This document shows positions 1 through 52,414 of a stretch of DNA of 52,414 nt, one piece after another. The notes beneath the pieces were generated by a model that was not told the origin of the DNA, did no database searches, and saw only the letters and a program-made list of their open reading frames with translations. The position numbers were made by a program, and so were the translations under genes. The stretch's first letter is position 1. The number at the start of each line of letters is the position of its first letter. This DNA is from a virus: IMG/VR virus record IMGVR_UViG_3300042731_007248, positions 1 through 52,414 of that record, one strand, 5' to 3'.

Positions 1-434
1 GTATTGGAGAGGTGCCTTGATACGGAAGGCCCCCCGCCCCGGGGGTCATCGGGGTCTCTTACACTCACATCCATGAGCCTGGTAGGTAGCTGCCAGCCTG
101 TAGAATCGGCAGTAAAAATAATTACTTACACCCACTCACCCACCTACCTGCACCATGTGGTCACATATGACCATACCTATTATATAGAGCCACTCACCCT
201 GGTCTCCTACACACATGCCCCATATCGCAAGCCCATGGGGGATATGCCTGCATCCTGTCCACTGACTGCCTGAGGGGCTCAGTATCGAACGATCAGCACA
301 CAGACAATACTCACCTATGCACATGTGGATAGCTGCTCGTGTAGCGTCTCTCCTTGAGTAATACCCAAACAATATCCGGTTTTAGCCCCATAGTGTACTA
401 TTGGGTTAAAAAAGTGTCCCAAAATGGCATACGT

Positions 435-454
435 GACACCAGTTGACACCAGTT
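435..454. repeat. tandem GACACCAGTT repeat
   Basis: Two perfect copies of the 10-mer GACACCAGTT lie head to tail. A third perfect copy is inverted at 1142-1151 and a 9/10 copy (AACTGGTGTT) is at 606-615. Spaced direct and inverted copies at both sides of the non-coding region resemble binding sites of a phage protein. Confidence 0.6.
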
Positions 455-460
455 TTAACG

Positions 461-510
461 TAACATGTTACTTAATAACATGTAATTGACAAGTTTTTTT
501 GACAAACTTG
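461..510. promoter_or_regulatory. palindrome cluster, operator-like
   Basis: TAACATGTTA (461-470) is a perfect palindrome and is followed by TAACATGTAA at 476-485, so ACATGTTA and TAACATGT form an 8-base inverted repeat. Directly after comes CAAGTTT (490-496) facing AAACTTG (504-510), with two TTGACA hexamers (486-491 and 499-504). The arrangement is operator-like, but no well-spaced -10 box follows either TTGACA, so I do not call a promoter. Confidence 0.45.
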
Positions 511-520
511 CAGTTCTACC

Positions 521-1019
521 CTGGTAATATTCAAACACCACTGACACATTATTTTACCAACTTTTTGCCAACACTGGTAATCGATAAGTATTTCAACAGC
601 TTATTAACTGGTGTTTCCGGGTTTCCGGTTTCGACCGGAACTGGTAATTTCGCACTTTTTCTAATGATTTCAAATAGATTACCACCCTTCCGGTTTTTCC
701 GGCCATATAGACAAAAAGACACCAGATTCACCAGTTACTCTATAAATATAATATACTTCTATATATACATATATATATATATATCTAATAATATCAAGTA
801 CTTAGAGTACTTTTTTACACATATTTTTACACATATTTTGGTACATTCTATTGGTAATATTTTTTTACAATCATCAGGGTCACTCTCTCCGACACTCTTA
901 GACGACCCGGAAACCGGAAACATCTGGTAATCTATCTGATATCATTATAAAATTTCAAAAAAACAGAAGCGGAACTCGACCCGGAAGTCCCGGAAGTTTC
1001 TGGTAATCTACCTGAAATC
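521..1019 (+). repeat. iteron-like CTGGTAAT / CCGGAA repeats
   Basis: CTGGTAAT occurs at 521-528, 574-581, 641-648, 924-931 and 1000-1007, with a one-mismatch copy at 851-858. The last two perfect copies sit in a 30-base direct repeat (914-943 and 990-1019) identical at 25 positions. CCGGAA or its complement recurs nearby around 617-640, 690-700, 907-919 and 980-995. Spaced direct repeats next to an AT-rich stretch are the usual form of replicator-binding iterons; that role is inferred. Confidence 0.5.
738..860. other. AT-rich stretch, possible DNA-unwinding element
   Basis: A run of alternating A/T (about 743-800) is followed by the inverted repeat AAGTACT-TAG-AGTACTT (796-802 and 806-812) and two direct copies of a TTTTTACACATA-type element. 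The block lies between two groups of CTGGTAAT repeats, as an unwinding element would in an iteron origin. This is position and composition evidence only. Confidence 0.4.
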
Positions 1020-1246
1020 CCTACATATTCTCAACCGGAAATATCTTCCTCAAAAATCCCGTTTTAGAAGTAAACTTTACTACCCCCCAACCTCAACCCA
1101 CTCAAATAACTCCAAATCCCCACTGTTACCACCTACCCAAAAACTGGTGTCATTTGACCCCCTACAATTAACACCACCTCACAACCCAACCGGAAATACC
1201 ACACCACCACTGCCAAATTATTTTTACAAAAAGTTGCAAAAAAAAC

Positions 1247-1275
1247 TTGACAACGATCCAAACCCATGCCATATT
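1247..1275 (+). promoter_or_regulatory. sigma70-like promoter of the rightward operon
   Basis: TTGACA (1247-1252) and CATATT (1270-1275) are separated by exactly 17 bases. The first gene starts at 1319 with a good ribosome site, leaving a leader of about 37 bases. No other promoter of this quality is seen upstream of the rightward arm, so this probably drives the early genes using host RNA polymerase. No phage RNA polymerase gene was recognised. Confidence 0.6.
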
Positions 1276-1318
1276 GCAATCACGAAACACACAAACCCAC
1301 CAAACGAAAGGACACACA

Positions 1319-2017
1319 ATGAAACTCACAAAAGCCACAACAACCATTAAAGGCTCAACCTATCCTTCTTTCCAAATCGACAATACCGAAATTCACGTTG
1401 TCAAAATATACCCGACCGCCTGGTACCTTTATAACACTCGTACAGACAATCATTATGCCGAAGCACGTTCATTCCGCACTCGGCGCGATGCCCTGACCTA
1501 TTACTCTGAAGCCCCAACAGCCAAATACCGTTTCCAGTACATCCAAAACAATAAAGTAATAGTATCCCAAGCCTACTCAACACCCGATGCCATGTACGAA
1601 GCATCCCAGCCCATCAACGGCTACATCACCTATCAAGTGACAATGCTTGACGGCACATGGGACACTCTTGAAACGGCAGACATGCTCGACCTCCATCAGG
1701 CAGGCTTCATCTCCGGTCCCTTGCGCACCAACGACCCTGTTGCCGAAACTGTCGAGCACGTCACTGTCACCCAGCACACAGAAGAACCTGATGACATCAA
1801 TATCACTGATTACACTGTCCGCGACTATATCCCCATGTGGGATGATGAAGGTAACGAACTGAAACTCACATGCCTGAAAAGCAGCATCTACGCAGTGCCT
1901 TACAACGGTACCCGTACATCACGTTTCTTCAAACTGTTCACAACTGCTGGCCGATACATTGCCACAATCATTCGCTCGGCCGTAACCCGCCGCTTCCGCT
2001 CATTCTCGCGGGCATAA
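1319..2017 (+). CDS. hypothetical protein, first early gene (232 aa)
   Basis: I do not recognise a family. The ATG at 1319 is chosen because GAAAGGACACACA precedes it; a longer frame from 1247 would begin inside the promoter. The middle part alternates Tyr-rich beta-like segments with an acidic stretch (about residues 150-185) and the C-terminus is basic and Arg-rich. As the first gene after the promoter it is a candidate host take-over protein, by position only. It is slightly richer in C than its neighbours. Confidence 0.75.
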   Translation: MKLTKATTTIKGSTYPSFQIDNTEIHVVKIYPTAWYLYNTRTDNHYAEARSFRTRRDALTYYSEAPTAKYRFQYIQNNKVIVSQAYSTPDAMYEASQPINGYITYQVTMLDGTWDTLETADMLDLHQAGFISGPLRTNDPVAETVEHVTVTQHTEEPDDINITDYTVRDYIPMWDDEGNELKLTCLKSSIYAVPYNGTRTSRFFKLFTTAGRYIATIIRSAVTRRFRSFSRA

Positions 2018-2085
2018 TGTCTAAACGCTTTATGCGCAAGTTGGCCGTACTATAAATTTTCATCCAATTACCCAACGGAGAATAA

Positions 2086-2322
2086 ATGAAACTATTTCGC
2101 CTCTACCAAATCGCTGAAAGACACAATACATACGAATACAACGCCGTAGGCCGCTCTGTGTTCGGCCGTGCCAAACTCATAACACCCAATACCGGAATGC
2201 TCGATAGTACCGGCAAACGTCCTCTAACGCGCCATGACGTTGATGTCCTGAAGTCCATGGAGAAACACCGTCTCGACGATTACACAGACGAAAACGGCAC
2301 CCATTACAGCATTTGCCGATAA
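2086..2322 (+). CDS. hypothetical small protein (78 aa)
   Basis: Starts after a clear ACGGAGAATAA ribosome site. It is a soluble, mixed-charge protein with no recognised motif. It lies 68 bases after the first early gene and is followed by a short GC hairpin. Confidence 0.7.
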   Translation: MKLFRLYQIAERHNTYEYNAVGRSVFGRAKLITPNTGMLDSTGKRPLTRHDVDVLKSMEKHRLDDYTDENGTHYSICR

Positions 2323-2330
2323 CCCAAACC

Positions 2331-2346
2331 GGGGGCATTTGCCCCC
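2331..2346 (+). promoter_or_regulatory. GC hairpin between early genes
   Basis: GGGGGC (2331-2336) and GCCCCC (2341-2346) pair around an ATTT loop. No T-run follows, so it is not a standard terminator; it could be a pause, RNA-stability or partial-termination element. It also argues that the next gene starts at 2369 rather than 2339, inside the hairpin. Confidence 0.45.
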
Positions 2347-2368
2347 ACAACATATAAAGGATAACGCA

Positions 2369-2725
2369 ATGCTAAAAAATCAACCCTACGATGTTTTTAG
2401 AGGAAATCCGCTACTGTTCATAAAAACATTACGCTACGGACGTATGAACAACTGGCAAATGCCGAACGGTTACAACTTTGCATTTCTAGATCAACACGGT
2501 TATGCAGTTTGCCCGAAGTGTGTTGAAAAAAATCTTTATGGTGTGCTTCTATCCTTTGCGCATGCCTACAGATACCCTAAAACTGAAAAATATCACCACT
2601 ACCTGCTCGGAACCTTCACCAATCAAGAAGGATACCAGGTGTGCAACTGGTGTGACGCAGCAATACCGTGCAATCGCCCGACATGCCCTTCATGGCGCGA
2701 AACCTGGAACCACACGCAGTTTTAG
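2369..2725 (+). CDS. zinc-ribbon-type small protein (118 aa)
   Basis: ATG at 2369 follows AAAGGATAACGCA. The protein has a CPKC pair (about residues 48-51) and a CNWC pair (about 91-94) plus further Cys residues in a CNRPTC segment, the arrangement of a zinc ribbon with a long insert. It belongs to the large set of Cys-pair small proteins in this arm. Function unknown; nucleic-acid or protein binding is plausible. Confidence 0.7.
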   Translation: MLKNQPYDVFRGNPLLFIKTLRYGRMNNWQMPNGYNFAFLDQHGYAVCPKCVEKNLYGVLLSFAHAYRYPKTEKYHHYLLGTFTNQEGYQVCNWCDAAIPCNRPTCPSWRETWNHTQF

Positions 2726-2769
2726 TCACCGATAGATCGTCGTTTAAAAAAAGAATCGTGCCTGAATGA

Positions 2770-2872
2770 CCGATGGGAATGCCCCATAGGGGCATGACTA
2801 TCGGAAACGAATCTCTTTAAAAGCCAGAAACTTTCCCACGATAGGGATGCTTTGCCCGGATATATCCCTATC
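2770..2872 (+). promoter_or_regulatory. two strong hairpins in the leader of the clamp gene
   Basis: The gap 2726-2914 has no gene. First hairpin: ATGCCCC (2779-2785), ATA loop, GGGGCAT (2789-2795), with outer pairing CCGAT (2770-2774) and ATCGG (2800-2804). Second hairpin: GATAGGGAT (2840-2848) with ATCCCTATC (2864-2872), nine perfect pairs and a 15-base loop. No T-run follows either. They lie 40-140 bases before the clamp-like gene and may set its mRNA stability or translation. Confidence 0.5.
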
Positions 2873-2914
2873 CATCTGAAATCATTACACTATCCATTAT
2901 AAAGGGGCTAACCC

Positions 2915-3460
2915 ATGGGAATTATCATTATCAAAAAGAAGGACGTACCGGCCACCGCAATGTTGCACGACGTTATTCTCAAAGCTAAAAAAATGAATAA
3001 GTTGCGTGAATATTATACTCATGCATATGTCCGGTATGACGAAAAAAGCGAGTACCATGAGCTTTTCTTCACCGACGGTGCGCGCCTAATTCGCATTATG
3101 TTGCGGCCACGATGTGCCGAAGATTCCATTGAACCAGGATTCTACCAAGTCCTGTCCGCCAAGAAGACAGAGATAATCTTCGAGCAACTCGACGGTGATT
3201 TTGATTATCCAGACGTTGACAAAATCATGCACGGATTAACATCCGATTGGGAAGCTTGCAAACAGGATAACTTCTTGAACGATCACGGCGACTATGCGGC
3301 TATAATTAGAGCCTTTAAGGAAAACATCATTAAACCCGATTACATACTCCCATTCACGGGTGATTGCTTGAAGTGGTACGTCCACAAGGACGATGCACCC
3401 ATGAGAATCACAATATCAGGCGGACACGAATGCTACATCATGCCGATGTCTGGCAGGTAA
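2915..3460 (+). CDS. sliding-clamp-like protein, very short (181 aa)
   Basis: Probably a DNA-polymerase processivity clamp related to bacterial DnaN. Evidence: FTDGARLIR at residues 52-60 matches the clamp ATDGHRLA signature, YPD at 98-100 matches the FPD strand motif, and the C-terminus YIMPM (174-178) matches the end of DnaN (VVMPMRL). At 181 residues it is half of bacterial DnaN (about 366, three domains) and shorter than T4 gp45 (228, two domains), so it would have to assemble from smaller units. It starts after AAAGGGGCTAACCC and is not next to the polymerase genes. Family assignment is by eye. Confidence 0.6.
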   Translation: MGIIIIKKKDVPATAMLHDVILKAKKMNKLREYYTHAYVRYDEKSEYHELFFTDGARLIRIMLRPRCAEDSIEPGFYQVLSAKKTEIIFEQLDGDFDYPDVDKIMHGLTSDWEACKQDNFLNDHGDYAAIIRAFKENIIKPDYILPFTGDCLKWYVHKDDAPMRITISGGHECYIMPMSGR

Positions 3461-3490
3461 ATAAGCCACCCAAACTAAAGGAGGCATACG

Positions 3491-3691
3491 ATGCCCGAAA
3501 CAGCCATTGACCGTTTAAACCAGCTTATTGGGAAACTGGAATCGGCCTATTCTCACAGAAAATATGGGAATAAAGCTGATCAGCAATTTGACGAAGCGGT
3601 TCTCTTGAAACTGCGCCTCATTGTAACTCAGTTTCGCCGTGAACAACATACACGTGAAATTGATTCACTTGTCCCGAACAGCATAATTTAA
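3491..3691 (+). CDS. small helical protein, tandem paralogue 1 (66 aa)
   Basis: Strong AAAGGAGG ribosome site. Predicted all-helical. It aligns with the next gene along its length, sharing A-x-D, an I-x-x-x-E helix, RKY near residue 23, Q-x-x-D and L-x-x-L, so the two arose by duplication. Function unknown. Confidence 0.7.
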   Translation: MPETAIDRLNQLIGKLESAYSHRKYGNKADQQFDEAVLLKLRLIVTQFRREQHTREIDSLVPNSII

Positions 3692-3702
3692 AGGAAAAAG
3701 AC

Positions 3703-3888
3703 ATGAGCGAAAAAGCAATGGATTTTATGAATGATACGATAATTACATTTGAAACCGTTATTAACTCTCGAAAATACGAGTTTGAAATGGAAAAACAGAT
3801 GGATCGGGTTATTCTTAAAAACCTGAAATCTGTTTATCAATGTCTACGTGCGGAAGCAAATGTTCAGGCATGTAATAAAGGTAAATGA
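3703..3888 (+). CDS. small helical protein, tandem paralogue 2 (61 aa)
   Basis: Second copy of the duplicated pair, 11 bases after the first, with an AAAGGAAAAAGAC ribosome site. The RKY and Q-x-D landmarks are kept while surface residues differ. The stop overlaps the next start (TGATG), so the following membrane micropeptide is probably translationally coupled. Confidence 0.7.
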   Translation: MSEKAMDFMNDTIITFETVINSRKYEFEMEKQMDRVILKNLKSVYQCLRAEANVQACNKGK

Positions 3889-4016
3889 TGAATAATGACA
3901 AATTTATCTTGTTGGCCTGTTTGCTGGCAACACTGCTTATCACGAGTGCTATGATTTACGCTCCGAAAGTGCTCGGTGTTGTCCTAATTATAATCCTGAT
4001 CATTTCACTATGTTAG
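3888..4016 (+). CDS. membrane micropeptide (42 aa)
   Basis: ATG at 3888 overlaps the previous stop as TGATG. After a short polar start (MNNDK), nearly the whole peptide is hydrophobic, enough for two short membrane segments (about 6-22 and 28-42). Function unknown. Confidence 0.55.
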   Translation: MNNDKFILLACLLATLLITSAMIYAPKVLGVVLIIILIISLC

Positions 4017-4024
4017 GAAATGCT

Positions 4025-4135
4025 ATGCATAAACTTGGTTGTGTCCTGATTAATGTATCCGTAATTGGAATTCTGGTAATAATCATAATTCGTTCAATCT
4101 GTCATATGGCTTTCGAATTCATTATGGCATTCTAA
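4025..4135 (+). CDS. membrane micropeptide (36 aa)
   Basis: ATG at 4025 follows TAGGAAATGCT. A hydrophobic segment rich in Ile and Val (about residues 5-23) is followed by a short amphipathic tail. It ends just before the strong AAGGAGG of the next gene. No family recognised. Confidence 0.5.
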   Translation: MHKLGCVLINVSVIGILVIIIIRSICHMAFEFIMAF

Positions 4136-4144
4136 GGAGGCATT

Positions 4145-4345
4145 ATGTTCGACGAGCAAGCATTCAAAAACAAAAAAAAGAGGCTGATCCGCAGAATTCA
4201 GAAAATGGAAGAAATAGTGGGGCACTTCGGACATTCTTTTGAAAGATTGGAATTGTGTCCGTATCGGTCACATCAGCAATATTTGCAATACCTGCAAATG
4301 TGCCGCACCAAAGATCGCAAGGAATCCGAACCCATAACTCAATAG
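4145..4345 (+). CDS. small basic helical protein (66 aa)
   Basis: Excellent TAAGGAGGCATT ribosome site. The N-terminal half is Lys/Arg-rich and helical, suggesting nucleic-acid contact. Its TAG stop is fused to the ribosome site of the next gene in a TAGGGGGC junction, a recurring arrangement in this genome. Confidence 0.65.
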   Translation: MFDEQAFKNKKKRLIRRIQKMEEIVGHFGHSFERLELCPYRSHQQYLQYLQMCRTKDRKESEPITQ

Positions 4346-4353
4346 GGGGCATT

Positions 4354-4530
4354 GTGGAAAGTAAGGATACCATGAGAGAACCAAAACAATTTGTCTGTGC
4401 CCAGTGTGGGCAATGGTTAATTCATGCCACCATCGGGCATGTGGACAATTATGGCCGAGCACTTTGCTTGGACTGCTACAAGCGCAACATGATAGAGGTT
4501 GAACAATTTTTTGGAAATCATCTAACCTGA
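4354..4530 (+). CDS. zinc-ribbon small protein, GTG start (58 aa)
   Basis: GTG at 4354 sits five bases after AGGGGGC; an upstream frame would overlap the previous gene. It carries CAQC, then CLDC about 25 residues later: a four-Cys zinc ribbon. It is one of 13 such small proteins in this arm. An internal ATG at 4372 is the alternative start. Confidence 0.65.
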   Translation: MESKDTMREPKQFVCAQCGQWLIHATIGHVDNYGRALCLDCYKRNMIEVEQFFGNHLT

Positions 4531-4540
4531 AAGGAAAACA

Positions 4541-4690
4541 ATGTCTAAAACCAAATGTGCCATCTGTGGCCGAACAGTAGGCGGTAATGACATACATCAC
4601 TACACTTCCGATGGGTCGCCCGTCTGCAATAAGTGTGAAAGAGATGTGCGTGAAGTCGAGCAGCACATCTTGGATACTCCTAAAAAGTAG
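4541..4690 (+). CDS. zinc-ribbon microprotein (49 aa)
   Basis: ATG after AAAGGAAAACA. It has CAIC at residues 6-9 and CNKC about 20 residues later, with two His between, followed by an acidic helix. It resembles the preceding zinc ribbon and probably binds one zinc ion. Confidence 0.65.
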   Translation: MSKTKCAICGRTVGGNDIHHYTSDGSPVCNKCERDVREVEQHILDTPKK

Positions 4691-4746
4691 TTTGTAGCTC
4701 AATCGTGAGTCACAAGTCTCTTTGTGGCTCACTGTGGATCTACAAA
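4691..4746 (+). promoter_or_regulatory. long two-stem RNA hairpin in an intercistronic gap
   Basis: TTTGTAG (4691-4697) pairs with CTACAAA (4740-4746). Inside, GTGAGTCACAA (4705-4715) pairs with TTGTGGCTCAC (4722-4732), with one G-T pair and a GTCTCT loop. Two seven-base internal loops separate the stems. It lies directly between a stop codon and the ribosome site of the next gene and has no T-run, so an RNA-processing site or translational control element fits better than a terminator. Confidence 0.6.
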
Positions 4747-4765
4747 TAACAGAAAGGAGGAAATT

Positions 4766-5026
4766 TTGATTGAAAATCGAATCACAAAATTGCAATTAAA
4801 GAAAAAAATCCAGAAATCACTTGAATGGTCAAAACTCTGTAGTCTGATTGAACTTGAAAAATTACCATTGCGTAAAGAAAGGAGGTTGAAACAAAGCCAC
4901 ATGGAGGAATTTTTACAAAATGCCATCCATGGGAAAGATCATATTCGTTTTCACTATGTTATTGATTTTGACAAAGTTCTCTCTGAGATTAAAATGACAA
5001 TTGAATTGTATGGGTCCGGTATTTGA
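4766..5026 (+). CDS. small basic protein, TTG start (86 aa)
   Basis: TTG at 4766 follows a perfect AAAGGAGG with five bases between; the in-frame ATG at 4724 would begin inside the hairpin. The N-terminal half is strongly Lys/Arg-rich and helical, the C-terminal half more acidic. Function unknown. Confidence 0.6.
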   Translation: MIENRITKLQLKKKIQKSLEWSKLCSLIELEKLPLRKERRLKQSHMEEFLQNAIHGKDHIRFHYVIDFDKVLSEIKMTIELYGSGI

Positions 5027-5043
5027 TGAAAGGAGTTTTAAAA

Positions 5044-5274
5044 ATGGCCGATAAAGCTGTCTTCTCTCCATGTAGATATTGCCCGCACAAAAAAATGAAT
5101 AAGACACTGTGCATTTTTCTCGGTTGCCGTGACTGCTATGAATATGCCGATCAAATTGCATCAGGGCATTTGAATCGCAAGGAAAATTTCGGCATGGCAG
5201 ACCATCGCCACGCAGTCAGAACTAATAATTCAGAACAATTCACCCAAGACTATCAGGAGATTGATTTCGCATGA
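5044..5274 (+). CDS. Cys-rich small protein, zinc-binding type (76 aa)
   Basis: ATG at 5044 follows AAAGGAGTTTTAAA. The N-terminal half holds five Cys in CRYC, C and CRDC arrangements with a nearby His (CPHK), suggesting one zinc site. The stop overlaps the start of the nuclease gene (ATGA), so the two are probably co-translated and may work together. Confidence 0.65.
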   Translation: MADKAVFSPCRYCPHKKMNKTLCIFLGCRDCYEYADQIASGHLNRKENFGMADHRHAVRTNNSEQFTQDYQEIDFA

Positions 5275-6227
5275 AAGAATTCTCTATTGACAACTCAAGG
5301 GCCAAAGCGCTTGTTTGTCCGGCGCAATTTTGCCTGAAGCACATTTTTAATCGAGCAGCGCGGTCATCTAAGTATGAAGCTGACCTTGGAAGTGCTGTAC
5401 ACGAATGCCTTGAAGCCTTTTACACTGGAACAGATCCTGATGATTTGATGTCAATATTTGAGCACGAATACGAAAAGATATTTCCAAATGGCGCAATACC
5501 GCCCAGTCCTGAAATGTTTGCGGATAATATTTTCGATATCATTTATACGTATTGCACGAACAATCCGCCTTACACCTGGTTTTTTGAAGTGCTGGAAACT
5601 GAAAAAACAATCGGAATTGAAATCGAACCAGGCACCATATTCTATCTGAAACGTGATATGCTGATACGGGAAAAAACCACAGGTGCTATTATGCCTTGGG
5701 ACCACAAGACCAAATGGCGGTCGCCTGTGAACGATTGGTGGTTGAAAAAATTCATCACTGGAAGCCAGCTTACGGGCTATATCTTTGGAACGCGGGCAGA
5801 AGCAATGGAACAAGGATTAACGGCAGCGAACAAAATTCATATCAATATTTTAAGAATCCAAAAGTTACCTGATGAAACTGCTCGGAAATGTAGGATACAC
5901 AAAATGGAGCAAAAAGCTTGCAGATTGCTCCACGTTGATTGGCAACTTAAAACCTACTATCGGTCCGAAGATACTATAAAAAGGTGGTTTTCAGATCTCA
6001 AAGGTATGATCTCACTTGCCAAAAGTTTGGCAAAAAGATATACTAATATTGAACAAATGCCGCAGATCCCGAGATGGGGTGCTTTTACCGATGCTTGTAC
6101 CTTGTGCGAATTCCTGCATTGCTGTCAGCACGATTTCAATCTTGATTATACCATGGCGAATACCATCGAATATCGGTGGGCTCCATGGGAAACAAAACAG
6201 AATGTGAAAGTTGTAAGATGCAAATAA
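5271..6227 (+). CDS. PD-(D/E)XK nuclease, Cas4/AddB-like with Fe-S cysteines
   Basis: A 318-residue exonuclease-type protein. GSAVHE (40-45) gives the upstream His; D129 in KRDMLI and D144-x-K146 in PWDHKTK form the PD-(D/E)XK centre; SQLTGY (165-170) is the Q-x-x-x-Y motif of RecB-type nucleases. C16 (or C21) plus C276, C279 and C285 (C-x2-C-x5-C) match the 4Fe-4S clasp of Cas4 and AddB. In phages such nucleases pair with annealing ATPases for recombination; a Sak4-like ATPase and an SSB-like protein follow at once. It probably resects DNA ends. Confidence 0.75.
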   Translation: MKEFSIDNSRAKALVCPAQFCLKHIFNRAARSSKYEADLGSAVHECLEAFYTGTDPDDLMSIFEHEYEKIFPNGAIPPSPEMFADNIFDIIYTYCTNNPPYTWFFEVLETEKTIGIEIEPGTIFYLKRDMLIREKTTGAIMPWDHKTKWRSPVNDWWLKKFITGSQLTGYIFGTRAEAMEQGLTAANKIHINILRIQKLPDETARKCRIHKMEQKACRLLHVDWQLKTYYRSEDTIKRWFSDLKGMISLAKSLAKRYTNIEQMPQIPRWGAFTDACTLCEFLHCCQHDFNLDYTMANTIEYRWAPWETKQNVKVVRCK

Positions 6228-6397
6228 ACCGAAAATACAAACCAAATGAGAAACGGCTAACGATCCTGATTGATCCGGATGTGCGGGCCGCTTTTAAAGA
6301 AGCTGCGCATCTCAAAGGATACACCATGTCCGGCATTGCCGAATTGCTTTTCAAGAACTTTATTCGGACCGTATCCGAGTCAGAACATGAAGAATAA
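6185..6397 (+). CDS. ribbon-helix-helix DNA-binding protein (70 aa)
   Basis: After a short Cys-containing leader comes KRLTILIDPDVRAAF, then a helix, GYTMSG and a second helix: the strand-helix-helix pattern of Arc/CopG-type regulators. ATG 6185 is preferred, with GGTGGG upstream; GTG 6176 and ATG 6218 are alternatives. It overlaps the nuclease gene by 43 bases. A perfect inverted repeat lies just downstream, before the ATPase gene, and is a natural candidate operator. Confidence 0.65.
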   Translation: MGNKTECESCKMQINRKYKPNEKRLTILIDPDVRAAFKEAAHLKGYTMSGIAELLFKNFIRTVSESEHEE

Positions 6398-6424
6398 TCC
6401 CTATTTTTATAAATTTTCCCTATA

Positions 6425-6468
6425 TTAGGCACCCTATCAGTCAGCCTAACTTTGAAAGTCATTTCAAA
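6425..6468 (+). promoter_or_regulatory. inverted repeats between RHH and ATPase genes
   Basis: TTTGAAA (6451-6457), GTCA, TTTCAAA (6462-6468) is a perfect seven-base inverted repeat. Before it, TTAGGC (6425-6430) pairs with GCCTAA (6444-6449). The gap also contains AT-rich -10-like hexamers near 6420. It could be an operator for the neighbouring ribbon-helix-helix protein, or an mRNA structure close to the weak ribosome site of the ATPase gene. Confidence 0.45.
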
Positions 6469-6485
6469 CTTTAATTTGGAATTAT

Positions 6486-7310
6486 ATGAAACGTAGAGAC
6501 ATACACGGAATGATATATGGGGATTTCGGTGTTGGTAAAGATACTTTTGCCAATACCTTCAGATCTCCGATACCGGGGGAACCAGACCGCAAGCTTGTCA
6601 TATTCACAGATGGCAAAGGTGGTAACGAGTTTCCATACTTTGAGGGAGCTACGGAAATAGGTGAGATACAAACCTATGAATGCGGTGAGGACTATTTCGG
6701 GGAACCTATCCTGATTGAGTATCAGGACATTATAAAGCCCAACGATGGTCTGACCAGAATAGAATTCATAAATTCGCCTATTCCCGAAAACCCTTATGCT
6801 GCGGATATAGTAAAAATGAAATTCCAAAACTATACCGCAGAACAGAAAACCATGGGTTGGAATACATTGATAATGTCGTCACTCTCAACTTTATCAATTG
6901 AATCCATGAATTTACAGAGACATATTCTCAACCCGGAAAGCCCGACCAAGAAAGTCGATAAGCGCCAATGGTACGGCGCTACAAAAGAATATCTCACTGA
7001 TATTTTCTCGTATCATCGAACTATTAAAGGTAATGTTCTTTATATTGCGCATACCGGACTGAAAGATGATAATGTGTCTGGTGAAATTATCCGACAAGTA
7101 GCCCTTCCAGGTTCCTTAGGCACCCAAAGCGGTATGCTTGTTGGTGAATGCTATCGGGTATTTGTTGAAAGGGATAAGGCCACCAAAAAGCGTAAACGGT
7201 GGTTGCAAACCGACAATGATGGAAAATTCTCAGCTAAATCACATCTAAAATGTGAAAGTCCCATAGAGCCAAACTATGAAGCGCTCTGGCATAAATGGGA
7301 CCAACTCTAA
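6486..7310 (+). CDS. Sak4-like RecA-fold ATPase, recombination
   Basis: A 274-residue P-loop ATPase of the phage nucleotide-binding protein/Sak4 type. The Walker A is GDFGVGKDTF (12-21), with Asp where Ser/Thr usually follows Lys and Thr after it. A hydrophobic strand ending LYIAHTG (about 182-188) fits the later RecA-fold strand. Sak4 proteins anneal or exchange single strands with help from SSB and an end-resecting nuclease, and both kinds of gene flank it. The start has only a weak TTGGAATT ribosome site, so expression may be limited. Confidence 0.7.
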   Translation: MKRRDIHGMIYGDFGVGKDTFANTFRSPIPGEPDRKLVIFTDGKGGNEFPYFEGATEIGEIQTYECGEDYFGEPILIEYQDIIKPNDGLTRIEFINSPIPENPYAADIVKMKFQNYTAEQKTMGWNTLIMSSLSTLSIESMNLQRHILNPESPTKKVDKRQWYGATKEYLTDIFSYHRTIKGNVLYIAHTGLKDDNVSGEIIRQVALPGSLGTQSGMLVGECYRVFVERDKATKKRKRWLQTDNDGKFSAKSHLKCESPIEPNYEALWHKWDQL

Positions 7311-7323
7311 CAAAGGGGGCAGT

Positions 7324-7500
7324 ATGGAATTCGAAACCAAAGACATTACGCGCATGTACGATGCCATGAAAAAAGTTATGACAGTCCAAGGGGATTACAT
7401 GAAACGCGGGGGCACCGATGTTTCCCAGTTGCTTAATTTGCAGGATGAAATTCTGAATGTAATTGATTACATGAAAAATAAAAACGAGGAGAAGCATTAA
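7324..7500 (+). CDS. small helical protein (58 aa)
   Basis: ATG at 7324 follows AAGGGGGCAGT; the longer frame would overlap the ATPase gene. It is all-helical and amphipathic with no recognised motif. Lying between the Sak4-like and SSB-like genes, it may be an accessory of that set. Confidence 0.65.
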   Translation: MEFETKDITRMYDAMKKVMTVQGDYMKRGGTDVSQLLNLQDEILNVIDYMKNKNEEKH

Positions 7501-7501
7501 T

Positions 7502-8224
7502 ATGGGTAGAAAATTTCCATTTGGCGATATACAAACCGACGATATGTTTCCGGCAATGAACGGTATTTTTAAGGCGCTTGAATTTGAAGAGTGGGATGGT
7601 CCCAGTGGTAAACTTACGTATCATATCAAGTTTGCCTGTGTCTCTCCGGCAGACTTCAAAGGTATGCGGTATGATGAGTGGTATTGTGTGGGCGACGATG
7701 AGCACCCGGACGAAATTGTTAAAACCACCCTCGGATGCAAAAACCTTGAACTTTTTCGGGTTGCCTCCGGTATACCGCCCGAAATGAACGATGATGAAGA
7801 ATTGGCTGAATTTATCGCCGCAACCAATCCGCATGTTGGTTTGAAGTTGTACGTTACTGAGCGAGAAAAAGACGGGCAAAAAATTCCAACCAATTCGATT
7901 TCAAGACAAGGATATTTCCAATTGGGCTCCAAGGATGTTGAAATCGGCATCGTGGAAAACACGGTCAAAAAGAGCAAATCCAGAGCAGCTTTGGCCAAGC
8001 GTCCCGGTTTTCAACCCGGACCGGCACGTAAACCGGCAATGACTACTCCCATGGGTCCGGCATTCGCCCCAACTACCGAAGAATCTAAAGAAGAAGAACC
8101 AAAAGAAGAAGAAATGCTAGATTGTTCCATCTGTGGCGCTAAAGTCCCCGAATCTGAAATGGTCGAGCATTACAAAGCATGTTCTTCTGATCACGATACA
8201 CCGTCTGAAAAACTACCGTTTTAA
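7502..8224 (+). CDS. SSB-like protein with zinc finger and acidic tip
   Basis: A 240-residue protein. Residues 1-150 look like the beta-rich single-strand-binding domain of phage DUF669-like proteins; a Pro/Gly linker (165-195) and an acidic Glu-rich stretch follow. Then C208, C211, H223 and C227 form a C2HC zinc finger, and the chain ends EKLPF, close to the partner-binding tip of bacterial SSB (DDIPF). It probably coats single-stranded DNA and recruits the neighbouring ATPase and nuclease or the polymerase. A terminator-like hairpin follows. Confidence 0.65.
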   Translation: MGRKFPFGDIQTDDMFPAMNGIFKALEFEEWDGPSGKLTYHIKFACVSPADFKGMRYDEWYCVGDDEHPDEIVKTTLGCKNLELFRVASGIPPEMNDDEELAEFIAATNPHVGLKLYVTEREKDGQKIPTNSISRQGYFQLGSKDVEIGIVENTVKKSKSRAALAKRPGFQPGPARKPAMTTPMGPAFAPTTEESKEEEPKEEEMLDCSICGAKVPESEMVEHYKACSSDHDTPSEKLPF

Positions 8225-8244
8225 GCGGACATTTGTCTAAACCT

Positions 8245-8274
8245 AACCCCCTTCCATCAGGTTGGGGGTTTTTT
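8245..8274 (+). terminator. intrinsic terminator after the SSB-like gene
   Basis: AACCCCC (8245-8251) pairs with GGGGGTT (8264-8270) and six T follow in all (8269-8274). The next gene begins only 17 bases later, so this probably works as a partial terminator that lowers expression of the polymerase-containing section. Confidence 0.6.
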
Positions 8275-8291
8275 ATTTTAAAGGAAAACCA

Positions 8292-8501
8292 ATGGATAAA
8301 AAACAACTACAAAAATTAAATGATTGCCTTATTAATGCTATTGATTTTTTGGATGTGCTTTCCAAACACTACAAAATTGACAATTACCATTACGATGTTA
8401 TGTCAGAACATCTTCAAGAAAGCTTAAAAATAGTCAATAAACTCCAAGAAGTTAGTCCTGACAAATTTGATTTTTTGAAATATTTGGAAGGAAACAAGTA
8501 A
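8292..8501 (+). CDS. small helical protein (69 aa)
   Basis: ATG at 8292 follows AAAGGAAAACCA just after the terminator; the frame from 8262 would start in the hairpin. All-helical with charged surfaces; no family recognised. Confidence 0.65.
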   Translation: MDKKQLQKLNDCLINAIDFLDVLSKHYKIDNYHYDVMSEHLQESLKIVNKLQEVSPDKFDFLKYLEGNK

Positions 8502-8543
8502 TAAACACAAGAATTTTAGATATGTTATTTGGAGAAAAAATAA

Positions 8544-8756
8544 ATGGATTACGAAATACCACATGAAATAAGACTTGAAATGAGCAAGAAAGCCCAAGAG
8601 CATACTACCTGGATGGAAGGTAACATAACAGTTACTTTTGAGGCATTTCTTAAAGTATTCAGCTATTTCTATCTTGAATCCATGTTGCACGGCATGGGTC
8701 ACGGTTACGAAATGGCTGCAAAGCATTTTGCAAAAATGGAAAACGAACATGATTAA
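8544..8756 (+). CDS. small helical protein upstream of polymerase (70 aa)
   Basis: Good TTTGGAGAAAAAATAA ribosome site. The C-terminal half is rich in Met, His and aromatic residues. Its last eight bases overlap the start of the polymerase N-part (ATGATTAA), so the two are probably translationally coupled. No family recognised. Confidence 0.65.
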   Translation: MDYEIPHEIRLEMSKKAQEHTTWMEGNITVTFEAFLKVFSYFYLESMLHGMGHGYEMAAKHFAKMENEHD

Positions 8757-10608
8757 AAACGGTTCAGACAATGCCCAAATCCTATTCATTTTGGATTGCC
8801 CGGATTATCAAGGCCAATATTCCGGTATTCTGATGTCGGACTTCTCCGGCAACCGGTACAAACAATTTATGATGTCCGCTGGAATTTTTACCGAAAACAT
8901 TAAAATTATCAGCCTGGTCAACCGCTATTATTCCATGGGTGACATACGGATGGTTCCGACAACCGATATCGTATCTGCTTTCGACGATTTGAATTGGTAT
9001 ATCGCCAAAATGCTGAATCTGCGTGTTTTGGTGCCTATGGGCAACTACAGCCTATTCTGCCTGACCGGCAAGGGTAAGGTAAAGGCCGACTTGAGAAAGT
9101 TCTATGGTCGTGATGTCAGTGCCTCAGAAGCGGAAAAGAAAGCGGATCTCTCAAAGCTGCGCGGATCAATCTACCCATACATCTCAAATGACGGGCGAAA
9201 ACTGAAAATATTGCCGATCCTTTCTCCCGGTTCCTTAAATGCCAATGAGAAATGGGTGAAACGAACAGTTTTTGATTTTCAGAAACTTTCCAGGCATCTG
9301 AAATTTTCCGGTATTCTGGATCTGAAGCGGAACCATTTCATAAATCCAACTGAATCACATGTGTCCGTATACACTAAAATGGTGGAGCGTGATTGGAAAG
9401 ACCTGATTCTTGCCCCTGATATAGAAACCAGCGGTAAAAACATGACATGTATCGGATTTGCCCATCAGCTTGATGCGTCCATTACAATCCCGACATCAAC
9501 CGAAAGAGAAAAACGGGTATTTCTACCCTACGTAAAACGGATATGCGAATCTGGAGCCCCTAAAGTGCTATGCAATGGCCTATACGATGCCTATTGGCTC
9601 TACTACTATGGAATTGCTCTGAATAATTATGTTTATGACGTGCAATACATGCACCATGCAATTGATCCACTTGATAATCATTCACTTGATTATCTGGCAT
9701 CAATTTACTTGGATCATTGTCAATATTGGAAGGACGAAGCAAAGGATAAGGATAAAATCAAAAAGTATGCTCGGCAATTGGACGCCTTATGGGTCTACAA
9801 CGGTTTGGATTGCTGCATTACCAGGGAACTTTATATTCCGCTCCTGAGACACCTGGAGCAAGTTGATATGGTTCAGTTCTATCTTGAGCACTATGCTGAG
9901 ATGATCCCGGTTCTATTGAAGACCTCGTTGCATGGCATGAAGGTTGATATTGAAGCTCAAAAGGAATGGGCGGCATCTCTCCGGGTATCAATGGCTGAAA
10001 TGCGAACCAAGCTCGAAGAAATTGCAGGTGAGAACCTTTTCTCCACATGGTTCTCACCATCTATACGAAAAGCGACACCTGTTGAGATAATGGATTTGCT
10101 CAAACCTGAATATTTTACAGCTAACTATGAGAACGAGTCAGATATACCAAAGTCTAAATGGATAGATCCCGAGAAGGTTAAAACCTGGAAAGCCCTTACA
10201 GGCAACACGTATGTGAAATCCGGTAAGAATGCAGGAATGGTAAAATATCGTGAAGAGATTGACGGGAAATCATTCTCACCGGCGAAACTGTCAAAACTGT
10301 TCCATGAAACTCTTGGCCTTCCCGGGGTAAAGAAACGTAGAAAAGGAAAACGGGAATCAACTAATTCTCTGGATGAAGCCTCTATCAGAAAATTGATGGA
10401 TAAATATCCTAAGAAGGCCGGTAAAGCAGGAACATATTTACTTGAATACCGCTCCATGCAAAAAGAACTTGATTACTTTAAACCTGGTGTAATTGACCCG
10501 GACGGCCGTATCAGATTCGGCTATGGATTCCTGACAACCGCCGGTCGTCTCAGATCAGCCAAAAATCCAAGGGGAACCGGGATGAACGGCCAGAACATAA
10601 AGAGGTGA
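8749..10608 (+). CDS. family A DNA polymerase, N-terminal part (split gene)
   Basis: A 619-residue first half of a PolA-type polymerase. Residues about 8-180 resemble a uracil-DNA-glycosylase domain (ILFILDCPD, LVPMGNYSLF, RGSIYPY, LPILSPGS), but the usual catalytic HPS is SPG, so it is probably inactive. Then the 3'-5' exonuclease: D224-x-E226 in DIETSG, D280 in NGLYDAYW, Y350-x3-D354 in YNGLD. The thumb follows, and TTAGRLRSAKNP (596-607) precedes QNIKR, where the frame stops. Motifs A, B and C are absent and sit in the gene at 19248. The stop lies inside an AGGTGACTTAAATG junction. ATG 8749 is chosen by coupling to the previous gene. Confidence 0.9.
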   Translation: MIKNGSDNAQILFILDCPDYQGQYSGILMSDFSGNRYKQFMMSAGIFTENIKIISLVNRYYSMGDIRMVPTTDIVSAFDDLNWYIAKMLNLRVLVPMGNYSLFCLTGKGKVKADLRKFYGRDVSASEAEKKADLSKLRGSIYPYISNDGRKLKILPILSPGSLNANEKWVKRTVFDFQKLSRHLKFSGILDLKRNHFINPTESHVSVYTKMVERDWKDLILAPDIETSGKNMTCIGFAHQLDASITIPTSTEREKRVFLPYVKRICESGAPKVLCNGLYDAYWLYYYGIALNNYVYDVQYMHHAIDPLDNHSLDYLASIYLDHCQYWKDEAKDKDKIKKYARQLDALWVYNGLDCCITRELYIPLLRHLEQVDMVQFYLEHYAEMIPVLLKTSLHGMKVDIEAQKEWAASLRVSMAEMRTKLEEIAGENLFSTWFSPSIRKATPVEIMDLLKPEYFTANYENESDIPKSKWIDPEKVKTWKALTGNTYVKSGKNAGMVKYREEIDGKSFSPAKLSKLFHETLGLPGVKKRRKGKRESTNSLDEASIRKLMDKYPKKAGKAGTYLLEYRSMQKELDYFKPGVIDPDGRIRFGYGFLTTAGRLRSAKNPRGTGMNGQNIKR

Positions 10609-10613
10609 CTTAA

Positions 10614-10799
10614 ATGGGAATAATGGTTTGCGATAAGTGTGGTAAAAGCATTAAGGCTAAATATGAACAAGAAACTGAAAATTCAACGGAACACTTTAGA
10701 ATTGTTCCTTGCCCTGAATGCAGTCAGGCAGATTATAATCGAGGTTTCAGCGCGGCAATTAAAAAAATTCTCGATACATTCGGCGAAAAGGTGACTTAA
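10614..10799 (+). CDS. zinc-ribbon microprotein, CxCG/PCxxC-type (61 aa)
   Basis: Carries CDKCG (about residues 6-10), PCPEC (about 32-36), then Y-N-R-G-F and a helix. The second half matches the genes at 11073, 11823 and 18423. It is the first gene of the block that separates the polymerase halves and starts in the AGGTGACTTAAATG junction. Confidence 0.7.
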   Translation: MGIMVCDKCGKSIKAKYEQETENSTEHFRIVPCPECSQADYNRGFSAAIKKILDTFGEKVT

Positions 10800-11072
10800 A
10801 TGCTTGTTTTGTGTCCAATTTGCGGTGCGCCGCTTAAAGCTAAAAAAGCGGATTACAGAGTATATCACGGTAAAACCAAACCAGTAACGGTCTATGAACT
10901 TGAAATGTGTCCGCACTGTTTCAAGGGAAAAGCCAAAATAAAAGCAACACATTCTATTATTTGGTGGCAATGCCCGATATGCTTATATAACCATACTTGT
11001 GATATCGGAACTAATACAACTTCCGGCATTTGTGATAATTGCAAAAACCTAATAAAACTTGAGGTGACTTAA
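10800..11072 (+). CDS. double zinc-ribbon small protein (90 aa)
   Basis: Four Cys pairs (CPIC, CPHC, CPIC, CDNC) plus one extra Cys suggest two zinc ribbons in tandem, separated by a Lys-rich linker. Starts and ends in AGGTGACTTAAATG junctions. Function unknown. Confidence 0.7.
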   Translation: MLVLCPICGAPLKAKKADYRVYHGKTKPVTVYELEMCPHCFKGKAKIKATHSIIWWQCPICLYNHTCDIGTNTTSGICDNCKNLIKLEVT

Positions 11073-11312
11073 ATGAAAGTACACTGCGTTTGTGGTCGAG
11101 AGTTATTTATTGTGGATCAACCTGATGATTACGATTACCCGACTGTAACGCCATGCCCTAAATGCATGCTGGCAAAATATAAGGAAGGCCAGCAAAGTAT
11201 CGGCTACTCTAAAGGTTACCAAGCTGGCTATAACCAGGCCAAAAAAGTTGTTTTTGGCTATATGAAAGGTAAATTGGGCTATCACCATGAAACGGAGGAT
11301 ACTGAAGAATGA
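11073..11312 (+). CDS. zinc-ribbon microprotein, CxCG/PCxxC family (79 aa)
   Basis: Has CVCGRELFIV, an acidic loop, PCPKC, then a GYSKGYQAGYNQA helix with repeated G-Y. Paralogous to 11823 and 18423, which share CxCG, a spacer of roughly 20 residues, CxxC and a G-Y/F tail. Overlaps the next gene by four bases. Confidence 0.7.
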   Translation: MKVHCVCGRELFIVDQPDDYDYPTVTPCPKCMLAKYKEGQQSIGYSKGYQAGYNQAKKVVFGYMKGKLGYHHETEDTEE

Positions 11313-11614
11313 AGAAACTAATTGCATGCGCTTTACTGGTCCTGGTGACCGGTTGCCCCGGACCGACATCAAATGAAATAAATCTTCAAAAAGAAGTTGA
11401 GAATTTGGAAAAAAGAAACGATCTTCTTTATGAACGAAATTGGGATTTGAAAAACAAATTGGAGAAACTTTCCAAATTGCAAATGGACAACGATGTGGTT
11501 GAAATCAAAAGAGCAGACTATGATTGGTCATGGTTCGGAGATTGTGTTGAAATAATGCAAAGGTACATTGCTTTCGATTACAAAGTAACCTTTGAAAAGA
11601 AAGGTGAAGAATGA
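11309..11614 (+). CDS. lipoprotein with coiled coil (101 aa)
   Basis: The N-terminus is Lys-Lys followed by a hydrophobic core and the lipobox VTGC (Cys at residue 16), predicting an outer- or inner-membrane lipoprotein. A charged coiled coil follows (about 27-62). Small phage lipoproteins with a coiled coil can be o-spanins, but no i-spanin partner is adjacent, so lysis function is only a possibility. Confidence 0.65.
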   Translation: MKKLIACALLVLVTGCPGPTSNEINLQKEVENLEKRNDLLYERNWDLKNKLEKLSKLQMDNDVVEIKRADYDWSWFGDCVEIMQRYIAFDYKVTFEKKGEE

Positions 11615-11814
11615 AATACACATTAACTTTAACTATTGGTTACCCTACAGCAATGCAGCAAACTACCATTACAAATGATGACATGGGGTATGACGATGAG
11701 ACTTGGGAAAAATTGCCCAATACCTTAAAAGAAAAATCGCTTAATGCTCATTTGGCAGCTTGGATTCAAAACCATTTAGAGTATTATTGGGAAGAACCAG
11801 ACGATGATGACTAG
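11611..11814 (+). CDS. small acidic protein (67 aa)
   Basis: Begins with a beta-like MKYTLTLTIGYP, then a helical part and a very acidic end (EEPDDDD). Overlaps the lipoprotein gene by four bases. Ends in a TAGGGGGC junction. No family recognised. Confidence 0.65.
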   Translation: MKYTLTLTIGYPTAMQQTTITNDDMGYDDETWEKLPNTLKEKSLNAHLAAWIQNHLEYYWEEPDDDD

Positions 11815-11822
11815 GGGGCGGT

Positions 11823-12053
11823 ATGCACGTGTATTGTAAATGCGGCAATCTGCTTGAAATCCTAAAAGAAGATGAATACGAGACAATAGTAACACAATGC
11901 AAGCGCTGTATAAATCAAAACCGCACAAAGATACACAATAAAGGTTTTGAGGATGGTTTTAAAAGCGGCAAACAAGTCGGATGGACAGAAGGTTACTCGG
12001 AATGTATGGGAGATATGAACATTTTAAGAAATTTCGGTGACCACTATAAATAG
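11823..12053 (+). CDS. zinc-ribbon microprotein, CxCG/PCxxC family (76 aa)
   Basis: CKCGNLLEIL, then CKRC about 20 residues later, then a helix with repeated G-F/G-W/G-Y. Clear paralogue of the protein at 11073. Preceded and followed by TAGGGGGC junctions, so it looks like a complete cassette. Confidence 0.7.
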   Translation: MHVYCKCGNLLEILKEDEYETIVTQCKRCINQNRTKIHNKGFEDGFKSGKQVGWTEGYSECMGDMNILRNFGDHYK

Positions 12054-12061
12054 GGGGCAAT

Positions 12062-12307
12062 ATGAACGAACATCAGCTTGCGCTCAAAATAAAGATGTCA
12101 AAGCAGTATCATAAAACCAAACTTAAGTTGGCCAAAGCTAATTTCATCTCCATAATGCAAACAGAACCTTCTGAAACTGACATGGCTATTTTGAGAAATC
12201 AGTACCTACCCGAATTTTTCAATGAGTTTGACAAATGGATAAAGGCTGTTGAACGTTATTATGAATCACTCAAAGATTCTAAAGGGGGGCAGGCAAATGC
12301 AGGATGA
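12062..12307 (+). CDS. small helical protein (81 aa)
   Basis: Follows a TAGGGGGC junction. Lys-rich N-terminal helix and an aromatic C-terminal helix. Overlaps the next gene by 11 bases. No family recognised. Confidence 0.65.
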   Translation: MNEHQLALKIKMSKQYHKTKLKLAKANFISIMQTEPSETDMAILRNQYLPEFFNEFDKWIKAVERYYESLKDSKGGQANAG

Positions 12308-12512
12308 GTTGAAAATCATAAAAAACGACATTCAAACCATTAAATTGACTTTGGCCTCGGTCATGTCGGTGTTAGTCGGGATACTGGAAAATGAACTTAT
12401 AGATGAAACAAACTTACACACAAGGCAGGTTAAAAGCGAGGTTATTGCTGATTATGAAGAATTGATTACAAGATTGGTTGACTGTTCGGAGGAACTGCAT
12501 GGCAAAACATAA
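12297..12512 (+). CDS. small helical protein, one hydrophobic segment (71 aa)
   Basis: ATG at 12297 follows AAAGGGGGGCAGGCAA. A hydrophobic helix (about residues 17-31) between charged helices could be membrane-associated or a coiled-coil core. Overlaps its neighbours on both sides. Confidence 0.6.
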   Translation: MQDELKIIKNDIQTIKLTLASVMSVLVGILENELIDETNLHTRQVKSEVIADYEELITRLVDCSEELHGKT

Positions 12513-12909
12513 TTTGGATTTGGCTCAGATTTATCAAGATATCCTGAAAGATGGTTATAGGCAAAAATGCCTGTTTTATAGCGGAAAAGCATCAGAATCA
12601 TTATCAGAGATTAGAAAAAAATTAAGAGAAGAGGATATTACCGAAACTGTTGAACAAATCGCCGATGATTTTCAGGAATTTAAAATACAAATTGCAAACG
12701 CTTGTGAAATATTTAGACAATATCGTTTAGCTACTCAGAAAGCGTTTGTCGACAGACATCGGTTAAATCTTGATGAAGGGATTACATCGGCTCCCGGCAG
12801 TTTTGAATTTGCAGATTGTGAGGATATTGAGTCTATTCCTCCTAAAGTTAAGGCACATGGCCGCGTTAAAAAACTAAAAGAAATTTATGATGGTAAATTT
12901 CTAGACTAA
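12499..12909 (+). CDS. hypothetical helical protein (136 aa)
   Basis: ATG at 12499 follows TCGGAGGAACTGC. Mostly helical with many charged residues, ending in a basic stretch (HGRVKKLK). No motif recognised. Confidence 0.65.
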   Translation: MAKHNLDLAQIYQDILKDGYRQKCLFYSGKASESLSEIRKKLREEDITETVEQIADDFQEFKIQIANACEIFRQYRLATQKAFVDRHRLNLDEGITSAPGSFEFADCEDIESIPPKVKAHGRVKKLKEIYDGKFLD

Positions 12910-12950
12910 AATGATAAACCGCGTATGTAGAAAGAAAGGAAAACCGTTGA

Positions 12951-13244
12951 ATGAAGAAACTATTGATTGGGAGTTGCTTATTCCTGTTGCTCGTTGGGTG
13001 TTCCCCGGAGGATATTCCCGGAGAGGAAGAGAAACCGCCGGAGAATGCCAAGAAGTGGCTTGTAATGGTTCCGCTGCCGAACGGAAAAATGCTGAACTAT
13101 TACCCGGATGGGGAAATTTACTCACCCACCGCCTATGACAGATATTGGGAGCTTACGGTTAATGGCAAAACTGTTCGTGTTCCGGTGAATATAGCCATTA
13201 TTGAGGAAATCAACAAAGAGGTAGAAAAACCACAGGAAAAATAA
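12951..13244 (+). CDS. small lipoprotein (97 aa)
   Basis: N-terminus MKKLLIGSCLFLLLVGC has a basic start, a hydrophobic core and a lipobox (LVGC, Cys17), followed by an acidic Pro-rich linker and a small beta-like domain. Predicted to be exported and lipid-anchored. It directly precedes a polytopic membrane protein and may act with it at the envelope. Confidence 0.65.
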   Translation: MKKLLIGSCLFLLLVGCSPEDIPGEEEKPPENAKKWLVMVPLPNGKMLNYYPDGEIYSPTAYDRYWELTVNGKTVRVPVNIAIIEEINKEVEKPQEK

Positions 13245-13245
13245 A

Positions 13246-14460
13246 ATGTCCAACAAGTTTGGAATTTTTACCCGGATGCTTCTCATGGTGTCCGGGTTTT
13301 TTATTTCTTTGGCAAGTTGCGGTTTCACATGCCGTTACATTGTGTTGCACGATACACCGCCTGAGTTGACCGGCAATTGGCTGTTCAATACGGATATCTG
13401 GTTTTATTACTCAAAGCTTGTCGGCGGTGGCATTGGTGTATTTATTTCTCAGGTATGCAGCCTGATAGCTTACAGGAAACTTGGTTTTAGGTATTTGTTG
13501 GTGATTTTCTGGCTATCTACCGTTGGAAGTATCCTGGTCACATTTTTGAGCTATTACGATAGTCAGCTTACATACGAACTGAATTCGTACAATACGCGGT
13601 ATGAGAAGGCCAAGGCTCAATATTTCAGTAATCCCCTATACAAGGTATTGCAGGAACGGCAAGCGTTTAATGTAGAGGCTCTAAACGGCCTAATAGCGAG
13701 ACAGCAAAAAGCCTATGAAGCCATGCGGTCAATCAGGCACACCACGAAAGCTGTGAAAGAGCTTAAAGAATATGAAGAACTGTTATTGGTAGCCGAGAAA
13801 AAGACGAATGACGCCACACAAGCGGTAATTGAGTTTCAGGAAGGCTTTCGGTTTTCGGAACCTGTAATAATTAGTAATATTTATGGACGTATGGCATTGG
13901 ATATTGCCAAATTTTATGGTAAAAAAGAAGTGTCATTCGAAGAGTGGTTAACGCTTGTCCTAAACTGGATGGTCTTATTTGTTTTCAGTGCAGCACCCGA
14001 CCTTATAGGGCCTTTCTTAATCTCAATAGCTTTTATGGGAAGTGAAAAAATGAAACACGAACTTGATACGACCGAGGTTGTAAGCTTCCATCGGAAAGTA
14101 CCACGAGGCAAAGGTATCATGACATGGCTGCAACGGCAGGCTGAAGCAATGATGAAACGTGAACTTAAAACCATCAAACCCAAACTGACAGACGATGATG
14201 ATTTGGAAAAAATTGAGGAAAATACCGAAACTCTAACCGGAATGCCGATTTCAGGGTTGTTCAAAACTCCGCCTCCAAAAGGTTTCGATGCAAAACAGGT
14301 TCTTGAAACCGTGACAGAGGAACAGATCGAACTGATTGTGAAATTTGTCAAAGAAGGTAAGAGTCAGAATAAAATAATTGATTTGGTTTTCATGATGAAA
14401 CCGAACAAAACACTGCGCAACAAAGTTCGCGCCGTAGTTATGGAGTATATAGATGGATAA
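13246..14460 (+). CDS. membrane protein with long coiled coil (404 aa)
   Basis: Three hydrophobic segments near the N-terminus (about 10-32, 56-75 and 81-102) are followed by a long charged coiled coil (about 105-205), a fourth membrane segment (about 238-265) and a cytoplasmic tail. The last 60 residues look like a small helix-turn-helix (VKEGKSQNKIIDLVF). It is the largest protein in the block separating the polymerase halves. I do not recognise a family; superinfection exclusion or host-membrane remodelling are guesses. Confidence 0.7.
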   Translation: MSNKFGIFTRMLLMVSGFFISLASCGFTCRYIVLHDTPPELTGNWLFNTDIWFYYSKLVGGGIGVFISQVCSLIAYRKLGFRYLLVIFWLSTVGSILVTFLSYYDSQLTYELNSYNTRYEKAKAQYFSNPLYKVLQERQAFNVEALNGLIARQQKAYEAMRSIRHTTKAVKELKEYEELLLVAEKKTNDATQAVIEFQEGFRFSEPVIISNIYGRMALDIAKFYGKKEVSFEEWLTLVLNWMVLFVFSAAPDLIGPFLISIAFMGSEKMKHELDTTEVVSFHRKVPRGKGIMTWLQRQAEAMMKRELKTIKPKLTDDDDLEKIEENTETLTGMPISGLFKTPPPKGFDAKQVLETVTEEQIELIVKFVKEGKSQNKIIDLVFMMKPNKTLRNKVRAVVMEYIDG

Positions 14461-14713
14461 AAATATAAAAAAAGCAATATTGTACGGCCTTAGAAAAGCT
14501 TTGCAGGATAAGCTTCGAGAAGCCTCTAACAGGCTTACAATCATAATAGATGAGGGATACTTCAATGTTTCTGTGTCATCCGGAAATACTTACAATCAGA
14601 GTAAAGTGCGCGAATTACTTAGAGATACTAAAAGCACAATTGCTGAAATTGAATCATTATCTGCAATTTTCTGGCAGATAAGTAATGACGAATTGGATTT
14701 AAAGGATAAATAA
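14453..14713 (+). CDS. small helical protein, paralogue of 18740 gene (86 aa)
   Basis: Starts MDKNIKKAI, then G-L-R, a helix and a beta-like SVSSG segment. The gene at 18740 starts MDKNLQRAV with G-I-R and keeps the same layout, so the two are duplicates 4 kb apart. Overlaps the membrane-protein gene by eight bases. Confidence 0.65.
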   Translation: MDKNIKKAILYGLRKALQDKLREASNRLTIIIDEGYFNVSVSSGNTYNQSKVRELLRDTKSTIAEIESLSAIFWQISNDELDLKDK

Positions 14714-14714
14714 A

Positions 14715-14834
14715 ATGACACTTTGGCATAAATTATATGAATGGTCTGAAGGGTCCAAGGTAAACAATGCAACCAAAGTCCTTATGGGTAGGCTGTTTTT
14801 CCAAAACTATTTCGATAAGCAGGTGAAAAAATAA
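14715..14834 (+). CDS. microprotein (39 aa)
   Basis: ATG at 14715 directly after the previous stop, with AAAGGATAAATAAA as a ribosome site. Aromatic-rich and basic. It ends at the start of the next gene and its own 3' end (AGGTGA) is that gene's ribosome site. Confidence 0.5.
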   Translation: MTLWHKLYEWSEGSKVNNATKVLMGRLFFQNYFDKQVKK

Positions 14835-15026
14835 ATGAAAATAACACAAGTAAAAACAGGTTTTACCAATGATGGTCAGGTATGTGTTGGACTTTTTGAC
14901 GAGGACACAGTGCTTGGCAATATCCCGCTTGATTTAGACGAAGCTAAAGCACTGATACTAAATTTAACACACGCTTTAATGGCAGCGAGTGAAATAAAAA
15001 ACGCTTTAAACAAAAGGTTAAATTAA
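14835..15026 (+). CDS. small protein (63 aa)
   Basis: AGGTGAAAAAATA precedes the ATG. Beta-like first half (ITQVKTGF, VCVGLFDED) and helical second half (LDEAKALILNLTHAL). The genes at 15930 and 17091 have similar strand-rich starts and amphipathic helical ends, so the three may be related. Confidence 0.6.
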   Translation: MKITQVKTGFTNDGQVCVGLFDEDTVLGNIPLDLDEAKALILNLTHALMAASEIKNALNKRLN

Positions 15027-15167
15027 ATGGTTGAAATAGAATGTACTCAATGTGGGAAACGTTATCATACATTACAATACTCGACCACGGGCAAATCAGT
15101 CTGTCCGTACTGTATGACGCTAAATAAGTTACCTCAATTCAAAAAAGAGAAAAAACACAATGAGTAG
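15027..15167 (+). CDS. zinc-ribbon microprotein (46 aa)
   Basis: CTQCGKRY at residues 6-13 and CPYC about 17 residues later form a minimal zinc ribbon; the tail is Lys-rich. Its last eight bases overlap the PAPS-reductase-family gene, suggesting translational coupling. Confidence 0.6.
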   Translation: MVEIECTQCGKRYHTLQYSTTGKSVCPYCMTLNKLPQFKKEKKHNE

Positions 15168-15903
15168 AGGCCATCAACTAAATATCTTCGGCAGAACAAA
15201 AGAAGAAGAATCAATACTATTTCTACAAAAATATGAACCTCCTGAAGGATATTTTTTAGGCTTTAGTGGTGGGAAAGATTCTGTTGTTATCAAACACTTA
15301 GCAGAAAAAGCAGGCGTTAAATTTACACCGTATTACTCTGCAACTGGGATAGATCCCCCGGAGCTGATGCAGTTTATCCGCGACTATCACCAGGATGTGA
15401 TCTGGAAGCGGCCCGCGCTAAATTTTTGGGCTTTGATTATGAAGAAGGGCTTCCCTCCGACGATTTGGAGACGCTATTGTTGCGATGACCTAAAAAAGAA
15501 GCCGACATTAAAAATTGCATTGAAGCGCCGAATAATGGGTATCAGATCCGAAGAATCTAGCCGTAGGGCTAATCGGCCAAATCCAAGTTATATTAAAGCG
15601 CATAAATACTGGATGGATAAGCCAATTTTCGATTGGCAGGAATGGGAAGTGTGGGATTATATTGAACGCAATGAACTTTCATATTGCTCGCTTTATGATG
15701 AAGGATTCAGCCGCATCGGTTGTGTTATCTGCCCGTTTTTATGCGGTAAAAATACAAAGAGAGTAATGAAACATAAAGAGCGGTGGCCTAAACATTACGC
15801 AATGTTTGAAAAAGTAATGCATCGGCTGTTCAAGCAGCACAAGGAAAGACTCAGAGAAAAAAGTGCCGAGGAGCTTATTCAAAATTGGTATCGAGGAAAT
15901 TAA
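15160..15903 (+). CDS. PAPS-reductase-family protein with Fe-S-type cysteines
   Basis: A 247-residue member of the CysH/DndC-like ATP-pyrophosphatase group. SGGKDS (36-41) is the PP-loop. CC at 107-108 (RRYCCDD) plus C188-x2-C191 (CVIC) match the pattern that holds a 4Fe-4S cluster in APS reductases and DndC, and a further Cys lies at 195. Such genes are common in phages, with roles proposed in sulfur metabolism or thio-modification of nucleic acids. No other Dnd or cysteine-synthesis gene is visible, so the substrate is unknown. Confidence 0.75.
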   Translation: MSRGHQLNIFGRTKEEESILFLQKYEPPEGYFLGFSGGKDSVVIKHLAEKAGVKFTPYYSATGIDPPELMQFIRDYHQDVIWKRPALNFWALIMKKGFPPTIWRRYCCDDLKKKPTLKIALKRRIMGIRSEESSRRANRPNPSYIKAHKYWMDKPIFDWQEWEVWDYIERNELSYCSLYDEGFSRIGCVICPFLCGKNTKRVMKHKERWPKHYAMFEKVMHRLFKQHKERLREKSAEELIQNWYRGN

Positions 15904-15929
15904 TTCGTCAATCAACGAGGAAAACAAAA

Positions 15930-16124
15930 ATGACAGAGAATAAATTTGAAGAAAAATACGATGATTGTAATCTTTGGGTGTCTCGTACAAAAAAGAAGGT
16001 CGCTTTTACTTTTTCGCTTGGCACTATGGAAATTGAAGCATACTTTACTGTCGAGGCTGCGGAAAAAATGATCGGTCAAATTCAAACCGCCATTAAGGAG
16101 ATTAAAAAACACAATGACGCTTAA
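15930..16124 (+). CDS. small protein (64 aa)
   Basis: ATG at 15930 follows AACGAGGAAAACAAAA; the frame from 15885 would overlap the previous gene. Strand-rich first half (KVAFTFSLGTMEIEAYF) and an amphipathic C-terminal helix. Overlaps the next gene by 11 bases. Confidence 0.6.
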   Translation: MTENKFEEKYDDCNLWVSRTKKKVAFTFSLGTMEIEAYFTVEAAEKMIGQIQTAIKEIKKHNDA

Positions 16125-16296
16125 AACAGTACCGATTTACGAAAAGGAATACACCCTACAGGCATTTGCCTGCCTTTGTCCGCATTGTCGTAAGGAACAA
16201 CCCGTAATTATTCCCGGCTATTGCACATGTGAAGATTGTGGGGAAGAATTCTTTGCGGATGATTTGGAAAGTGAGGAGGGCAATAATGCTGACTAA
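16114..16296 (+). CDS. zinc-ribbon microprotein (60 aa)
   Basis: CLCPHC, then CTCEDCGEEF about 18 residues later: a canonical zinc ribbon with an acidic tail. Overlaps the next gene by 11 bases, whose ribosome site (GAGGAGG) lies within it. Confidence 0.65.
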   Translation: MTLKTVPIYEKEYTLQAFACLCPHCRKEQPVIIPGYCTCEDCGEEFFADDLESEEGNNAD

Positions 16297-16507
16297 AATA
16301 AAAAAGTCAAATCAGCTAATTGATCTATTAGCCGCTACAGCGGAACGGGCTATAAAAGAAGCGCATGCTGAAGGGTTACAAAGAAACGGAAATACGATTT
16401 TCAATCTATGCGATATTGGCAGCATGGCAGATGACCTTTCTGAAATGTTGCATGAATTGAGCATTCAAATGAAACAGGTTTACAAAAGTGAGGAACATAA
16501 TGATTAA
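16286..16507 (+). CDS. small helical protein (73 aa)
   Basis: ATG at 16286 follows GTGAGGAGGGCAATA. All-helical. Overlaps the next gene by eight bases. No family recognised. Confidence 0.6.
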   Translation: MLTKIKKSNQLIDLLAATAERAIKEAHAEGLQRNGNTIFNLCDIGSMADDLSEMLHELSIQMKQVYKSEEHND

Positions 16508-16796
16508 AGAGTGTCAACTATGCGGAACAAGCTCAGAAGCTTGCGATTTCAAGATTGAAGGTGTTTGTCGTAAATGTATGGACAAATTCAGAGACTTGGA
16601 AATCGCCCACATGGATAAAAAATTAGCCGTAGCTAATGAAATAAGCAAAATTTACGAGGATATCAATGATTCCCTTGGTACTTGGTTCGAATGGACTGAA
16701 CCTGATATCAAGGACATAGAAATGATCCTTGAACATTACAAGGCTATTTGGGCTAAAATAGCCTTCCATCATGATCCATTCGCAGAAGGGGTTTGA
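16500..16796 (+). CDS. zinc-ribbon plus helical domain (98 aa)
   Basis: CQLCG and CRKC (about residues 5-9 and 23-26) form an N-terminal zinc ribbon; a helical domain rich in acidic and aromatic residues follows. ATG at 16500 follows GTGAGGAACATA. Confidence 0.65.
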   Translation: MIKECQLCGTSSEACDFKIEGVCRKCMDKFRDLEIAHMDKKLAVANEISKIYEDINDSLGTWFEWTEPDIKDIEMILEHYKAIWAKIAFHHDPFAEGV

Positions 16797-16828
16797 TAAC
16801 AAACTTTATTGGAGGATAAGAAAATAAA

Positions 16829-17098
16829 ATGACACATGGAAGTCTTGGTCAAACATACAATAACAGTGTGGATAGAAAAGATTTTTTACGAAAAAGATTA
16901 AGAAAGCATCTTTCCAATATGCGGCTTTCTTTACAGGTATTTATAACCGGAAAAACAAAAATAGCCAATAATGATGATATTGCTTTTTTCAAAGCTGCTG
17001 TTGAGCGCGATATCCAAAACACACATGAGGTTTTAGAGGAACTTTGCGAGTATTTGCAAAAGGAATTTGACAATAAAGGAGACTCGCTTAATGGCTAA
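16829..17098 (+). CDS. small helical protein (89 aa)
   Basis: TGGAGGATAAGAAAATAAA precedes the ATG. Arg/Lys-rich helix followed by a long amphipathic helix. Its last codons (KGDSLNG) are encoded inside the repeat that forms the next gene's ribosome site. Confidence 0.65.
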   Translation: MTHGSLGQTYNNSVDRKDFLRKRLRKHLSNMRLSLQVFITGKTKIANNDDIAFFKAAVERDIQNTHEVLEELCEYLQKEFDNKGDSLNG

Positions 17099-17306
17099 AC
17101 CAGTAATAACCGACGCCATTCTAGATTTACAATGCGGAAAGATGATTTTAAAAGTAGATGTTCCCTTTACTGGTGAAATACAGATTGATTTGGGTTTGGA
17201 TGATTTAGAGCGATTGATCGAAAAATTAGAACGTGGAAAATACATACTCACAAGATTTGCCACATTCGGTCATAAAACCAATAAAGGAGATTCACTTAAT
17301 GGCTAA
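17071..17306 (+). repeat. duplicated 28-base gene junction
   Basis: Two copies (17071-17098 and 17279-17306), identical at 26 of 28 positions, hold AATAAAGGAGA, CTTAATGGCTAA and hence the end of one gene, the ribosome site and the first codons (MAK) of the next. Both upstream proteins end NKGDSLNG. This is a second stereotyped junction type and marks cassette duplication. Confidence 0.8.
17091..17306 (+). CDS. small protein (71 aa)
   Basis: ATG at 17091 lies in the first copy of the 28-base junction. Strand-rich start (ITDAILDLQCGKMILKVDV) then an amphipathic helix, similar in layout to the genes at 14835 and 15930. Function unknown. Confidence 0.65.
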   Translation: MAKPVITDAILDLQCGKMILKVDVPFTGEIQIDLGLDDLERLIEKLERGKYILTRFATFGHKTNKGDSLNG

Positions 17307-17658
17307 GATAGTAAGAATCATTACATACACTGGGCATCCGAAAAGTTTGAAAGAACAGTTGGCTAAATCTTTACCGGATGATTATATGAAAAAGACCTAC
17401 TCTGACTATAAATCTCAATATGAGCTTTATATTCATGCCAAAACAATTTTCAATAACACATCCCCGGAAAATACACTCATGTGGGAATTGAAACAATTGA
17501 AAAATATTGCTGTCACAACTGATAATTACGATCCGATTAATTTTTCACCATGCGGTTTCTGGTACAGGAATAGGGATAAAGTCGTAGGGCCTTTTCCAAC
17601 TCACTTTGAAGCGATGGCTCATTGGTATGAAGAGAATCCTGAAGGTGGTTATATATGA
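17299..17658 (+). CDS. hypothetical protein (119 aa)
   Basis: ATG at 17299 lies in the second junction copy. Starts MAKIVRIITYTGHP; the C-terminal part has the pattern CGFWYRNRDKVVGPF with an aromatic helix after it, which looks like a small substrate- or peptide-binding domain but matches nothing I can name. Confidence 0.65.
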   Translation: MAKIVRIITYTGHPKSLKEQLAKSLPDDYMKKTYSDYKSQYELYIHAKTIFNNTSPENTLMWELKQLKNIAVTTDNYDPINFSPCGFWYRNRDKVVGPFPTHFEAMAHWYEENPEGGYI

Positions 17659-17879
17659 TTGTAGCAAGTGTTATCATAATTGGTTCCTGTATTGGCGGGT
17701 TCATGCATTTTCTAGGCACTGATGATTGGGAATTGTCGATAGTCGCAGCATTTGTAACGGCTTGTGTAATTATACTGTTTTTCGCATTTTTTACAATCAT
17801 TCGTAATACTGCCATTGACTGGGATATGCTTTTGGCATTTTTGAAAAGGATGGATACCATTGTGATATGGGGCAAATGA
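17655..17879 (+). CDS. membrane protein, two segments (74 aa)
   Basis: Hydrophobic segments at about residues 2-20 and 28-48, with a short amphipathic C-terminus. Overlaps both neighbours by four bases. Too little to assign function. Confidence 0.6.
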   Translation: MIVASVIIIGSCIGGFMHFLGTDDWELSIVAAFVTACVIILFFAFFTIIRNTAIDWDMLLAFLKRMDTIVIWGK

Positions 17880-18025
17880 TTCTTGTCGTCGGTTTCGCAA
17901 CCTGGGCGACCATGTTTGTTATCGAAAAATATGAATGGGAGAAAAAGCATATAATTTGGCTTTCTCCCATTTTTACTTTGTACGGTTGGTTTCTTTACGA
18001 AATTATAAAGGAGGTGTTTTTTTGA
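17876..18025 (+). CDS. membrane microprotein (49 aa)
   Basis: ATG overlaps the previous stop (ATGA). Two hydrophobic segments flank a charged EKYEWEKKH loop, a hairpin-in-membrane layout. Its end contains the AAAGGAGGTG ribosome site of the next gene. Confidence 0.55.
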   Translation: MILVVGFATWATMFVIEKYEWEKKHIIWLSPIFTLYGWFLYEIIKEVFF

Positions 18026-18264
18026 GTTTTATTAAACAATTTAAAAGATTTTGTTTCGGCTATACGCCTTCCATTTATGGTGAAAGGAAAGATGGAGCTA
18101 ATAACACACAAATTGAATTGGCCACAATTGGACAAACTCCAGATATGGAAAAAAGGAAAAAAGAAATTGTGCGCCAGTTGAGAAGACTGGGTTTTTATAA
18201 CATTTGTGTTTTTGACAGTCTTTATGATGCAAAGGAGTATATTGAAAATGACAAATTACTCTAA
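18022..18264 (+). CDS. small basic protein, TTG start (80 aa)
   Basis: TTG at 18022 follows AAAGGAGGTG, six bases away; the longer frame from 17935 would overlap the membrane gene. Arg/Lys-rich with a C-terminal LRRLGFYNICVFDSLYDA segment. No family recognised. Confidence 0.55.
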   Translation: MSFIKQFKRFCFGYTPSIYGERKDGANNTQIELATIGQTPDMEKRKKEIVRQLRRLGFYNICVFDSLYDAKEYIENDKLL

Positions 18265-18430
18265 ATGCTCTTGGTCCGTTGACGATCCTGATGGATTCTT
18301 TGAAAGGCTGTGGAATAGCGGCTGTGGCCATCATTTCTATTTTACTGAATTTGAACCCGATGAGAATGGATGGAAGTTTTGTCCATGGTGCGGGAAACCA
18401 TTAGAGGTGAAAGGTGAAACCGATGAGTAA
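18248..18430 (+). CDS. zinc-ribbon microprotein (60 aa)
   Basis: A Cys and a CGHH segment in the first half and CPWCGKPLE near the end give the zinc-ribbon pattern seen in many phage microproteins, including the Lar-like class. ATG at 18248 with AAAGGAG eleven bases upstream. Overlaps both neighbours. Confidence 0.6.
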   Translation: MTNYSKCSWSVDDPDGFFERLWNSGCGHHFYFTEFEPDENGWKFCPWCGKPLEVKGETDE

Positions 18431-18632
18431 AATATTTTGCACATGCGGTACGGAATTGATCATTGTAAATTCAGATACTTCCGATCCACCAATAGTAATA
18501 CCTTGTTCTGTTTGCAAGGCTTTCGAATATTCTAAGGGTTATAGGAATGGAACGCAACTGGCAGAAAAACTCCTTGATCAGGAAATTGAAAGGTTGGCCG
18601 GTGAAATAGCGAAATTGAAAAGCGAGCTCTAA
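18423..18632 (+). CDS. zinc-ribbon microprotein, CxCG/PCxxC family (69 aa)
   Basis: CTCGTELIIV, PCSVC, then YSKGYRNGT and a coiled coil. Third clear member of the family at 11073 and 11823. ATG 18423 follows AAAGGTGAAACCG. A terminator-like hairpin follows. Confidence 0.65.
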   Translation: MSKIFCTCGTELIIVNSDTSDPPIVIPCSVCKAFEYSKGYRNGTQLAEKLLDQEIERLAGEIAKLKSEL

Positions 18633-18639
18633 AAATGGG

Positions 18640-18666
18640 AAGGGGCACCTAAAGTGAGTGCCCCTT
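18640..18666 (+). terminator. terminator-like hairpin
   Basis: AAGGGGCAC (18640-18648) pairs with GTGCCCCTT (18658-18666), nine perfect pairs and a nine-base loop. Only three T follow, so termination may be partial. The gap 18633-18739 holds no other convincing gene. Confidence 0.5.
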
Positions 18667-18739
18667 TGACTAAGAAGAAAGAAAACACACAATGATTATT
18701 AGGATAGGTCATCAATAATCAGTTGTCAAGGAGGGTATT

Positions 18740-19009
18740 GTGGATAAAAATTTACAAAGGGCGGTGATGAAGGGTATTCGGGATGAGATTTATAGCGGTC
18801 TTACGGAAATCGGGACGCTTCTTACGAAAATTCGGCAGGATAATTATTTACATCTGGATTTCAGCCGGTATGGGAAATCTGATACCAGGTTTATCAAATT
18901 CAAAGAGATTGCGTGTCAGGTTAAGAGTCGCATGGAGGCACTTGAAAACTTAGCCGATATTTTTTATGCGACTGGGCGAAATGAGACAGATTTTACAAAA
19001 CTCAAATAG
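18740..19009 (+). CDS. small helical protein, GTG start, paralogue of 14453 gene (89 aa)
   Basis: GTG at 18740 after AAGGAGGGTATT. Starts MDKNLQRAVMKGIR like the 14453 protein and keeps its helix-strand-helix layout. First gene after the hairpin and part of the short run before the polymerase C-part. Confidence 0.65.
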   Translation: MDKNLQRAVMKGIRDEIYSGLTEIGTLLTKIRQDNYLHLDFSRYGKSDTRFIKFKEIACQVKSRMEALENLADIFYATGRNETDFTKLK

Positions 19010-19017
19010 GTTGAAAC

Positions 19018-19239
19018 ATGGACACTATAACAGCAATTCCTTTGGTTATCGCCGGTGGTATTGCTTATATCACTTTGGTTGGCGTCGGTCTTTGGTATTT
19101 TGTCGGGTTTCCTCTATATTTTGGGGATTTCCTAAGACGCAAATACGACAATGAATATTATTTCGACATCGGATTTATATTTTCCGGCATTTTTAATATG
19201 ATTCTTTTTGTTTCGGTCATTTCATTCATAACTAAATAG
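19018..19239 (+). CDS. membrane protein (73 aa)
   Basis: Two long hydrophobic segments (about 5-30 and 50-71) with a basic loop (LRRKYDNE) between. Its TAG stop opens the TAGGGGGC junction that provides the ribosome site for the polymerase C-part, which starts eight bases later. Confidence 0.65.
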   Translation: MDTITAIPLVIAGGIAYITLVGVGLWYFVGFPLYFGDFLRRKYDNEYYFDIGFIFSGIFNMILFVSVISFITK

Positions 19240-19247
19240 GGGGCTTT

Positions 19248-20099
19248 TTGAAGTCAATTAGAGAAACTTTTCTGGCAGACGATGGGTGCCTTATGGTCAA
19301 GGCTGATCTTTCGCAGATGGAGCTTAGAATCGGCCTGATGTACTGTTTTGAACCGGACATGATAGCCATGGCCAATACCAAGCCTTGGAATTATGACGGC
19401 CACACTGAAAATGCGAAAATCATTTTCGGTACCGAAATTGTGGATCTTCCCAAAAGTGAATTCAAATTTTACAGAAATATTGCAAAGATGGCCGTGCATG
19501 CCAGTTGGCGTAAAATGCAGGGTAAAACTCTGGCGGCAAACATCTTGAAAGCAACAAAGGGTGAAACTTCATTCAGCGATAAAAAGTGTCAAAAACTGAT
19601 TAATACCTATCTGAGTGGGATGCCAGCTATCGAGAAAGTGTTTTTCCCTTATGTGGAAAATAAGATGTATCGGGAAGGTTTGTTGGTGACCAGTTTCGGC
19701 AGAAGGTATGATATTCAGTATTACAGGATTGACGATAATCTGAAAAGAGCCTGCTACTCCTTCTATATGCAGGCTGAAGGAGCGGACTGGACGAACACAT
19801 ACATTTATAAGCCAATGCACGAATGGGTTTGGTCACGGCACGGGAAGGCTCTAAATGCCCAAATTCATGATGAGGTTGTGGTTAGTTTACCACCAGAGCA
19901 TATCTATGATTATTGCCAACGGATTAAGGAATCTGATGAGATTAGGCACGAAATGCCAAAAGGAAGTGGTAATTTTTTGTCAATCCCGATAGAATTAAAA
20001 ATAGGGGAGAATCTTTTAGGCAAGGTTGAATTTGCGCAACTTCCACCGAGAAATGAATTTAATGATATTATAAGGGAGGAATTTAAATGGAACTTCTAA
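19248..20099 (+). CDS. family A DNA polymerase, C-terminal part (split gene)
   Basis: A 283-residue palm and fingers domain starting at TTG 19248 after TAGGGGGC. KSIRETFLADDG at the start is the segment that normally follows QNI..R in PolA enzymes, exactly where the N-part at 8749 ends. Motif A is DLSQMELR (D20), motif C is QIHDEVVVS (H207-D208-E209). Motif B (R76-x3-K80, then MAVHASWRKMQG) is unusual: the aromatic-Gly pair and the closing Tyr-Gly are missing. Both metal-binding Asp (D20, D208) are kept, so activity with the N-part in trans is plausible. Confidence 0.9.
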   Translation: MKSIRETFLADDGCLMVKADLSQMELRIGLMYCFEPDMIAMANTKPWNYDGHTENAKIIFGTEIVDLPKSEFKFYRNIAKMAVHASWRKMQGKTLAANILKATKGETSFSDKKCQKLINTYLSGMPAIEKVFFPYVENKMYREGLLVTSFGRRYDIQYYRIDDNLKRACYSFYMQAEGADWTNTYIYKPMHEWVWSRHGKALNAQIHDEVVVSLPPEHIYDYCQRIKESDEIRHEMPKGSGNFLSIPIELKIGENLLGKVEFAQLPPRNEFNDIIREEFKWNF

Positions 20100-20221
20100 T
20101 GCTGCCTATCCAGTTTATCGTTTATTGCTTGGTTTGGCTATTTACAATTTTTATGATTTTTCCGAAACCGATTATAATCATTGCATTAATTATCGGCTTT
20201 TACTGGTCTTTTACTGGTTAG
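20087..20221 (+). CDS. membrane micropeptide (44 aa)
   Basis: ATG after TAAGGGAGGAATTTA, overlapping the polymerase gene end by 13 bases. Almost entirely hydrophobic, two segments. The last part (LIIGFYWSFTG) is repeated in the next micropeptide. Confidence 0.55.
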   Translation: MELLMLPIQFIVYCLVWLFTIFMIFPKPIIIIALIIGFYWSFTG

Positions 20222-20233
20222 GAAGGAAGTTCG

Positions 20234-20290
20234 ATGGTATTTCTAATCATTGTATTAATTATCTGTTTTTATTGGTCTTACGGGGATTGA
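20234..20290 (+). CDS. possible micropeptide, partial duplicate (18 aa)
   Basis: GGAAGGAAGTTCG precedes the ATG. The 18 residues (FLIIVLIICFYWS) and the underlying bases closely match the end of the previous micropeptide, so this is a tandem partial duplication. Whether it is translated is uncertain. Confidence 0.35.
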   Translation: MVFLIIVLIICFYWSYGD

Positions 20291-20298
20291 GGTGAAAA

Positions 20299-20427
20299 AT
20301 GTCAATTATAGCATATGTCATTTTGGCGGTTGGAATAATTATGGTTTGTTTTTTGGGTATTGCGCTGACCATTTCGATTTACACAGCAATACCGGATCAG
20401 GATCAGTATGATTATTATGAGGAATAG
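20299..20427 (+). CDS. membrane micropeptide (42 aa)
   Basis: ATG after GAGGTGAAAA. One long hydrophobic segment (about 2-30) and an acidic Tyr-rich tail (DQDQYDYYEE). Its TAG stop forms a TAGGGGGC junction. Confidence 0.5.
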   Translation: MSIIAYVILAVGIIMVCFLGIALTISIYTAIPDQDQYDYYEE

Positions 20428-20436
20428 GGGGCGAAT

Positions 20437-20733
20437 TTGGGCAAACCGAAACAACTTCAGGAATATGCAAAGGCACTCCAGGAAGCCATTCATACGAATA
20501 AGGCGCTTGAGAATATTCTGAGAGATATGCGCAAGGATTATGATGAGTTGTATAATTATTTGTTGGCGGTATTGAATTCAAGTCCCGGTCGTCAATTGAA
20601 AATAAAATTTAGCCAATTTCTGACTTTTAGCGAGCAGTACCGGTTGGGTAGGGATGTGGATAAGAAAGAAGAAATTATTCGTTTATATTTGATTTCAGCC
20701 AGGGACAATAATGAAACTGAATCAGGAAAGTAA
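20437..20733 (+). CDS. hypothetical helical protein, TTG start (98 aa)
   Basis: TTG at 20437 follows TAGGGGGC. Long helices with a central Tyr/Leu segment, no recognised motif. Overlaps the helicase gene by 23 bases, suggesting coupled translation. Confidence 0.6.
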   Translation: MGKPKQLQEYAKALQEAIHTNKALENILRDMRKDYDELYNYLLAVLNSSPGRQLKIKFSQFLTFSEQYRLGRDVDKKEEIIRLYLISARDNNETESGK

Positions 20734-21910
20734 CCTATTTGACTTATATGAATATATTTCAGGTGAGTCTGAGGTTCCCCCCTATTATCATTTCTGGTCA
20801 TGTGTTGCGATTCTGGCAGCAGCAATGGAAGATAAGGCTTGGGTTGAAATAAATCCGGGCTTCCCAATAAAGCCGAACTGCTATATCGGATTGATTGGTC
20901 CGGGCAGTATCGGCAAGGGTTGGGCCATGAGTCAGGCTATCAGGATTTTGGAAACTTCCACCAATGTCTATATTTACCGGGGGAAACTGACTCACTCACA
21001 TCTTTATGATATGCTCGGCAAGGTAATCGAAACTGAAGACGGTGACTTTATTTTACCGGACCCCAAAGTCTTCATCGTAATGGATGAACTCTTAAATGGG
21101 GTTGGTTCGGACAAGACCATCACTAAAAGCATCATTACCACATTGACCGAACTCTATACCGCGACAAATTACACTTTCAACGAGGGTAACAGATCAAGCG
21201 GTAAACTGAATATCTCAAAGCCTTGTGTCAGTTGGTTTTTTGGCAGTACGATTGATTGGTTGCTTGAAGTGATGTCCGGCAGCGGAAATATATTTGAGTC
21301 AGGTTTTGTCGCCAGATGCATGTTCATCCTTGCCGACTATGATCCCGAAGTGAGGATATTCAAACCGATTTACCCAAAAGACAGGGATTTGGCCGTATCG
21401 TGGGTACAGCAACGTATTTGCGATATCAGCAATAATATCCACGGTGAGTTTAAATTTGATACGGTTGCCGAGCAGACTTTGGAAAACTGGTACTATACGA
21501 GAGAGGCTCCTGAGGATAGGCGGTTGCATTCCATTTGGAAACGGCAGCAGGAGATGACCTACAGGCTGTGTATGGTGTTTTCAATCGCCGAGAGTATGGA
21601 CATGCGTATAAAATATGATCATGTCTGTAAAGCGCTCTATACGATTAATTCGGTGTTCGATTTCACAACGCAGCTTTTGAAAGGATGCACCAATAGCGGC
21701 ACATTCATCGGGCAGGTGGCTACCTATGTTTCAGATTTGATTCAGAAGCACAAAGAGATTCCGCACAGTAAGCTTACCAAATTGTGCAGCAGCAACCGGA
21801 GTTTGACGGCAAAGCAGGTAAGAGCGGCGATTGCCCAGTTATTAGAGGAGAATCAGATTGAACGATTTAGGCAGAAAAAAACAAACGGTATAATTTACAG
21901 GTGGCTCTAA
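20711..21910 (+). CDS. DUF3987-like replicative helicase/ATPase
   Basis: A 399-residue P-loop ATPase resembling DUF3987/YfjI-type phage helicases. Walker A is GPGSIGKGWA (63-72), unusual in having Gly after the Lys; Walker B is VFIVMDELL (120-128). The HFWSCVAILAAAMEDKAW start is typical of that group, and the last 70 residues look like a winged helix. It is probably the fork helicase; no separate primase or DnaB-type helicase is seen. Last gene of the rightward arm, right before the convergence terminator. Confidence 0.7.
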   Translation: MKLNQESNLFDLYEYISGESEVPPYYHFWSCVAILAAAMEDKAWVEINPGFPIKPNCYIGLIGPGSIGKGWAMSQAIRILETSTNVYIYRGKLTHSHLYDMLGKVIETEDGDFILPDPKVFIVMDELLNGVGSDKTITKSIITTLTELYTATNYTFNEGNRSSGKLNISKPCVSWFFGSTIDWLLEVMSGSGNIFESGFVARCMFILADYDPEVRIFKPIYPKDRDLAVSWVQQRICDISNNIHGEFKFDTVAEQTLENWYYTREAPEDRRLHSIWKRQQEMTYRLCMVFSIAESMDMRIKYDHVCKALYTINSVFDFTTQLLKGCTNSGTFIGQVATYVSDLIQKHKEIPHSKLTKLCSSNRSLTAKQVRAAIAQLLEENQIERFRQKKTNGIIYRWL

Positions 21911-21914
21911 AAAC

Positions 21915-21941
21915 AGAACCCCGGTAAAATTCCGGGGTTCT
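21915..21941. terminator. bidirectional terminator between converging arms
   Basis: AGAACCCCGG (21915-21924) and CCGGGGTTCT (21932-21941) pair perfectly around TAAAATT. On the minus strand the stem is followed by GTTTTT, a good T-run; on the plus strand a weaker CTTTT follows a few bases later. Position between the ends of the two arms supports termination from both sides. Confidence 0.75.
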
Positions 21942-22020
21942 CGACAGTCTTTTAATCCCATTTCCCTGAAACTTATCCTTGCACCTTATGCTACATAGGC
22001 TCCTGATTACCTTTCGTGGT

Positions 22021-22230
22021 TTAGGGTTTCAGCACATTGGCTAGTAATGACAGTGCTAACATAGCAACTGCTATAATAAGTTGGTTTAAACGGGTTGCAA
22101 CCTTGTCTTTCACATCTTGAATCTCCTGTCTCATCTTGTCAATGTCTTTCCACTGTTCGTCTAAGTTTTTTTCAAGTGCATTCAACCTTTGCTCGTGTCC
22201 TGAATGGTAGGGACAAATTTGCTCAGACAT
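22021..22230 (-). CDS. holin/XhlA-like small membrane protein (69 aa)
   Basis: Last gene of the leftward arm. A Cys/His start (CPYHSGHE) is followed by a coiled coil (about 12-48) and a single C-terminal membrane segment (LIIAVAMLALSLLANVL). This layout resembles XhlA-type phage proteins that act with holins or lysins. No endolysin is recognised next to it, so lysis function is tentative. Good GAAAGGATAATAG ribosome site. Confidence 0.5.
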   Translation of the reverse strand: MSEQICPYHSGHEQRLNALEKNLDEQWKDIDKMRQEIQDVKDKVATRLNQLIIAVAMLALSLLANVLKP

Positions 22231-22302
22231 CTATTATCCTTTCGCCATTTCAATTAGGCATGCCCTACCTAAAGTCTCCAACGTCTTTTATGGCATCCCC
22301 CG

Positions 22303-24447
22303 CTATTCCTCTACAACTTGTTGTGAATAAAAAGTATCTGCTTTTTGTTCCGTATGCTCACCCATAAAATTTTCGCAAATTTTCATACCGGCGATCTTTC
22401 TAAGGGCTAATGCCGATTTTGCTATATTCCCCCTCATTGTGCCATTATTGGCAACACCTTCATAAACAAGTTTTCCCAATTTTGGGTTTGCCATAGCCTT
22501 TGCCAAAACGATTGGTGATAGCGCAATACCTACGCCAGCCCCGACATACCCGGCAGTTTTCATAGGGTTGTCTTGTGTAAAAATCGAATACAAGGTTGCC
22601 GTGCCCCCCAAGCTATAGGCCACTTTTCTGATATTAACGAAAGTCCTTTCAGTTTTATCAAGTGTTTCAAGTTGTTTCATGGCAACCATGATGTCTTTGA
22701 ACTCATTGTAATTTTTCTTACCGCCGAAAACTTCATGCATTAATTCAGGGGCGCCCTTTTTCTCATAGGCTTTTTCCATAATATTGAGCATCTTGGCAGG
22801 TTTGAAAACAGTTCCTTCAGTTGCCTGTTGAATCATGGCGTATCGCATCGGCATCCGGTAAGTATTGTCAAGAGCAGTTTCCAAAGACTTCTGTCCGATA
22901 CCGCCGGGAACATTGGCACCGAATTTCATCAATTCTTTTATCTGTTTGAATTTTCCCAGTTTGGCCGCTGGATTTCCGGTTGCAGGATTCAGCAACTCGG
23001 CCACGGCTTCAGGATTCTGTCTCATTGTATTTTGAAGTGTCTTAACTGCGTGTTTCTCCAATAGTGATGCACCCTTGGCATAGAAATTCTGCGCGGCCTG
23101 ATGGGCTTCCTTCAATACAGGATTTTTATTCAAATAGGCTTCAAGCGGTTCCTTGAGTTGCTTTTGGATCATTTTCAACTGGGTGTTTGCGCTTTTCAGG
23201 TTCGGGTTTGCTTTCCAAGCCTGGTTAAAGGCATGAATCATATCGTCAACATCGTCGGCCAACATATATTTCCAGGCACCTTTGGCTTTTAAAGAAGGCA
23301 TCTTACCCTCAAGCTCCATGGCTTTGGCAATCAAATTTATGTCAGGATGGGATTTGCCGATTTTATTAAACACGGGAATAAAACCTGAAACGTCAATCTC
23401 CTTGGCTTGTTCCGGGATTTGGCCAAGGAGACCTCTGAAAGAATCATAAAGAGCATCGGCATGCACTACAGCAGGATTCATGATTTCACCGGTATAGCCT
23501 TTGGTGAAATCTCCAGATAAGCCGATTTGCCTTTCAAAAAAGGCGCCTATTTCAGAAGCGCTCATATTTCTGGTATTTTCTTTTACCCAACCGTCATACA
23601 TTTCTTTGACAGTATCCAGGTTATTCAGGCGAATATCATCAAAGGCTTTAGAATATCCCTGGCTCCTAAGCCATGTGACCGTTCTTGCTGCCAGTGTTTT
23701 CTTTTCAGGCGAAAACTCATGGATGGATTGGCTTCTTACATAGCGACCGGCATCCTTTAAATAGGACTTTTGAATCTTTTGTTCTTCAGCCGTTCTCAAT
23801 ACCTTTTGCGTGGTTCTGACGGCTTCCGGTATTGATTTCGGTCTGAACATCTTTGAAAAGATTTTACCACCGCCTGCCAGCATTCCGGCCGTCAAGGTGC
23901 CGAGTGCGGCATCCACACCAGCAACCTTACCCGAGGCTTTAAGCTTGTCCCAAAGGCTGGTGGTCTCTTCATCCTTAGCTATGTCCTCTATACTTTGTGC
24001 CGTAAGTTCTCCGGCACCGGCAAGACCGGCGCTAAGGCCAATGCCCACCGGTAATGACGCCGGGATACTAAGAGCGGCTCCACCAACCATGGCGGCACCA
24101 CGGGCACCTTGCGCCAGCATCAACATACGTTCCTTACGATCAGCAGCTATTTCAGCCCTTGACCGGATAGGGTGTGTTCCTTGCAAACCAACTACAGATT
24201 CACGATCGCCTTTTACCTGGTAGCCCAAACCTGGTTGAGAATGTGCAGCCATTGTCACATTTCGCACTTTATCTTTATTAACCGCGTATTCCTTCTTCTT
24301 AGGCGCTACAGCAGGCGCTGCTTGCTTCTGCATAGGCTCACCAAAGTCAAGTACTCCGGTACTTGCAGTGGGCTTCTCAGTTCGTTTCAGCGGTATATTT
24401 GACGAAGATGTCTGACTAAAATCAAGAACTCCGGTTTTAGCTGGCAT
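22303..24447 (-). CDS. ejection/internal virion-type protein (714 aa)
   Basis: Large protein at the end of the virion operon, where podoviruses encode ejected internal proteins. TGVLDF occurs twice near the N-terminus (about 5-10 and 30-35). A Gly/Ala-rich hydrophobic stretch (about 115-150) and another near 178-195 could insert in membranes; long helices follow. No lysozyme or transglycosylase motif is recognised by eye. It starts at the stop of the previous gene (TAATG). Confidence 0.55.
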   Translation of the reverse strand: MPAKTGVLDFSQTSSSNIPLKRTEKPTASTGVLDFGEPMQKQAAPAVAPKKKEYAVNKDKVRNVTMAAHSQPGLGYQVKGDRESVVGLQGTHPIRSRAEIAADRKERMLMLAQGARGAAMVGGAALSIPASLPVGIGLSAGLAGAGELTAQSIEDIAKDEETTSLWDKLKASGKVAGVDAALGTLTAGMLAGGGKIFSKMFRPKSIPEAVRTTQKVLRTAEEQKIQKSYLKDAGRYVRSQSIHEFSPEKKTLAARTVTWLRSQGYSKAFDDIRLNNLDTVKEMYDGWVKENTRNMSASEIGAFFERQIGLSGDFTKGYTGEIMNPAVVHADALYDSFRGLLGQIPEQAKEIDVSGFIPVFNKIGKSHPDINLIAKAMELEGKMPSLKAKGAWKYMLADDVDDMIHAFNQAWKANPNLKSANTQLKMIQKQLKEPLEAYLNKNPVLKEAHQAAQNFYAKGASLLEKHAVKTLQNTMRQNPEAVAELLNPATGNPAAKLGKFKQIKELMKFGANVPGGIGQKSLETALDNTYRMPMRYAMIQQATEGTVFKPAKMLNIMEKAYEKKGAPELMHEVFGGKKNYNEFKDIMVAMKQLETLDKTERTFVNIRKVAYSLGGTATLYSIFTQDNPMKTAGYVGAGVGIALSPIVLAKAMANPKLGKLVYEGVANNGTMRGNIAKSALALRKIAGMKICENFMGEHTEQKADTFYSQQVVEE

Positions 24448-26576
24448 TATTGACCTCCCTGGTTATTAACAATCAGATACCAAAAACCGTCACCTGCATA
24501 GACTTTTGTCCCATTTGATGTTGGTTCATAGTATCCAACTGGAAGTTCTTTATTATTTTCGTCTACGGCTCTTAATTGCGTATTTTCCATAGTAATATTG
24601 CCCGGATCTATTCCCATTTTTTGGGATACCTGATCCAATGTTATTTTGGCTTTGCCGTTTTTAACAGGACTGTCTGATTTTTCTGGTGAATAAACTGGTA
24701 CCGCTGTTTGCTGCTGCTGATGCGCGGGCATCATTTGATCCGGTTGCTCTGGAGCGATTTCAGGTTGCTGTGTTTGAAGCTTGTCGGCCAATGGTTCTCC
24801 GGTCGTACGATCTATATTTAGGGTTGTGGCCAAATCATCGGCTTTCAGGATCTTATCGATATATTGATCATATTCGGAAACTTTTTTATAATTTTGTCGG
24901 GCTATTACATGCATACTTTCAGTTTTATTCTTAATGTTGTCCTGAAGAGATATCAGCGATTGCACAAAATATTTAGGCTCGCTGCCGACATCAGTAAATA
25001 ATTCGGCTAGGTTATCAAATTCTTTATCTGAAAGCTGCTTACCCGCAATCTCATACATCATCAGCATAAGCTGTCTTGATTTTTTGGCCAAAAGGTTGGT
25101 TTCCCAAACTTTAGAGTCTGCCGTAAGAAGGGATGCAAAGAAACCATCTTTATCTTCCTGGGTGTATGACTTACCATCTGCTTTTTTAACAATACTTGCA
25201 TAATAGTTTTTAAGCTTTGCGCCGATTTTTTGTAAAATGCCTGTTTGAAGCTTGCTGTAATCAACGGTACCGGTTTCAGGATCATAAATAATAGCTTTAA
25301 CCGTATCGTTAAGATCCTGTATTGTATTTGAGTGTTCAACAAGACCCATATATTTTGTTGCAATCGCACTTGGCATGGTGGCTGTTGGAATGTTGGCCTT
25401 TAGCGCTGCATCCTGTGTCCTGATTCCCTGCTTAAAGCGCTCTTTGCGGGCAAAAAGTTTGTAATCCTCTGCATTAAGCGCCGCCTGGTCCAGTGCCTTT
25501 TGTTCACGCTCATACTCATTGACAACATCACCCCGGTTGGTAGCTGCGTCATAAATGGCCTGGAAATCATCATCCAGCGGCATACCTGCCTGTTGCATGT
25601 CATTTAGAACATTTATCAGGAACAGTTTTTTATATTCATCTTCGGATATCTTTTTATCCGCCATTCCTTCGGCGCTGTTAATCTGTTCCTTAAAATCAAG
25701 ATAAGCGCCTTCATTTGTCAAAGCCTGGTTTGCAACAATTGTGCTGTGCAAAAGTTTTTGATCAACCGGAACATTCTTTAAATTCGCGGCTGATTTTGGA
25801 AACATCCTAGTTTTAACAATGGTTTGATTCATTGCATCCGACATTGGCATACCCGGATTGGCATTCTGAATTCTTTCCAATTCCTGGTACCATTCTTTTT
25901 CCTGCTGTACCGTGTAGGGCTGAATCTTGTCCGCTGGCATCCCGGCAATTGTTTGTGCAAAATATTGTTTCAGATATTCAGGATTATCCCGGAACATTTC
26001 CACCAAAGGATTGTCCTCAGGCAGATAATCAGGGTGAGAATGTTTTGCAATGTGCTCCATGTTCTGCTGAACTGTTGTTTGATTATCGAATTGTGTTTGA
26101 GCAGCAGCAGCAGACTTATCCTTATCCAAATCTTTCACCATGCCCAATTTCGGATCAGTAGTGTAAGTTGGTTCTTTATAAGGTTGTGCAAGTTGCTCAC
26201 GGCGGGCGATATCCTTGGTTGCGAATTCTTTTTGATCCTTGTCGTAGGCCCCGGTCAGAAAGCCGAGAATGGTGTTTTCCTGTTGTTGCCGGTATTCTTC
26301 CATGGGAGTTTTGTTCATGACATGGGTTCCCATGGCGTCAATAGCATGTTCATTGTAACCGGCTCCCTGTAAAGCCGGAATCAGGCGTTGGAATTGCTTG
26401 GCATCTTTATTCTCAATGGCTTTTTCAGCCATCTTCAAAATGATTTTATTACTGGCCTCTAAACCCGGATCTTTCTCGGTCTTGGTTTCTTTCTTGTTGG
26501 AATAAGTCGGTAATGCGGACTGGGCTTCTGACATTCTGTGATGCATTCGACTCATAAGATTTGAAAAATTTGCCAT
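24447..26576 (-). CDS. ejection/internal virion-type protein (709 aa)
   Basis: Long, mostly helical, Gln/Lys/Asp-rich protein with Gln-rich and Pro-rich low-complexity near residues 605-635 and a small beta-like C-terminal domain (about 645-705). Size, position and composition match internal virion proteins that form the DNA-ejection channel. No enzyme motif seen. Coupled to the next gene by TAATG. Confidence 0.55.
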   Translation of the reverse strand: MANFSNLMSRMHHRMSEAQSALPTYSNKKETKTEKDPGLEASNKIILKMAEKAIENKDAKQFQRLIPALQGAGYNEHAIDAMGTHVMNKTPMEEYRQQQENTILGFLTGAYDKDQKEFATKDIARREQLAQPYKEPTYTTDPKLGMVKDLDKDKSAAAAQTQFDNQTTVQQNMEHIAKHSHPDYLPEDNPLVEMFRDNPEYLKQYFAQTIAGMPADKIQPYTVQQEKEWYQELERIQNANPGMPMSDAMNQTIVKTRMFPKSAANLKNVPVDQKLLHSTIVANQALTNEGAYLDFKEQINSAEGMADKKISEDEYKKLFLINVLNDMQQAGMPLDDDFQAIYDAATNRGDVVNEYEREQKALDQAALNAEDYKLFARKERFKQGIRTQDAALKANIPTATMPSAIATKYMGLVEHSNTIQDLNDTVKAIIYDPETGTVDYSKLQTGILQKIGAKLKNYYASIVKKADGKSYTQEDKDGFFASLLTADSKVWETNLLAKKSRQLMLMMYEIAGKQLSDKEFDNLAELFTDVGSEPKYFVQSLISLQDNIKNKTESMHVIARQNYKKVSEYDQYIDKILKADDLATTLNIDRTTGEPLADKLQTQQPEIAPEQPDQMMPAHQQQQTAVPVYSPEKSDSPVKNGKAKITLDQVSQKMGIDPGNITMENTQLRAVDENNKELPVGYYEPTSNGTKVYAGDGFWYLIVNNQGGQ

Positions 26577-26586
26577 GGCTTTATCC

Positions 26587-27111
26587 CTATTTATTTAGAG
26601 GTAATCCGGCAGCGCCACCGGCTTCAGAAGTACGTTGTTTGACATTACCGCCAACAGCAGCACCAAGTCCGGACATGACAGCCTGTTGCGTGTTTGCAAG
26701 ATATTGAGGCGCAATCTGTAAAACAGACTGTAACAAGCTCAATTGATTTTGTTTTGTCTGATTTTCATAAGCCGGTGCAATTTGGGAGACATTGTAATTA
26801 CTCTGCATTCTTTGATTTGCAAGTATGCCCTCACCAAAAGGTGTACCGGCAAGTCCGGCTCTTGCATTATTATCAGCGGTTTCTCGTAATGTTTTGGCTT
26901 CAGCCATTCTGGATTGTTCAATGGCTCCGGCCGGATCTAATTTTGTTGACGGGTCCGCACCACTCTTGAATAAAAGATTATAGAGTGTCTGATGTGTCAT
27001 AGCGGATAAAGGTTGCTGGCTACCTAAAAGATTTTTCCCAAGTTCTCCTATCATAGTCGCAGATTTATCGCTTTGACTGCTTTTCCCCGTACCGAGGCTA
27101 ACACTCGACAT
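26587..27111 (-). CDS. small ejection/internal virion-type protein (174 aa)
   Basis: Gln/Ala/Ser/Gly-rich and helical, with a GLAGTPFGEGILANQR segment and a Gly-rich end. This composition is common among small ejected proteins lying beside the large ones in podoviruses. Function inferred from position. Confidence 0.5.
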   Translation of the reverse strand: MSSVSLGTGKSSQSDKSATMIGELGKNLLGSQQPLSAMTHQTLYNLLFKSGADPSTKLDPAGAIEQSRMAEAKTLRETADNNARAGLAGTPFGEGILANQRMQSNYNVSQIAPAYENQTKQNQLSLLQSVLQIAPQYLANTQQAVMSGLGAAVGGNVKQRTSEAGGAAGLPLNK

Positions 27112-27113
27112 AT

Positions 27114-27674
27114 TTACCGCCTTTCCAATTTAAGCTTAGCACTGTACAGACCAGAGTTATAAAAATTTTCTTTATTCATTAAAATGAAGTATACATTATC
27201 AATTCCATATAAACTCGGAACTTTGGTTATAATTTCATAGCCCATGTGCTGAAAAATCTTGTGTCTCCGCGTATCCCAATTCACACCCATTATGTAGTCA
27301 TATTGTAAGAATAAAAGTTCTACAGTCAGCGATCCAAGTAAGATTGAGCGCTTCGTACCGGCAAACCCCTTTCGAGACCATAAACTGACAAAAACCGTTT
27401 TTTCTCCGAGATACTCACTCATAGGTGAGAACCAGCAAAGGTAACTCAGTTTCCCATCTTCATTTAGTGCATATAACACATTCTTAGGCCATTGAAACGC
27501 AGATATGAATTTAGATGGGCTAAGGTATTCGGGTGTCATGATACTTTTAATCTCGCCGTTCTCAGTAAGCTCCATCCATAAATTAAGCAGCATCAGATCT
27601 TCATTCGGTGCCCCGGTATAAACTCGAATATCTAATTCTTGCGCCCTTTCGCCCATTTCCTCCGGTATTTCCAT
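27114..27674 (-). CDS. GNAT-like acetyltransferase-fold protein (186 aa)
   Basis: The middle and C-terminal part (LWSRKGFAGTKRS, then LFLQYDYIMGVNW, KIFQHMGYEI) follows the GNAT order of acetyl-CoA loop, helix, strand and the late F-x-x-x-G-Y motif. Similar genes sit beside internal virion proteins in many podoviruses, with unknown role. ATG 27674 overlaps the stop of the nozzle gene as TGATG. Confidence 0.55.
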   Translation of the reverse strand: MEIPEEMGERAQELDIRVYTGAPNEDLMLLNLWMELTENGEIKSIMTPEYLSPSKFISAFQWPKNVLYALNEDGKLSYLCWFSPMSEYLGEKTVFVSLWSRKGFAGTKRSILLGSLTVELLFLQYDYIMGVNWDTRRHKIFQHMGYEIITKVPSLYGIDNVYFILMNKENFYNSGLYSAKLKLERR

Positions 27675-30600
27675 CAAACGCCTCTCCTTTCGGTTGCTGT
27701 AATATCAAGTTCCAATTTATAAATTACAGGGTCCATGGTCGTGAAGTCACTTTTGATCACAAAACTCTCCGGTCTGCCCGTTTGCGTCAGGTTGACCTCA
27801 CTGATTATTCGACTTGCCGAACTTGTTGTAAAAATCTCCAAAGCATCTTTGCCCACAATTTTTAGATCACAATTGAAAGTTTGCCCGGATGGATTCAAGT
27901 CATAATGAAACCTGTTAATTACATAGGTGGTTGTCAGACTCTCCTGCAATGCACTATAGATTTCGAAAAACAATTCCTGACCATAAGCCCTGAATCGTCC
28001 CGGTATCTCCTGAACAGAACCGTTTACAATGAGTCTCAGTTTTACGGAATGCGCCACCAGTTCTATTTTGTAAAGTGCTATATTGTATTGCCAATCCGCA
28101 ATCAGATTGAATGCATCAAGTCTGCCTATCCGGTTAATCTCAAAATCATGCACCCGTCTTGCGTATGAACTGAAAACCGACAGATTGTGATTGCCGCCCT
28201 CAATTAAAGTAATCTGCGGTGTCACATCATTATTCACGCTGTTGCAGTCCACCAGGCAGCGCTCAAACAAATAACACTGCTGGATGGTGGTTTCCTGCAT
28301 GGTTTTCAAATCCCATCTCAGATAACTGATATTCTGCAAATACCCCGGAACCTGAGTTAGTTGGCCGTCAAGATAAACATCTAACATAACCGGTGATGCA
28401 ATCAATTCCAGCTTATACAAAGCACATGCATTGAAACTGTTGAAAGTCGCTCTTACCCTTTTGATGCGCCCAAGCTTATCTATGTTGGTATGACCTACAG
28501 CCCTTTCGGCAACATTAATCGTACCACTTGTGTATTCTGCGACATCACCGGAGAACTCAATTGAAAAGTTCATATTGTTACCGGATGTTCTCAGATCATA
28601 AATCAGCCGCTCAACCAGATAGGTATTTTCAAGAGCAGGCTCGGGAACATCCGTAAAATCGAACATAACCCCGCTATTGTAGTCCATAATGACACCAGGA
28701 ACCTGAAAAGTGGTATCTCCGAATCTGCAAAGCAGTGTGATTCTTTGGGCTACCAGTTCAAGAGAAGTTACATTTTGCGCTATATCGGAAAAATCACCTT
28801 GAATATAAACAGATTCAAGATGTCCCATTTGATCAACCTCATAAACGTAAGTTGAAAAGATTGAAGCATTATCAGAGCCAACTTCAGTAGCGGCACCATT
28901 AAGAGTATCTACGAAAACATGCCATGTAATATTATTGGGCCTTCCAATTACGGACAACCTTTTATAGAGGTAGGCCGGATTCGGTTTTTGCCAGTTTACA
29001 ACTGAATTGCGCCAAATCACTTTTGCCTTGGCATCTGCCAGATATCCGGGAATCTTCAATGGTTGTTCCATGCCGCTTACAACAAGATCCACCGCAGTAC
29101 GCTGAACTACAAGATTATAAATAGCGGGCAATGCCCTTACAGATGACCCTCTAAAATAGAAACGCTGCAGGGGCCCATTAAAGGATAGCTGTTTAAATTC
29201 CGTAAATTGATCGTCCAAAGAGCTTAAGCCGGTTGAAATCGTGTAATTATTCCCACCGGCTTTTTGATAAGCAACGGCAAAAGGTTTGCTGCCCGCTGCC
29301 CGGAATGTTATATATTCATACCAGTACAGGCGGGATGGTATCTCATCTCGACTTTCCTCCACCGTAAAAGTTATTGCGTTATTGGCTCCCTGCATTGTGC
29401 CGGGAATGGTAACCGGATCGGAACCGGTAATCTCAAGTACAACCGGATAATGGGTGACTGATATTTTATGAATTTCAAGACCGACATCAACATCACCTAG
29501 AATCTCAATTGCAAAACTCTGACATGTCTCATCTACCAGAAAGTCATGCACATATCTCCCGATAACTCCACCGATTTTCCCAATCTCGGTATAATGTTCT
29601 TCAATATGCAAATATACCGTATACCGGTTGCTGCTCGAACCGGCAGAAGTCACTTCAATCGAGACATTTGAAAGACGTTGAGGCGCTTCAAATTCCCTGT
29701 AGGTGGTTTTGAGGTTGAGTTGAATATCATCACTGCCGTCATGCGGATCAGCCTGATTGATTTCAAAATTAAGAATCCGGCTATTGGAAGCTGCATACAC
29801 TTGGTCCGCAAACTCATCATAAAAAATACAATTGACCGCCAAACCCAATTCACGTACCCGATGGGTATCGAGATCAATTCCCACACTCCGGTAATTATTT
29901 CCAAACAAATACTCATTCCGGGCATAGCAGGCATGATTGATATAACCGCTGAAAGGAGAATATCCTTCAACAGATGCGTGGCTGAAAGACGGTTTTAGTG
30001 CATCTCCTGCGATCAACATTGCTTGCGCACCGCCTGTAAATATTTTAATGCCGTCCATTGATTGCCATACCAAGCCCTTGGGTGTAGCTACCACCGTATC
30101 CGGGCACCTGGTGCCGGTCACACCGTCAAACTCCCTCACATAATATGGATTCTCACCGTAGATCTGATAAATTTTATATCTGGTAACTGCATAGAGCTCA
30201 CCGCCATAGATTACCAATTTCTGAATCGGATCATTATTAGAAGAGACATGCACATAACCCTGCATTGCCTCAGGATATCCTACCCGGGAATAATAGACGA
30301 TACCATTGGTGCCTTGAGTCCAGAACATGGAATTGTTGTATGGTCCGCAACAATCATTTGCATAGGTCGGAGGCGGACTATTCTCATACCGGATGTAATC
30401 CAGGCTCAAAGTGGAATCCGCATTGGCATCGTTGAAAACAGCTTGACCATTTGGAATTTGGCCTACATAGAAAAGCGTACCGCCATTGCCTGACGTTCTA
30501 TAAATACGCTTGTGCGTCACCTGAGAATCCGTAGAAGCTGGCATATTTGAAAGAGTGATACTCCGATAAGGGCTCGTTAAGGTGACCGCCTCAGCAGGGC

Positions 30601-31102
30601 TTGGATTACTCTCAGTACCATCTGTAGAATTATAGTAGGTATATGAATACCGGTATAAGGCCCCTATATCCAAATTACCGGATGTGTTCAAAGGCGCCCC
30701 ATAGGGAGATGACCCCGGCCCGACAATTCCCCAGTTCCTGCTGGAAGAACCACTAAAAGCCCTTCTTCCGGTCCCATTACAGACATAAAGGAAACTTCCA
30801 TGACCGGGGCTACACGGCATTACAGCCCAACGAACATGACCGGAACCTCCAAGATTTGTAATTTGGGAACCATTCCGGTAAATGATACCGCCGACCGCCC
30901 ACCACCAGACATTATCGTAATGAAAAAAGCTGTTAACATTATCAGTACCGCTGACTTGCGTTGAACCTCTGCGGCTAACGGCGGATCTGCCGGAGAATGG
31001 CGAAAACCCTTGAAACCTCCGACATGTATTTGGAGCACCACCGCTATTTCCACCGGAAAGCCATAGCCCGCCTGAAAAATCATTAAATTCTGTTTTTGCC
31101 AT
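27674..31102 (-). CDS. tail-nozzle-like protein with five C-terminal repeats (1142 aa)
   Basis: The first 450 residues (FNDFSGGLW start, repeated W and Y strands, PSPAEAVTLTSP, YGGELYAVT) resemble the beta-propeller nozzle/hub proteins of short-tailed phages. From about residue 554 to the end there are five repeats of about 117 residues, each with an IPG or VPG motif early and most ending in an aliphatic L-E-L-type strand. Such repeats are not part of the standard nozzle and may be host-contact or decoration domains. ATG 31102 overlaps the upstream stop (TAATG). Confidence 0.65.
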   Translation of the reverse strand: MAKTEFNDFSGGLWLSGGNSGGAPNTCRRFQGFSPFSGRSAVSRRGSTQVSGTDNVNSFFHYDNVWWWAVGGIIYRNGSQITNLGGSGHVRWAVMPCSPGHGSFLYVCNGTGRRAFSGSSSRNWGIVGPGSSPYGAPLNTSGNLDIGALYRYSYTYYNSTDGTESNPSPAEAVTLTSPYRSITLSNMPASTDSQVTHKRIYRTSGNGGTLFYVGQIPNGQAVFNDANADSTLSLDYIRYENSPPPTYANDCCGPYNNSMFWTQGTNGIVYYSRVGYPEAMQGYVHVSSNNDPIQKLVIYGGELYAVTRYKIYQIYGENPYYVREFDGVTGTRCPDTVVATPKGLVWQSMDGIKIFTGGAQAMLIAGDALKPSFSHASVEGYSPFSGYINHACYARNEYLFGNNYRSVGIDLDTHRVRELGLAVNCIFYDEFADQVYAASNSRILNFEINQADPHDGSDDIQLNLKTTYREFEAPQRLSNVSIEVTSAGSSSNRYTVYLHIEEHYTEIGKIGGVIGRYVHDFLVDETCQSFAIEILGDVDVGLEIHKISVTHYPVVLEITGSDPVTIPGTMQGANNAITFTVEESRDEIPSRLYWYEYITFRAAGSKPFAVAYQKAGGNNYTISTGLSSLDDQFTEFKQLSFNGPLQRFYFRGSSVRALPAIYNLVVQRTAVDLVVSGMEQPLKIPGYLADAKAKVIWRNSVVNWQKPNPAYLYKRLSVIGRPNNITWHVFVDTLNGAATEVGSDNASIFSTYVYEVDQMGHLESVYIQGDFSDIAQNVTSLELVAQRITLLCRFGDTTFQVPGVIMDYNSGVMFDFTDVPEPALENTYLVERLIYDLRTSGNNMNFSIEFSGDVAEYTSGTINVAERAVGHTNIDKLGRIKRVRATFNSFNACALYKLELIASPVMLDVYLDGQLTQVPGYLQNISYLRWDLKTMQETTIQQCYLFERCLVDCNSVNNDVTPQITLIEGGNHNLSVFSSYARRVHDFEINRIGRLDAFNLIADWQYNIALYKIELVAHSVKLRLIVNGSVQEIPGRFRAYGQELFFEIYSALQESLTTTYVINRFHYDLNPSGQTFNCDLKIVGKDALEIFTTSSASRIISEVNLTQTGRPESFVIKSDFTTMDPVIYKLELDITATERRGV
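27677..29443 (-). repeat. five tandem 117-residue protein repeats
   Basis: Repeat units begin at residues 554, 671, 788, 905 and 1020 of the nozzle-like protein, so spacing is 117, 117, 117 and 115. Landmarks are an early IPG/VPG, a central aromatic-R-x-aliphatic segment, and, near the end, G-R-x-x-x-F or similar followed by Y-K-L-E-L. The units have diverged well beyond recent duplication. Confidence 0.7.
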
Positions 31103-31572
31103 TAGTAACCCCACCAACCAAGTATATTGATTTGCGCCAGTGTGAATGTTGTATTGCTGGCTCTGTATGCAATACTCTTCGTGCTGTCTATTGGTAAAAT
31201 AACTTGTGATGAATTATAAGCGTTTGCGGCTTGTGACATTACATAAAACCGGTTCGGCTCCGTTGAATTCATAGCAGGATAAACATTAAGAAACATATTT
31301 ATGGCACTTGGATGGCAGACTTCCATGCGCAGCATAACAAGTTGCGGGTTACGATGAGATATCACTTCGGATAAATCCAAACCATACTGAATTCCGTTTG
31401 TCCTAAGTAATCCGTTATTATTGGAATAATCACCCTCGTTACCGATATCGCGCGAATAAAAGCGCAAACCCCACTTCTGTCCCTTTGAAAGTTCATTGGT
31501 TATTACATTCAAATTATCCAGAACGTTACTGCCGTCAACTTTGTTTATCGCTCTTATCCCTTGGTAAGTCAT
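31102..31572 (-). CDS. virion-associated protein (156 aa)
   Basis: Compact, beta-like protein with an N-terminal helical region (INKVDGSNVLDNLNVITNELSKG), ending GWWGY. It lies between an adaptor-like protein and the nozzle and is coupled to both by overlaps (38 bases upstream, TAATG downstream). Probably part of the tail. Confidence 0.55.
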   Translation of the reverse strand: MTYQGIRAINKVDGSNVLDNLNVITNELSKGQKWGLRFYSRDIGNEGDYSNNNGLLRTNGIQYGLDLSEVISHRNPQLVMLRMEVCHPSAINMFLNVYPAMNSTEPNRFYVMSQAANAYNSSQVILPIDSTKSIAYRASNTTFTLAQINILGWWGY

Positions 31573-32119
31573 TATGTCCCAACATTTTGAATATGAGTTT
31601 AGCCAGTTGCATGCAAATGTCGGATAATGCCGGATTTTGCTGCAAAGCTGAAAATGAAAAATCCTTTGCCATAACCATCAATGCTATGGGCAAGGCGTAA
31701 TAATCTCGAATATCCGTCTCAATCTGGTACGTGTAAAAGATTCTCAAAAGCTGGCCATCTATTGAAGGTTTCGGATAAAGCTTAAATTGTTTGTTCTGAT
31801 AATCCTGGAAATAGGCCCACGGTACCGCACTATCTGCGCGCCATGTCTGATTGTATGCATTGAGCTCTTTCTCTGTAGCCTGGTTGATGAAATGGTTATC
31901 TACAAACATGTATATTATTTTCAACATGTTATCCAGGTAATCATATTGTGCCTGACCCGCAGTGACATTGATGGTGCCAAGCTCATAGAATGCAGGATCT
32001 TTTGACATGCCGAGACGTTCAATCACATTATCGTAATGCTTTGGTGAAATATCCGTATTGTTGAAATTGAGCGATAAGCGTCCTATTAAGTCCAAAATTT
32101 GAGTTTTAGTTTTAGCCAT
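31535..32119 (-). CDS. head-tail adaptor-like protein (194 aa)
   Basis: N-terminal helices, then strands ending KLYPKP with a following long helix (YYALPIALMVMAKDFSF). This helix-strand-LYP-helix order is seen in gp11/gp6-like adaptor proteins that bridge portal and nozzle. Overlaps the upstream gene by eight bases. Confidence 0.5.
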   Translation of the reverse strand: MAKTKTQILDLIGRLSLNFNNTDISPKHYDNVIERLGMSKDPAFYELGTINVTAGQAQYDYLDNMLKIIYMFVDNHFINQATEKELNAYNQTWRADSAVPWAYFQDYQNKQFKLYPKPSIDGQLLRIFYTYQIETDIRDYYALPIALMVMAKDFSFSALQQNPALSDICMQLAKLIFKMLGHNDLPRDKSDKQS

Positions 32120-32693
32120 GTGCAGACCTCATCAGATCATTGAACGTTGCAAGGGTCGCCTCTAAGAGAGTCACATCCCTACTTCTCAACAACAAGACCA
32201 TTTCAGCCAGCCTCAAAACCTTTTCAAGGTCTTCGTCCTGCATTTCCATTGTCTCGGTTGAAAGGTCGGCATAAATGAGATGCACGACCGTTTCATAAAC
32301 ATAGGTTCTGCCTATCGTGGACGAATTGGTTTTAGCCGGATACAAAAAAAAGTATCTTCTACCTATCGGGCACCAGGCCGTAAATGTAGTTCCCGTAGTT
32401 GTAAACAATTGAGGGTCATACGCAGCTATTTCATGAAGGCTGTTGGCTTTTAAAAGCTCCTTGTTATTTTCAAACAGTGAAAGCACATCGGCTTTACCCG
32501 GAGTGTGCTCATAAATGTTTTGATAGGCTGAAGTTGTCAGAGTGTCGGTAACTGTGACTCTTTGAAGGGCGATATTGATAATTTGCTGGCAGATGGTGAG
32601 AACTTCTGTTGCAGTGTCTAAATCAACAGCTATACCTCCATTCTGCCTGGTTCGCTGCACAAGCAAGTCTACAGTATCTTTTATGGTTTCCAT
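32112..32693 (-). CDS. head-tail adaptor-like protein (193 aa)
   Basis: Same general layout as its neighbour: N-terminal helices, a strand pair ending FFLYPAK, then a C-terminal helix pair (LEKVLRLAEMVLLLRSRD). Its sequence similarity to the 31535 protein is low, so it is a distant relative or an analogous adaptor component. Confidence 0.5.
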   Translation of the reverse strand: METIKDTVDLLVQRTRQNGGIAVDLDTATEVLTICQQIINIALQRVTVTDTLTTSAYQNIYEHTPGKADVLSLFENNKELLKANSLHEIAAYDPQLFTTTGTTFTAWCPIGRRYFFLYPAKTNSSTIGRTYVYETVVHLIYADLSTETMEMQDEDLEKVLRLAEMVLLLRSRDVTLLEATLATFNDLMRSAHG

Positions 32694-33635
32694 TTACCTT
32701 ATCCATGTTGAATAGATTTGATCTTTAGCCGTTTTAATGTCGGTTCTACTGTTTGATTGCCAATATTTAAGGGCAAATGTGCCATCGTTGGCAGCTTTTT
32801 GAGTCCGTACTGCATCCAAAATGGTCTTATTCCATATCTTCTGTTGTTCAGTTTCCGATTTCGAATAAACAACACCGATCTCAACAGAACCATTTTGTAA
32901 ATTCAAAACCTTCAAATGCCGGTACAGATCAATTAAAACGCCCTCTTTTAAAACATACGGGTCTACCTGCCTCGGGATTGTATCCAGAAAATTCAATCTG
33001 TTTGGAATTTCCCAATAAGTATACTTAATGAGTTCGGTTTCTTTTGGTGTCGGATACAACTCAACCGTGACTGATCCATTAGAATCTGTACCGTGCTGCG
33101 CCCAGCAGGTAGGATACATTTGCGCCTGATGTCTGCCTGGATAAGTCACTTCAAGTTCAGCCAGCCCCATTCTTATCAGATTATACCGGAGTCTTGGAAA
33201 TATAAACTCACCAAGCCACCTGACATCCTCATCTAACGTATGTGTTCTCTTGGCAATGGCGTAGGACGCATCCGAGCTTGAAACCTCACTGTAAGCCTGT
33301 GAGAGCGTCAGAGACGTATCTGAAGCAACCGACGCTATTTTATACCAGGCTTCCCGAATTCGAATATAATGGTGAACATTATCCCCGGTTCCCGGATCGG
33401 TAGCCCATGTTGTACCGGACCCTGTAACCGTCGTGCTTCCCCTTGTAGCCGTAACCGTACCGCTTGTAATCGTTGCAGGTAAAACAAGTTCCGCTGTTTT
33501 CCTCAAATGCCTAAACTGAACCTTAGACACAACTTCCCGGTAACGATTGTCAAGCCAGCGGGCTACAGCTACAGCAGGGATATCATTCGGAGATATTGCC
33601 TGAACATCCTTAACAATGTCCTCTACTGTAGCCAT
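32694..33635 (-). CDS. head-tail adaptor-like protein with beta insert (313 aa)
   Basis: N-terminal helices (WLDNRYREVVSKVQFRHL) followed by a beta insert with TATRGSTTVTGSGTTW (about 62-77), common in phage adaptor or gp6-like proteins, then VELYPTPKE and a long C-terminal helical region. The layout fits a connector protein below the portal. AAGGGATAGATT precedes the ATG. Confidence 0.6.
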   Translation of the reverse strand: MATVEDIVKDVQAISPNDIPAVAVARWLDNRYREVVSKVQFRHLRKTAELVLPATITSGTVTATRGSTTVTGSGTTWATDPGTGDNVHHYIRIREAWYKIASVASDTSLTLSQAYSEVSSSDASYAIAKRTHTLDEDVRWLGEFIFPRLRYNLIRMGLAELEVTYPGRHQAQMYPTCWAQHGTDSNGSVTVELYPTPKETELIKYTYWEIPNRLNFLDTIPRQVDPYVLKEGVLIDLYRHLKVLNLQNGSVEIGVVYSKSETEQQKIWNKTILDAVRTQKAANDGTFALKYWQSNSRTDIKTAKDQIYSTWIR

Positions 33636-33638
33636 AAT

Positions 33639-34043
33639 CTATCCCTTCAACCCAAATCGGCCCCATTGCAGAACAAACCCGAGACACTTCCAAACCGTGT
33701 CCTTAATCCGCCCTACGCAGATATCATCGCCTATTAACGGATCATAGTTTTTCGGGTCAACACACGATGAAACCTCATATTGCGTAAATCCGGTAAGCAA
33801 CTCACCTTTCACCATGGTTGTTTTCTCATCAAGCTGCTTGGACTCAAAAAACTTTACGAACCCCTTGACCATATCATCCGTAATTTTGGAAGGATCTTCA
33901 CCCATGGGATAGTAAGCCCGTTCGAATTGTTCCTTTGGTGACCAGCTTTCATATCCATCCGGGTACTTAACCTTGTAGCCTTCCCGACTATTTTTGGTAG
34001 CGGGCTCGGCCTCGATTATTTTCACACCAATATAATATTTCAT
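33639..34043 (-). CDS. N4 Gp49 / Sf6 Gp66-type protein, two-part (134 aa)
   Basis: The first half (EGYKVKYPDGYESWSPKEQFERAY) is the short domain often seen in phages as a separate gene. The second half (GELLTGFTQYEVSSCVDPKNYDPLIG, then a helix with W and LGF) matches the N4 Gp49/Sf6 Gp66 family, whose landmark is GF...S-x-CVDP-x-N-[FY]-D. Here the two are joined in one protein. Function unknown. Confidence 0.65.
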   Translation of the reverse strand: MKYYIGVKIIEAEPATKNSREGYKVKYPDGYESWSPKEQFERAYYPMGEDPSKITDDMVKGFVKFFESKQLDEKTTMVKGELLTGFTQYEVSSCVDPKNYDPLIGDDICVGRIKDTVWKCLGFVLQWGRFGLKG

Positions 34044-34087
34044 TTACCTCTCGTACCTTTCTTTTTACCTTTGCCTCGACAACCCAT
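34040..34087 (-). CDS. possible basic micropeptide (15 aa)
   Basis: ATG overlaps the previous stop as TAATG and the stop overlaps the next ATG. The product is MGCRGKGKKKGTRGK. It may be a leader for coupled translation rather than a functional protein. Confidence 0.3.
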   Translation of the reverse strand: MGCRGKGKKKGTRGK

Positions 34088-34188
34088 TATTTTTTACCTT
34101 TCCGTTTTTTCTTGGCCTTTTGCATCATGGAGTCTTTTGTCTCGGTGGCGTATTGTGGCGGTATCTTGTACTTTTTCTTTTTAGCCAT
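34087..34188 (-). CDS. very basic microprotein (33 aa)
   Basis: MAKKKKYKIPPQY start and a KKKRKGKK end; more than a third of the residues are Lys or Arg. It overlaps the gene upstream by eight bases. In a head-gene neighbourhood such a peptide could bind packaged DNA, but this is a guess. Confidence 0.45.
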   Translation of the reverse strand: MAKKKKYKIPPQYATETKDSMMQKAKKKRKGKK

Positions 34189-34501
34189 CGTTAAAACATC
34201 CTTTGTAATTGTAAGCTTTCTTGAGCGTCTTACGGCAACTCAGCTTATCCGAGCTAAACGGATTAAATCCGAACTGTTTATGGGGGATGGGCTGATAGGC
34301 TTTCAACTCTTCTCTGGAAAACTGATCATATAGCTTTCTTGCAGCCAGTGTCAGTTTACCCACTTCAACCTTTCCCTCATGCGCGGCATAGGCCAGTTCA
34401 AAAGCATTCATCTTATTTTGCCGTTCCGGCGTACTGCGCTCTATCGGCTTTTCAGGTTCAATTTTTCGCTTTTTTACGTATGGTCTGCTTTGCCTTAACA
34501 T
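34181..34501 (-). CDS. hypothetical protein (106 aa)
   Basis: ATG at 34501 follows CCGGAGGAAAAAA; the longer frame would overlap the upstream gene further. A basic N-terminus, then helices (AFELAYAAHEGKV, LAARKLYDQFSREEL). Located among head-tail genes; may be a minor head or assembly protein. Confidence 0.6.
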   Translation of the reverse strand: MLRQSRPYVKKRKIEPEKPIERSTPERQNKMNAFELAYAAHEGKVEVGKLTLAARKLYDQFSREELKAYQPIPHKQFGFNPFSSDKLSCRKTLKKAYNYKGCFNDG

Positions 34502-34691
34502 TTTTTTCCTCCGGTTTCTGCAACTCTTCGGCGTACTTCTTTTCCATCTCGGCCGCAGTCTTTGCGGCTTGCTCGGCAAAATATCCCTCTACCGCTGCCC
34601 TGCTTGCGGATGGAATCTCCTGCAACTGAATCAATCCATTTTCAACCATGTAAATCAATTGTGGAATGGTCTTATTATGTAAAGCTGACAT
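34458..34691 (-). CDS. small helical protein (77 aa)
   Basis: An N-terminal TIPQLIYMVENGLIQL segment and a long Ala/Glu/Lys helix ending in a basic tail. Starts after AAGGGGGTTTGAG. Possibly a head-completion or chaperone protein, by location only. Confidence 0.55.
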   Translation of the reverse strand: MSALHNKTIPQLIYMVENGLIQLQEIPSASRAAVEGYFAEQAAKTAAEMEKKYAEELQKPEEKNVKAKQTIRKKAKN

Positions 34692-34702
34692 CTCAAACCC
34701 CC

Positions 34703-35656
34703 TTATGAATTATCGGCAAAAGAACCAATCAGGTTAGTAGTTGCTGCCGATCCTGCGTCATTCTGGCCGGTCAGTACACTGGCGTCCGGCCCGCTTGTGG
34801 TAATGTCGGTACAACCGATAAATGAGCAACGGTTGTCAAAATAAAGTTTCTGATTGCCAAGTCCGGTCCCATCAATGGCGACAGTCAAAGCAGTTCCGAT
34901 ATTGATAAACTGGCAATTAAGAAACATCACCACAGAAGAACCATTACCGGAAACCGTCTCAATAAAATTGGCATCACCACCGGCGTCGGCTTTCATCATG
35001 AAAATGCAGTTCTCAAAAATAACTCGGCAAGCCCGATCAGAACCGCCGTAGATGCGAATCATATCTGTTGCGCCGGTCGCAACCGTATCGGCACCGAAGA
35101 AACAATTCTTGAAATAACCTTCACCGCAATTTAACCGAATCAGATCAAAACCACTGGTATCCAGTTCGGTGGCGTTGCTGCAAAGGAAATGACAGTTATG
35201 AAAATTGTTCCGGTCACCAGAGACAGTGAGGAGGTTCAAATTCGTCGCTGAGCCGGTCCCATAGGCGAAATACAGGTTCGCAAACAGATTCCCATACCCT
35301 GATACCGTCAACATGGACGCCATTGCTGTATCGTGCGTAATACGGCTTCTCTGGTTCATGCGGCTTTCAGGATACATCCCAATAAGATGGGACATATTTT
35401 TTGACCAGGTAATACCGGATGAGATGGTGTGATTATCCGGGGAAAGCAGACAAACGTCATTCCGGCCGGTTGTCAGCATATTATGAGCAGTTGCAATTGA
35501 GGTGTGCAGGTTATTACGATTGCCGTGGCAAAGATCCTTCCAATACTCAAAAGGAGCACCGCCGTCACTGTCGGCAATAATATGTACATCGGCAATACCG
35601 GGAAGTCCAAAACGCCCTAAAGAGGACGTTGCCATATCTCTTAATCTTGAACTCAT
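34703..35656 (-). CDS. parallel beta-helix protein next to the capsid gene (317 aa)
   Basis: Repeats of short strands with ladders such as NNFHNCHFL, GYFKNCFFG, VIFENCIFM and VMFLNCQF point to a right-handed parallel beta-helix, as in pectate-lyase-like or tail-spike folds. Unlike the fibre genes at 40806-48044 it has no signal peptide. It follows the major capsid gene and is separated from it only by a terminator-like hairpin, so a capsid-surface decoration is possible. No catalytic motif recognised. Confidence 0.6.
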   Translation of the reverse strand: MSSRLRDMATSSLGRFGLPGIADVHIIADSDGGAPFEYWKDLCHGNRNNLHTSIATAHNMLTTGRNDVCLLSPDNHTISSGITWSKNMSHLIGMYPESRMNQRSRITHDTAMASMLTVSGYGNLFANLYFAYGTGSATNLNLLTVSGDRNNFHNCHFLCSNATELDTSGFDLIRLNCGEGYFKNCFFGADTVATGATDMIRIYGGSDRACRVIFENCIFMMKADAGGDANFIETVSGNGSSVVMFLNCQFINIGTALTVAIDGTGLGNQKLYFDNRCSFIGCTDITTSGPDASVLTGQNDAGSAATTNLIGSFADNS

Positions 35657-35691
35657 CTTTCATTCTCCTTTATGCGGTTTCATGAAAAGGA

Positions 35692-35710
35692 GGGAAGGTT
35701 TTCCCTTCCC
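35692..35710 (-). terminator. hairpin after the major capsid gene
   Basis: On the minus strand GGGAAGG and CCTTCCC pair around GAAAA, followed by TCCTTTT. This partial terminator would give more capsid mRNA than downstream tail mRNA. The 76-base gap holds no gene. Confidence 0.55.
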
Positions 35711-35732
35711 CCTAATTTTAAAGCCATATCAA

Positions 35733-36638
35733 TTAACCCGTTGACCCGTAAATACCGCGGTACGAGGCAAAACTTGAAATGGTGTGACGTTGGTACGATG
35801 TAAAAACACCATTCATTGTCCAGGGATCATCGAACATGGATGAAATCGGACGATCGCGCCAGAAAAAGTTCAAATCGTGCTGTCCGGGTTTGGCCATCAG
35901 GAACCAATAATTCTGAGTGTCAATATAACTGGACACCATCCAGGTAAGATCATCCTGCACAATGGCATTCAGTTCGTTGTCCTGGGTATAAGGTTTTTTG
36001 TCGGACCCGAGAATCTCACGGGCAATGTACATGTCATTGGACGTGATCAGCGCCATGGACGGTTTGATCCGGATTGGAAAACCACGCTCATTGATCATAT
36101 CCTTAAAATGCTTCATACCGGCTTGAAGACCAGTCAGGGAAAATCCGATATCTACGGTGGGTCGATTGGCGATTGTGGTTGACCCACCCAAAATGGTATG
36201 ACTGGTGGAGCAAAGGGCCTCTCCTGATGTGAAACCGTCATAGCTGGTGGAAAAGGCATTGTTAAGAACCGCATGCGCGGCAACCTCTTCACGATAACGA
36301 CCGGCATCTGCCAAACCTTCAACAATTTCACGAAAAACCCCGTAAAGCTCATCGCGCCAGGCTTCAAATGTGATCTCGACCGCCAAAGCATACGGAATAG
36401 CTTCATAGGTCTTGGTGCCGCCGATAATCATCTCATCGAGGCTGAATTGCTGACCTTCACGCTTTTGAGGCATTTGGCCAAGACCGGCAACCTGTTGATC
36501 GGTCATCGGGTTCCAAGGCATATCCTCAACATTACACCACATGGGATATTCCCGAGCATAGCCAGAACCCTTTTCAACGTAAACCTTTCGCAGATCAGGA
36601 GCCAGCAACTCGGTAATTGATGCTCTTGTATGTGCCAT
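35733..36638 (-). CDS. major capsid protein (301 aa)
   Basis: Size, position after scaffold and decoration-like genes, and strong GTAAGGAGATTTTTTAA ribosome site fit the major capsid protein. The order of motifs (N-terminal arm, TYEAIPYALAVEITFEAWRDE, a long helix with GRYREEVAAHAVLNNAF, GEALCSTSH, then a C-terminal NYWFLMAKPGQHDLNFFWRD strand set) matches HK97-fold capsids of the gpT-like type. No protease gene is seen nearby. Confidence 0.75.
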   Translation of the reverse strand: MAHTRASITELLAPDLRKVYVEKGSGYAREYPMWCNVEDMPWNPMTDQQVAGLGQMPQKREGQQFSLDEMIIGGTKTYEAIPYALAVEITFEAWRDELYGVFREIVEGLADAGRYREEVAAHAVLNNAFSTSYDGFTSGEALCSTSHTILGGSTTIANRPTVDIGFSLTGLQAGMKHFKDMINERGFPIRIKPSMALITSNDMYIAREILGSDKKPYTQDNELNAIVQDDLTWMVSSYIDTQNYWFLMAKPGQHDLNFFWRDRPISSMFDDPWTMNGVFTSYQRHTISSFASYRGIYGSTG

Positions 36639-36651
36639 TTAAAAAATCTCC

Positions 36652-37131
36652 TTACGCTTTATTAAAAAAGCTATCAATAAAAGTGAATTCAACGAGGCAC
36701 AAATTAGTACCTACCGGCTCAATGAAATTCAAAAGCGATACCGCTACATCACTGGTATCGGCAGCGTTAAGATACCAAACTCCCGTAGTCGCTTCCAAAC
36801 TGATACCGTACTTGACACCACGATGCGTTACAAGCGATGTCAGATCGCCTCCGGTATCTCCGGTTGCCAGCCGCCCGATAAAGGTTGCACCAGGCAAAGC
36901 AGGATACACGAGAGCCTCAAGTTCGGTCGCGGAGGCAGCACCGGCAGCGACACCTACAATAGTCCCTGTAGTCGGCCCGTCCGTAGCTTCTACGGCGTAA
37001 CCGCTTGTGTACAGGATAACCGCGCCCTTTTTCCAAGTGGTAGCCGATTCCTTGAAAACGGGCATAATCGGGTGATTACCGCCAAACAGCATTCTGTAAG
37101 GCTTAATGTGATCATTAAAAACAAGTGCCAT
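36652..37131 (-). CDS. capsid decoration-like protein (159 aa)
   Basis: Beta-rich with GAVILYTSGYAVEATDGPTTGTIVGVAAG, the pattern of head decoration or stabilisation proteins that precede major capsid genes. AAAGGACTTTAGGAA precedes the ATG. Probably forms surface clusters on the head. Confidence 0.6.
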   Translation of the reverse strand: MALVFNDHIKPYRMLFGGNHPIMPVFKESATTWKKGAVILYTSGYAVEATDGPTTGTIVGVAAGAASATELEALVYPALPGATFIGRLATGDTGGDLTSLVTHRGVKYGISLEATTGVWYLNAADTSDVAVSLLNFIEPVGTNLCLVEFTFIDSFFNKA

Positions 37132-37151
37132 TTCCTAAAGTCCTTTCTTTG

Positions 37152-37865
37152 TCAGCGAATCGGTAGCCCTGGAATAGGACCCCTTTTCATTTGTTCGCCA
37201 ATATGCTTCATGGCCGTTTTTCGAGCTGCCCTTTTCGTAAATTGGTCCATAATTCTTGGATCTCCCCCGGTTGCCTCCGAATGAAATTTAATTTTATCAC
37301 CATATTTATCAGCCATATCATAAACCTGCATTTCCAAACCGAATTGCATTCTACGGTGATAATCCTCTTGCTCCCTCTGTATCTGTTCCCAATATTCCAT
37401 TGGAATGCACATGGCAATTACATCGGCCAACCGGCAAACACCATCTGCTCCAAATTTCCAATGATCCTCTTTGCCTACCATATCCTTTGTCACAACCTGC
37501 CAACCATCCGCTCTTGCCTGCAAATAAGCTGCCGCATGATGGTGCTGACAATTCACCCATCGCAGTTTATATTTCGGATCAATTGACAAAACCAAAAAAT
37601 CTTGCTTCAAGGGTCTTACAATTTCCCGGTCCTCTTTCACGGCCTCGGGATTCACAGCAGAAAGTTTATGAGCATCGGCCGTTTCTTCGATTTCCTTCTC
37701 AAGTTCATCTTTCCGTTTGGCTAAAACCTCATCACGCTTATACCCCGGTTCCGGCAGATCAACCTTAATCTCACCCGATTTCAATTTTTGCTCTATTTTC
37801 TCGGCATCGCCTTTAGTGACTGACATCTTTTTACCTTTCGTGGGTTGTTTCTTTGCTTTTCGCAT
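37152..37865 (-). CDS. head-region protein of unknown role (237 aa)
   Basis: Basic N-terminus (KKQPTKGKK), a coiled coil (about 40-70), then a folded part with HHHAAAYLQARADGWQVV and a C-terminal helical tail. It lies between the scaffold and decoration genes, so it is probably a head-assembly or minor head protein. ATG 37865 follows GAAAGGTTACCTG; an inner ATG at 37826 also has a ribosome site. Confidence 0.55.
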   Translation of the reverse strand: MRKAKKQPTKGKKMSVTKGDAEKIEQKLKSGEIKVDLPEPGYKRDEVLAKRKDELEKEIEETADAHKLSAVNPEAVKEDREIVRPLKQDFLVLSIDPKYKLRWVNCQHHHAAAYLQARADGWQVVTKDMVGKEDHWKFGADGVCRLADVIAMCIPMEYWEQIQREQEDYHRRMQFGLEMQVYDMADKYGDKIKFHSEATGGDPRIMDQFTKRAARKTAMKHIGEQMKRGPIPGLPIR

Positions 37866-37884
37866 CAGGTAACCTTTCGGTTAT

Positions 37885-38676
37885 TTACATGTAATCTTTA
37901 TGAGCTTCGTAATATTCTTTCCAATCCTTGTAACCACGGCGTTGGACTTCCCTGTCCATATCAATTCCTTTACGCTCAAGGGCCAGCAGTGACCCCCCAC
38001 TGTAATAGTCTCTCCAATCAGGGATGTCACCTTCGGCCTTATCCGCAGTTTTGGAACTGCGCCCCTTATTACCCACGTCTAAAGAAGTAGCCTGGCTTTT
38101 TTGACGATTTGCGATTTCGGCCTCTTTCCGAACAACCGCGTCATAATTTTGGCCAACCGCCAAATTGTATATTTTCTTCAAAATCTCCGGGTCACTCTTT
38201 TGAGCCCCCGTCAACTGATTGTAATATTCATCAAAAGTATCTTTTACCACATCAAGATGCGGCATATCACTTTGAACCATCTTCAGCGAAAGTTGTCCCA
38301 TTGTTCCCAAGCCGATATCCCTCAATGGATTGATTGACTCGGCTTCAATCTGAATCTTGGTAGCTTTCGCCTGCAACTTACGCTGTTTGGCTCTTAAAGC
38401 TTTAACTGACTGACCATTGCTGATCCGTTCTTCAATTTCATCATCAATAGCTTCAATCTCCTTTTCAATATCCCCGACCATCTCATCAACTGACGGGCCG
38501 GGAGCAACAGCAGGAGCAGCCGGTGCCACAGGTGTCTGAAATCCCTGACTCAGCTTCTTTTCAAAATCACTCATCTTGGTCTGAATGGCTTGCCAATCTT
38601 CCGTTGAAATCTGAACCATTTTAGGATCTTCCTCACCCCCACCTAAGCCGGTATCCGGTGTAAATTCATCGCCCAT
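37885..38676 (-). CDS. scaffolding-like protein (263 aa)
   Basis: Acidic, helical, with a coiled coil (about 75-115) and an Ala/Pro-rich hinge, placed between portal and capsid genes as scaffolds are. The basic, aromatic C-terminal end (RGYKDWKEYYEAHKDYM) is the usual capsid-binding end of a scaffold. ATG 38676 follows AAAGGATTATTGAAA. Confidence 0.65.
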   Translation of the reverse strand: MGDEFTPDTGLGGGEEDPKMVQISTEDWQAIQTKMSDFEKKLSQGFQTPVAPAAPAVAPGPSVDEMVGDIEKEIEAIDDEIEERISNGQSVKALRAKQRKLQAKATKIQIEAESINPLRDIGLGTMGQLSLKMVQSDMPHLDVVKDTFDEYYNQLTGAQKSDPEILKKIYNLAVGQNYDAVVRKEAEIANRQKSQATSLDVGNKGRSSKTADKAEGDIPDWRDYYSGGSLLALERKGIDMDREVQRRGYKDWKEYYEAHKDYM

Positions 38677-38917
38677 TTTCAATAATCCTTTTGTTTTTGG
38701 TTTTCAAATTTTTAAGTTCAACTCTAAATTTCTGAATTAAATCACGATATGCGCTTAATTCACCTGCCTTACTTATAGCCAAATTTGTCTCACCTTTCAA
38801 TAACGCATCTTGCATTGCAAGACTAATAGCCGATTCCCGCTCATTATACCATTCCTCAAAATCGAAAGATGCAGTTGAATCATTCACAATAGCATCAATC
38901 CACGGTCGCATTGCCAC
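38666..38917 (-). CDS. small helical protein, GTG start (83 aa)
   Basis: GTG at 38917 follows AGGGGGCTTAGAA; an ATG two codons later is the alternative. All-helical, acidic first half and basic end. Between portal and scaffold; probably a minor head-assembly protein. Confidence 0.55.
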   Translation of the reverse strand: MAMRPWIDAIVNDSTASFDFEEWYNERESAISLAMQDALLKGETNLAISKAGELSAYRDLIQKFRVELKNLKTKNKRIIENGR

Positions 38918-38919
38918 TT

Positions 38920-40806
38920 CTAAGCCCCCTCTTGCGCATTTTCCTGCTGACCCATACCAGACTGCGCTTCCTGAGCTTGCATCTCACCAGCGGCCTGTTG
39001 CGCAACCAATTCGGCCATCATCTGTTGAGCCTGAGCCGCAGCTTCGTCCAGTTTGCCCATCTGGTCAGCCACATCCAACATAAACGTCTTCGGATCTCGC
39101 ACACTGTCATAAGTTCTGAGAGTCCGCTCAAACATCTCATTTGAAGCATGGACAGCCTTTGACAGAATCTCTCTAATCGCCGGTGGCGTTGTCGGCGCCG
39201 CAGCAGCATTCGCCAACTGGATAATCCGATCCTGATAAGCAGCAGCAATTTGCGCAAGTGTCGCTGCATCTTGCCGGTCAGCCATCGCATTTCTGTATGC
39301 ACTTGAAGCGGTCAACTCAATATCCATCATTCTGGCAAAATGGTCATTTTCCATGACATCAATTACAAAATCGCCGTCCTCCCGCCCAAGCATCTCATAA
39401 ATAGCGAGCATCGCCTTTTGATCTTTCGCCAACACTCTTTCCTGATACCGGTAAACACACTGCTTGATCGCCCCTGCAATTGCAAACCGCATACTATCAA
39501 AAGCAGGTGTAAACCGCTTATTCACCTGCTGCAACATTGACATGGTGGTAACACCAGGCGTCCTATTGGGAACATTACCCGGGCTGATAGCATCGTTAAT
39601 CCCAACCCTATCATTGGCAATTTTCATCAATGCCCCTTGCTCCTGGTAAATGCTCGGCGCAAGATCTGCCATTGGAATTGCAAAAATACTATCCTTACTG
39701 GGAAGTCCATTCAAATAACCACCAGGCATAATAGGAAGGTCATCAGGCGCGGTCCCATCTCCGAACCACATCCTGGAATTTACAAGAAGCATATTGAGCG
39801 TGGCGTAATTGTGGATATCGGTCAGTTTTTCCTCAAAAGGCTGCATCATCTCCATGACACCCAAACCAAAGAACATATGCGCCCTTTGCTGATAGACCAT
39901 CTTCTCAACCGGCCGCCTATCCATGGGATTGTACGTGATATGCCCAATGGCGTTGCCTGAATGATTATAAATAACCATCAAGTCTTCATCAAAGCCATCA
40001 TCATCAATATCAAAATAAATAAATAATAATTGAACGTCATAAGTGTCACCTTTATAAGTAGGCCCTTCCATGTGCTGCCCCAAGATTTCTCTTGTAGTCC
40101 TAACCTGATTTCTTGCTCCCAACGGATGAAATTCAGTAATATCCAATCCATTGGCCTTGGCCAGAGAATTCAATTCAGTCTCTGTGTACCGAAAATTAAA
40201 TCCAAATAACCGCATTTCATTAATATCGCCTGTAGTACCGGAAGGAACAATTACATCTTCGGGAGCGATCGCCCTAATCTTCGGACCCCTTGACACCACC
40301 TTTGCCGTTTTCGTCTTATAAACCCTTTCAACCCAAGGAACATATAAAACGCCGGTACCTAACTGAGCGTCATTTAAAATTGCCGTCTCAGCAGCCTCCC
40401 TGAACCCGACATCATCACTTTCAGCCAGCTTATTACAAAATCTTTGCATGGCTTTGGCCTTCTCAACCAAATCCGGCATATTATTGGCTTTTGAAGAAGG
40501 ACTCACTGTCAAAACCGGTTTTACCGAAAAAATAGTATCAATCGCCTGTGCTGTAATCGTATCACAAGCCGTTGCCCCAATCGGCACTTCCACATTTGGC
40601 GCATTCTCTACCGGAACATTCCTGGTCTTTCTTTCAGGGACCGCTTCATACATTGAAAGCAGTCTTGCCCATTTTTGCTCCAAAGGCTTCATAGCGGCCA
40701 TCGCATCGGTTAGATTCAAATCAATCCAATCCTTTAAAGCCTTAAATCTCTCTTCATCTATATCCAAAGTCGTCTTATGGCTGTAACGATCCAATGTCTT
40801 AGGCAT
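38920..40806 (-). CDS. portal protein (628 aa)
   Basis: Size and layout match podovirus portals: N-terminal helical wing (LLSMYEAVPERKTRNVPVENAPNVEVP-type start), a DIDDDGFDEDLMVIYN segment typical of these portals, a central clip/stem region (FFGLGVMEMMQPFEEKLTDIHNY), and a long Gln/Ala-rich C-terminal barrel (AQAQQMMAELVAQQ). It forms the ring at the packaging vertex. ATG 40806 overlaps the stop of the fibre gene (TAATG). Confidence 0.75.
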   Translation of the reverse strand: MPKTLDRYSHKTTLDIDEERFKALKDWIDLNLTDAMAAMKPLEQKWARLLSMYEAVPERKTRNVPVENAPNVEVPIGATACDTITAQAIDTIFSVKPVLTVSPSSKANNMPDLVEKAKAMQRFCNKLAESDDVGFREAAETAILNDAQLGTGVLYVPWVERVYKTKTAKVVSRGPKIRAIAPEDVIVPSGTTGDINEMRLFGFNFRYTETELNSLAKANGLDITEFHPLGARNQVRTTREILGQHMEGPTYKGDTYDVQLLFIYFDIDDDGFDEDLMVIYNHSGNAIGHITYNPMDRRPVEKMVYQQRAHMFFGLGVMEMMQPFEEKLTDIHNYATLNMLLVNSRMWFGDGTAPDDLPIMPGGYLNGLPSKDSIFAIPMADLAPSIYQEQGALMKIANDRVGINDAISPGNVPNRTPGVTTMSMLQQVNKRFTPAFDSMRFAIAGAIKQCVYRYQERVLAKDQKAMLAIYEMLGREDGDFVIDVMENDHFARMMDIELTASSAYRNAMADRQDAATLAQIAAAYQDRIIQLANAAAAPTTPPAIREILSKAVHASNEMFERTLRTYDSVRDPKTFMLDVADQMGKLDEAAAQAQQMMAELVAQQAAGEMQAQEAQSGMGQQENAQEGA

Positions 40807-43445
40807 TATTCAATTATCCATTCTGAACCATTAAAAGTAGGCGTCACGGTCCCAAACTTCATAGTCATCGGAATACTGTCCGGCGGTTCTTCCTCTCCTG
40901 GAAACCCAGCCGCATAAATCTCCCTGACCTCAACACTCTCCGGCGCTCGAAACGTATACTTCATATATCTTGCTTGCTGTAACTCCCAATCCGGCGACAT
41001 CCATGCCGAAAAATTACAGTATCCATCAGTAATGGCATACGTATAAGCATCGCCGATATTATTTTTCGTCTCTACATCATAATTGAAACAATACCAGCTA
41101 CCACCACTATTCCCGAAAACATTAACTGAAGTTATATTGTAAATTTTACCCAAATCAAATTCCAACCAAACCGCAGTCTCACCGGCATTGCCAAAATTTG
41201 TTTCCACCAAACCATCATATGCCTGTGTATAAGGCGCAGCTTCGTGAAAATTATCACTAGTCGCCAACAAAGTTGTAGCATCTAACAAATTATCAGTACA
41301 CACACCGCTCGAAGTGCTCAATATATAGTAACCGCTATCAGCGGCCGTCTTAAAAACAGCCACATTCGTCTTATTGCAAGGTGAAGTCAAATCGACAACC
41401 TGACTATGAGTTGTGCCGCCGGTTGTTTCCATTGCGGTCATCGCATTATAGTCCCTGTCGTAATATTCACCGACATTCGCAATATAATAGTGGACTTCGG
41501 CGTCTTTATTCGTAGTCGCCACAAGTGTTATCGGTGTTGTCCAGGTAGATCCCTCATTAGGCTGAAGAGTCAAAATATAAGCAGGATCAGTATCAGGCTC
41601 AGTCTCCGTACCTGTTTCCGTTCCCGTCTCAGTTCCAGTATCCGGCGGTATATAAGTTCCACCCGTCCCAACATTGATATTCTGACCATACTGAATAGCG
41701 CCGATATCAGGACTGCCGCTTGACGGGCAAATTCCATTCGGGCACCAAAACACCCCGGCATTATTCGACCACGTAATTGGAGTATCGAGCGTAAAACAGT
41801 CCGAACTCCTATTCATCCCCGTAATAGTCGCCGTATAACTGCCAACCTTAATGGTATCCCCCGGTAACCCAAAATACGGAATTCCCGCCTGAAATCCATT
41901 AACATCATCAACACACAAATTTGTACTATTCGTTCCGCTCCCGTCAGCCTGAGTAATCGGACCAGCCGCGCCCCTTGCAGGACTCCCGGAACCCAACCTG
42001 AAATCCCAATTCGTATAATTGCCCGAAACAGTACTTGGAACATTGTTAAACTGCGGATTAGAGAAAATAGAATGGTAATCTTTACCTTGATTGCTTGTAG
42101 AGGCAAGACGAGACTCCCAAGAACTCTCAGTAGTATATTTGTACAATGTAGGATTGTCATAAACGCAGTTCGTGAAACCACCGGAAATATAAAAGTTATA
42201 ATCCGTATGATTCAGATTAACCCCGTCAACATGCTCCCGCATATCACAAAGAGACGCATACCCCATAATATTATTGTACATATAAGCATATGCATTATAG
42301 GTTGGATTAACCCCGTCATAGATACTGACACTGTTGCCAGGACTCTGGTTAGGACCGGCATAACTCCGGTCATTATTCAATACCGTGTTGTTATAAACAT
42401 AATCCCGTTGGAAAACCCCAATACCTCCATGGTTGTCATAAACGATATTACCCCTAATAATACCATCCCAACTATTTCCGGCCCCGCCTCCCCTACTGAC
42501 ACCAGGACCACCAATCAAATCATTACCGCCCTGAGTAACACCATCATTATCGCCCTTGCACCCATAGACCACATTGTGCTCAATTACAAAATATCTTGAT
42601 CCCTTACGGTCAATACCGTTCTCAGCATTCCCATACAACACATTGTTTCTAATCCACACCCCGTAATTAGTAGGATCTACATTATTCTCAAATATCCCGT
42701 TTGATTGCACCGAATCCGAAACATAACTGCCACCAAAATTATTAAACTCAACCAAGCCATACTGCATTATACTGGTATGACCTTCAATCATCGTTCCATT
42801 AGAATACCCATTCACATACGTATTGTGATGAACATGGAAATATAATGGTGCATTGGTTGTACTCGCCTGCTTAATTTTGACCCCCTGAAACGGCATTTGA
42901 TCAAAATAACAGTAACTAACCGTAGCATAATCCGCGCCATTAATAATGACACCCATCTCTTTAGACTTACAGGTATCGTGCTCATAAACCGCATTATTAC
43001 CAATAAAATTACAATTAGTGACTGTAACATGATTTCCCTGAATCAAAACATCGCCACCGTTTCCAACCAACCGGCACGAATTCATTTTCAGATACAAACC
43101 ATCCAGAATGATCCAATCCCCGCTAACCGTCCACGTATAAGTATTTCCGGCACTCGCCCCCCGAACACGAACAGTCTCTTCTTGATAATTGGTAAACTTT
43201 ATAGGATTACTCTGTGTGCCATCCGTTGACCAGTCAAGATCAATCGTCTCATCATAATTACCGCCCCGAATATAAACAGTATCTCCGGCATGCACCCTGT
43301 CACAGGCATATTGAATCGTCCTCCACGCAGAACCCGTTGACGTTCCGCTTGAACCATTGCTCCCACTTGTCGAAACATAATAGGTAGCCCCGAATGCAGC
43401 ACTCGACCAAAAAACAATAATCAGCATTAAAAGTCGTTTAATCAT
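40806..43445 (-). CDS. secreted beta-helix adhesin/fibre-like protein (879 aa)
   Basis: Starts MIKRLLMLIIVFWSSAAFGA, a Sec signal peptide with a signal-peptidase I site after FGA. A DUF1565-like start (TYYVSTSGSNGSSG) leads into a right-handed beta-helix (about 20-590), a Thr/Glu/Gly linker (about 600-620), a chitobiase-like beta domain and a discoidin/F5-8C-like sugar-binding domain (about 740-855). ATG 43445 follows AAAGGGGTCAA. Its place between terminase and portal and its export signal are both odd for a tail protein. It may be a receptor or glycan binder. Confidence 0.65.
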   Translation of the reverse strand: MIKRLLMLIIVFWSSAAFGATYYVSTSGSNGSSGTSTGSAWRTIQYACDRVHAGDTVYIRGGNYDETIDLDWSTDGTQSNPIKFTNYQEETVRVRGASAGNTYTWTVSGDWIILDGLYLKMNSCRLVGNGGDVLIQGNHVTVTNCNFIGNNAVYEHDTCKSKEMGVIINGADYATVSYCYFDQMPFQGVKIKQASTTNAPLYFHVHHNTYVNGYSNGTMIEGHTSIMQYGLVEFNNFGGSYVSDSVQSNGIFENNVDPTNYGVWIRNNVLYGNAENGIDRKGSRYFVIEHNVVYGCKGDNDGVTQGGNDLIGGPGVSRGGGAGNSWDGIIRGNIVYDNHGGIGVFQRDYVYNNTVLNNDRSYAGPNQSPGNSVSIYDGVNPTYNAYAYMYNNIMGYASLCDMREHVDGVNLNHTDYNFYISGGFTNCVYDNPTLYKYTTESSWESRLASTSNQGKDYHSIFSNPQFNNVPSTVSGNYTNWDFRLGSGSPARGAAGPITQADGSGTNSTNLCVDDVNGFQAGIPYFGLPGDTIKVGSYTATITGMNRSSDCFTLDTPITWSNNAGVFWCPNGICPSSGSPDIGAIQYGQNINVGTGGTYIPPDTGTETGTETGTETEPDTDPAYILTLQPNEGSTWTTPITLVATTNKDAEVHYYIANVGEYYDRDYNAMTAMETTGGTTHSQVVDLTSPCNKTNVAVFKTAADSGYYILSTSSGVCTDNLLDATTLLATSDNFHEAAPYTQAYDGLVETNFGNAGETAVWLEFDLGKIYNITSVNVFGNSGGSWYCFNYDVETKNNIGDAYTYAITDGYCNFSAWMSPDWELQQARYMKYTFRAPESVEVREIYAAGFPGEEEPPDSIPMTMKFGTVTPTFNGSEWIIE
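41589..41645 (-). repeat. Thr-Glu-Thr-Gly linker repeat
   Basis: The minus strand encodes three tandem TGTE units plus a TEPDTDP end, a flexible linker between the beta-helix and the C-terminal binding domains. Such low-complexity coding repeats can vary in length between isolates. Confidence 0.6.
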
Positions 43446-44241
43446 TTGACCCCTTTGTGCCATCAATACCGGAAGTGTAAATCTCTTCAATCTGCGTTGA
43501 CGTCAGAGCCTCGTTGAAAATAATAACCTCATCCATAGACCCCACAAAAGTTTGCGCAGCAGACCTCCCAAGATAAAACGGCTCACCACTATCATTTAAC
43601 CCCGCCGTGTAAGCCAACGGATTATCAGACCCATTACTGTCAAGCGCCCCATTCAAGTAAATCCTTGCGTCCGTATCGTCATATACAAAACACCCGTGAT
43701 ACCAGGTATCTGTTGATAACGTAGTTCCGCCTACCGCTCCCACCGTAGTTGTCCCATCACTCGACAACTTCAACTCCAGCGTATTCGTAGTTTCCTCTAA
43801 AAAGAATCTCCAACTCTCACTATCAGAAATCCGGCCCTTACTCGCCAACGTCCTCTCAGTTGACATACTCGTGGAATAAAACCACATGCAAAACGTAATC
43901 TCCTGATCGGCCCCGCTAATATCCGTACTCCCACCATCATTCTGACTCAACGTATCCGACGTACTCCCAGGAAACGTCCTTGCACTCCCACTATAACTTG
44001 TCGGCACACTGCTCGTTGTCCCAATCGTACCATTCTCAGTCAAATTAGCGCCATACGAACTCTGGTCCGTTTCCCCAGCCGTACCACCATTCATAAACCA
44101 GGCTCCCCGACAACTGGCCAACTGCGTATAATCCGTTGCCCCACTCCCGCCCCCGGAAGGTGCCTGCACATAAATTATCTGCCTTGCGTCGGCAAATACC
44201 GCCACGGCCAAAATACAAAATATCAAAAATAGTTTTCTCAT
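43438..44241 (-). CDS. secreted LamG/concanavalin-like domain protein (267 aa)
   Basis: Starts MRKLFLIFCILAVAVFADA, a Sec signal peptide. The rest is a single laminin-G/concanavalin-like jelly roll: CRGAWFMNGG, EITFCMWFYS, SWRFFLEE, DTWYHGCFVYDDTDARIYLNG, FYLGRS, GSMDEVIIFNEALT are its strand landmarks. Such domains bind sugars. ATG overlaps the stop of the upstream gene (ATGA); its end overlaps the next gene by eight bases. Confidence 0.65.
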   Translation of the reverse strand: MRKLFLIFCILAVAVFADARQIIYVQAPSGGGSGATDYTQLASCRGAWFMNGGTAGETDQSSYGANLTENGTIGTTSSVPTSYSGSARTFPGSTSDTLSQNDGGSTDISGADQEITFCMWFYSTSMSTERTLASKGRISDSESWRFFLEETTNTLELKLSSDGTTTVGAVGGTTLSTDTWYHGCFVYDDTDARIYLNGALDSNGSDNPLAYTAGLNDSGEPFYLGRSAAQTFVGSMDEVIIFNEALTSTQIEEIYTSGIDGTKGSND

Positions 44242-45983
44242 TCTATTATCAACCTCTTTGTGCCCAATTTAGGCCATGTCCCATAAAACCTCAAATTATT
44301 CGGATTAGGCGGTAACTCATACGTAGAGTTATTCGTAATGGCCATCCCGGAGAAACCCACGATCTCATTATCCGCAGCATCCACAATATCCCCGGAAGCC
44401 TCGCTGTAAGCCAACGTAATCGTTTCTCCCAAAAGAACCTGCCGACTAAGGTCATACACCCTTCCATTTCCAGTACCGCTTGCATACGACGCTGTGAGGG
44501 CCTCTCCTTGCGGTGTCAGTGTAAACCCACTATTTCCGGTACAGTCCTCACTCAACCCAATCGTCAGCAACAATCCCGTCACATCAATTACCGCACTTGT
44601 CAGAGTAGGCGGCGTCGTATCCGGCTCAGGCCCGCTCCCGGCTTCCAAATCCTGCCCCACATGCGTAGGATCACTATCACTCTGAAAAGCCCCAATCACA
44701 TCATCATAATCACCACCGCGCCCATCCGTAGGATAGCTACTTCTCTGATAATCCTCATCATCCGTACCACTCGCCTGGTCAAATCCCGGATTCGTCGTTT
44801 GCCGATGACTCTCATACCCCCTCAAGCCCGCCCAACTGGTCAGAGAATGCGAAGACACACCGTAAATCCTGAAAGCGTCCGTACTGGAAATATTATAGAA
44901 CTGGTTATAATCCTCATAACTGATATCACCATTATTAAAGTCACCCTGCTGAATACAGAGCACCCGATTGCTGATATCCATAAAAATATTATTCCAGATC
45001 CGCACATTATTCCCAAAATTCAACAACTCCAGCGCCCCGGTCCCATACGTATTTTCTACATCATAGAACACGTTGTTGTAGATCGAGAAATTTGACTCAC
45101 CCCCATACCCGCCAAAGTATATTGCACTGGCAGTCGCAAGGGACGATGTAGGAATCGACGAGTTTGTTGCGAGGAATATGGAATGGTGCACGGAATGGCC
45201 GTAACTGTCATAGGCCGTGTTTGAATAACATTTAAAGTGTAATCCGTTGTTGTAGTAGAGATTATACCTGTATTCATTATATATATTATCCCCCCGTTTA
45301 TCAAAAATACCCAAAGCATTCTCAGTAAATGTACAATATTCAACAGTATTGTAGCTACTGCCATACAATTTAATCCCGGTATTGTTCCACCCATTGCCCG
45401 TATACCCATGAATCCAACAATTCCGAATCGTGTTCGAACTTGTATTTTCCATCCGAACACCATCATGATTATCCTGCTGGTACCGAGTCCGCCCGATAAT
45501 ATTGCAGCTATCAATTATCTTGTGATTCCCGCCCCAAACACTGACCGTACCGGAATCCGTAAGAAAGTTACTCCCCTCCTGAGCGGTAATCCCCTTCCAA
45601 ATAAAGTAGCTTACAGAAGACCCACCGCCAATAACCGGCCCGCTGCCACTACTCAAGGTCATATACACATAGGCACCATCGGGATACGCCTGAAACGTGA
45701 TATATGCCCCGCTGCTGCCTGAATTACTCGGATTAAACGCCGGTCTTGTCCTGTCCCCGGTCCCGGCCCTGGTATAGGTTCCCGCCAAAATATTGACGAT
45801 ATCCCCATCATCGGCCTCCGCCAGCGCCGTGCCAATTGAGCAAAGTGTGCTCGTACTGTTACAATTTGACCAACTGGCGCTACCGGATGGGCCGACATAC
45901 TTTGTTGCGCCAAAGCCCACCGGCGACCAAAGCAGCATGGCTATTAAAGAGAGTCCTACTGTTTTCCACATCAATCTTACCAT
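44238..45983 (-). CDS. secreted beta-helix protein with Ig-like C-terminus (581 aa)
   Basis: ATG 45983 follows AAAGAAGGCTTACCC; MVRLMWKTVGLSLIAMLLW and FGA give a Sec signal peptide. The beta-helix region (about 30-420) has repeated N-x-I-x-N-N-V/I rungs. A SwmB-like Ig domain (about 450-555, TPPTLTSAVIDVTG, AADNEIVG) follows. The last residues (RLIIE) echo the end of the 40806 protein (EWIIE). Probably exported and surface- or glycan-binding. Confidence 0.65.
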   Translation of the reverse strand: MVRLMWKTVGLSLIAMLLWSPVGFGATKYVGPSGSASWSNCNSTSTLCSIGTALAEADDGDIVNILAGTYTRAGTGDRTRPAFNPSNSGSSGAYITFQAYPDGAYVYMTLSSGSGPVIGGGSSVSYFIWKGITAQEGSNFLTDSGTVSVWGGNHKIIDSCNIIGRTRYQQDNHDGVRMENTSSNTIRNCWIHGYTGNGWNNTGIKLYGSSYNTVEYCTFTENALGIFDKRGDNIYNEYRYNLYYNNGLHFKCYSNTAYDSYGHSVHHSIFLATNSSIPTSSLATASAIYFGGYGGESNFSIYNNVFYDVENTYGTGALELLNFGNNVRIWNNIFMDISNRVLCIQQGDFNNGDISYEDYNQFYNISSTDAFRIYGVSSHSLTSWAGLRGYESHRQTTNPGFDQASGTDDEDYQRSSYPTDGRGGDYDDVIGAFQSDSDPTHVGQDLEAGSGPEPDTTPPTLTSAVIDVTGLLLTIGLSEDCTGNSGFTLTPQGEALTASYASGTGNGRVYDLSRQVLLGETITLAYSEASGDIVDAADNEIVGFSGMAITNNSTYELPPNPNNLRFYGTWPKLGTKRLIIE

Positions 45984-46013
45984 GGGTAAGCCTTCTTTCA
46001 TTGGGCAGATCGC

Positions 46014-48044
46014 CTATGGCCTTCTCAAACCAATTGTCACTTCCCCGCCAGCCGTACCGGTCCCGGCACCATCCACGTCAAACCGAAGCGCCACATCCCC
46101 ACTTAAAGTCTGATACGTCGCATTAATCACCGCCGGAGTCGCCGCAGTCGTACTTGTCGTTTCACTTGTATCAATCGTTGCCGCCGTACTGAGCAAATCA
46201 TGCCCATTGGTAATGTCACGCACCTGGAACGTAGGCAACCCCGAGCTACTCGCCGTGTAAACACTGGCCTGGACAAATACCAAATTCCACCCATCGAAAT
46301 CAGCAGGCACAGTCCACCGGTTCTTGTCATCCCCAACAGTCAAAGTATCCGTAGGGGCAATCAACGGCACCGTCACATACTGGGTGCCGATGGTGCTCCC
46401 GGCTAGTGCATCTGGTGTTACCGCCGTGGTAGTACTGGTGCCGGTATTGATGTCACTGGCCACAGCCGCAGTTACTGCAACACTGGGGTTACCGTCCGTA
46501 CCATCCCCATTGGTGACCACAGCCAACCCCGTACCGGCAATACTGACCGCCTCCGGTGTTCCACCATCATTTACCACCAACCCATCAGAGCTCAACGAGA
46601 TAGACTCATCAGGACAATTGGTGCAATACCACGTGTCAGTCCGATACTCGAAATCAACTATCTGCCCTACATCACACGTCATATCGGTGGTTCTATTCGC
46701 CGACACCAACCCGCTCCCGGTAAAGTCAAACACCGTCGCCGCGCCACAATAAACCCTAAGACTCTGACCATCCGCAATGGTCCCGTCAAAATCAGTAATC
46801 GTAGTGGTGTCTACCGTCCTATACTTCCAGTTCACAATTGCCGGAGTCGCATCAGCAGCCGTGAATGCCGTCCACGTCTGGAGCAAAGTGGGAACCTCAC
46901 CCGTAGCATCACTCAAAACACTGGTAATATCCCCGGAGCCACCACCCCCACCAGCCTCAAAAGCCGTCTCCAATTCCTGAATCGCTGTTTTTATGCTGAC
47001 GCTATCCGTAATCGTGCTGCCCGTAAACAAGCCTAAATTAATCTCACCAGCGCCAACCCCGCTCAGAGTATTTAAATCGTCAACATCAAGAAGGCCCTTC
47101 ATAGCCGCGTAGTCAGCAGCACCAATAAAACTCAATCCATTAGCCGAGACACTCACTTCGCTTGTCACACCGCCGGTTATACGAAGCAGACCGTTATAAT
47201 CAGATACATCCTCTTCCAACCCGCCATACTCGTGTTCAATCGCCCCACCTGAGAAAAAAGCCGTTGCGCTATCCCCGGCCTGCGCCACATTCGCAGTCGG
47301 CCAAGCATTTCCCACATTCACCAGCGCCTTATTCGCACTCGGCTCACTAAAAATCCCATTCGTATCCCCGGTTACAGCCAATTCAGTCAAATCCAGCGAT
47401 TCATTTGAACCATCATCCGCCAAATCATAAATAATCGCACTTCCGCCACTGCCGGTCGCATCAGCCGCCAGACTAAAATTCCCACTCCCGTCGGATTTCA
47501 GCACATACCCGCTCGAATCCCCGGAAAAATCCATCGTCTTGGTGGCACTCCCAACCCGGATCTGAAATTGCTCATCGTCCGCGTCAATCTGGAACTCGCC
47601 ACTTTGCGTCATGGCTCCAGGACTGTTGCTGGAAAGTGTTCTCAGCAGATCCCCCGGCTCATAGAACTGACTGACATCAGAAAGCGTCGCATACAAACTT
47701 GCCTCATTCGTCAAAACACCGCTGATATTCCCGTCCAAATCCGGGTCAATCTGCACAATGTAATCATAAAAATCATCCTGACTCACGGCATGACTGGTAT
47801 CCCCGTTAAAATTAGGCTCCGTAAATGCCTCATCCTGAACTTCAGCCGCCGCCCCGGACTCCCCTGCATACGTCGCCACACTCCCGGTAAGAGAAAGCGT
47901 ACCATTCGGGAAAACCACCTTATAGGCATAACCGGCCGGACTTCCATCAGCTTCTTGGAATAAGGCACCTATTTTATCATCAGCCGCTAATGCCGATCCC
48001 CCATAAATAAAAATCAAACTCAAAATGGCCAAAATCTTTTTCAT
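46014..48044 (-). CDS. secreted fibre-like protein (676 aa)
   Basis: ATG 48044 follows AAAGGGGATAATGGCACC; MKKILAILSLIFIYGGSALA is a clear Sec signal peptide. The body is Ser/Thr/Gly/Asp-rich with fibre-like segments (YVLKSDGSGNFSLAAD, SISLSSDGLVVNDGGTPEAV), a Gly-rich linker near 390-397 and a C-terminal beta domain of the tail-fibre knob type. Without the signal peptide it would be called a tail fibre. It opens the block of four exported proteins. Confidence 0.6.
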   Translation of the reverse strand: MKKILAILSLIFIYGGSALAADDKIGALFQEADGSPAGYAYKVVFPNGTLSLTGSVATYAGESGAAAEVQDEAFTEPNFNGDTSHAVSQDDFYDYIVQIDPDLDGNISGVLTNEASLYATLSDVSQFYEPGDLLRTLSSNSPGAMTQSGEFQIDADDEQFQIRVGSATKTMDFSGDSSGYVLKSDGSGNFSLAADATGSGGSAIIYDLADDGSNESLDLTELAVTGDTNGIFSEPSANKALVNVGNAWPTANVAQAGDSATAFFSGGAIEHEYGGLEEDVSDYNGLLRITGGVTSEVSVSANGLSFIGAADYAAMKGLLDVDDLNTLSGVGAGEINLGLFTGSTITDSVSIKTAIQELETAFEAGGGGGSGDITSVLSDATGEVPTLLQTWTAFTAADATPAIVNWKYRTVDTTTITDFDGTIADGQSLRVYCGAATVFDFTGSGLVSANRTTDMTCDVGQIVDFEYRTDTWYCTNCPDESISLSSDGLVVNDGGTPEAVSIAGTGLAVVTNGDGTDGNPSVAVTAAVASDINTGTSTTTAVTPDALAGSTIGTQYVTVPLIAPTDTLTVGDDKNRWTVPADFDGWNLVFVQASVYTASSSGLPTFQVRDITNGHDLLSTAATIDTSETTSTTAATPAVINATYQTLSGDVALRFDVDGAGTGTAGGEVTIGLRRP

Positions 48045-48060
48045 GGTGCCATTATCCCCT

Positions 48061-48246
48061 TTACCTATCAAATTTATCATCAGGATTGACAACATAACCA
48101 ACACCGTCCCTAACAATGACATTTGTACTCTTGGTGTGATTCGCTGCCAAACTCCATAGCACAAAACAAAGAATAGCCGCCCCAAGAATGAAAGCGGCTA
48201 TCCCGGTCACCTTTTTTATAAGCTCTATGTCACGCAATAAAGACAT
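48061..48246 (-). CDS. small membrane protein, holin candidate (61 aa)
   Basis: ATG 48246 follows GGAGGGAGTCTTT. One hydrophobic segment (about residues 14-34) with a basic N-side and polar C-terminus. It lies just before the exported block. One-segment phage membrane proteins include class III holins and pinholins, but no lysin is beside it. Confidence 0.5.
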   Translation of the reverse strand: MSLLRDIELIKKVTGIAAFILGAAILCFVLWSLAANHTKSTNVIVRDGVGYVVNPDDKFDR

Positions 48247-48505
48247 AAAGACTCCCTCCATCAATCACACTCAGATTGAACCCCTTGAACCACTTGCCGC
48301 CTTCAAAATCCACGTGCACCGCGTTTGCCTCACCAGCCCCGGCCGCATTCACATCAAGAATAACCTCATCATTGCCATCCAGAATGGTCAGATCATCCGC
48401 TTCTGCACTTGGCACCCACTTCATATTCTTAATCTTAATCGGCGCAGTCCAATCCGCCGTTGCCGTATCCAAAGCCCAATGTGTATTTGCAAAAACATTT
48501 GCCAT
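48230..48505 (-). CDS. small beta-like virion protein, tandem paralogue 2 (91 aa)
   Basis: ATG 48505 follows AGGTGACCGGT. Starts MANVFANTHW and shares layout and landmarks (WVP-x-A, a hydrophobic strand, I-x-x-G-x-LY near the end) with the gene upstream. Probably a minor virion component by position. Confidence 0.55.
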   Translation of the reverse strand: MANVFANTHWALDTATADWTAPIKIKNMKWVPSAEADDLTILDGNDEVILDVNAAGAGEANAVHVDFEGGKWFKGFNLSVIDGGSLYVFIA

Positions 48506-48514
48506 ACCGGTCAC

Positions 48515-48796
48515 CTATGTCTTTTTCAGCCAAATATACAACACCGACCCCGAACTGATACTATCAACCGTAATTCCATCGGCATCAAACGGAATATCAA
48601 AAACAGCCGAGCCGACAGTACCACCGGCAAAAGCACTCAAATGCTCCCAAATCAGATTACCGTTGCGCTCATTAACCACAACACTATCCCCAACCGCACC
48701 GGGAACAAACTGAATCCTATTAATAATCCGGCGCTCGGCAATCAATTCAGCCGCTGTGTCAATCTTCCAAACCTTCGGCCCCAGTACATTTGCCAT
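48515..48796 (-). CDS. small beta-like virion protein, tandem paralogue 1 (93 aa)
   Basis: Starts MANVLGPKVW; its VPGAVGDSVVV and SSGSVLYIW landmarks align with the next gene, so the two are tandem duplicates. Such small paired beta proteins occur near terminase and portal genes in podoviruses with unknown role. Confidence 0.55.
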   Translation of the reverse strand: MANVLGPKVWKIDTAAELIAERRIINRIQFVPGAVGDSVVVNERNGNLIWEHLSAFAGGTVGSAVFDIPFDADGITVDSISSGSVLYIWLKKT

Positions 48797-48933
48797 TACC
48801 GTTTCCCCGTAATGCCGTTATTTTTGGTTGAATTCCCGCTGGTCTTGCCCACCGCCGGACCATTCTTTTTCTTGTTCATGTAACCGCTTTTACCGCTATT
48901 CCACTGATTTCGCTCACCCTTTACAGGTTTCAT
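48796..48933 (-). CDS. basic microprotein (45 aa)
   Basis: AGGAGAAAAATT precedes the ATG. Rich in Lys, Asn and Gly (NKKKNGPAVGKTSGNSTKNNG), probably disordered and nucleic-acid-binding. It directly follows the terminase nuclease gene. Confidence 0.55.
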   Translation of the reverse strand: MKPVKGERNQWNSGKSGYMNKKKNGPAVGKTSGNSTKNNGITGKR

Positions 48934-48943
48934 AATTTTTCTC

Positions 48944-49594
48944 CTAATTTAGTTGAATTCTGTTTTTGACCCTATATTCCTCTAACCGTCTCTCCATCTC
49001 ATTGTGAGGACAACCCGTCTCCCTTAAATACCTTGCCAACTTCTCCAAACCCACATCCCTACCTTTTCTCTTCGGCATCTTGGGAGCCAACTCAAACATA
49101 CTCACCAAACTATCAATCAGATCCACCGTCGCCGCAGTCGGGAAACCCCTAATCTCCTGAGCCAAATCATCCCACTTATTCTGGAGAAACAAACGACCCT
49201 CTTTCATAACCGGATCTAATCCAGTCCTGATCCTGAACGGCTTCTTAACCTTCGTAGGCTGATGTACCGGAAAAAAATTGACCTTACCGAGCAACCGCTT
49301 CCCCTCATCAATCACCAACTGGCCGAACAAAATCTGCATCCCATTCGCCTCAAGTCCGAAAACCTTCGGCCTGAAACGTTCATGAGCGGCCAGAATCTTA
49401 TCCTTAAAATCAACCGTACTGATCCTGCCCGCCCACGCTTGCAAAATAAACCACCTGTCCAACCAATCCCTTGCCCCGACCAGTACCGTTTGCCTACACG
49501 TCCTTCTGCCGATCTTGGCATCAGCCCCCGCAGCCAAGTCAGCAAACGCATAAACCTCACACTGATCCAATGGTATGGCAATCTGTTCAGGCAC
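48944..49594 (-). CDS. large terminase, nuclease part (split gene)
   Basis: A 216-residue RNase H-like nuclease domain of a phage large terminase. Catalytic acids read as D19 (AFADLAAG), E82 (GLEANG) and D158 or D161 (VDLIDSL). GTG 49594 follows AAGAGGATTGGTTAG. The matching ATPase is a separate gene at 50290, three small genes upstream. Terminase nuclease and ATPase are normally one chain, so these two must work together in trans or the gene has been split at its domain linker. Confidence 0.8.
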   Translation of the reverse strand: MPEQIAIPLDQCEVYAFADLAAGADAKIGRRTCRQTVLVGARDWLDRWFILQAWAGRISTVDFKDKILAAHERFRPKVFGLEANGMQILFGQLVIDEGKRLLGKVNFFPVHQPTKVKKPFRIRTGLDPVMKEGRLFLQNKWDDLAQEIRGFPTAATVDLIDSLVSMFELAPKMPKRKGRDVGLEKLARYLRETGCPHNEMERRLEEYRVKNRIQLN

Positions 49595-49798
49595 CTAACC
49601 AATCCTCTTTATCAATATAGCGGCATACTCTTTCATAACTCTAAGCTGATCCTTCAAAAGTCGAAGATCCTGCTGAAGAACCTCATTCTTACCTTCGACC
49701 TCAAAATACATAATCGCCCGATCAAGCCGCAGCATCTTCTTTTGCAAATCAGCCCATTCGTCAATTAGTCTTTCCCTGAAATCTTCTGTAATTTTCAT
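49595..49798 (-). CDS. small helical protein inside the terminase split (67 aa)
   Basis: ATG 49798 directly follows a TAGGGGGC junction. Coiled-coil-like (RERLIDEWADLQKKMLRLDRA), with a second helix at the end. A common type of small phage protein of unknown role. It ends one codon before the nuclease start. Confidence 0.6.
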   Translation of the reverse strand: MKITEDFRERLIDEWADLQKKMLRLDRAIMYFEVEGKNEVLQQDLRLLKDQLRVMKEYAAILIKRIG

Positions 49799-49803
49799 GC
49801 CCC

Positions 49804-50040
49804 CTACCAATCAACTAACGGTGTAAAATTGCTACGACGGCAATAATCCAAATGATCAGCCCGAGTCCAAGGCTTTTTATGGTACTCCCAACGCATCTTT
49901 TTACGATTCAAGTCATAGTGATAACAAAAATAATAAAAAGCCGTATTTGTTCGCCAATGCAGCACCGGACCCCGCCACCACTGCAACCCAACCTTATACC
50001 GCTTAATGTAAGTGCCTTCTTTCCTATGATAAAAAAACAT
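49804..50040 (-). CDS. small aromatic basic protein inside the terminase split (78 aa)
   Basis: Starts after TAGGGGCT. Extremely rich in Tyr, Trp, His and Arg (KVGLQWWRGPVLHWR), unlike its neighbours. Its TAG stop forms the next TAGGGGGC junction. No family recognised. Confidence 0.55.
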   Translation of the reverse strand: MFFYHRKEGTYIKRYKVGLQWWRGPVLHWRTNTAFYYFCYHYDLNRKKMRWEYHKKPWTRADHLDYCRRSNFTPLVDW

Positions 50041-50045
50041 AGCCC

Positions 50046-50279
50046 CTACCTGCCCGGATCGTCTGTACCGTCAATTTTGTCCAACATAGCCATGATATAC
50101 GGCCGGATATAATCAATCAGCCCCGGCAAAAGAGCGCCCAAACCCTTACTTACCTTGGGAGCCAGCAGAATCATCAAGGCAAATGCCGCCTCTACCAACA
50201 TCACAGCGCCTTCTTCAGCGATATCCAACCCATACAACTTAGCCGTAGTGACGATCTCTTCCTTTACACCTTTGTCCAT
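50046..50279 (-). CDS. membrane-associated protein inside the terminase split (77 aa)
   Basis: ATG follows TAGGGGGTTTAAA, whose TAG is the stop of the terminase ATPase. A hydrophobic helix (VMLVEAAFALMILLA, about 27-41) and a second amphipathic segment could span or sit on the membrane; holin-like in size, but evidence is thin. Confidence 0.55.
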   Translation of the reverse strand: MDKGVKEEIVTTAKLYGLDIAEEGAVMLVEAAFALMILLAPKVSKGLGALLPGLIDYIRPYIMAMLDKIDGTDDPGR

Positions 50280-50289
50280 TTTAAACCCC

Positions 50290-51621
50290 CTAATGTCTTT
50301 TCAATCTAAGATATTCGTGCCTATTCAACAAAGCATTCAAATTATTAGGCGTCAAATACCTCATAATGCGTCCCCTGTGGTCAACCTTCCCTGAACTCTC
50401 AAGCATCGTATGGTGCTCATCGAATTTCTTATCCAAAAAATCATCCGCTTCAGTGCTTTCAAACAATATATTGTCATTAATGAACTTGAAATCCCTCGCA
50501 TCATCCAAATTGAAATCCGTTAATGTCGGGTCATCCGCACTATTCAAATACAGCAAATAAAACATGTGCTTATGATAATCCATCAACTCTTTGATGCTCT
50601 GCTCAGTATGTTTTTCAGGCCACAGAATCTCACCATTATTGATAATTCTGTGAAACTTTGGATCAATCAATTCAACCGTGTAATCATTATCTATTATCTC
50701 ACTGTACAAATCATATACCGCCCACCTCGTACCGATAATCCACTCCAGACTCTGCAACCCGCTCTCAGTCTCATAACTATCCATCAAGGCCCTACTCGCT
50801 TTGTGCGCCTCAATCGCCTTATCCATCACCGTGCTACTCCGGCTCGCCTCTAAACTGATCAAATCGTCCTTAATCTGACAATTCGGCCGACTGCCCGTCA
50901 CAGCACCGTCAGCCCCTTTTGCCCAAATCGTAGGATCGGGCCACTCATTCGCCCTCGGAAAGATCAACGCCCTTTGATTCCACACTTTCGCCTGTTTCTT
51001 CGGATTATCCCAACACCTGTGCGGCCACAACGCCCTGAAAAGCTGATTCTCCTCCGAAATGCTCTGAAGCACTCTCAAATTCTTTTCGGCCATATCCTGA
51101 GTTTCACCCATCAACAGAATCCGACACTCAGACCCTTCCAGACCAGGAAAATAGCAATTTCCATCAGCGGGCTGAATAATGATGTGCAGCGGCAACCCGC
51201 CACTTACTATGGCCGTCTTAGCATGCTCCCTGGGCATGAGCGTCAATTTCCTGAACGGCGGTATCTTCTGCTGAAACTCACATACCGGCTTATGCAGCTT
51301 ATTCGTCAAAAAGTGCCGATTCAGTATGGCTTTTAAAAAGAAATACAGGTTCTTCTCAGCCGTCTCCCTCAATCGCTCAATAAACTGCCCCTCTTGCGCA
51401 TCTGTCCCGGCCTGTCTCGGTGCCCCGTTCCGGTCAATTACAACTTCCCTTGTAAGATACTCAATCGGCTCAACCCTGCCCTTAGCCACCACCGATTTCC
51501 TACGCTGGGCAATCTCAACCTGACTTTTTTGGAAGGCGCTTACTCGCTGGGCAAGACTTTCAGCGCCTTTCGACGACTCCTTTTCAGAAGCCGCTATATG
51601 GGTGTCATCGGCCGGAGGCAT
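50290..51621 (-). CDS. large terminase, ATPase part (split gene)
   Basis: A 443-residue packaging ATPase. Walker A is PREHAKT (130-136), Walker B is CQIKDDLIS (248-256), and the coupling segment is IIGTRW (295-300). It ends about where the linker to the nuclease should begin, at a TAG that opens a TAGGGGG junction. The nuclease is the separate gene at 48944. ATG 51621 follows GGGAGTTAGCGGT; the longer frame would overlap the small subunit. It powers DNA packaging through the portal. Confidence 0.85.
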   Translation of the reverse strand: MPPADDTHIAASEKESSKGAESLAQRVSAFQKSQVEIAQRRKSVVAKGRVEPIEYLTREVVIDRNGAPRQAGTDAQEGQFIERLRETAEKNLYFFLKAILNRHFLTNKLHKPVCEFQQKIPPFRKLTLMPREHAKTAIVSGGLPLHIIIQPADGNCYFPGLEGSECRILLMGETQDMAEKNLRVLQSISEENQLFRALWPHRCWDNPKKQAKVWNQRALIFPRANEWPDPTIWAKGADGAVTGSRPNCQIKDDLISLEASRSSTVMDKAIEAHKASRALMDSYETESGLQSLEWIIGTRWAVYDLYSEIIDNDYTVELIDPKFHRIINNGEILWPEKHTEQSIKELMDYHKHMFYLLYLNSADDPTLTDFNLDDARDFKFINDNILFESTEADDFLDKKFDEHHTMLESSGKVDHRGRIMRYLTPNNLNALLNRHEYLRLKRH

Positions 51622-51625
51622 ACCG

Positions 51626-52132
51626 CTAACTCCCACACTCTTCCAGCAGATCAAACTCCATCCCAATCTCACGAGCCGTGTCTTTGATCGTCTGAACTTG
51701 CTGGTAAGGAATATTTATAACAATATTAGGCATCTGAATGTCCTTCTCCGTTTGTCTCTTCGCATTCGGCGCGTAATCCATAATCATCTGCGTGGCCTTC
51801 AGCCGATTCCCCGCCGTCTCCCCTGAATCATCCCTGATCGCAATCAAAGTATGCAGATTATTGAGAATCTCACCGTTGAACCGCTCCCCGATATCAGCAA
51901 CACCCATTTCGGCAACCGCCTGCGCAGCCTGCTGCTCGATCCGCTGCCGGTGCTCAATCAGTTGCACGAAATCTTCCCGTTCATACAGATCCGCAATCCA
52001 CTCAATCGGCCTCTTATACCTGATTGCAATCTCATCCAAGGTGGCTCCCGGATTCAGCCCAATCCATTCTGCCGCCCTGATTTCCACCTCTGACAGTGGC
52101 TTCTTAAATACATTTTCTGAAAATATGCCCAT
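51626..52132 (-). CDS. small terminase-like protein (168 aa)
   Basis: First gene of the leftward arm and directly before the large-terminase ATPase. An N-terminal helix-turn-helix-like part (GLNPGATLDEIAIRYKRPIEWI) is followed by a long helical oligomerisation region, as in small terminases that bind the packaging site. ATG 52132 follows TAGGAGTGCGC. Confidence 0.65.
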   Translation of the reverse strand: MGIFSENVFKKPLSEVEIRAAEWIGLNPGATLDEIAIRYKRPIEWIADLYEREDFVQLIEHRQRIEQQAAQAVAEMGVADIGERFNGEILNNLHTLIAIRDDSGETAGNRLKATQMIMDYAPNAKRQTEKDIQMPNIVINIPYQQVQTIKDTAREIGMEFDLLEECGS

Positions 52133-52151
52133 GCGCACTCCTATTTTACTA

Positions 52152-52201
52152 TATGTGTCTCACATTGTCTACACTATATCTCATATCGTGAGATTATGTA
52201 A
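52152..52201 (-). promoter_or_regulatory. promoter of the leftward arm with two palindromes
   Basis: On the minus strand TTTACA (52201-52196) and TATAGT (52177-52172) are 18 bases apart. Between them, ATCTCA (52177-52182 on the plus strand) and TGAGAT (52188-52193) form an inverted repeat with a five-base centre. Downstream lies ATGTG-TCT-CACAT (52152-52164). A repressor or activator bound there would control the packaging and head genes. Confidence 0.55.
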
Positions 52202-52414
52202 AGTGGAAAGTTTGCAGCAGATGGACCGATGGCATACAAAGCGGGTTTATTCCGATTGGCCGAAAGTGTCCCGACTTGGGAAGGCCGACCTTCGTCGGGA
52301 AGTCCGGTGGTCAATCCGGGTGGGCAAGGGGAGCCGGTCAAGGTGTTCAGGCCATCCGGGTGGTGAATGACGTTCTTCTCTCTGATGGACATTCATTTCG
52401 GTGATTGAAAATTT
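52202..52414. other. non-coding right end
   Basis: No convincing gene. It contains the direct repeat ATCCGGGTGG (52314-52323 and 52354-52363) and short GC-rich inverted repeats around CCGAC. It does not match the left end, so no direct terminal repeat is seen. It may be part of the packaging or control region if the genome is circular. Confidence 0.45.

Follow-up and report, generated by a model that had tools for sequence, protein, structure and literature searches.

Split DNA polymerases in phages

The closest described counterparts of the locus analyzed here are the family A DNA polymerases of the OM43 phages MEP401 and MEP402, which are encoded in two ORFs with one small ORF between them, an arrangement that is retained in most group I genomes (PMC10580990). 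In phage MIJ3, a family B polymerase is encoded in pieces, with a split intein and an HNH endonuclease between them (PMC6892783). Here, we describe a family A polymerase encoded by two genes 8.6 kb apart in a window of 52,414 nucleotides, that is, the whole stretch of DNA that was analyzed (positions 1 to 52,414 of IMG/VR virus record IMGVR_UViG_3300042731_007248).

As in MEP401/402, two intact, codirectional ORFs encode, respectively, the exonuclease with the N-terminal part of the polymerase and the C-terminal part, no endonuclease was detected between the halves, and the break lies between the QN(I/L)P motif and motif A, in MEP401 about 12 residues further downstream than in the window (the first ORF ends with NLQNFDGEIKTLFLSRYGE and a stop codon, and the second one starts with MILNADAKALEW). 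The MEP401/402 polymerases differ in belonging to another subfamily, in having no UDG domain in gp13 and in the single 77-aa ORF between the halves versus about 28 in the window. Because 8.6 kb with about 28 ORFs take the place of a single small ORF, the window polymerase is a variant of the MEP401 type, not a plain member. MIJ3 is similar in that a phage replicative polymerase is encoded in pieces but differs in the unrelated polymerase family and in the presence of the split intein and HNH endonuclease.

Two genes that tile one polymerase

The two genes and their domains are the following:

8749..10608, + strand: polymerase N-half, 619 aa from the ATG at 8749 (Pfam, PHROG, AlphaFold2, structure alignment)
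8749..9312, + strand: UDG-fold domain, aa 1-188 of the N-half (alignment with Thermus UDG 1ui1 and with relatives)
9319..9864, + strand: 3'-5' exonuclease domain (PF01612, 9.9e-8; motif columns)
10504..10605, + strand: palm segment of the N-half, from the TTAGR...QNI motif to the break (motif columns, structure alignment)
19248..20099, + strand: polymerase C-half, 283 aa, TTG start after GGGGG (PF00476, AlphaFold2)
19305..19328, + strand: motif A, DLSQMELR, with the catalytic Asp and steric-gate Glu (motif columns)
19473..19517, + strand: motif B, RNIAKMAVHASWRKM (motif columns)
19860..19874, + strand: motif C, QIHDE (motif columns)

The N-half combines the UDG-fold domain with the 3'-5' exonuclease, the thumb and the first palm segment, and ends with TTAGRLRSAKNPRGTGMNGQNIKR (last residues NGQNIKR before the stop codon), after TTAGRL, as stated in the preliminary description of this DNA. 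The C-half starts with KSIRETFLADDGCLMVKADLSQMELR and contains the rest of the palm and the fingers, with motifs A, B and C. The Pfam matches to the exonuclease in the N-half (9.9e-8, 32.4 bits against a cut-off of 23.6) and to DNA_pol_A in the C-half (5e-21, 75.5 bits against 34.3) show that the identity of the halves is not due to chance. The C-half is the only PF00476 match in the record, which lacks terminal repeats and is possibly incomplete.

The halves cover consecutive, non-overlapping stretches of the PHROG profile phrog_17 (positions 473-985, E 3.8e-37, for the N-half and 995-1206, E 2.6e-30, for the C-half) and of the Bst and Klenow structures. When the halves were modelled separately with AlphaFold2 (pLDDT 80.7 for the N-half; pLDDT 88.3, pTM 0.83 for the C-half), N-half residues 192-619 aligned with Bst polymerase 297-628 (Z 21.2; Klenow counterpart 324-681) and the C-half aligned with 632-876 (Z 20.9; Klenow 684-928), so that they tile the palm/thumb/fingers fold with Z ~21 each; the C-half model shows a complete palm/fingers fold that reaches the polymerase C-terminus. 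Of the family A hallmarks, the polymerase domain, the exonuclease motifs, the motif A Asp/Glu, the HDE of motif C and the fold are present.

The break is located inside the palm, in the loop that connects the QNIP motif to motif A, with a loss of no more than about 2-4 residues, the QNIP proline among them. Alignment of unsplit relatives shows a variable linker at this position, so that the loop tolerates change. The claim that nothing conserved is missing has to be corrected for these few residues. Likewise, the exonuclease and thumb are indeed on one chain and the fingers on the other, but the proposed partition into exonuclease/thumb and palm/fingers needs a slight correction: the break divides the palm, and the segment carrying the T-motif arginine (Arg668 of Klenow) is retained in the N-half. 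Readthrough or frameshifting was rejected given the 8.6 kb between the halves and a C-half frame that is closed just upstream: an in-frame TAA 13-15 nt before the TTG start leaves the C-half ORF without a possible 5' extension.

The exonuclease motifs are all intact (DIE for DxE, Nx3D and Yx3D), and the C-half retains D..E of motif A, R/K of motif B, Q, and HDE of motif C. All three polymerase motifs described initially are therefore present, but motif B departs from the pattern Rx3Kx3(F/H)x3(Y/F): R, K and H are kept, whereas Trp-Arg is found in place of the Asn-Tyr/Phe of the relatives. The position equivalent to Tyr766/Tyr714 is Arg in the window and Tyr or Phe in 17 of the 17 other displayed sequences. 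Because Arg replaces this aromatic residue, the C-half is possibly impaired or inactive; family A homology is not in doubt, but polymerase activity is put in question.

The UDG-fold domain, which was missing from the preliminary description, aligns with Thermus UDG 1ui1 over 158 residues (Z 20.8), but appears to have degenerate motifs at the active site (LDCPDY in place of GEAPG and LSPGSL in place of HPxxx).

The intervening genes and the edges of the break

10609..19247, + strand: stretch between the halves, 8,639 bp, about 28 codirectional, mostly small ORFs
10603..10616, + strand: left edge of the inserted stretch, AGGTGACTTAAATG, a 14-bp repeat with exact copies at 10789 and 11062

Some 30 genes had been proposed to lie between the halves; a simple non-overlapping call of ORFs of at least 45 aa gives about 28, including several CxxC proteins, a PAPS-reductase-family gene at 15160 and a 404-aa protein at 13246. 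The 14-bp sequence at the left edge ends the polymerase frame (AGG TGA), and the first inserted gene takes its ribosome-binding site and its ATG from it. The composition shows no drastic step (GC 0.417, 0.383 and 0.41). There is no Rfam match to group I or group II introns in the window at the gathering threshold, nor at either edge at a relaxed threshold, the only matches being to snoRNA, by chance, leaving the intron reading without support; a strongly diverged intron within the interruption retains a small residual probability. Among the inserted ORFs tested, Pfam detects no endonuclease or intein domain. Within the detection limits of Pfam and Rfam, the reported absence of an intein or homing endonuclease is thus borne out.

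Gene order, relatives and recurrent splits

5271..6227, + strand: PD-(D/E)XK nuclease, ancestral upstream neighbour (profile matches; order common to relatives)
6486..7310, + strand: AAA/Sak4-like protein, ancestral upstream neighbour (profile matches; order common to relatives)
20711..21910, + strand: DUF3987 primase/helicase-like gene, ancestral downstream neighbour (profile matches; position common to relatives)

In unsplit relatives, the PD-(D/E)XK and AAA genes are upstream and DUF3987 is downstream of the polymerase, matching the window. This conservation of the outer neighbours implies that about 28 small genes entered the polymerase gene and that neither half was relocated. Single-protein scans with the C-half or DUF3987 found no close relatives of the window, and the scan with the N-half found one distant locus only, IMG/VR 3300037722_000333 (L002). 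This single-chain relative, of the kind that the preliminary description proposed to look for, shares the LDHCQYWKDE stretch and the gene order with the window and is the nearest match to the N-half, but encodes an unsplit 839-aa polymerase with the motif B HGSNFQM. Two tblastn matches in human faecal contigs (H1 and H2) were discarded as full-length bacterial-type PolA genes beside penicillin-binding-protein genes, not phage kin. The identity of the C-half is 19-25%, as for the unsplit distant members L002 or L003; because both halves have diverged about as much as such members, the C-half shows no sign of faster decay.

Splits in the same loop, with intact halves, occur elsewhere in the UDG-exo-Pol subfamily. 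Vibrio phage vB_VspS_VS-ABTNL-3 (MF497422, PVS_29/PVS_27) shares the subfamily and the neighbouring genes with the window and is split at QNLPKGDG-stop and PNIKKLF, but has one 184-aa gene between the halves and a normal motif B (HATNY). Three IMG/VR lineages (L036/L040, L041/L042 and L047) of the same subfamily are split after NLQNWTKGDEEEEEA, NQQNLTSGSKES and NLQNIPKGNEDE, respectively, each followed by a stop codon, and differ from the window in having one or two small genes between the halves. The window polymerase has a very long branch (4.47), so that its placement in the tree is unsure. The three IMG/VR lineages lie away from the window in the tree, and the AU test rejects a single clade made up of the window and the four other loop splits (p 0.0009). 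The sequence comparison therefore suggests that these splits arose at least partly independently and that the QNIP-to-motif A loop looks like a recurrent fission site.

A family A split, initially regarded as unusual, is accordingly not unprecedented, being published for MEP401/402 and found here in at least four other lineages; within this comparison set, the long separation alone (28 ORFs versus one or two) is exceptional. Two features set the window apart: the distance that separates its halves, and the Arg at the normally aromatic Tyr766 position of motif B.

Assembly in trans and alternative explanations

We consider it likely, with a probability of roughly 0.74, that a polymerase gene was interrupted by a gene block and that the two chains assemble in trans into one active enzyme. 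This reading is best supported because both ORFs are intact, the halves fold separately and tile without overlap, nearly all catalytic residues are kept, and there are split homologues. Under this scenario, the ancestor would have been a single-chain UDG-exo-Pol family A phage polymerase whose surface loop from the QNIP motif to motif A took in a block of small phage genes; this block either grew later to about 28 genes or was already large on arrival. The break would have yielded two complete ORFs, each with its own start signals. The early operon(s) most likely give rise to both chains, which would fold as stable half-domains and dock via the palm interface. The N-half would contribute the proofreading exonuclease, thumb and T-motif arginine, whereas the catalytic aspartates and the fingers would come from the C-half, such that neither peptide nor RNA splicing would be required. 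Expression, docking, activity, insertion order and mechanism are all predictions.

The motif B replacement, the weak-looking TTG start of the C-half and the long branch would also be compatible with the C-half being a decaying or repurposed remnant, the host polymerase being used and the N-half acting as a proofreading or UDG-like nuclease. We regard this as unlikely: the ORFs are uninterrupted across 619 and 283 codons, the other catalytic residues are all in place, the C-half is confidently modelled (pLDDT 88) as a complete fold, and its divergence equals that of unsplit distant members. The coincidence of the 14-bp repeat with the left edge could hint at an assembly artefact that brought together polymerase fragments of different phages, or at a misjoined contig. 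Such a repeat is short for an assembler misjoin, however, and the intact outer synteny on both sides, the codirectional halves, the lack of a drastic GC step, the junction that misses only 2-4 residues, as one gene would predict, and the same architecture in other phages, including the isolates VS-ABTNL-3 and MEP401, make an artefact improbable. Phage polymerase genes are known to host introns and inteins (Moonbeam, with endonucleases; the split PolB intein of MIJ3), so the halves might be joined after transcription or translation, either by a group I/II intron in split or giant form or by a split intein. With no Rfam match, no endonuclease among the inserted ORFs tested, and a stop codon two codons after the break as well as the in-frame stop just before the C-half, this is highly improbable; because stops adjoin both edges of the break, there is no room for intein halves.

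Should the two chains indeed form a working polymerase, the palm of a replicative family A enzyme would be a place where the protein can be severed. Phages would thereby have a natural way of arriving at a polymerase of two subunits, and the repeatedly used loop would offer engineers of split or switchable polymerases a site already tested in nature. It is possible, at somewhat less than even odds, that this loop is permissive for fission, with phages repeatedly making a working heterodimer whose subunits, in the present case, are 28 genes apart and separately expressible, the catalytic chain carrying the motif B Arg. The several natural examples make the two-chain question directly testable in parallel. 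For annotation, the locus is a warning that distant short phage ORFs labelled 'DNA polymerase' and 'exonuclease' may be one enzyme.

Polymerase genes divided at other sites

The overlapping 'DNA polymerase' CDSs of Enterococcus phage GiddyUp, whose reading frame changes close to motif A, possibly through an error in sequencing, were not counted as a split. Divisions elsewhere in the gene were set apart from the loop splits: L039/L045 are split between UDG and exo, and L059 and Caulobacter phage Kuura within exo.

A polymerase broken within the palm

The 52,414-bp record, which has no terminal repeats, encodes a family A DNA polymerase in two genes:

8749-10608, N-half, ORF with the protein ending NGQNIKR (stop)
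19248-20099, C-half, ORF with a TTG start, reading KSIRETFLADDG, with an in-frame stop immediately upstream

The preliminary description correctly identified this split: Pfam detects the 3'-5' exonuclease in the N-half and DNA_pol_A in the C-half, a single PHROG polymerase profile is tiled by the two (positions 473-985 and 995-1206, respectively), and structure alignment agrees. In the whole record, PF00476 matches the C-half alone.

AlphaFold2 models of the halves, built separately from alignments of IMG/VR relatives (pLDDT of 80.7 for the N-half and 88.3 for the C-half), align with residues 297-628 (N-half residues 192-619) and 632-876 (C-half) of the Bst polymerase, or 324-681 and 684-928 in Klenow numbering. 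Because these spans are nearly contiguous, the break costs only two or three residues. The models place it within the palm, right before the strand that carries motif A. At the N-terminus, residues 1-188 of the N-half (window 8749-9312) have a UDG fold (match to 1ui1, Z 20.8) in which the GEAPG and HPxxx motifs of the relatives are both replaced, so that glycosylase activity is doubtful; this domain is probably a non-catalytic remnant or a DNA-binding module.

Aligned with 17 further members of its subfamily, the window polymerase keeps the exonuclease residues, the T-motif arginine, the motif A D..E, the motif B R and K, the conserved Gln and HDE, the sole exception among the catalytic residues checked being the equivalent of Klenow Tyr766 in motif B (window 19473-19517, HASWRKM). 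The window has W-R here compared with N-Y/F in nearly all the 17 others, and the second position is Tyr or Phe in every other sequence displayed; an arginine here is unusual among family A polymerases. Substitutions of this tyrosine reduce fidelity and are not known to abolish synthesis. Bst with a change at the same position, Tyr714Ser, has been crystallised (3hpo).

Apparently recurrent fission in one loop

The polymerase is broken in the surface loop between the QNIP motif and motif A, which in unsplit relatives is a linker of variable length. A set of 41 IMG/VR loci (duplicates included) was fetched via three relatives, two unsplit and one split. Among them, exactly this loop is the site of the split in L036/L040, L041/L042/L062 and L047; because L036 and L040 are identical copies, as are L041 and L042, these loci represent three lineages, to which Vibrio phage VS-ABTNL-3 adds a fourth. 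The intervening genes encode 48 aa (L036), ~79 aa (L041) or 184 aa (VS-ABTNL-3; no domain in a Pfam search) or are two in number (L047), and the start of some overlaps the N-half stop. The start of phrog_2573 (336 positions) coincides with that of the C-half, which suggests that more free-standing C-halves may exist.

In the maximum-likelihood tree, unsplit members separate the window from the other four polymerases split in this loop. A single clade of the window, L008, L036, L041 and L047 is rejected (AU p 0.0009), and a clade of the other four without the window is weakly rejected (p 0.034). Given the long branches involved, the conclusion is limited to at least two origins of the loop split within the subfamily, in addition to phage MEP401, whose polymerase belongs to another subfamily and is broken ~12 residues further on. 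The authors of the MEP401 study reported the split, present in most group I genomes, and offered an intron as a possible account (PMC10580990). Thus, a two-ORF family A phage polymerase was already on record, which tempers the earlier view of the split as unusual, but the 28-ORF separation is new, as are the motif B change and the use of a single loop as a recurrent fission site, a pattern that was not found stated in the literature examined.

The most likely reading remains the one originally proposed, a two-chain polymerase acting in trans, in which the chains would be translated separately, each folding as in the single-chain enzyme, and would dock through the palm. The analysis shows the two sequences, how they tile one polymerase, which residues are conserved and that the split recurs; docking and activity are inferred. 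The main doubt comes from the combination of the motif B arginine and an absence of close relatives on which selection could be tested.

Polymerases of other loci are broken elsewhere. In L039 and L045, the break lies between the UDG and exonuclease domains, where the sequence contains an HNH-like frame; two further breaks fall within the exonuclease domain, near the YWK motif:

L039, 1363-1661, break with HNH-like frame CLEWT...HKCNNKLCVNTDHL (L045 likewise broken)
L059, 8250-8700, break within the exonuclease domain
L012 (Caulobacter phage Kuura), 2674-3287, break within the exonuclease domain

The L044 polymerase frame is continuous except for an in-frame TGA at 6693-6695.

The insert and the ancestral gene order

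The 8.6 kb between the halves contain ~28 codirectional ORFs. Most are short and belong to no family, and several encode CxxC proteins:

13246-14460, 404-aa protein, hydrophobic stretches near its N-terminus, matched by neither Pfam nor PHROG
15160-15903, PAPS-reductase-family gene, mid-insert
11073-11312 and 18414-18632, paralogous pair
14453-14713 and 18740-19009, paralogous pair

The paralogous pairs suggest that the insert may have grown partly via duplication. Its GC content is 0.383 compared with about 0.41-0.44 in the adjoining genes. The inserted ORFs searched contained no endonuclease or intein, and no intron was found, in line with the initial observation that neither edge shows an intein or homing-endonuclease motif. 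At the left edge lies a 14-bp unit, AGGTGACTTAAATG, which occurs in three exact copies, one where each of the first three inserted genes starts; translated in frame with the polymerase, it gives AGG TGA and terminates the N-half. Recombination at this gene-junction unit would be a plausible, if unproven, entry route. A strong hairpin with a T-run (13270-13297) lies within the first codons of the 404-aa protein gene, and a near-perfect palindrome, AAGGGGCACCTAAAGTGAGTGCCCCTT, occupies a gene gap at 18640-18666.

Related phages share the order PD-(D/E)XK nuclease, AAA/Sak4-like, polymerase, DUF3987. In the window, the first two of these genes still lie ahead of the N-half, and DUF3987 still comes after the C-half; therefore, the gap arose by filling between the halves and not by relocation of either. 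The large minus-strand genes at 22303-35656 (up to 1,147 aa; no Pfam match in those tested) are probably structural.

Follow-up and report, generated by a model that had tools for sequence, protein, structure and literature searches.

The large terminase subunit (TerL) is normally a single two-domain protein that combines an ATPase with a nuclease, and models assign the TerL hinge the role of power transmission. The locus described here raises the question of whether both domains can be encoded by separate genes, how such an arrangement arose, and how the two products would still act together. The analysis concerns a virus record of 52,414 bases that consists of one metagenomic contig; this whole stretch is referred to as the window. 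A preliminary description had proposed that three small genes split TerL into an ATPase gene and a nuclease gene, with the cut at the domain linker and no intron or homing element at the junction. Transcription on the minus strand runs from a probable small terminase gene through the ATPase gene and the 77-, 78- and 67-aa genes to the nuclease gene. The features are as follows:

51626..52138, minus strand: probable small terminase subunit, from position and a helix-turn-helix-like N-terminus
50290..51621, minus strand: TerL ATPase (motor), 443 aa; ATG after GGGAG; phrog_38 positions 249-524 of 760, E 1.2e-37
50046..50279, minus strand: passenger gene for a membrane-like 77-aa protein; open reading frame after GGGGG; hydropathy maximum 2.05
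49804..50040, minus strand: passenger gene for an aromatic, basic 78-aa protein of unknown function; open reading frame
49595..49798, minus strand: passenger gene for a helical 67-aa protein of a crAss001_48-related family (PF21825, unknown function); Pfam E 1.4e-12, 47.7 bits against a cut-off of 24.8
48944..49594, minus strand: TerL nuclease, 216 aa; RNase H/RuvC-like fold; D19-E82-D161; phrog_38 positions 548-714, E 1.3e-14
38920..40806, minus strand: portal / head-tail connector; phrog_332, E 8.6e-11; downstream and transcribed in the direction of the TerL genes

A large terminase split at the domain linker

Both TerL genes match one PHROG family, phrog_38, in order, the ATPase up to profile position 524 and the nuclease from 548. 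Since these spans are successive and do not overlap, the genes are parts of one TerL with the break at the domain linker, and they fit successive stretches of the full-length TerL profile, as the preliminary description had suggested checking. They are also the only two phrog_38 matches in the whole record, which rules out that either gene is the decayed remnant of a complete terminase; such a duplicate would have refuted the split. The ATPase motifs are intact (PREHAKT, Walker A-like; IKDDLIS, Walker B plus catalytic carboxylate; IIGTRW) and the ATPase is conserved in 10 relatives. In the nuclease, D19, E82 and D161 do not vary among 12 core sequences and phage ctLwi270. Modelled with AlphaFold (pLDDT 82), the nuclease retrieved in Foldseek the nuclease domain of RB49 gp17 (E 3e-6), T4 gp17, the PhiV-1 terminase and the G20c nuclease.

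The genomic neighbourhood is that of a TerL, with the portal-type phrog_332 gene downstream and a small-terminase-like gene upstream, the latter by position only. The product of 51626..52138 has no Pfam or PHROG family match and is probably the small terminase subunit, as judged from its position and helix-turn-helix-like N-terminus; one relative (L001) carries a gene of comparable make-up upstream of its ATPase. A purine-rich ribosome site lies ahead of both TerL genes and of two or more of the genes in between. The 67-aa gene starts with ATG at 49798, preceded by GGTAGGGGG, and the GTG start of the nuclease abuts the stop of this gene, with AGAGG about 10 nt upstream. Elsewhere in the window, a PAPS reductase-domain gene (15160-15903; PF01507, E 1.8e-28) lies on the strand opposite to the structural genes.

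A TerL made as one polypeptide is found neither in the window, nor in any relative with both parts readable, nor in ctLwi270. The window TerL is hence confirmed as genuinely split at the linker between its domains. The junction contains neither an intron nor a homing gene, and there Rfam returned nothing and inspection revealed no intein; on these points the preliminary description was right.

Relatives, inserted genes and a probable single fission

Alignment-based searches recovered many IMG/VR contigs and two contigs from bacterial MAGs, one of candidate division TA06 (L036) and one of Dehalococcoidia (L037). Membership in these MAGs is only a weak hint to the host, as the binning of phage contigs can be wrong. 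Each of the 14 further distinct lineages that are readable in both parts has a split TerL, as does ctLwi270; the undivided gene that the preliminary description had advised looking for occurs in none of them. The recurrence of the split in independently assembled contigs of 41-65% identity cannot be attributed to chance or assembly error.

What lies between the two genes varies greatly. Counted from the ATPase stop, the open frame of the nuclease is reached after 695 nt in the window, 257-264 nt in L020 and L009, 419 nt in L012, 483 nt in L016, 636 nt in L019, 761 nt in L018, 1085 nt in L025 and 2056 nt in L002. The genes are 17-33 nt apart in L014/L015 and L013, and in L010/L011 the nuclease ATG even lies upstream of the ATPase stop. 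Insert contents are mostly non-homologous across the relatives. The window, L009 and L020 carry similar membrane-like proteins, L012 a lipoprotein-like and a membrane-like protein, L029 a small hydrophobic protein (recognized by eye from the sequence), and L002 an exonuclease together with several small membrane or lipoprotein-like proteins. In L025, the insert encodes a GTA-type 3TM holin (PF11351, E 3.9e-12; L025:1823-2233). Homologues of the 77-aa protein, by inspection, occupy the equivalent place in L009 (79 aa) and L020 (89 aa), and its match to Holin_LLH is weak and under the cut-off (E 0.15). No homologues of the 77- and 78-aa proteins were found among annotated phages, and the 78-aa protein has no Pfam or PHROG match.

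Because the same split occurs in relatives with no insert or with unrelated inserts, the inserted genes are later passengers and not its cause. The three small genes of the preliminary description do lie between the TerL parts, but they did not split them. The split is a common trait, while the inserts turn over. The L025 holin supports the view that lysis genes find a place in the gap; the lysis function is inferred, with this one clear holin-family match.

In order to place the split in a phylogenetic context, fused TerLs were used as comparators, namely eight phage TerLs among the ATPase matches and others among the nuclease matches of ctLwi270 and ANMV-1, all of them single genes or open frames of 429-570 aa. 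In the maximum-likelihood ATPase tree, a branch with 97/96 support sets apart the 14 split sequences, ctLwi270 among them, and one change of state is enough to account for the split. The fused TerLs of Zobellviridae, vir526, ANMV-1 and others fall outside the split clade, which indicates one old fission. The ctLwi270 ATPase is the nearest outside the core clade. Given the long branches of the outgroup and a nuclease tree in which ctLwi270 is not resolved with the core clade, a single fission is well supported for the core clade and likely, though not certain, to extend to ctLwi270, which could alternatively have split independently or had its nuclease replaced. The distances of ATPase and nuclease are strongly correlated (Mantel r 0.90, 0 of 5000 permutations), so the pair has been inherited together. 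Between the L010 and L011 ATPases, dN is 0.012 and dS 0.25; in more divergent pairs synonymous sites are saturated, and differences in both genes fall mostly in third positions. The ATPase is under purifying selection.

Homing elements visit this lineage, yet none defines the boundary between ATPase and nuclease in the window. Large in-frame insertions, probably inteins, are present in the ATPases of L018 (L018:6533-9193, about 340 aa at IIG|TRW), L019 (L019:165-3923, at the Walker A-like site and IIG|TRW) and ctLwi270 (L008:4888-6543, after YQFA, the insertion having a LAGLIDADG-like motif as well as a terminal N|C). Within this lineage, insertions have repeatedly targeted terminase motif sites. 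In the Dehalococcoidia MAG contig, an endonuclease VII-family gene (L037:9112-9770; PF02945, E 1.8e-20) directly precedes the codon for the catalytic Asp in the nuclease gene; SYGRYA closes the frame upstream of it and LDPAGG opens the one downstream. This suggests an intron-like insertion in the nuclease gene, for which no Rfam intron match was obtained.

Proposed reassembly of the halves and alternative explanations

We consider it highly probable that the locus encodes a two-subunit TerL, which arose by one fission at the linker, whose halves are co-inherited as separate genes and which likely reassembles non-covalently on the portal; data on expression, interaction and packaging are not available. 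An ancestral fused TerL would have undergone gene fission between its ATPase and nuclease, and the halves would then have been passed on together as separately initiated genes on the same strand. The retention of both intact parts over large divergence makes reassembly in trans on the portal the most economical reading. In the mechanism that we infer as most likely, the ATPase ring would pump DNA, and the RNase H-fold nuclease would bind this ring, probably via the ATPase tail and/or its own helical C-terminus, and cut concatemers, so that packaging begins and ends. The broken junction may have become a tolerant site in the late operon, where small genes, often of membrane or lysis type, come and go.

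Candidate contacts are seen at the C-termini of both proteins. Compared with fused TerLs, core-clade ATPases carry about 60 extra residues after the ATPase part, the middle of which is variable. A basic C-terminal motif (YLRLK, GGxRLRG and the like) is present in 17 of 17 complete core-clade ATPases and absent from the aligned fused TerLs; in the window the tail spans about residues 390-443 and ends with YLRLKRH. At the C-terminus of the nucleases there is a helical segment (A.YLR.T..P..LIE) with no counterpart in the aligned Zobellviridae TerLs. We infer, but cannot show, that the ATPase tail and/or the nuclease helical C-terminus provides the contact replacing the covalent linker. The basic tail is possibly a docking element; there are no interaction data and the ATPase model (pLDDT 38) is not usable. 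Since ctLwi270 is without the long tail, not every split TerL depends on it. We see as much reason to accept as to doubt the more specific proposal that this clade of tailed phages uses a heteromeric motor. Its nuclease, a subunit of its own, would dock to the ATPase ring via the clade-specific tail, its number, timing or regulation could differ from the fused 1:1 state, and the covalent link would not be needed for translocation.

A weaker rival to reassembly in trans, and in our judgment an unlikely one, is that the ATPase pumps alone in the manner of phi29, with a free nuclease meeting the motor only at initiation and termination. The genes are indeed separate, with up to 2 kb between them, and in phi29, packaging is achieved by a gp16 whose C-terminal domain is catalytically dead (PMC7672431). 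However, that protein retains a vestigial nuclease-fold domain that binds DNA (PMC7672431), the T4 nuclease domain bears a proposed translocation groove (PMC3012670), and the nuclease is co-inherited with the ATPase.

Joining of the two parts at the RNA or protein level is disfavoured by the absence of intron signals, the contents of the gap and the conserved ATPase end. We give very little credence to the middle genes lying within an intron, although terL genes of Jug phages contain group I introns with demonstrated splicing (PMC12363816) and an endonuclease VII-like gene interrupts the L037 nuclease gene. Rfam had no match at gathering threshold, none between 48.8 and 51.7 kb at E<=1, and none in L001, L002 and L008; the gap is tightly packed with open reading frames bearing ribosome sites, the ATPase C-terminus ahead of its stop is conserved, and the genes of L010, L014 and L013 overlap or are 17-33 nt apart, which leaves no room for an intron. 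Equally hard to credit is a fused protein made by programmed frameshift, readthrough or ribosome bypass: the open frames overlap in L010 and L014, but most members have gaps of 171-2056 nt with several stops, whole genes and varying relative frames, and no open frame crosses the gap in the window. Joining by a split intein was rejected by inspection only, the ATPase ending with YLRLKRH and the nuclease beginning with MPEQIAIPL, with neither an intein-length extension nor an HN-C/S junction. An assembly artefact, or a decayed terminase beside a complete second one, is the least credible explanation of all, for although the window is a single metagenomic contig, the split recurs across many assemblies made independently and is also present in a complete genome that is circular, the record has no further phrog_38 match, and all catalytic residues are retained.

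Comparison with known terminases

The RNase H nuclease domain has been called universal in Caudoviricetes large terminases (PMC7824862). A natural two-gene TerL was not described in the literature that we searched, which did not include most subscription papers, so that a prior mention cannot be excluded. Leads to Arthrobacter cluster AN, BME3, YungSlug, halovirus PhiH1 and Pantoea phages turned out to be unrelated on reading. TerL-based phage surveys can miss or miscount phages of this kind, as the parts resemble two broken terminases.

Fused phrog_38 TerLs (Zobellviridae, vir526, ANMV-1) share with the split form the motifs of both domains and their order and are mostly encoded directly upstream of the portal, but they differ from it in being one polypeptide without the long ATPase C-terminal tail. 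Examples are Lentibacter phage ICBM2 (511 aa), PSA11 (535 aa), vir526 (570 aa) and ANMV-1 (473 aa). In ctLwi270 (MW202554), a Manatee Spring podovirus with a circular 44.3-kb genome, TerL is likewise encoded by two genes, here separated by a gene for 62 aa, and each of the two was deposited under the name 'terminase large subunit'. ctLwi270 shares 33% (ATPase) and 21% (nuclease) identity with the window, and has a short ATPase tail and a probable ATPase intein. The terL of Jug phages is also fragmented, into 2-3 pieces (PMC12363816); there, group I introns are present and RNA reads show splicing that restores one coding region, whereas no such introns were found in the window.

The closest experimental parallel is T4 gp17, whose domains share an interface of >1000 square angstrom and which, when artificially cut at the linker, kept ATPase and nuclease activity but lost translocation (PMC3012670, PMC9958956). 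Since the cut abolishes translocation in T4, the lineage described here must have overcome that problem. The split clade offers a test in nature of whether packaging needs the halves to be joined, and a viable lineage cut at the linker makes the need for a covalent link directly testable. The cut is at the same linker as in the artificially split T4 gp17, with the difference that here the split TerL is the natural form.
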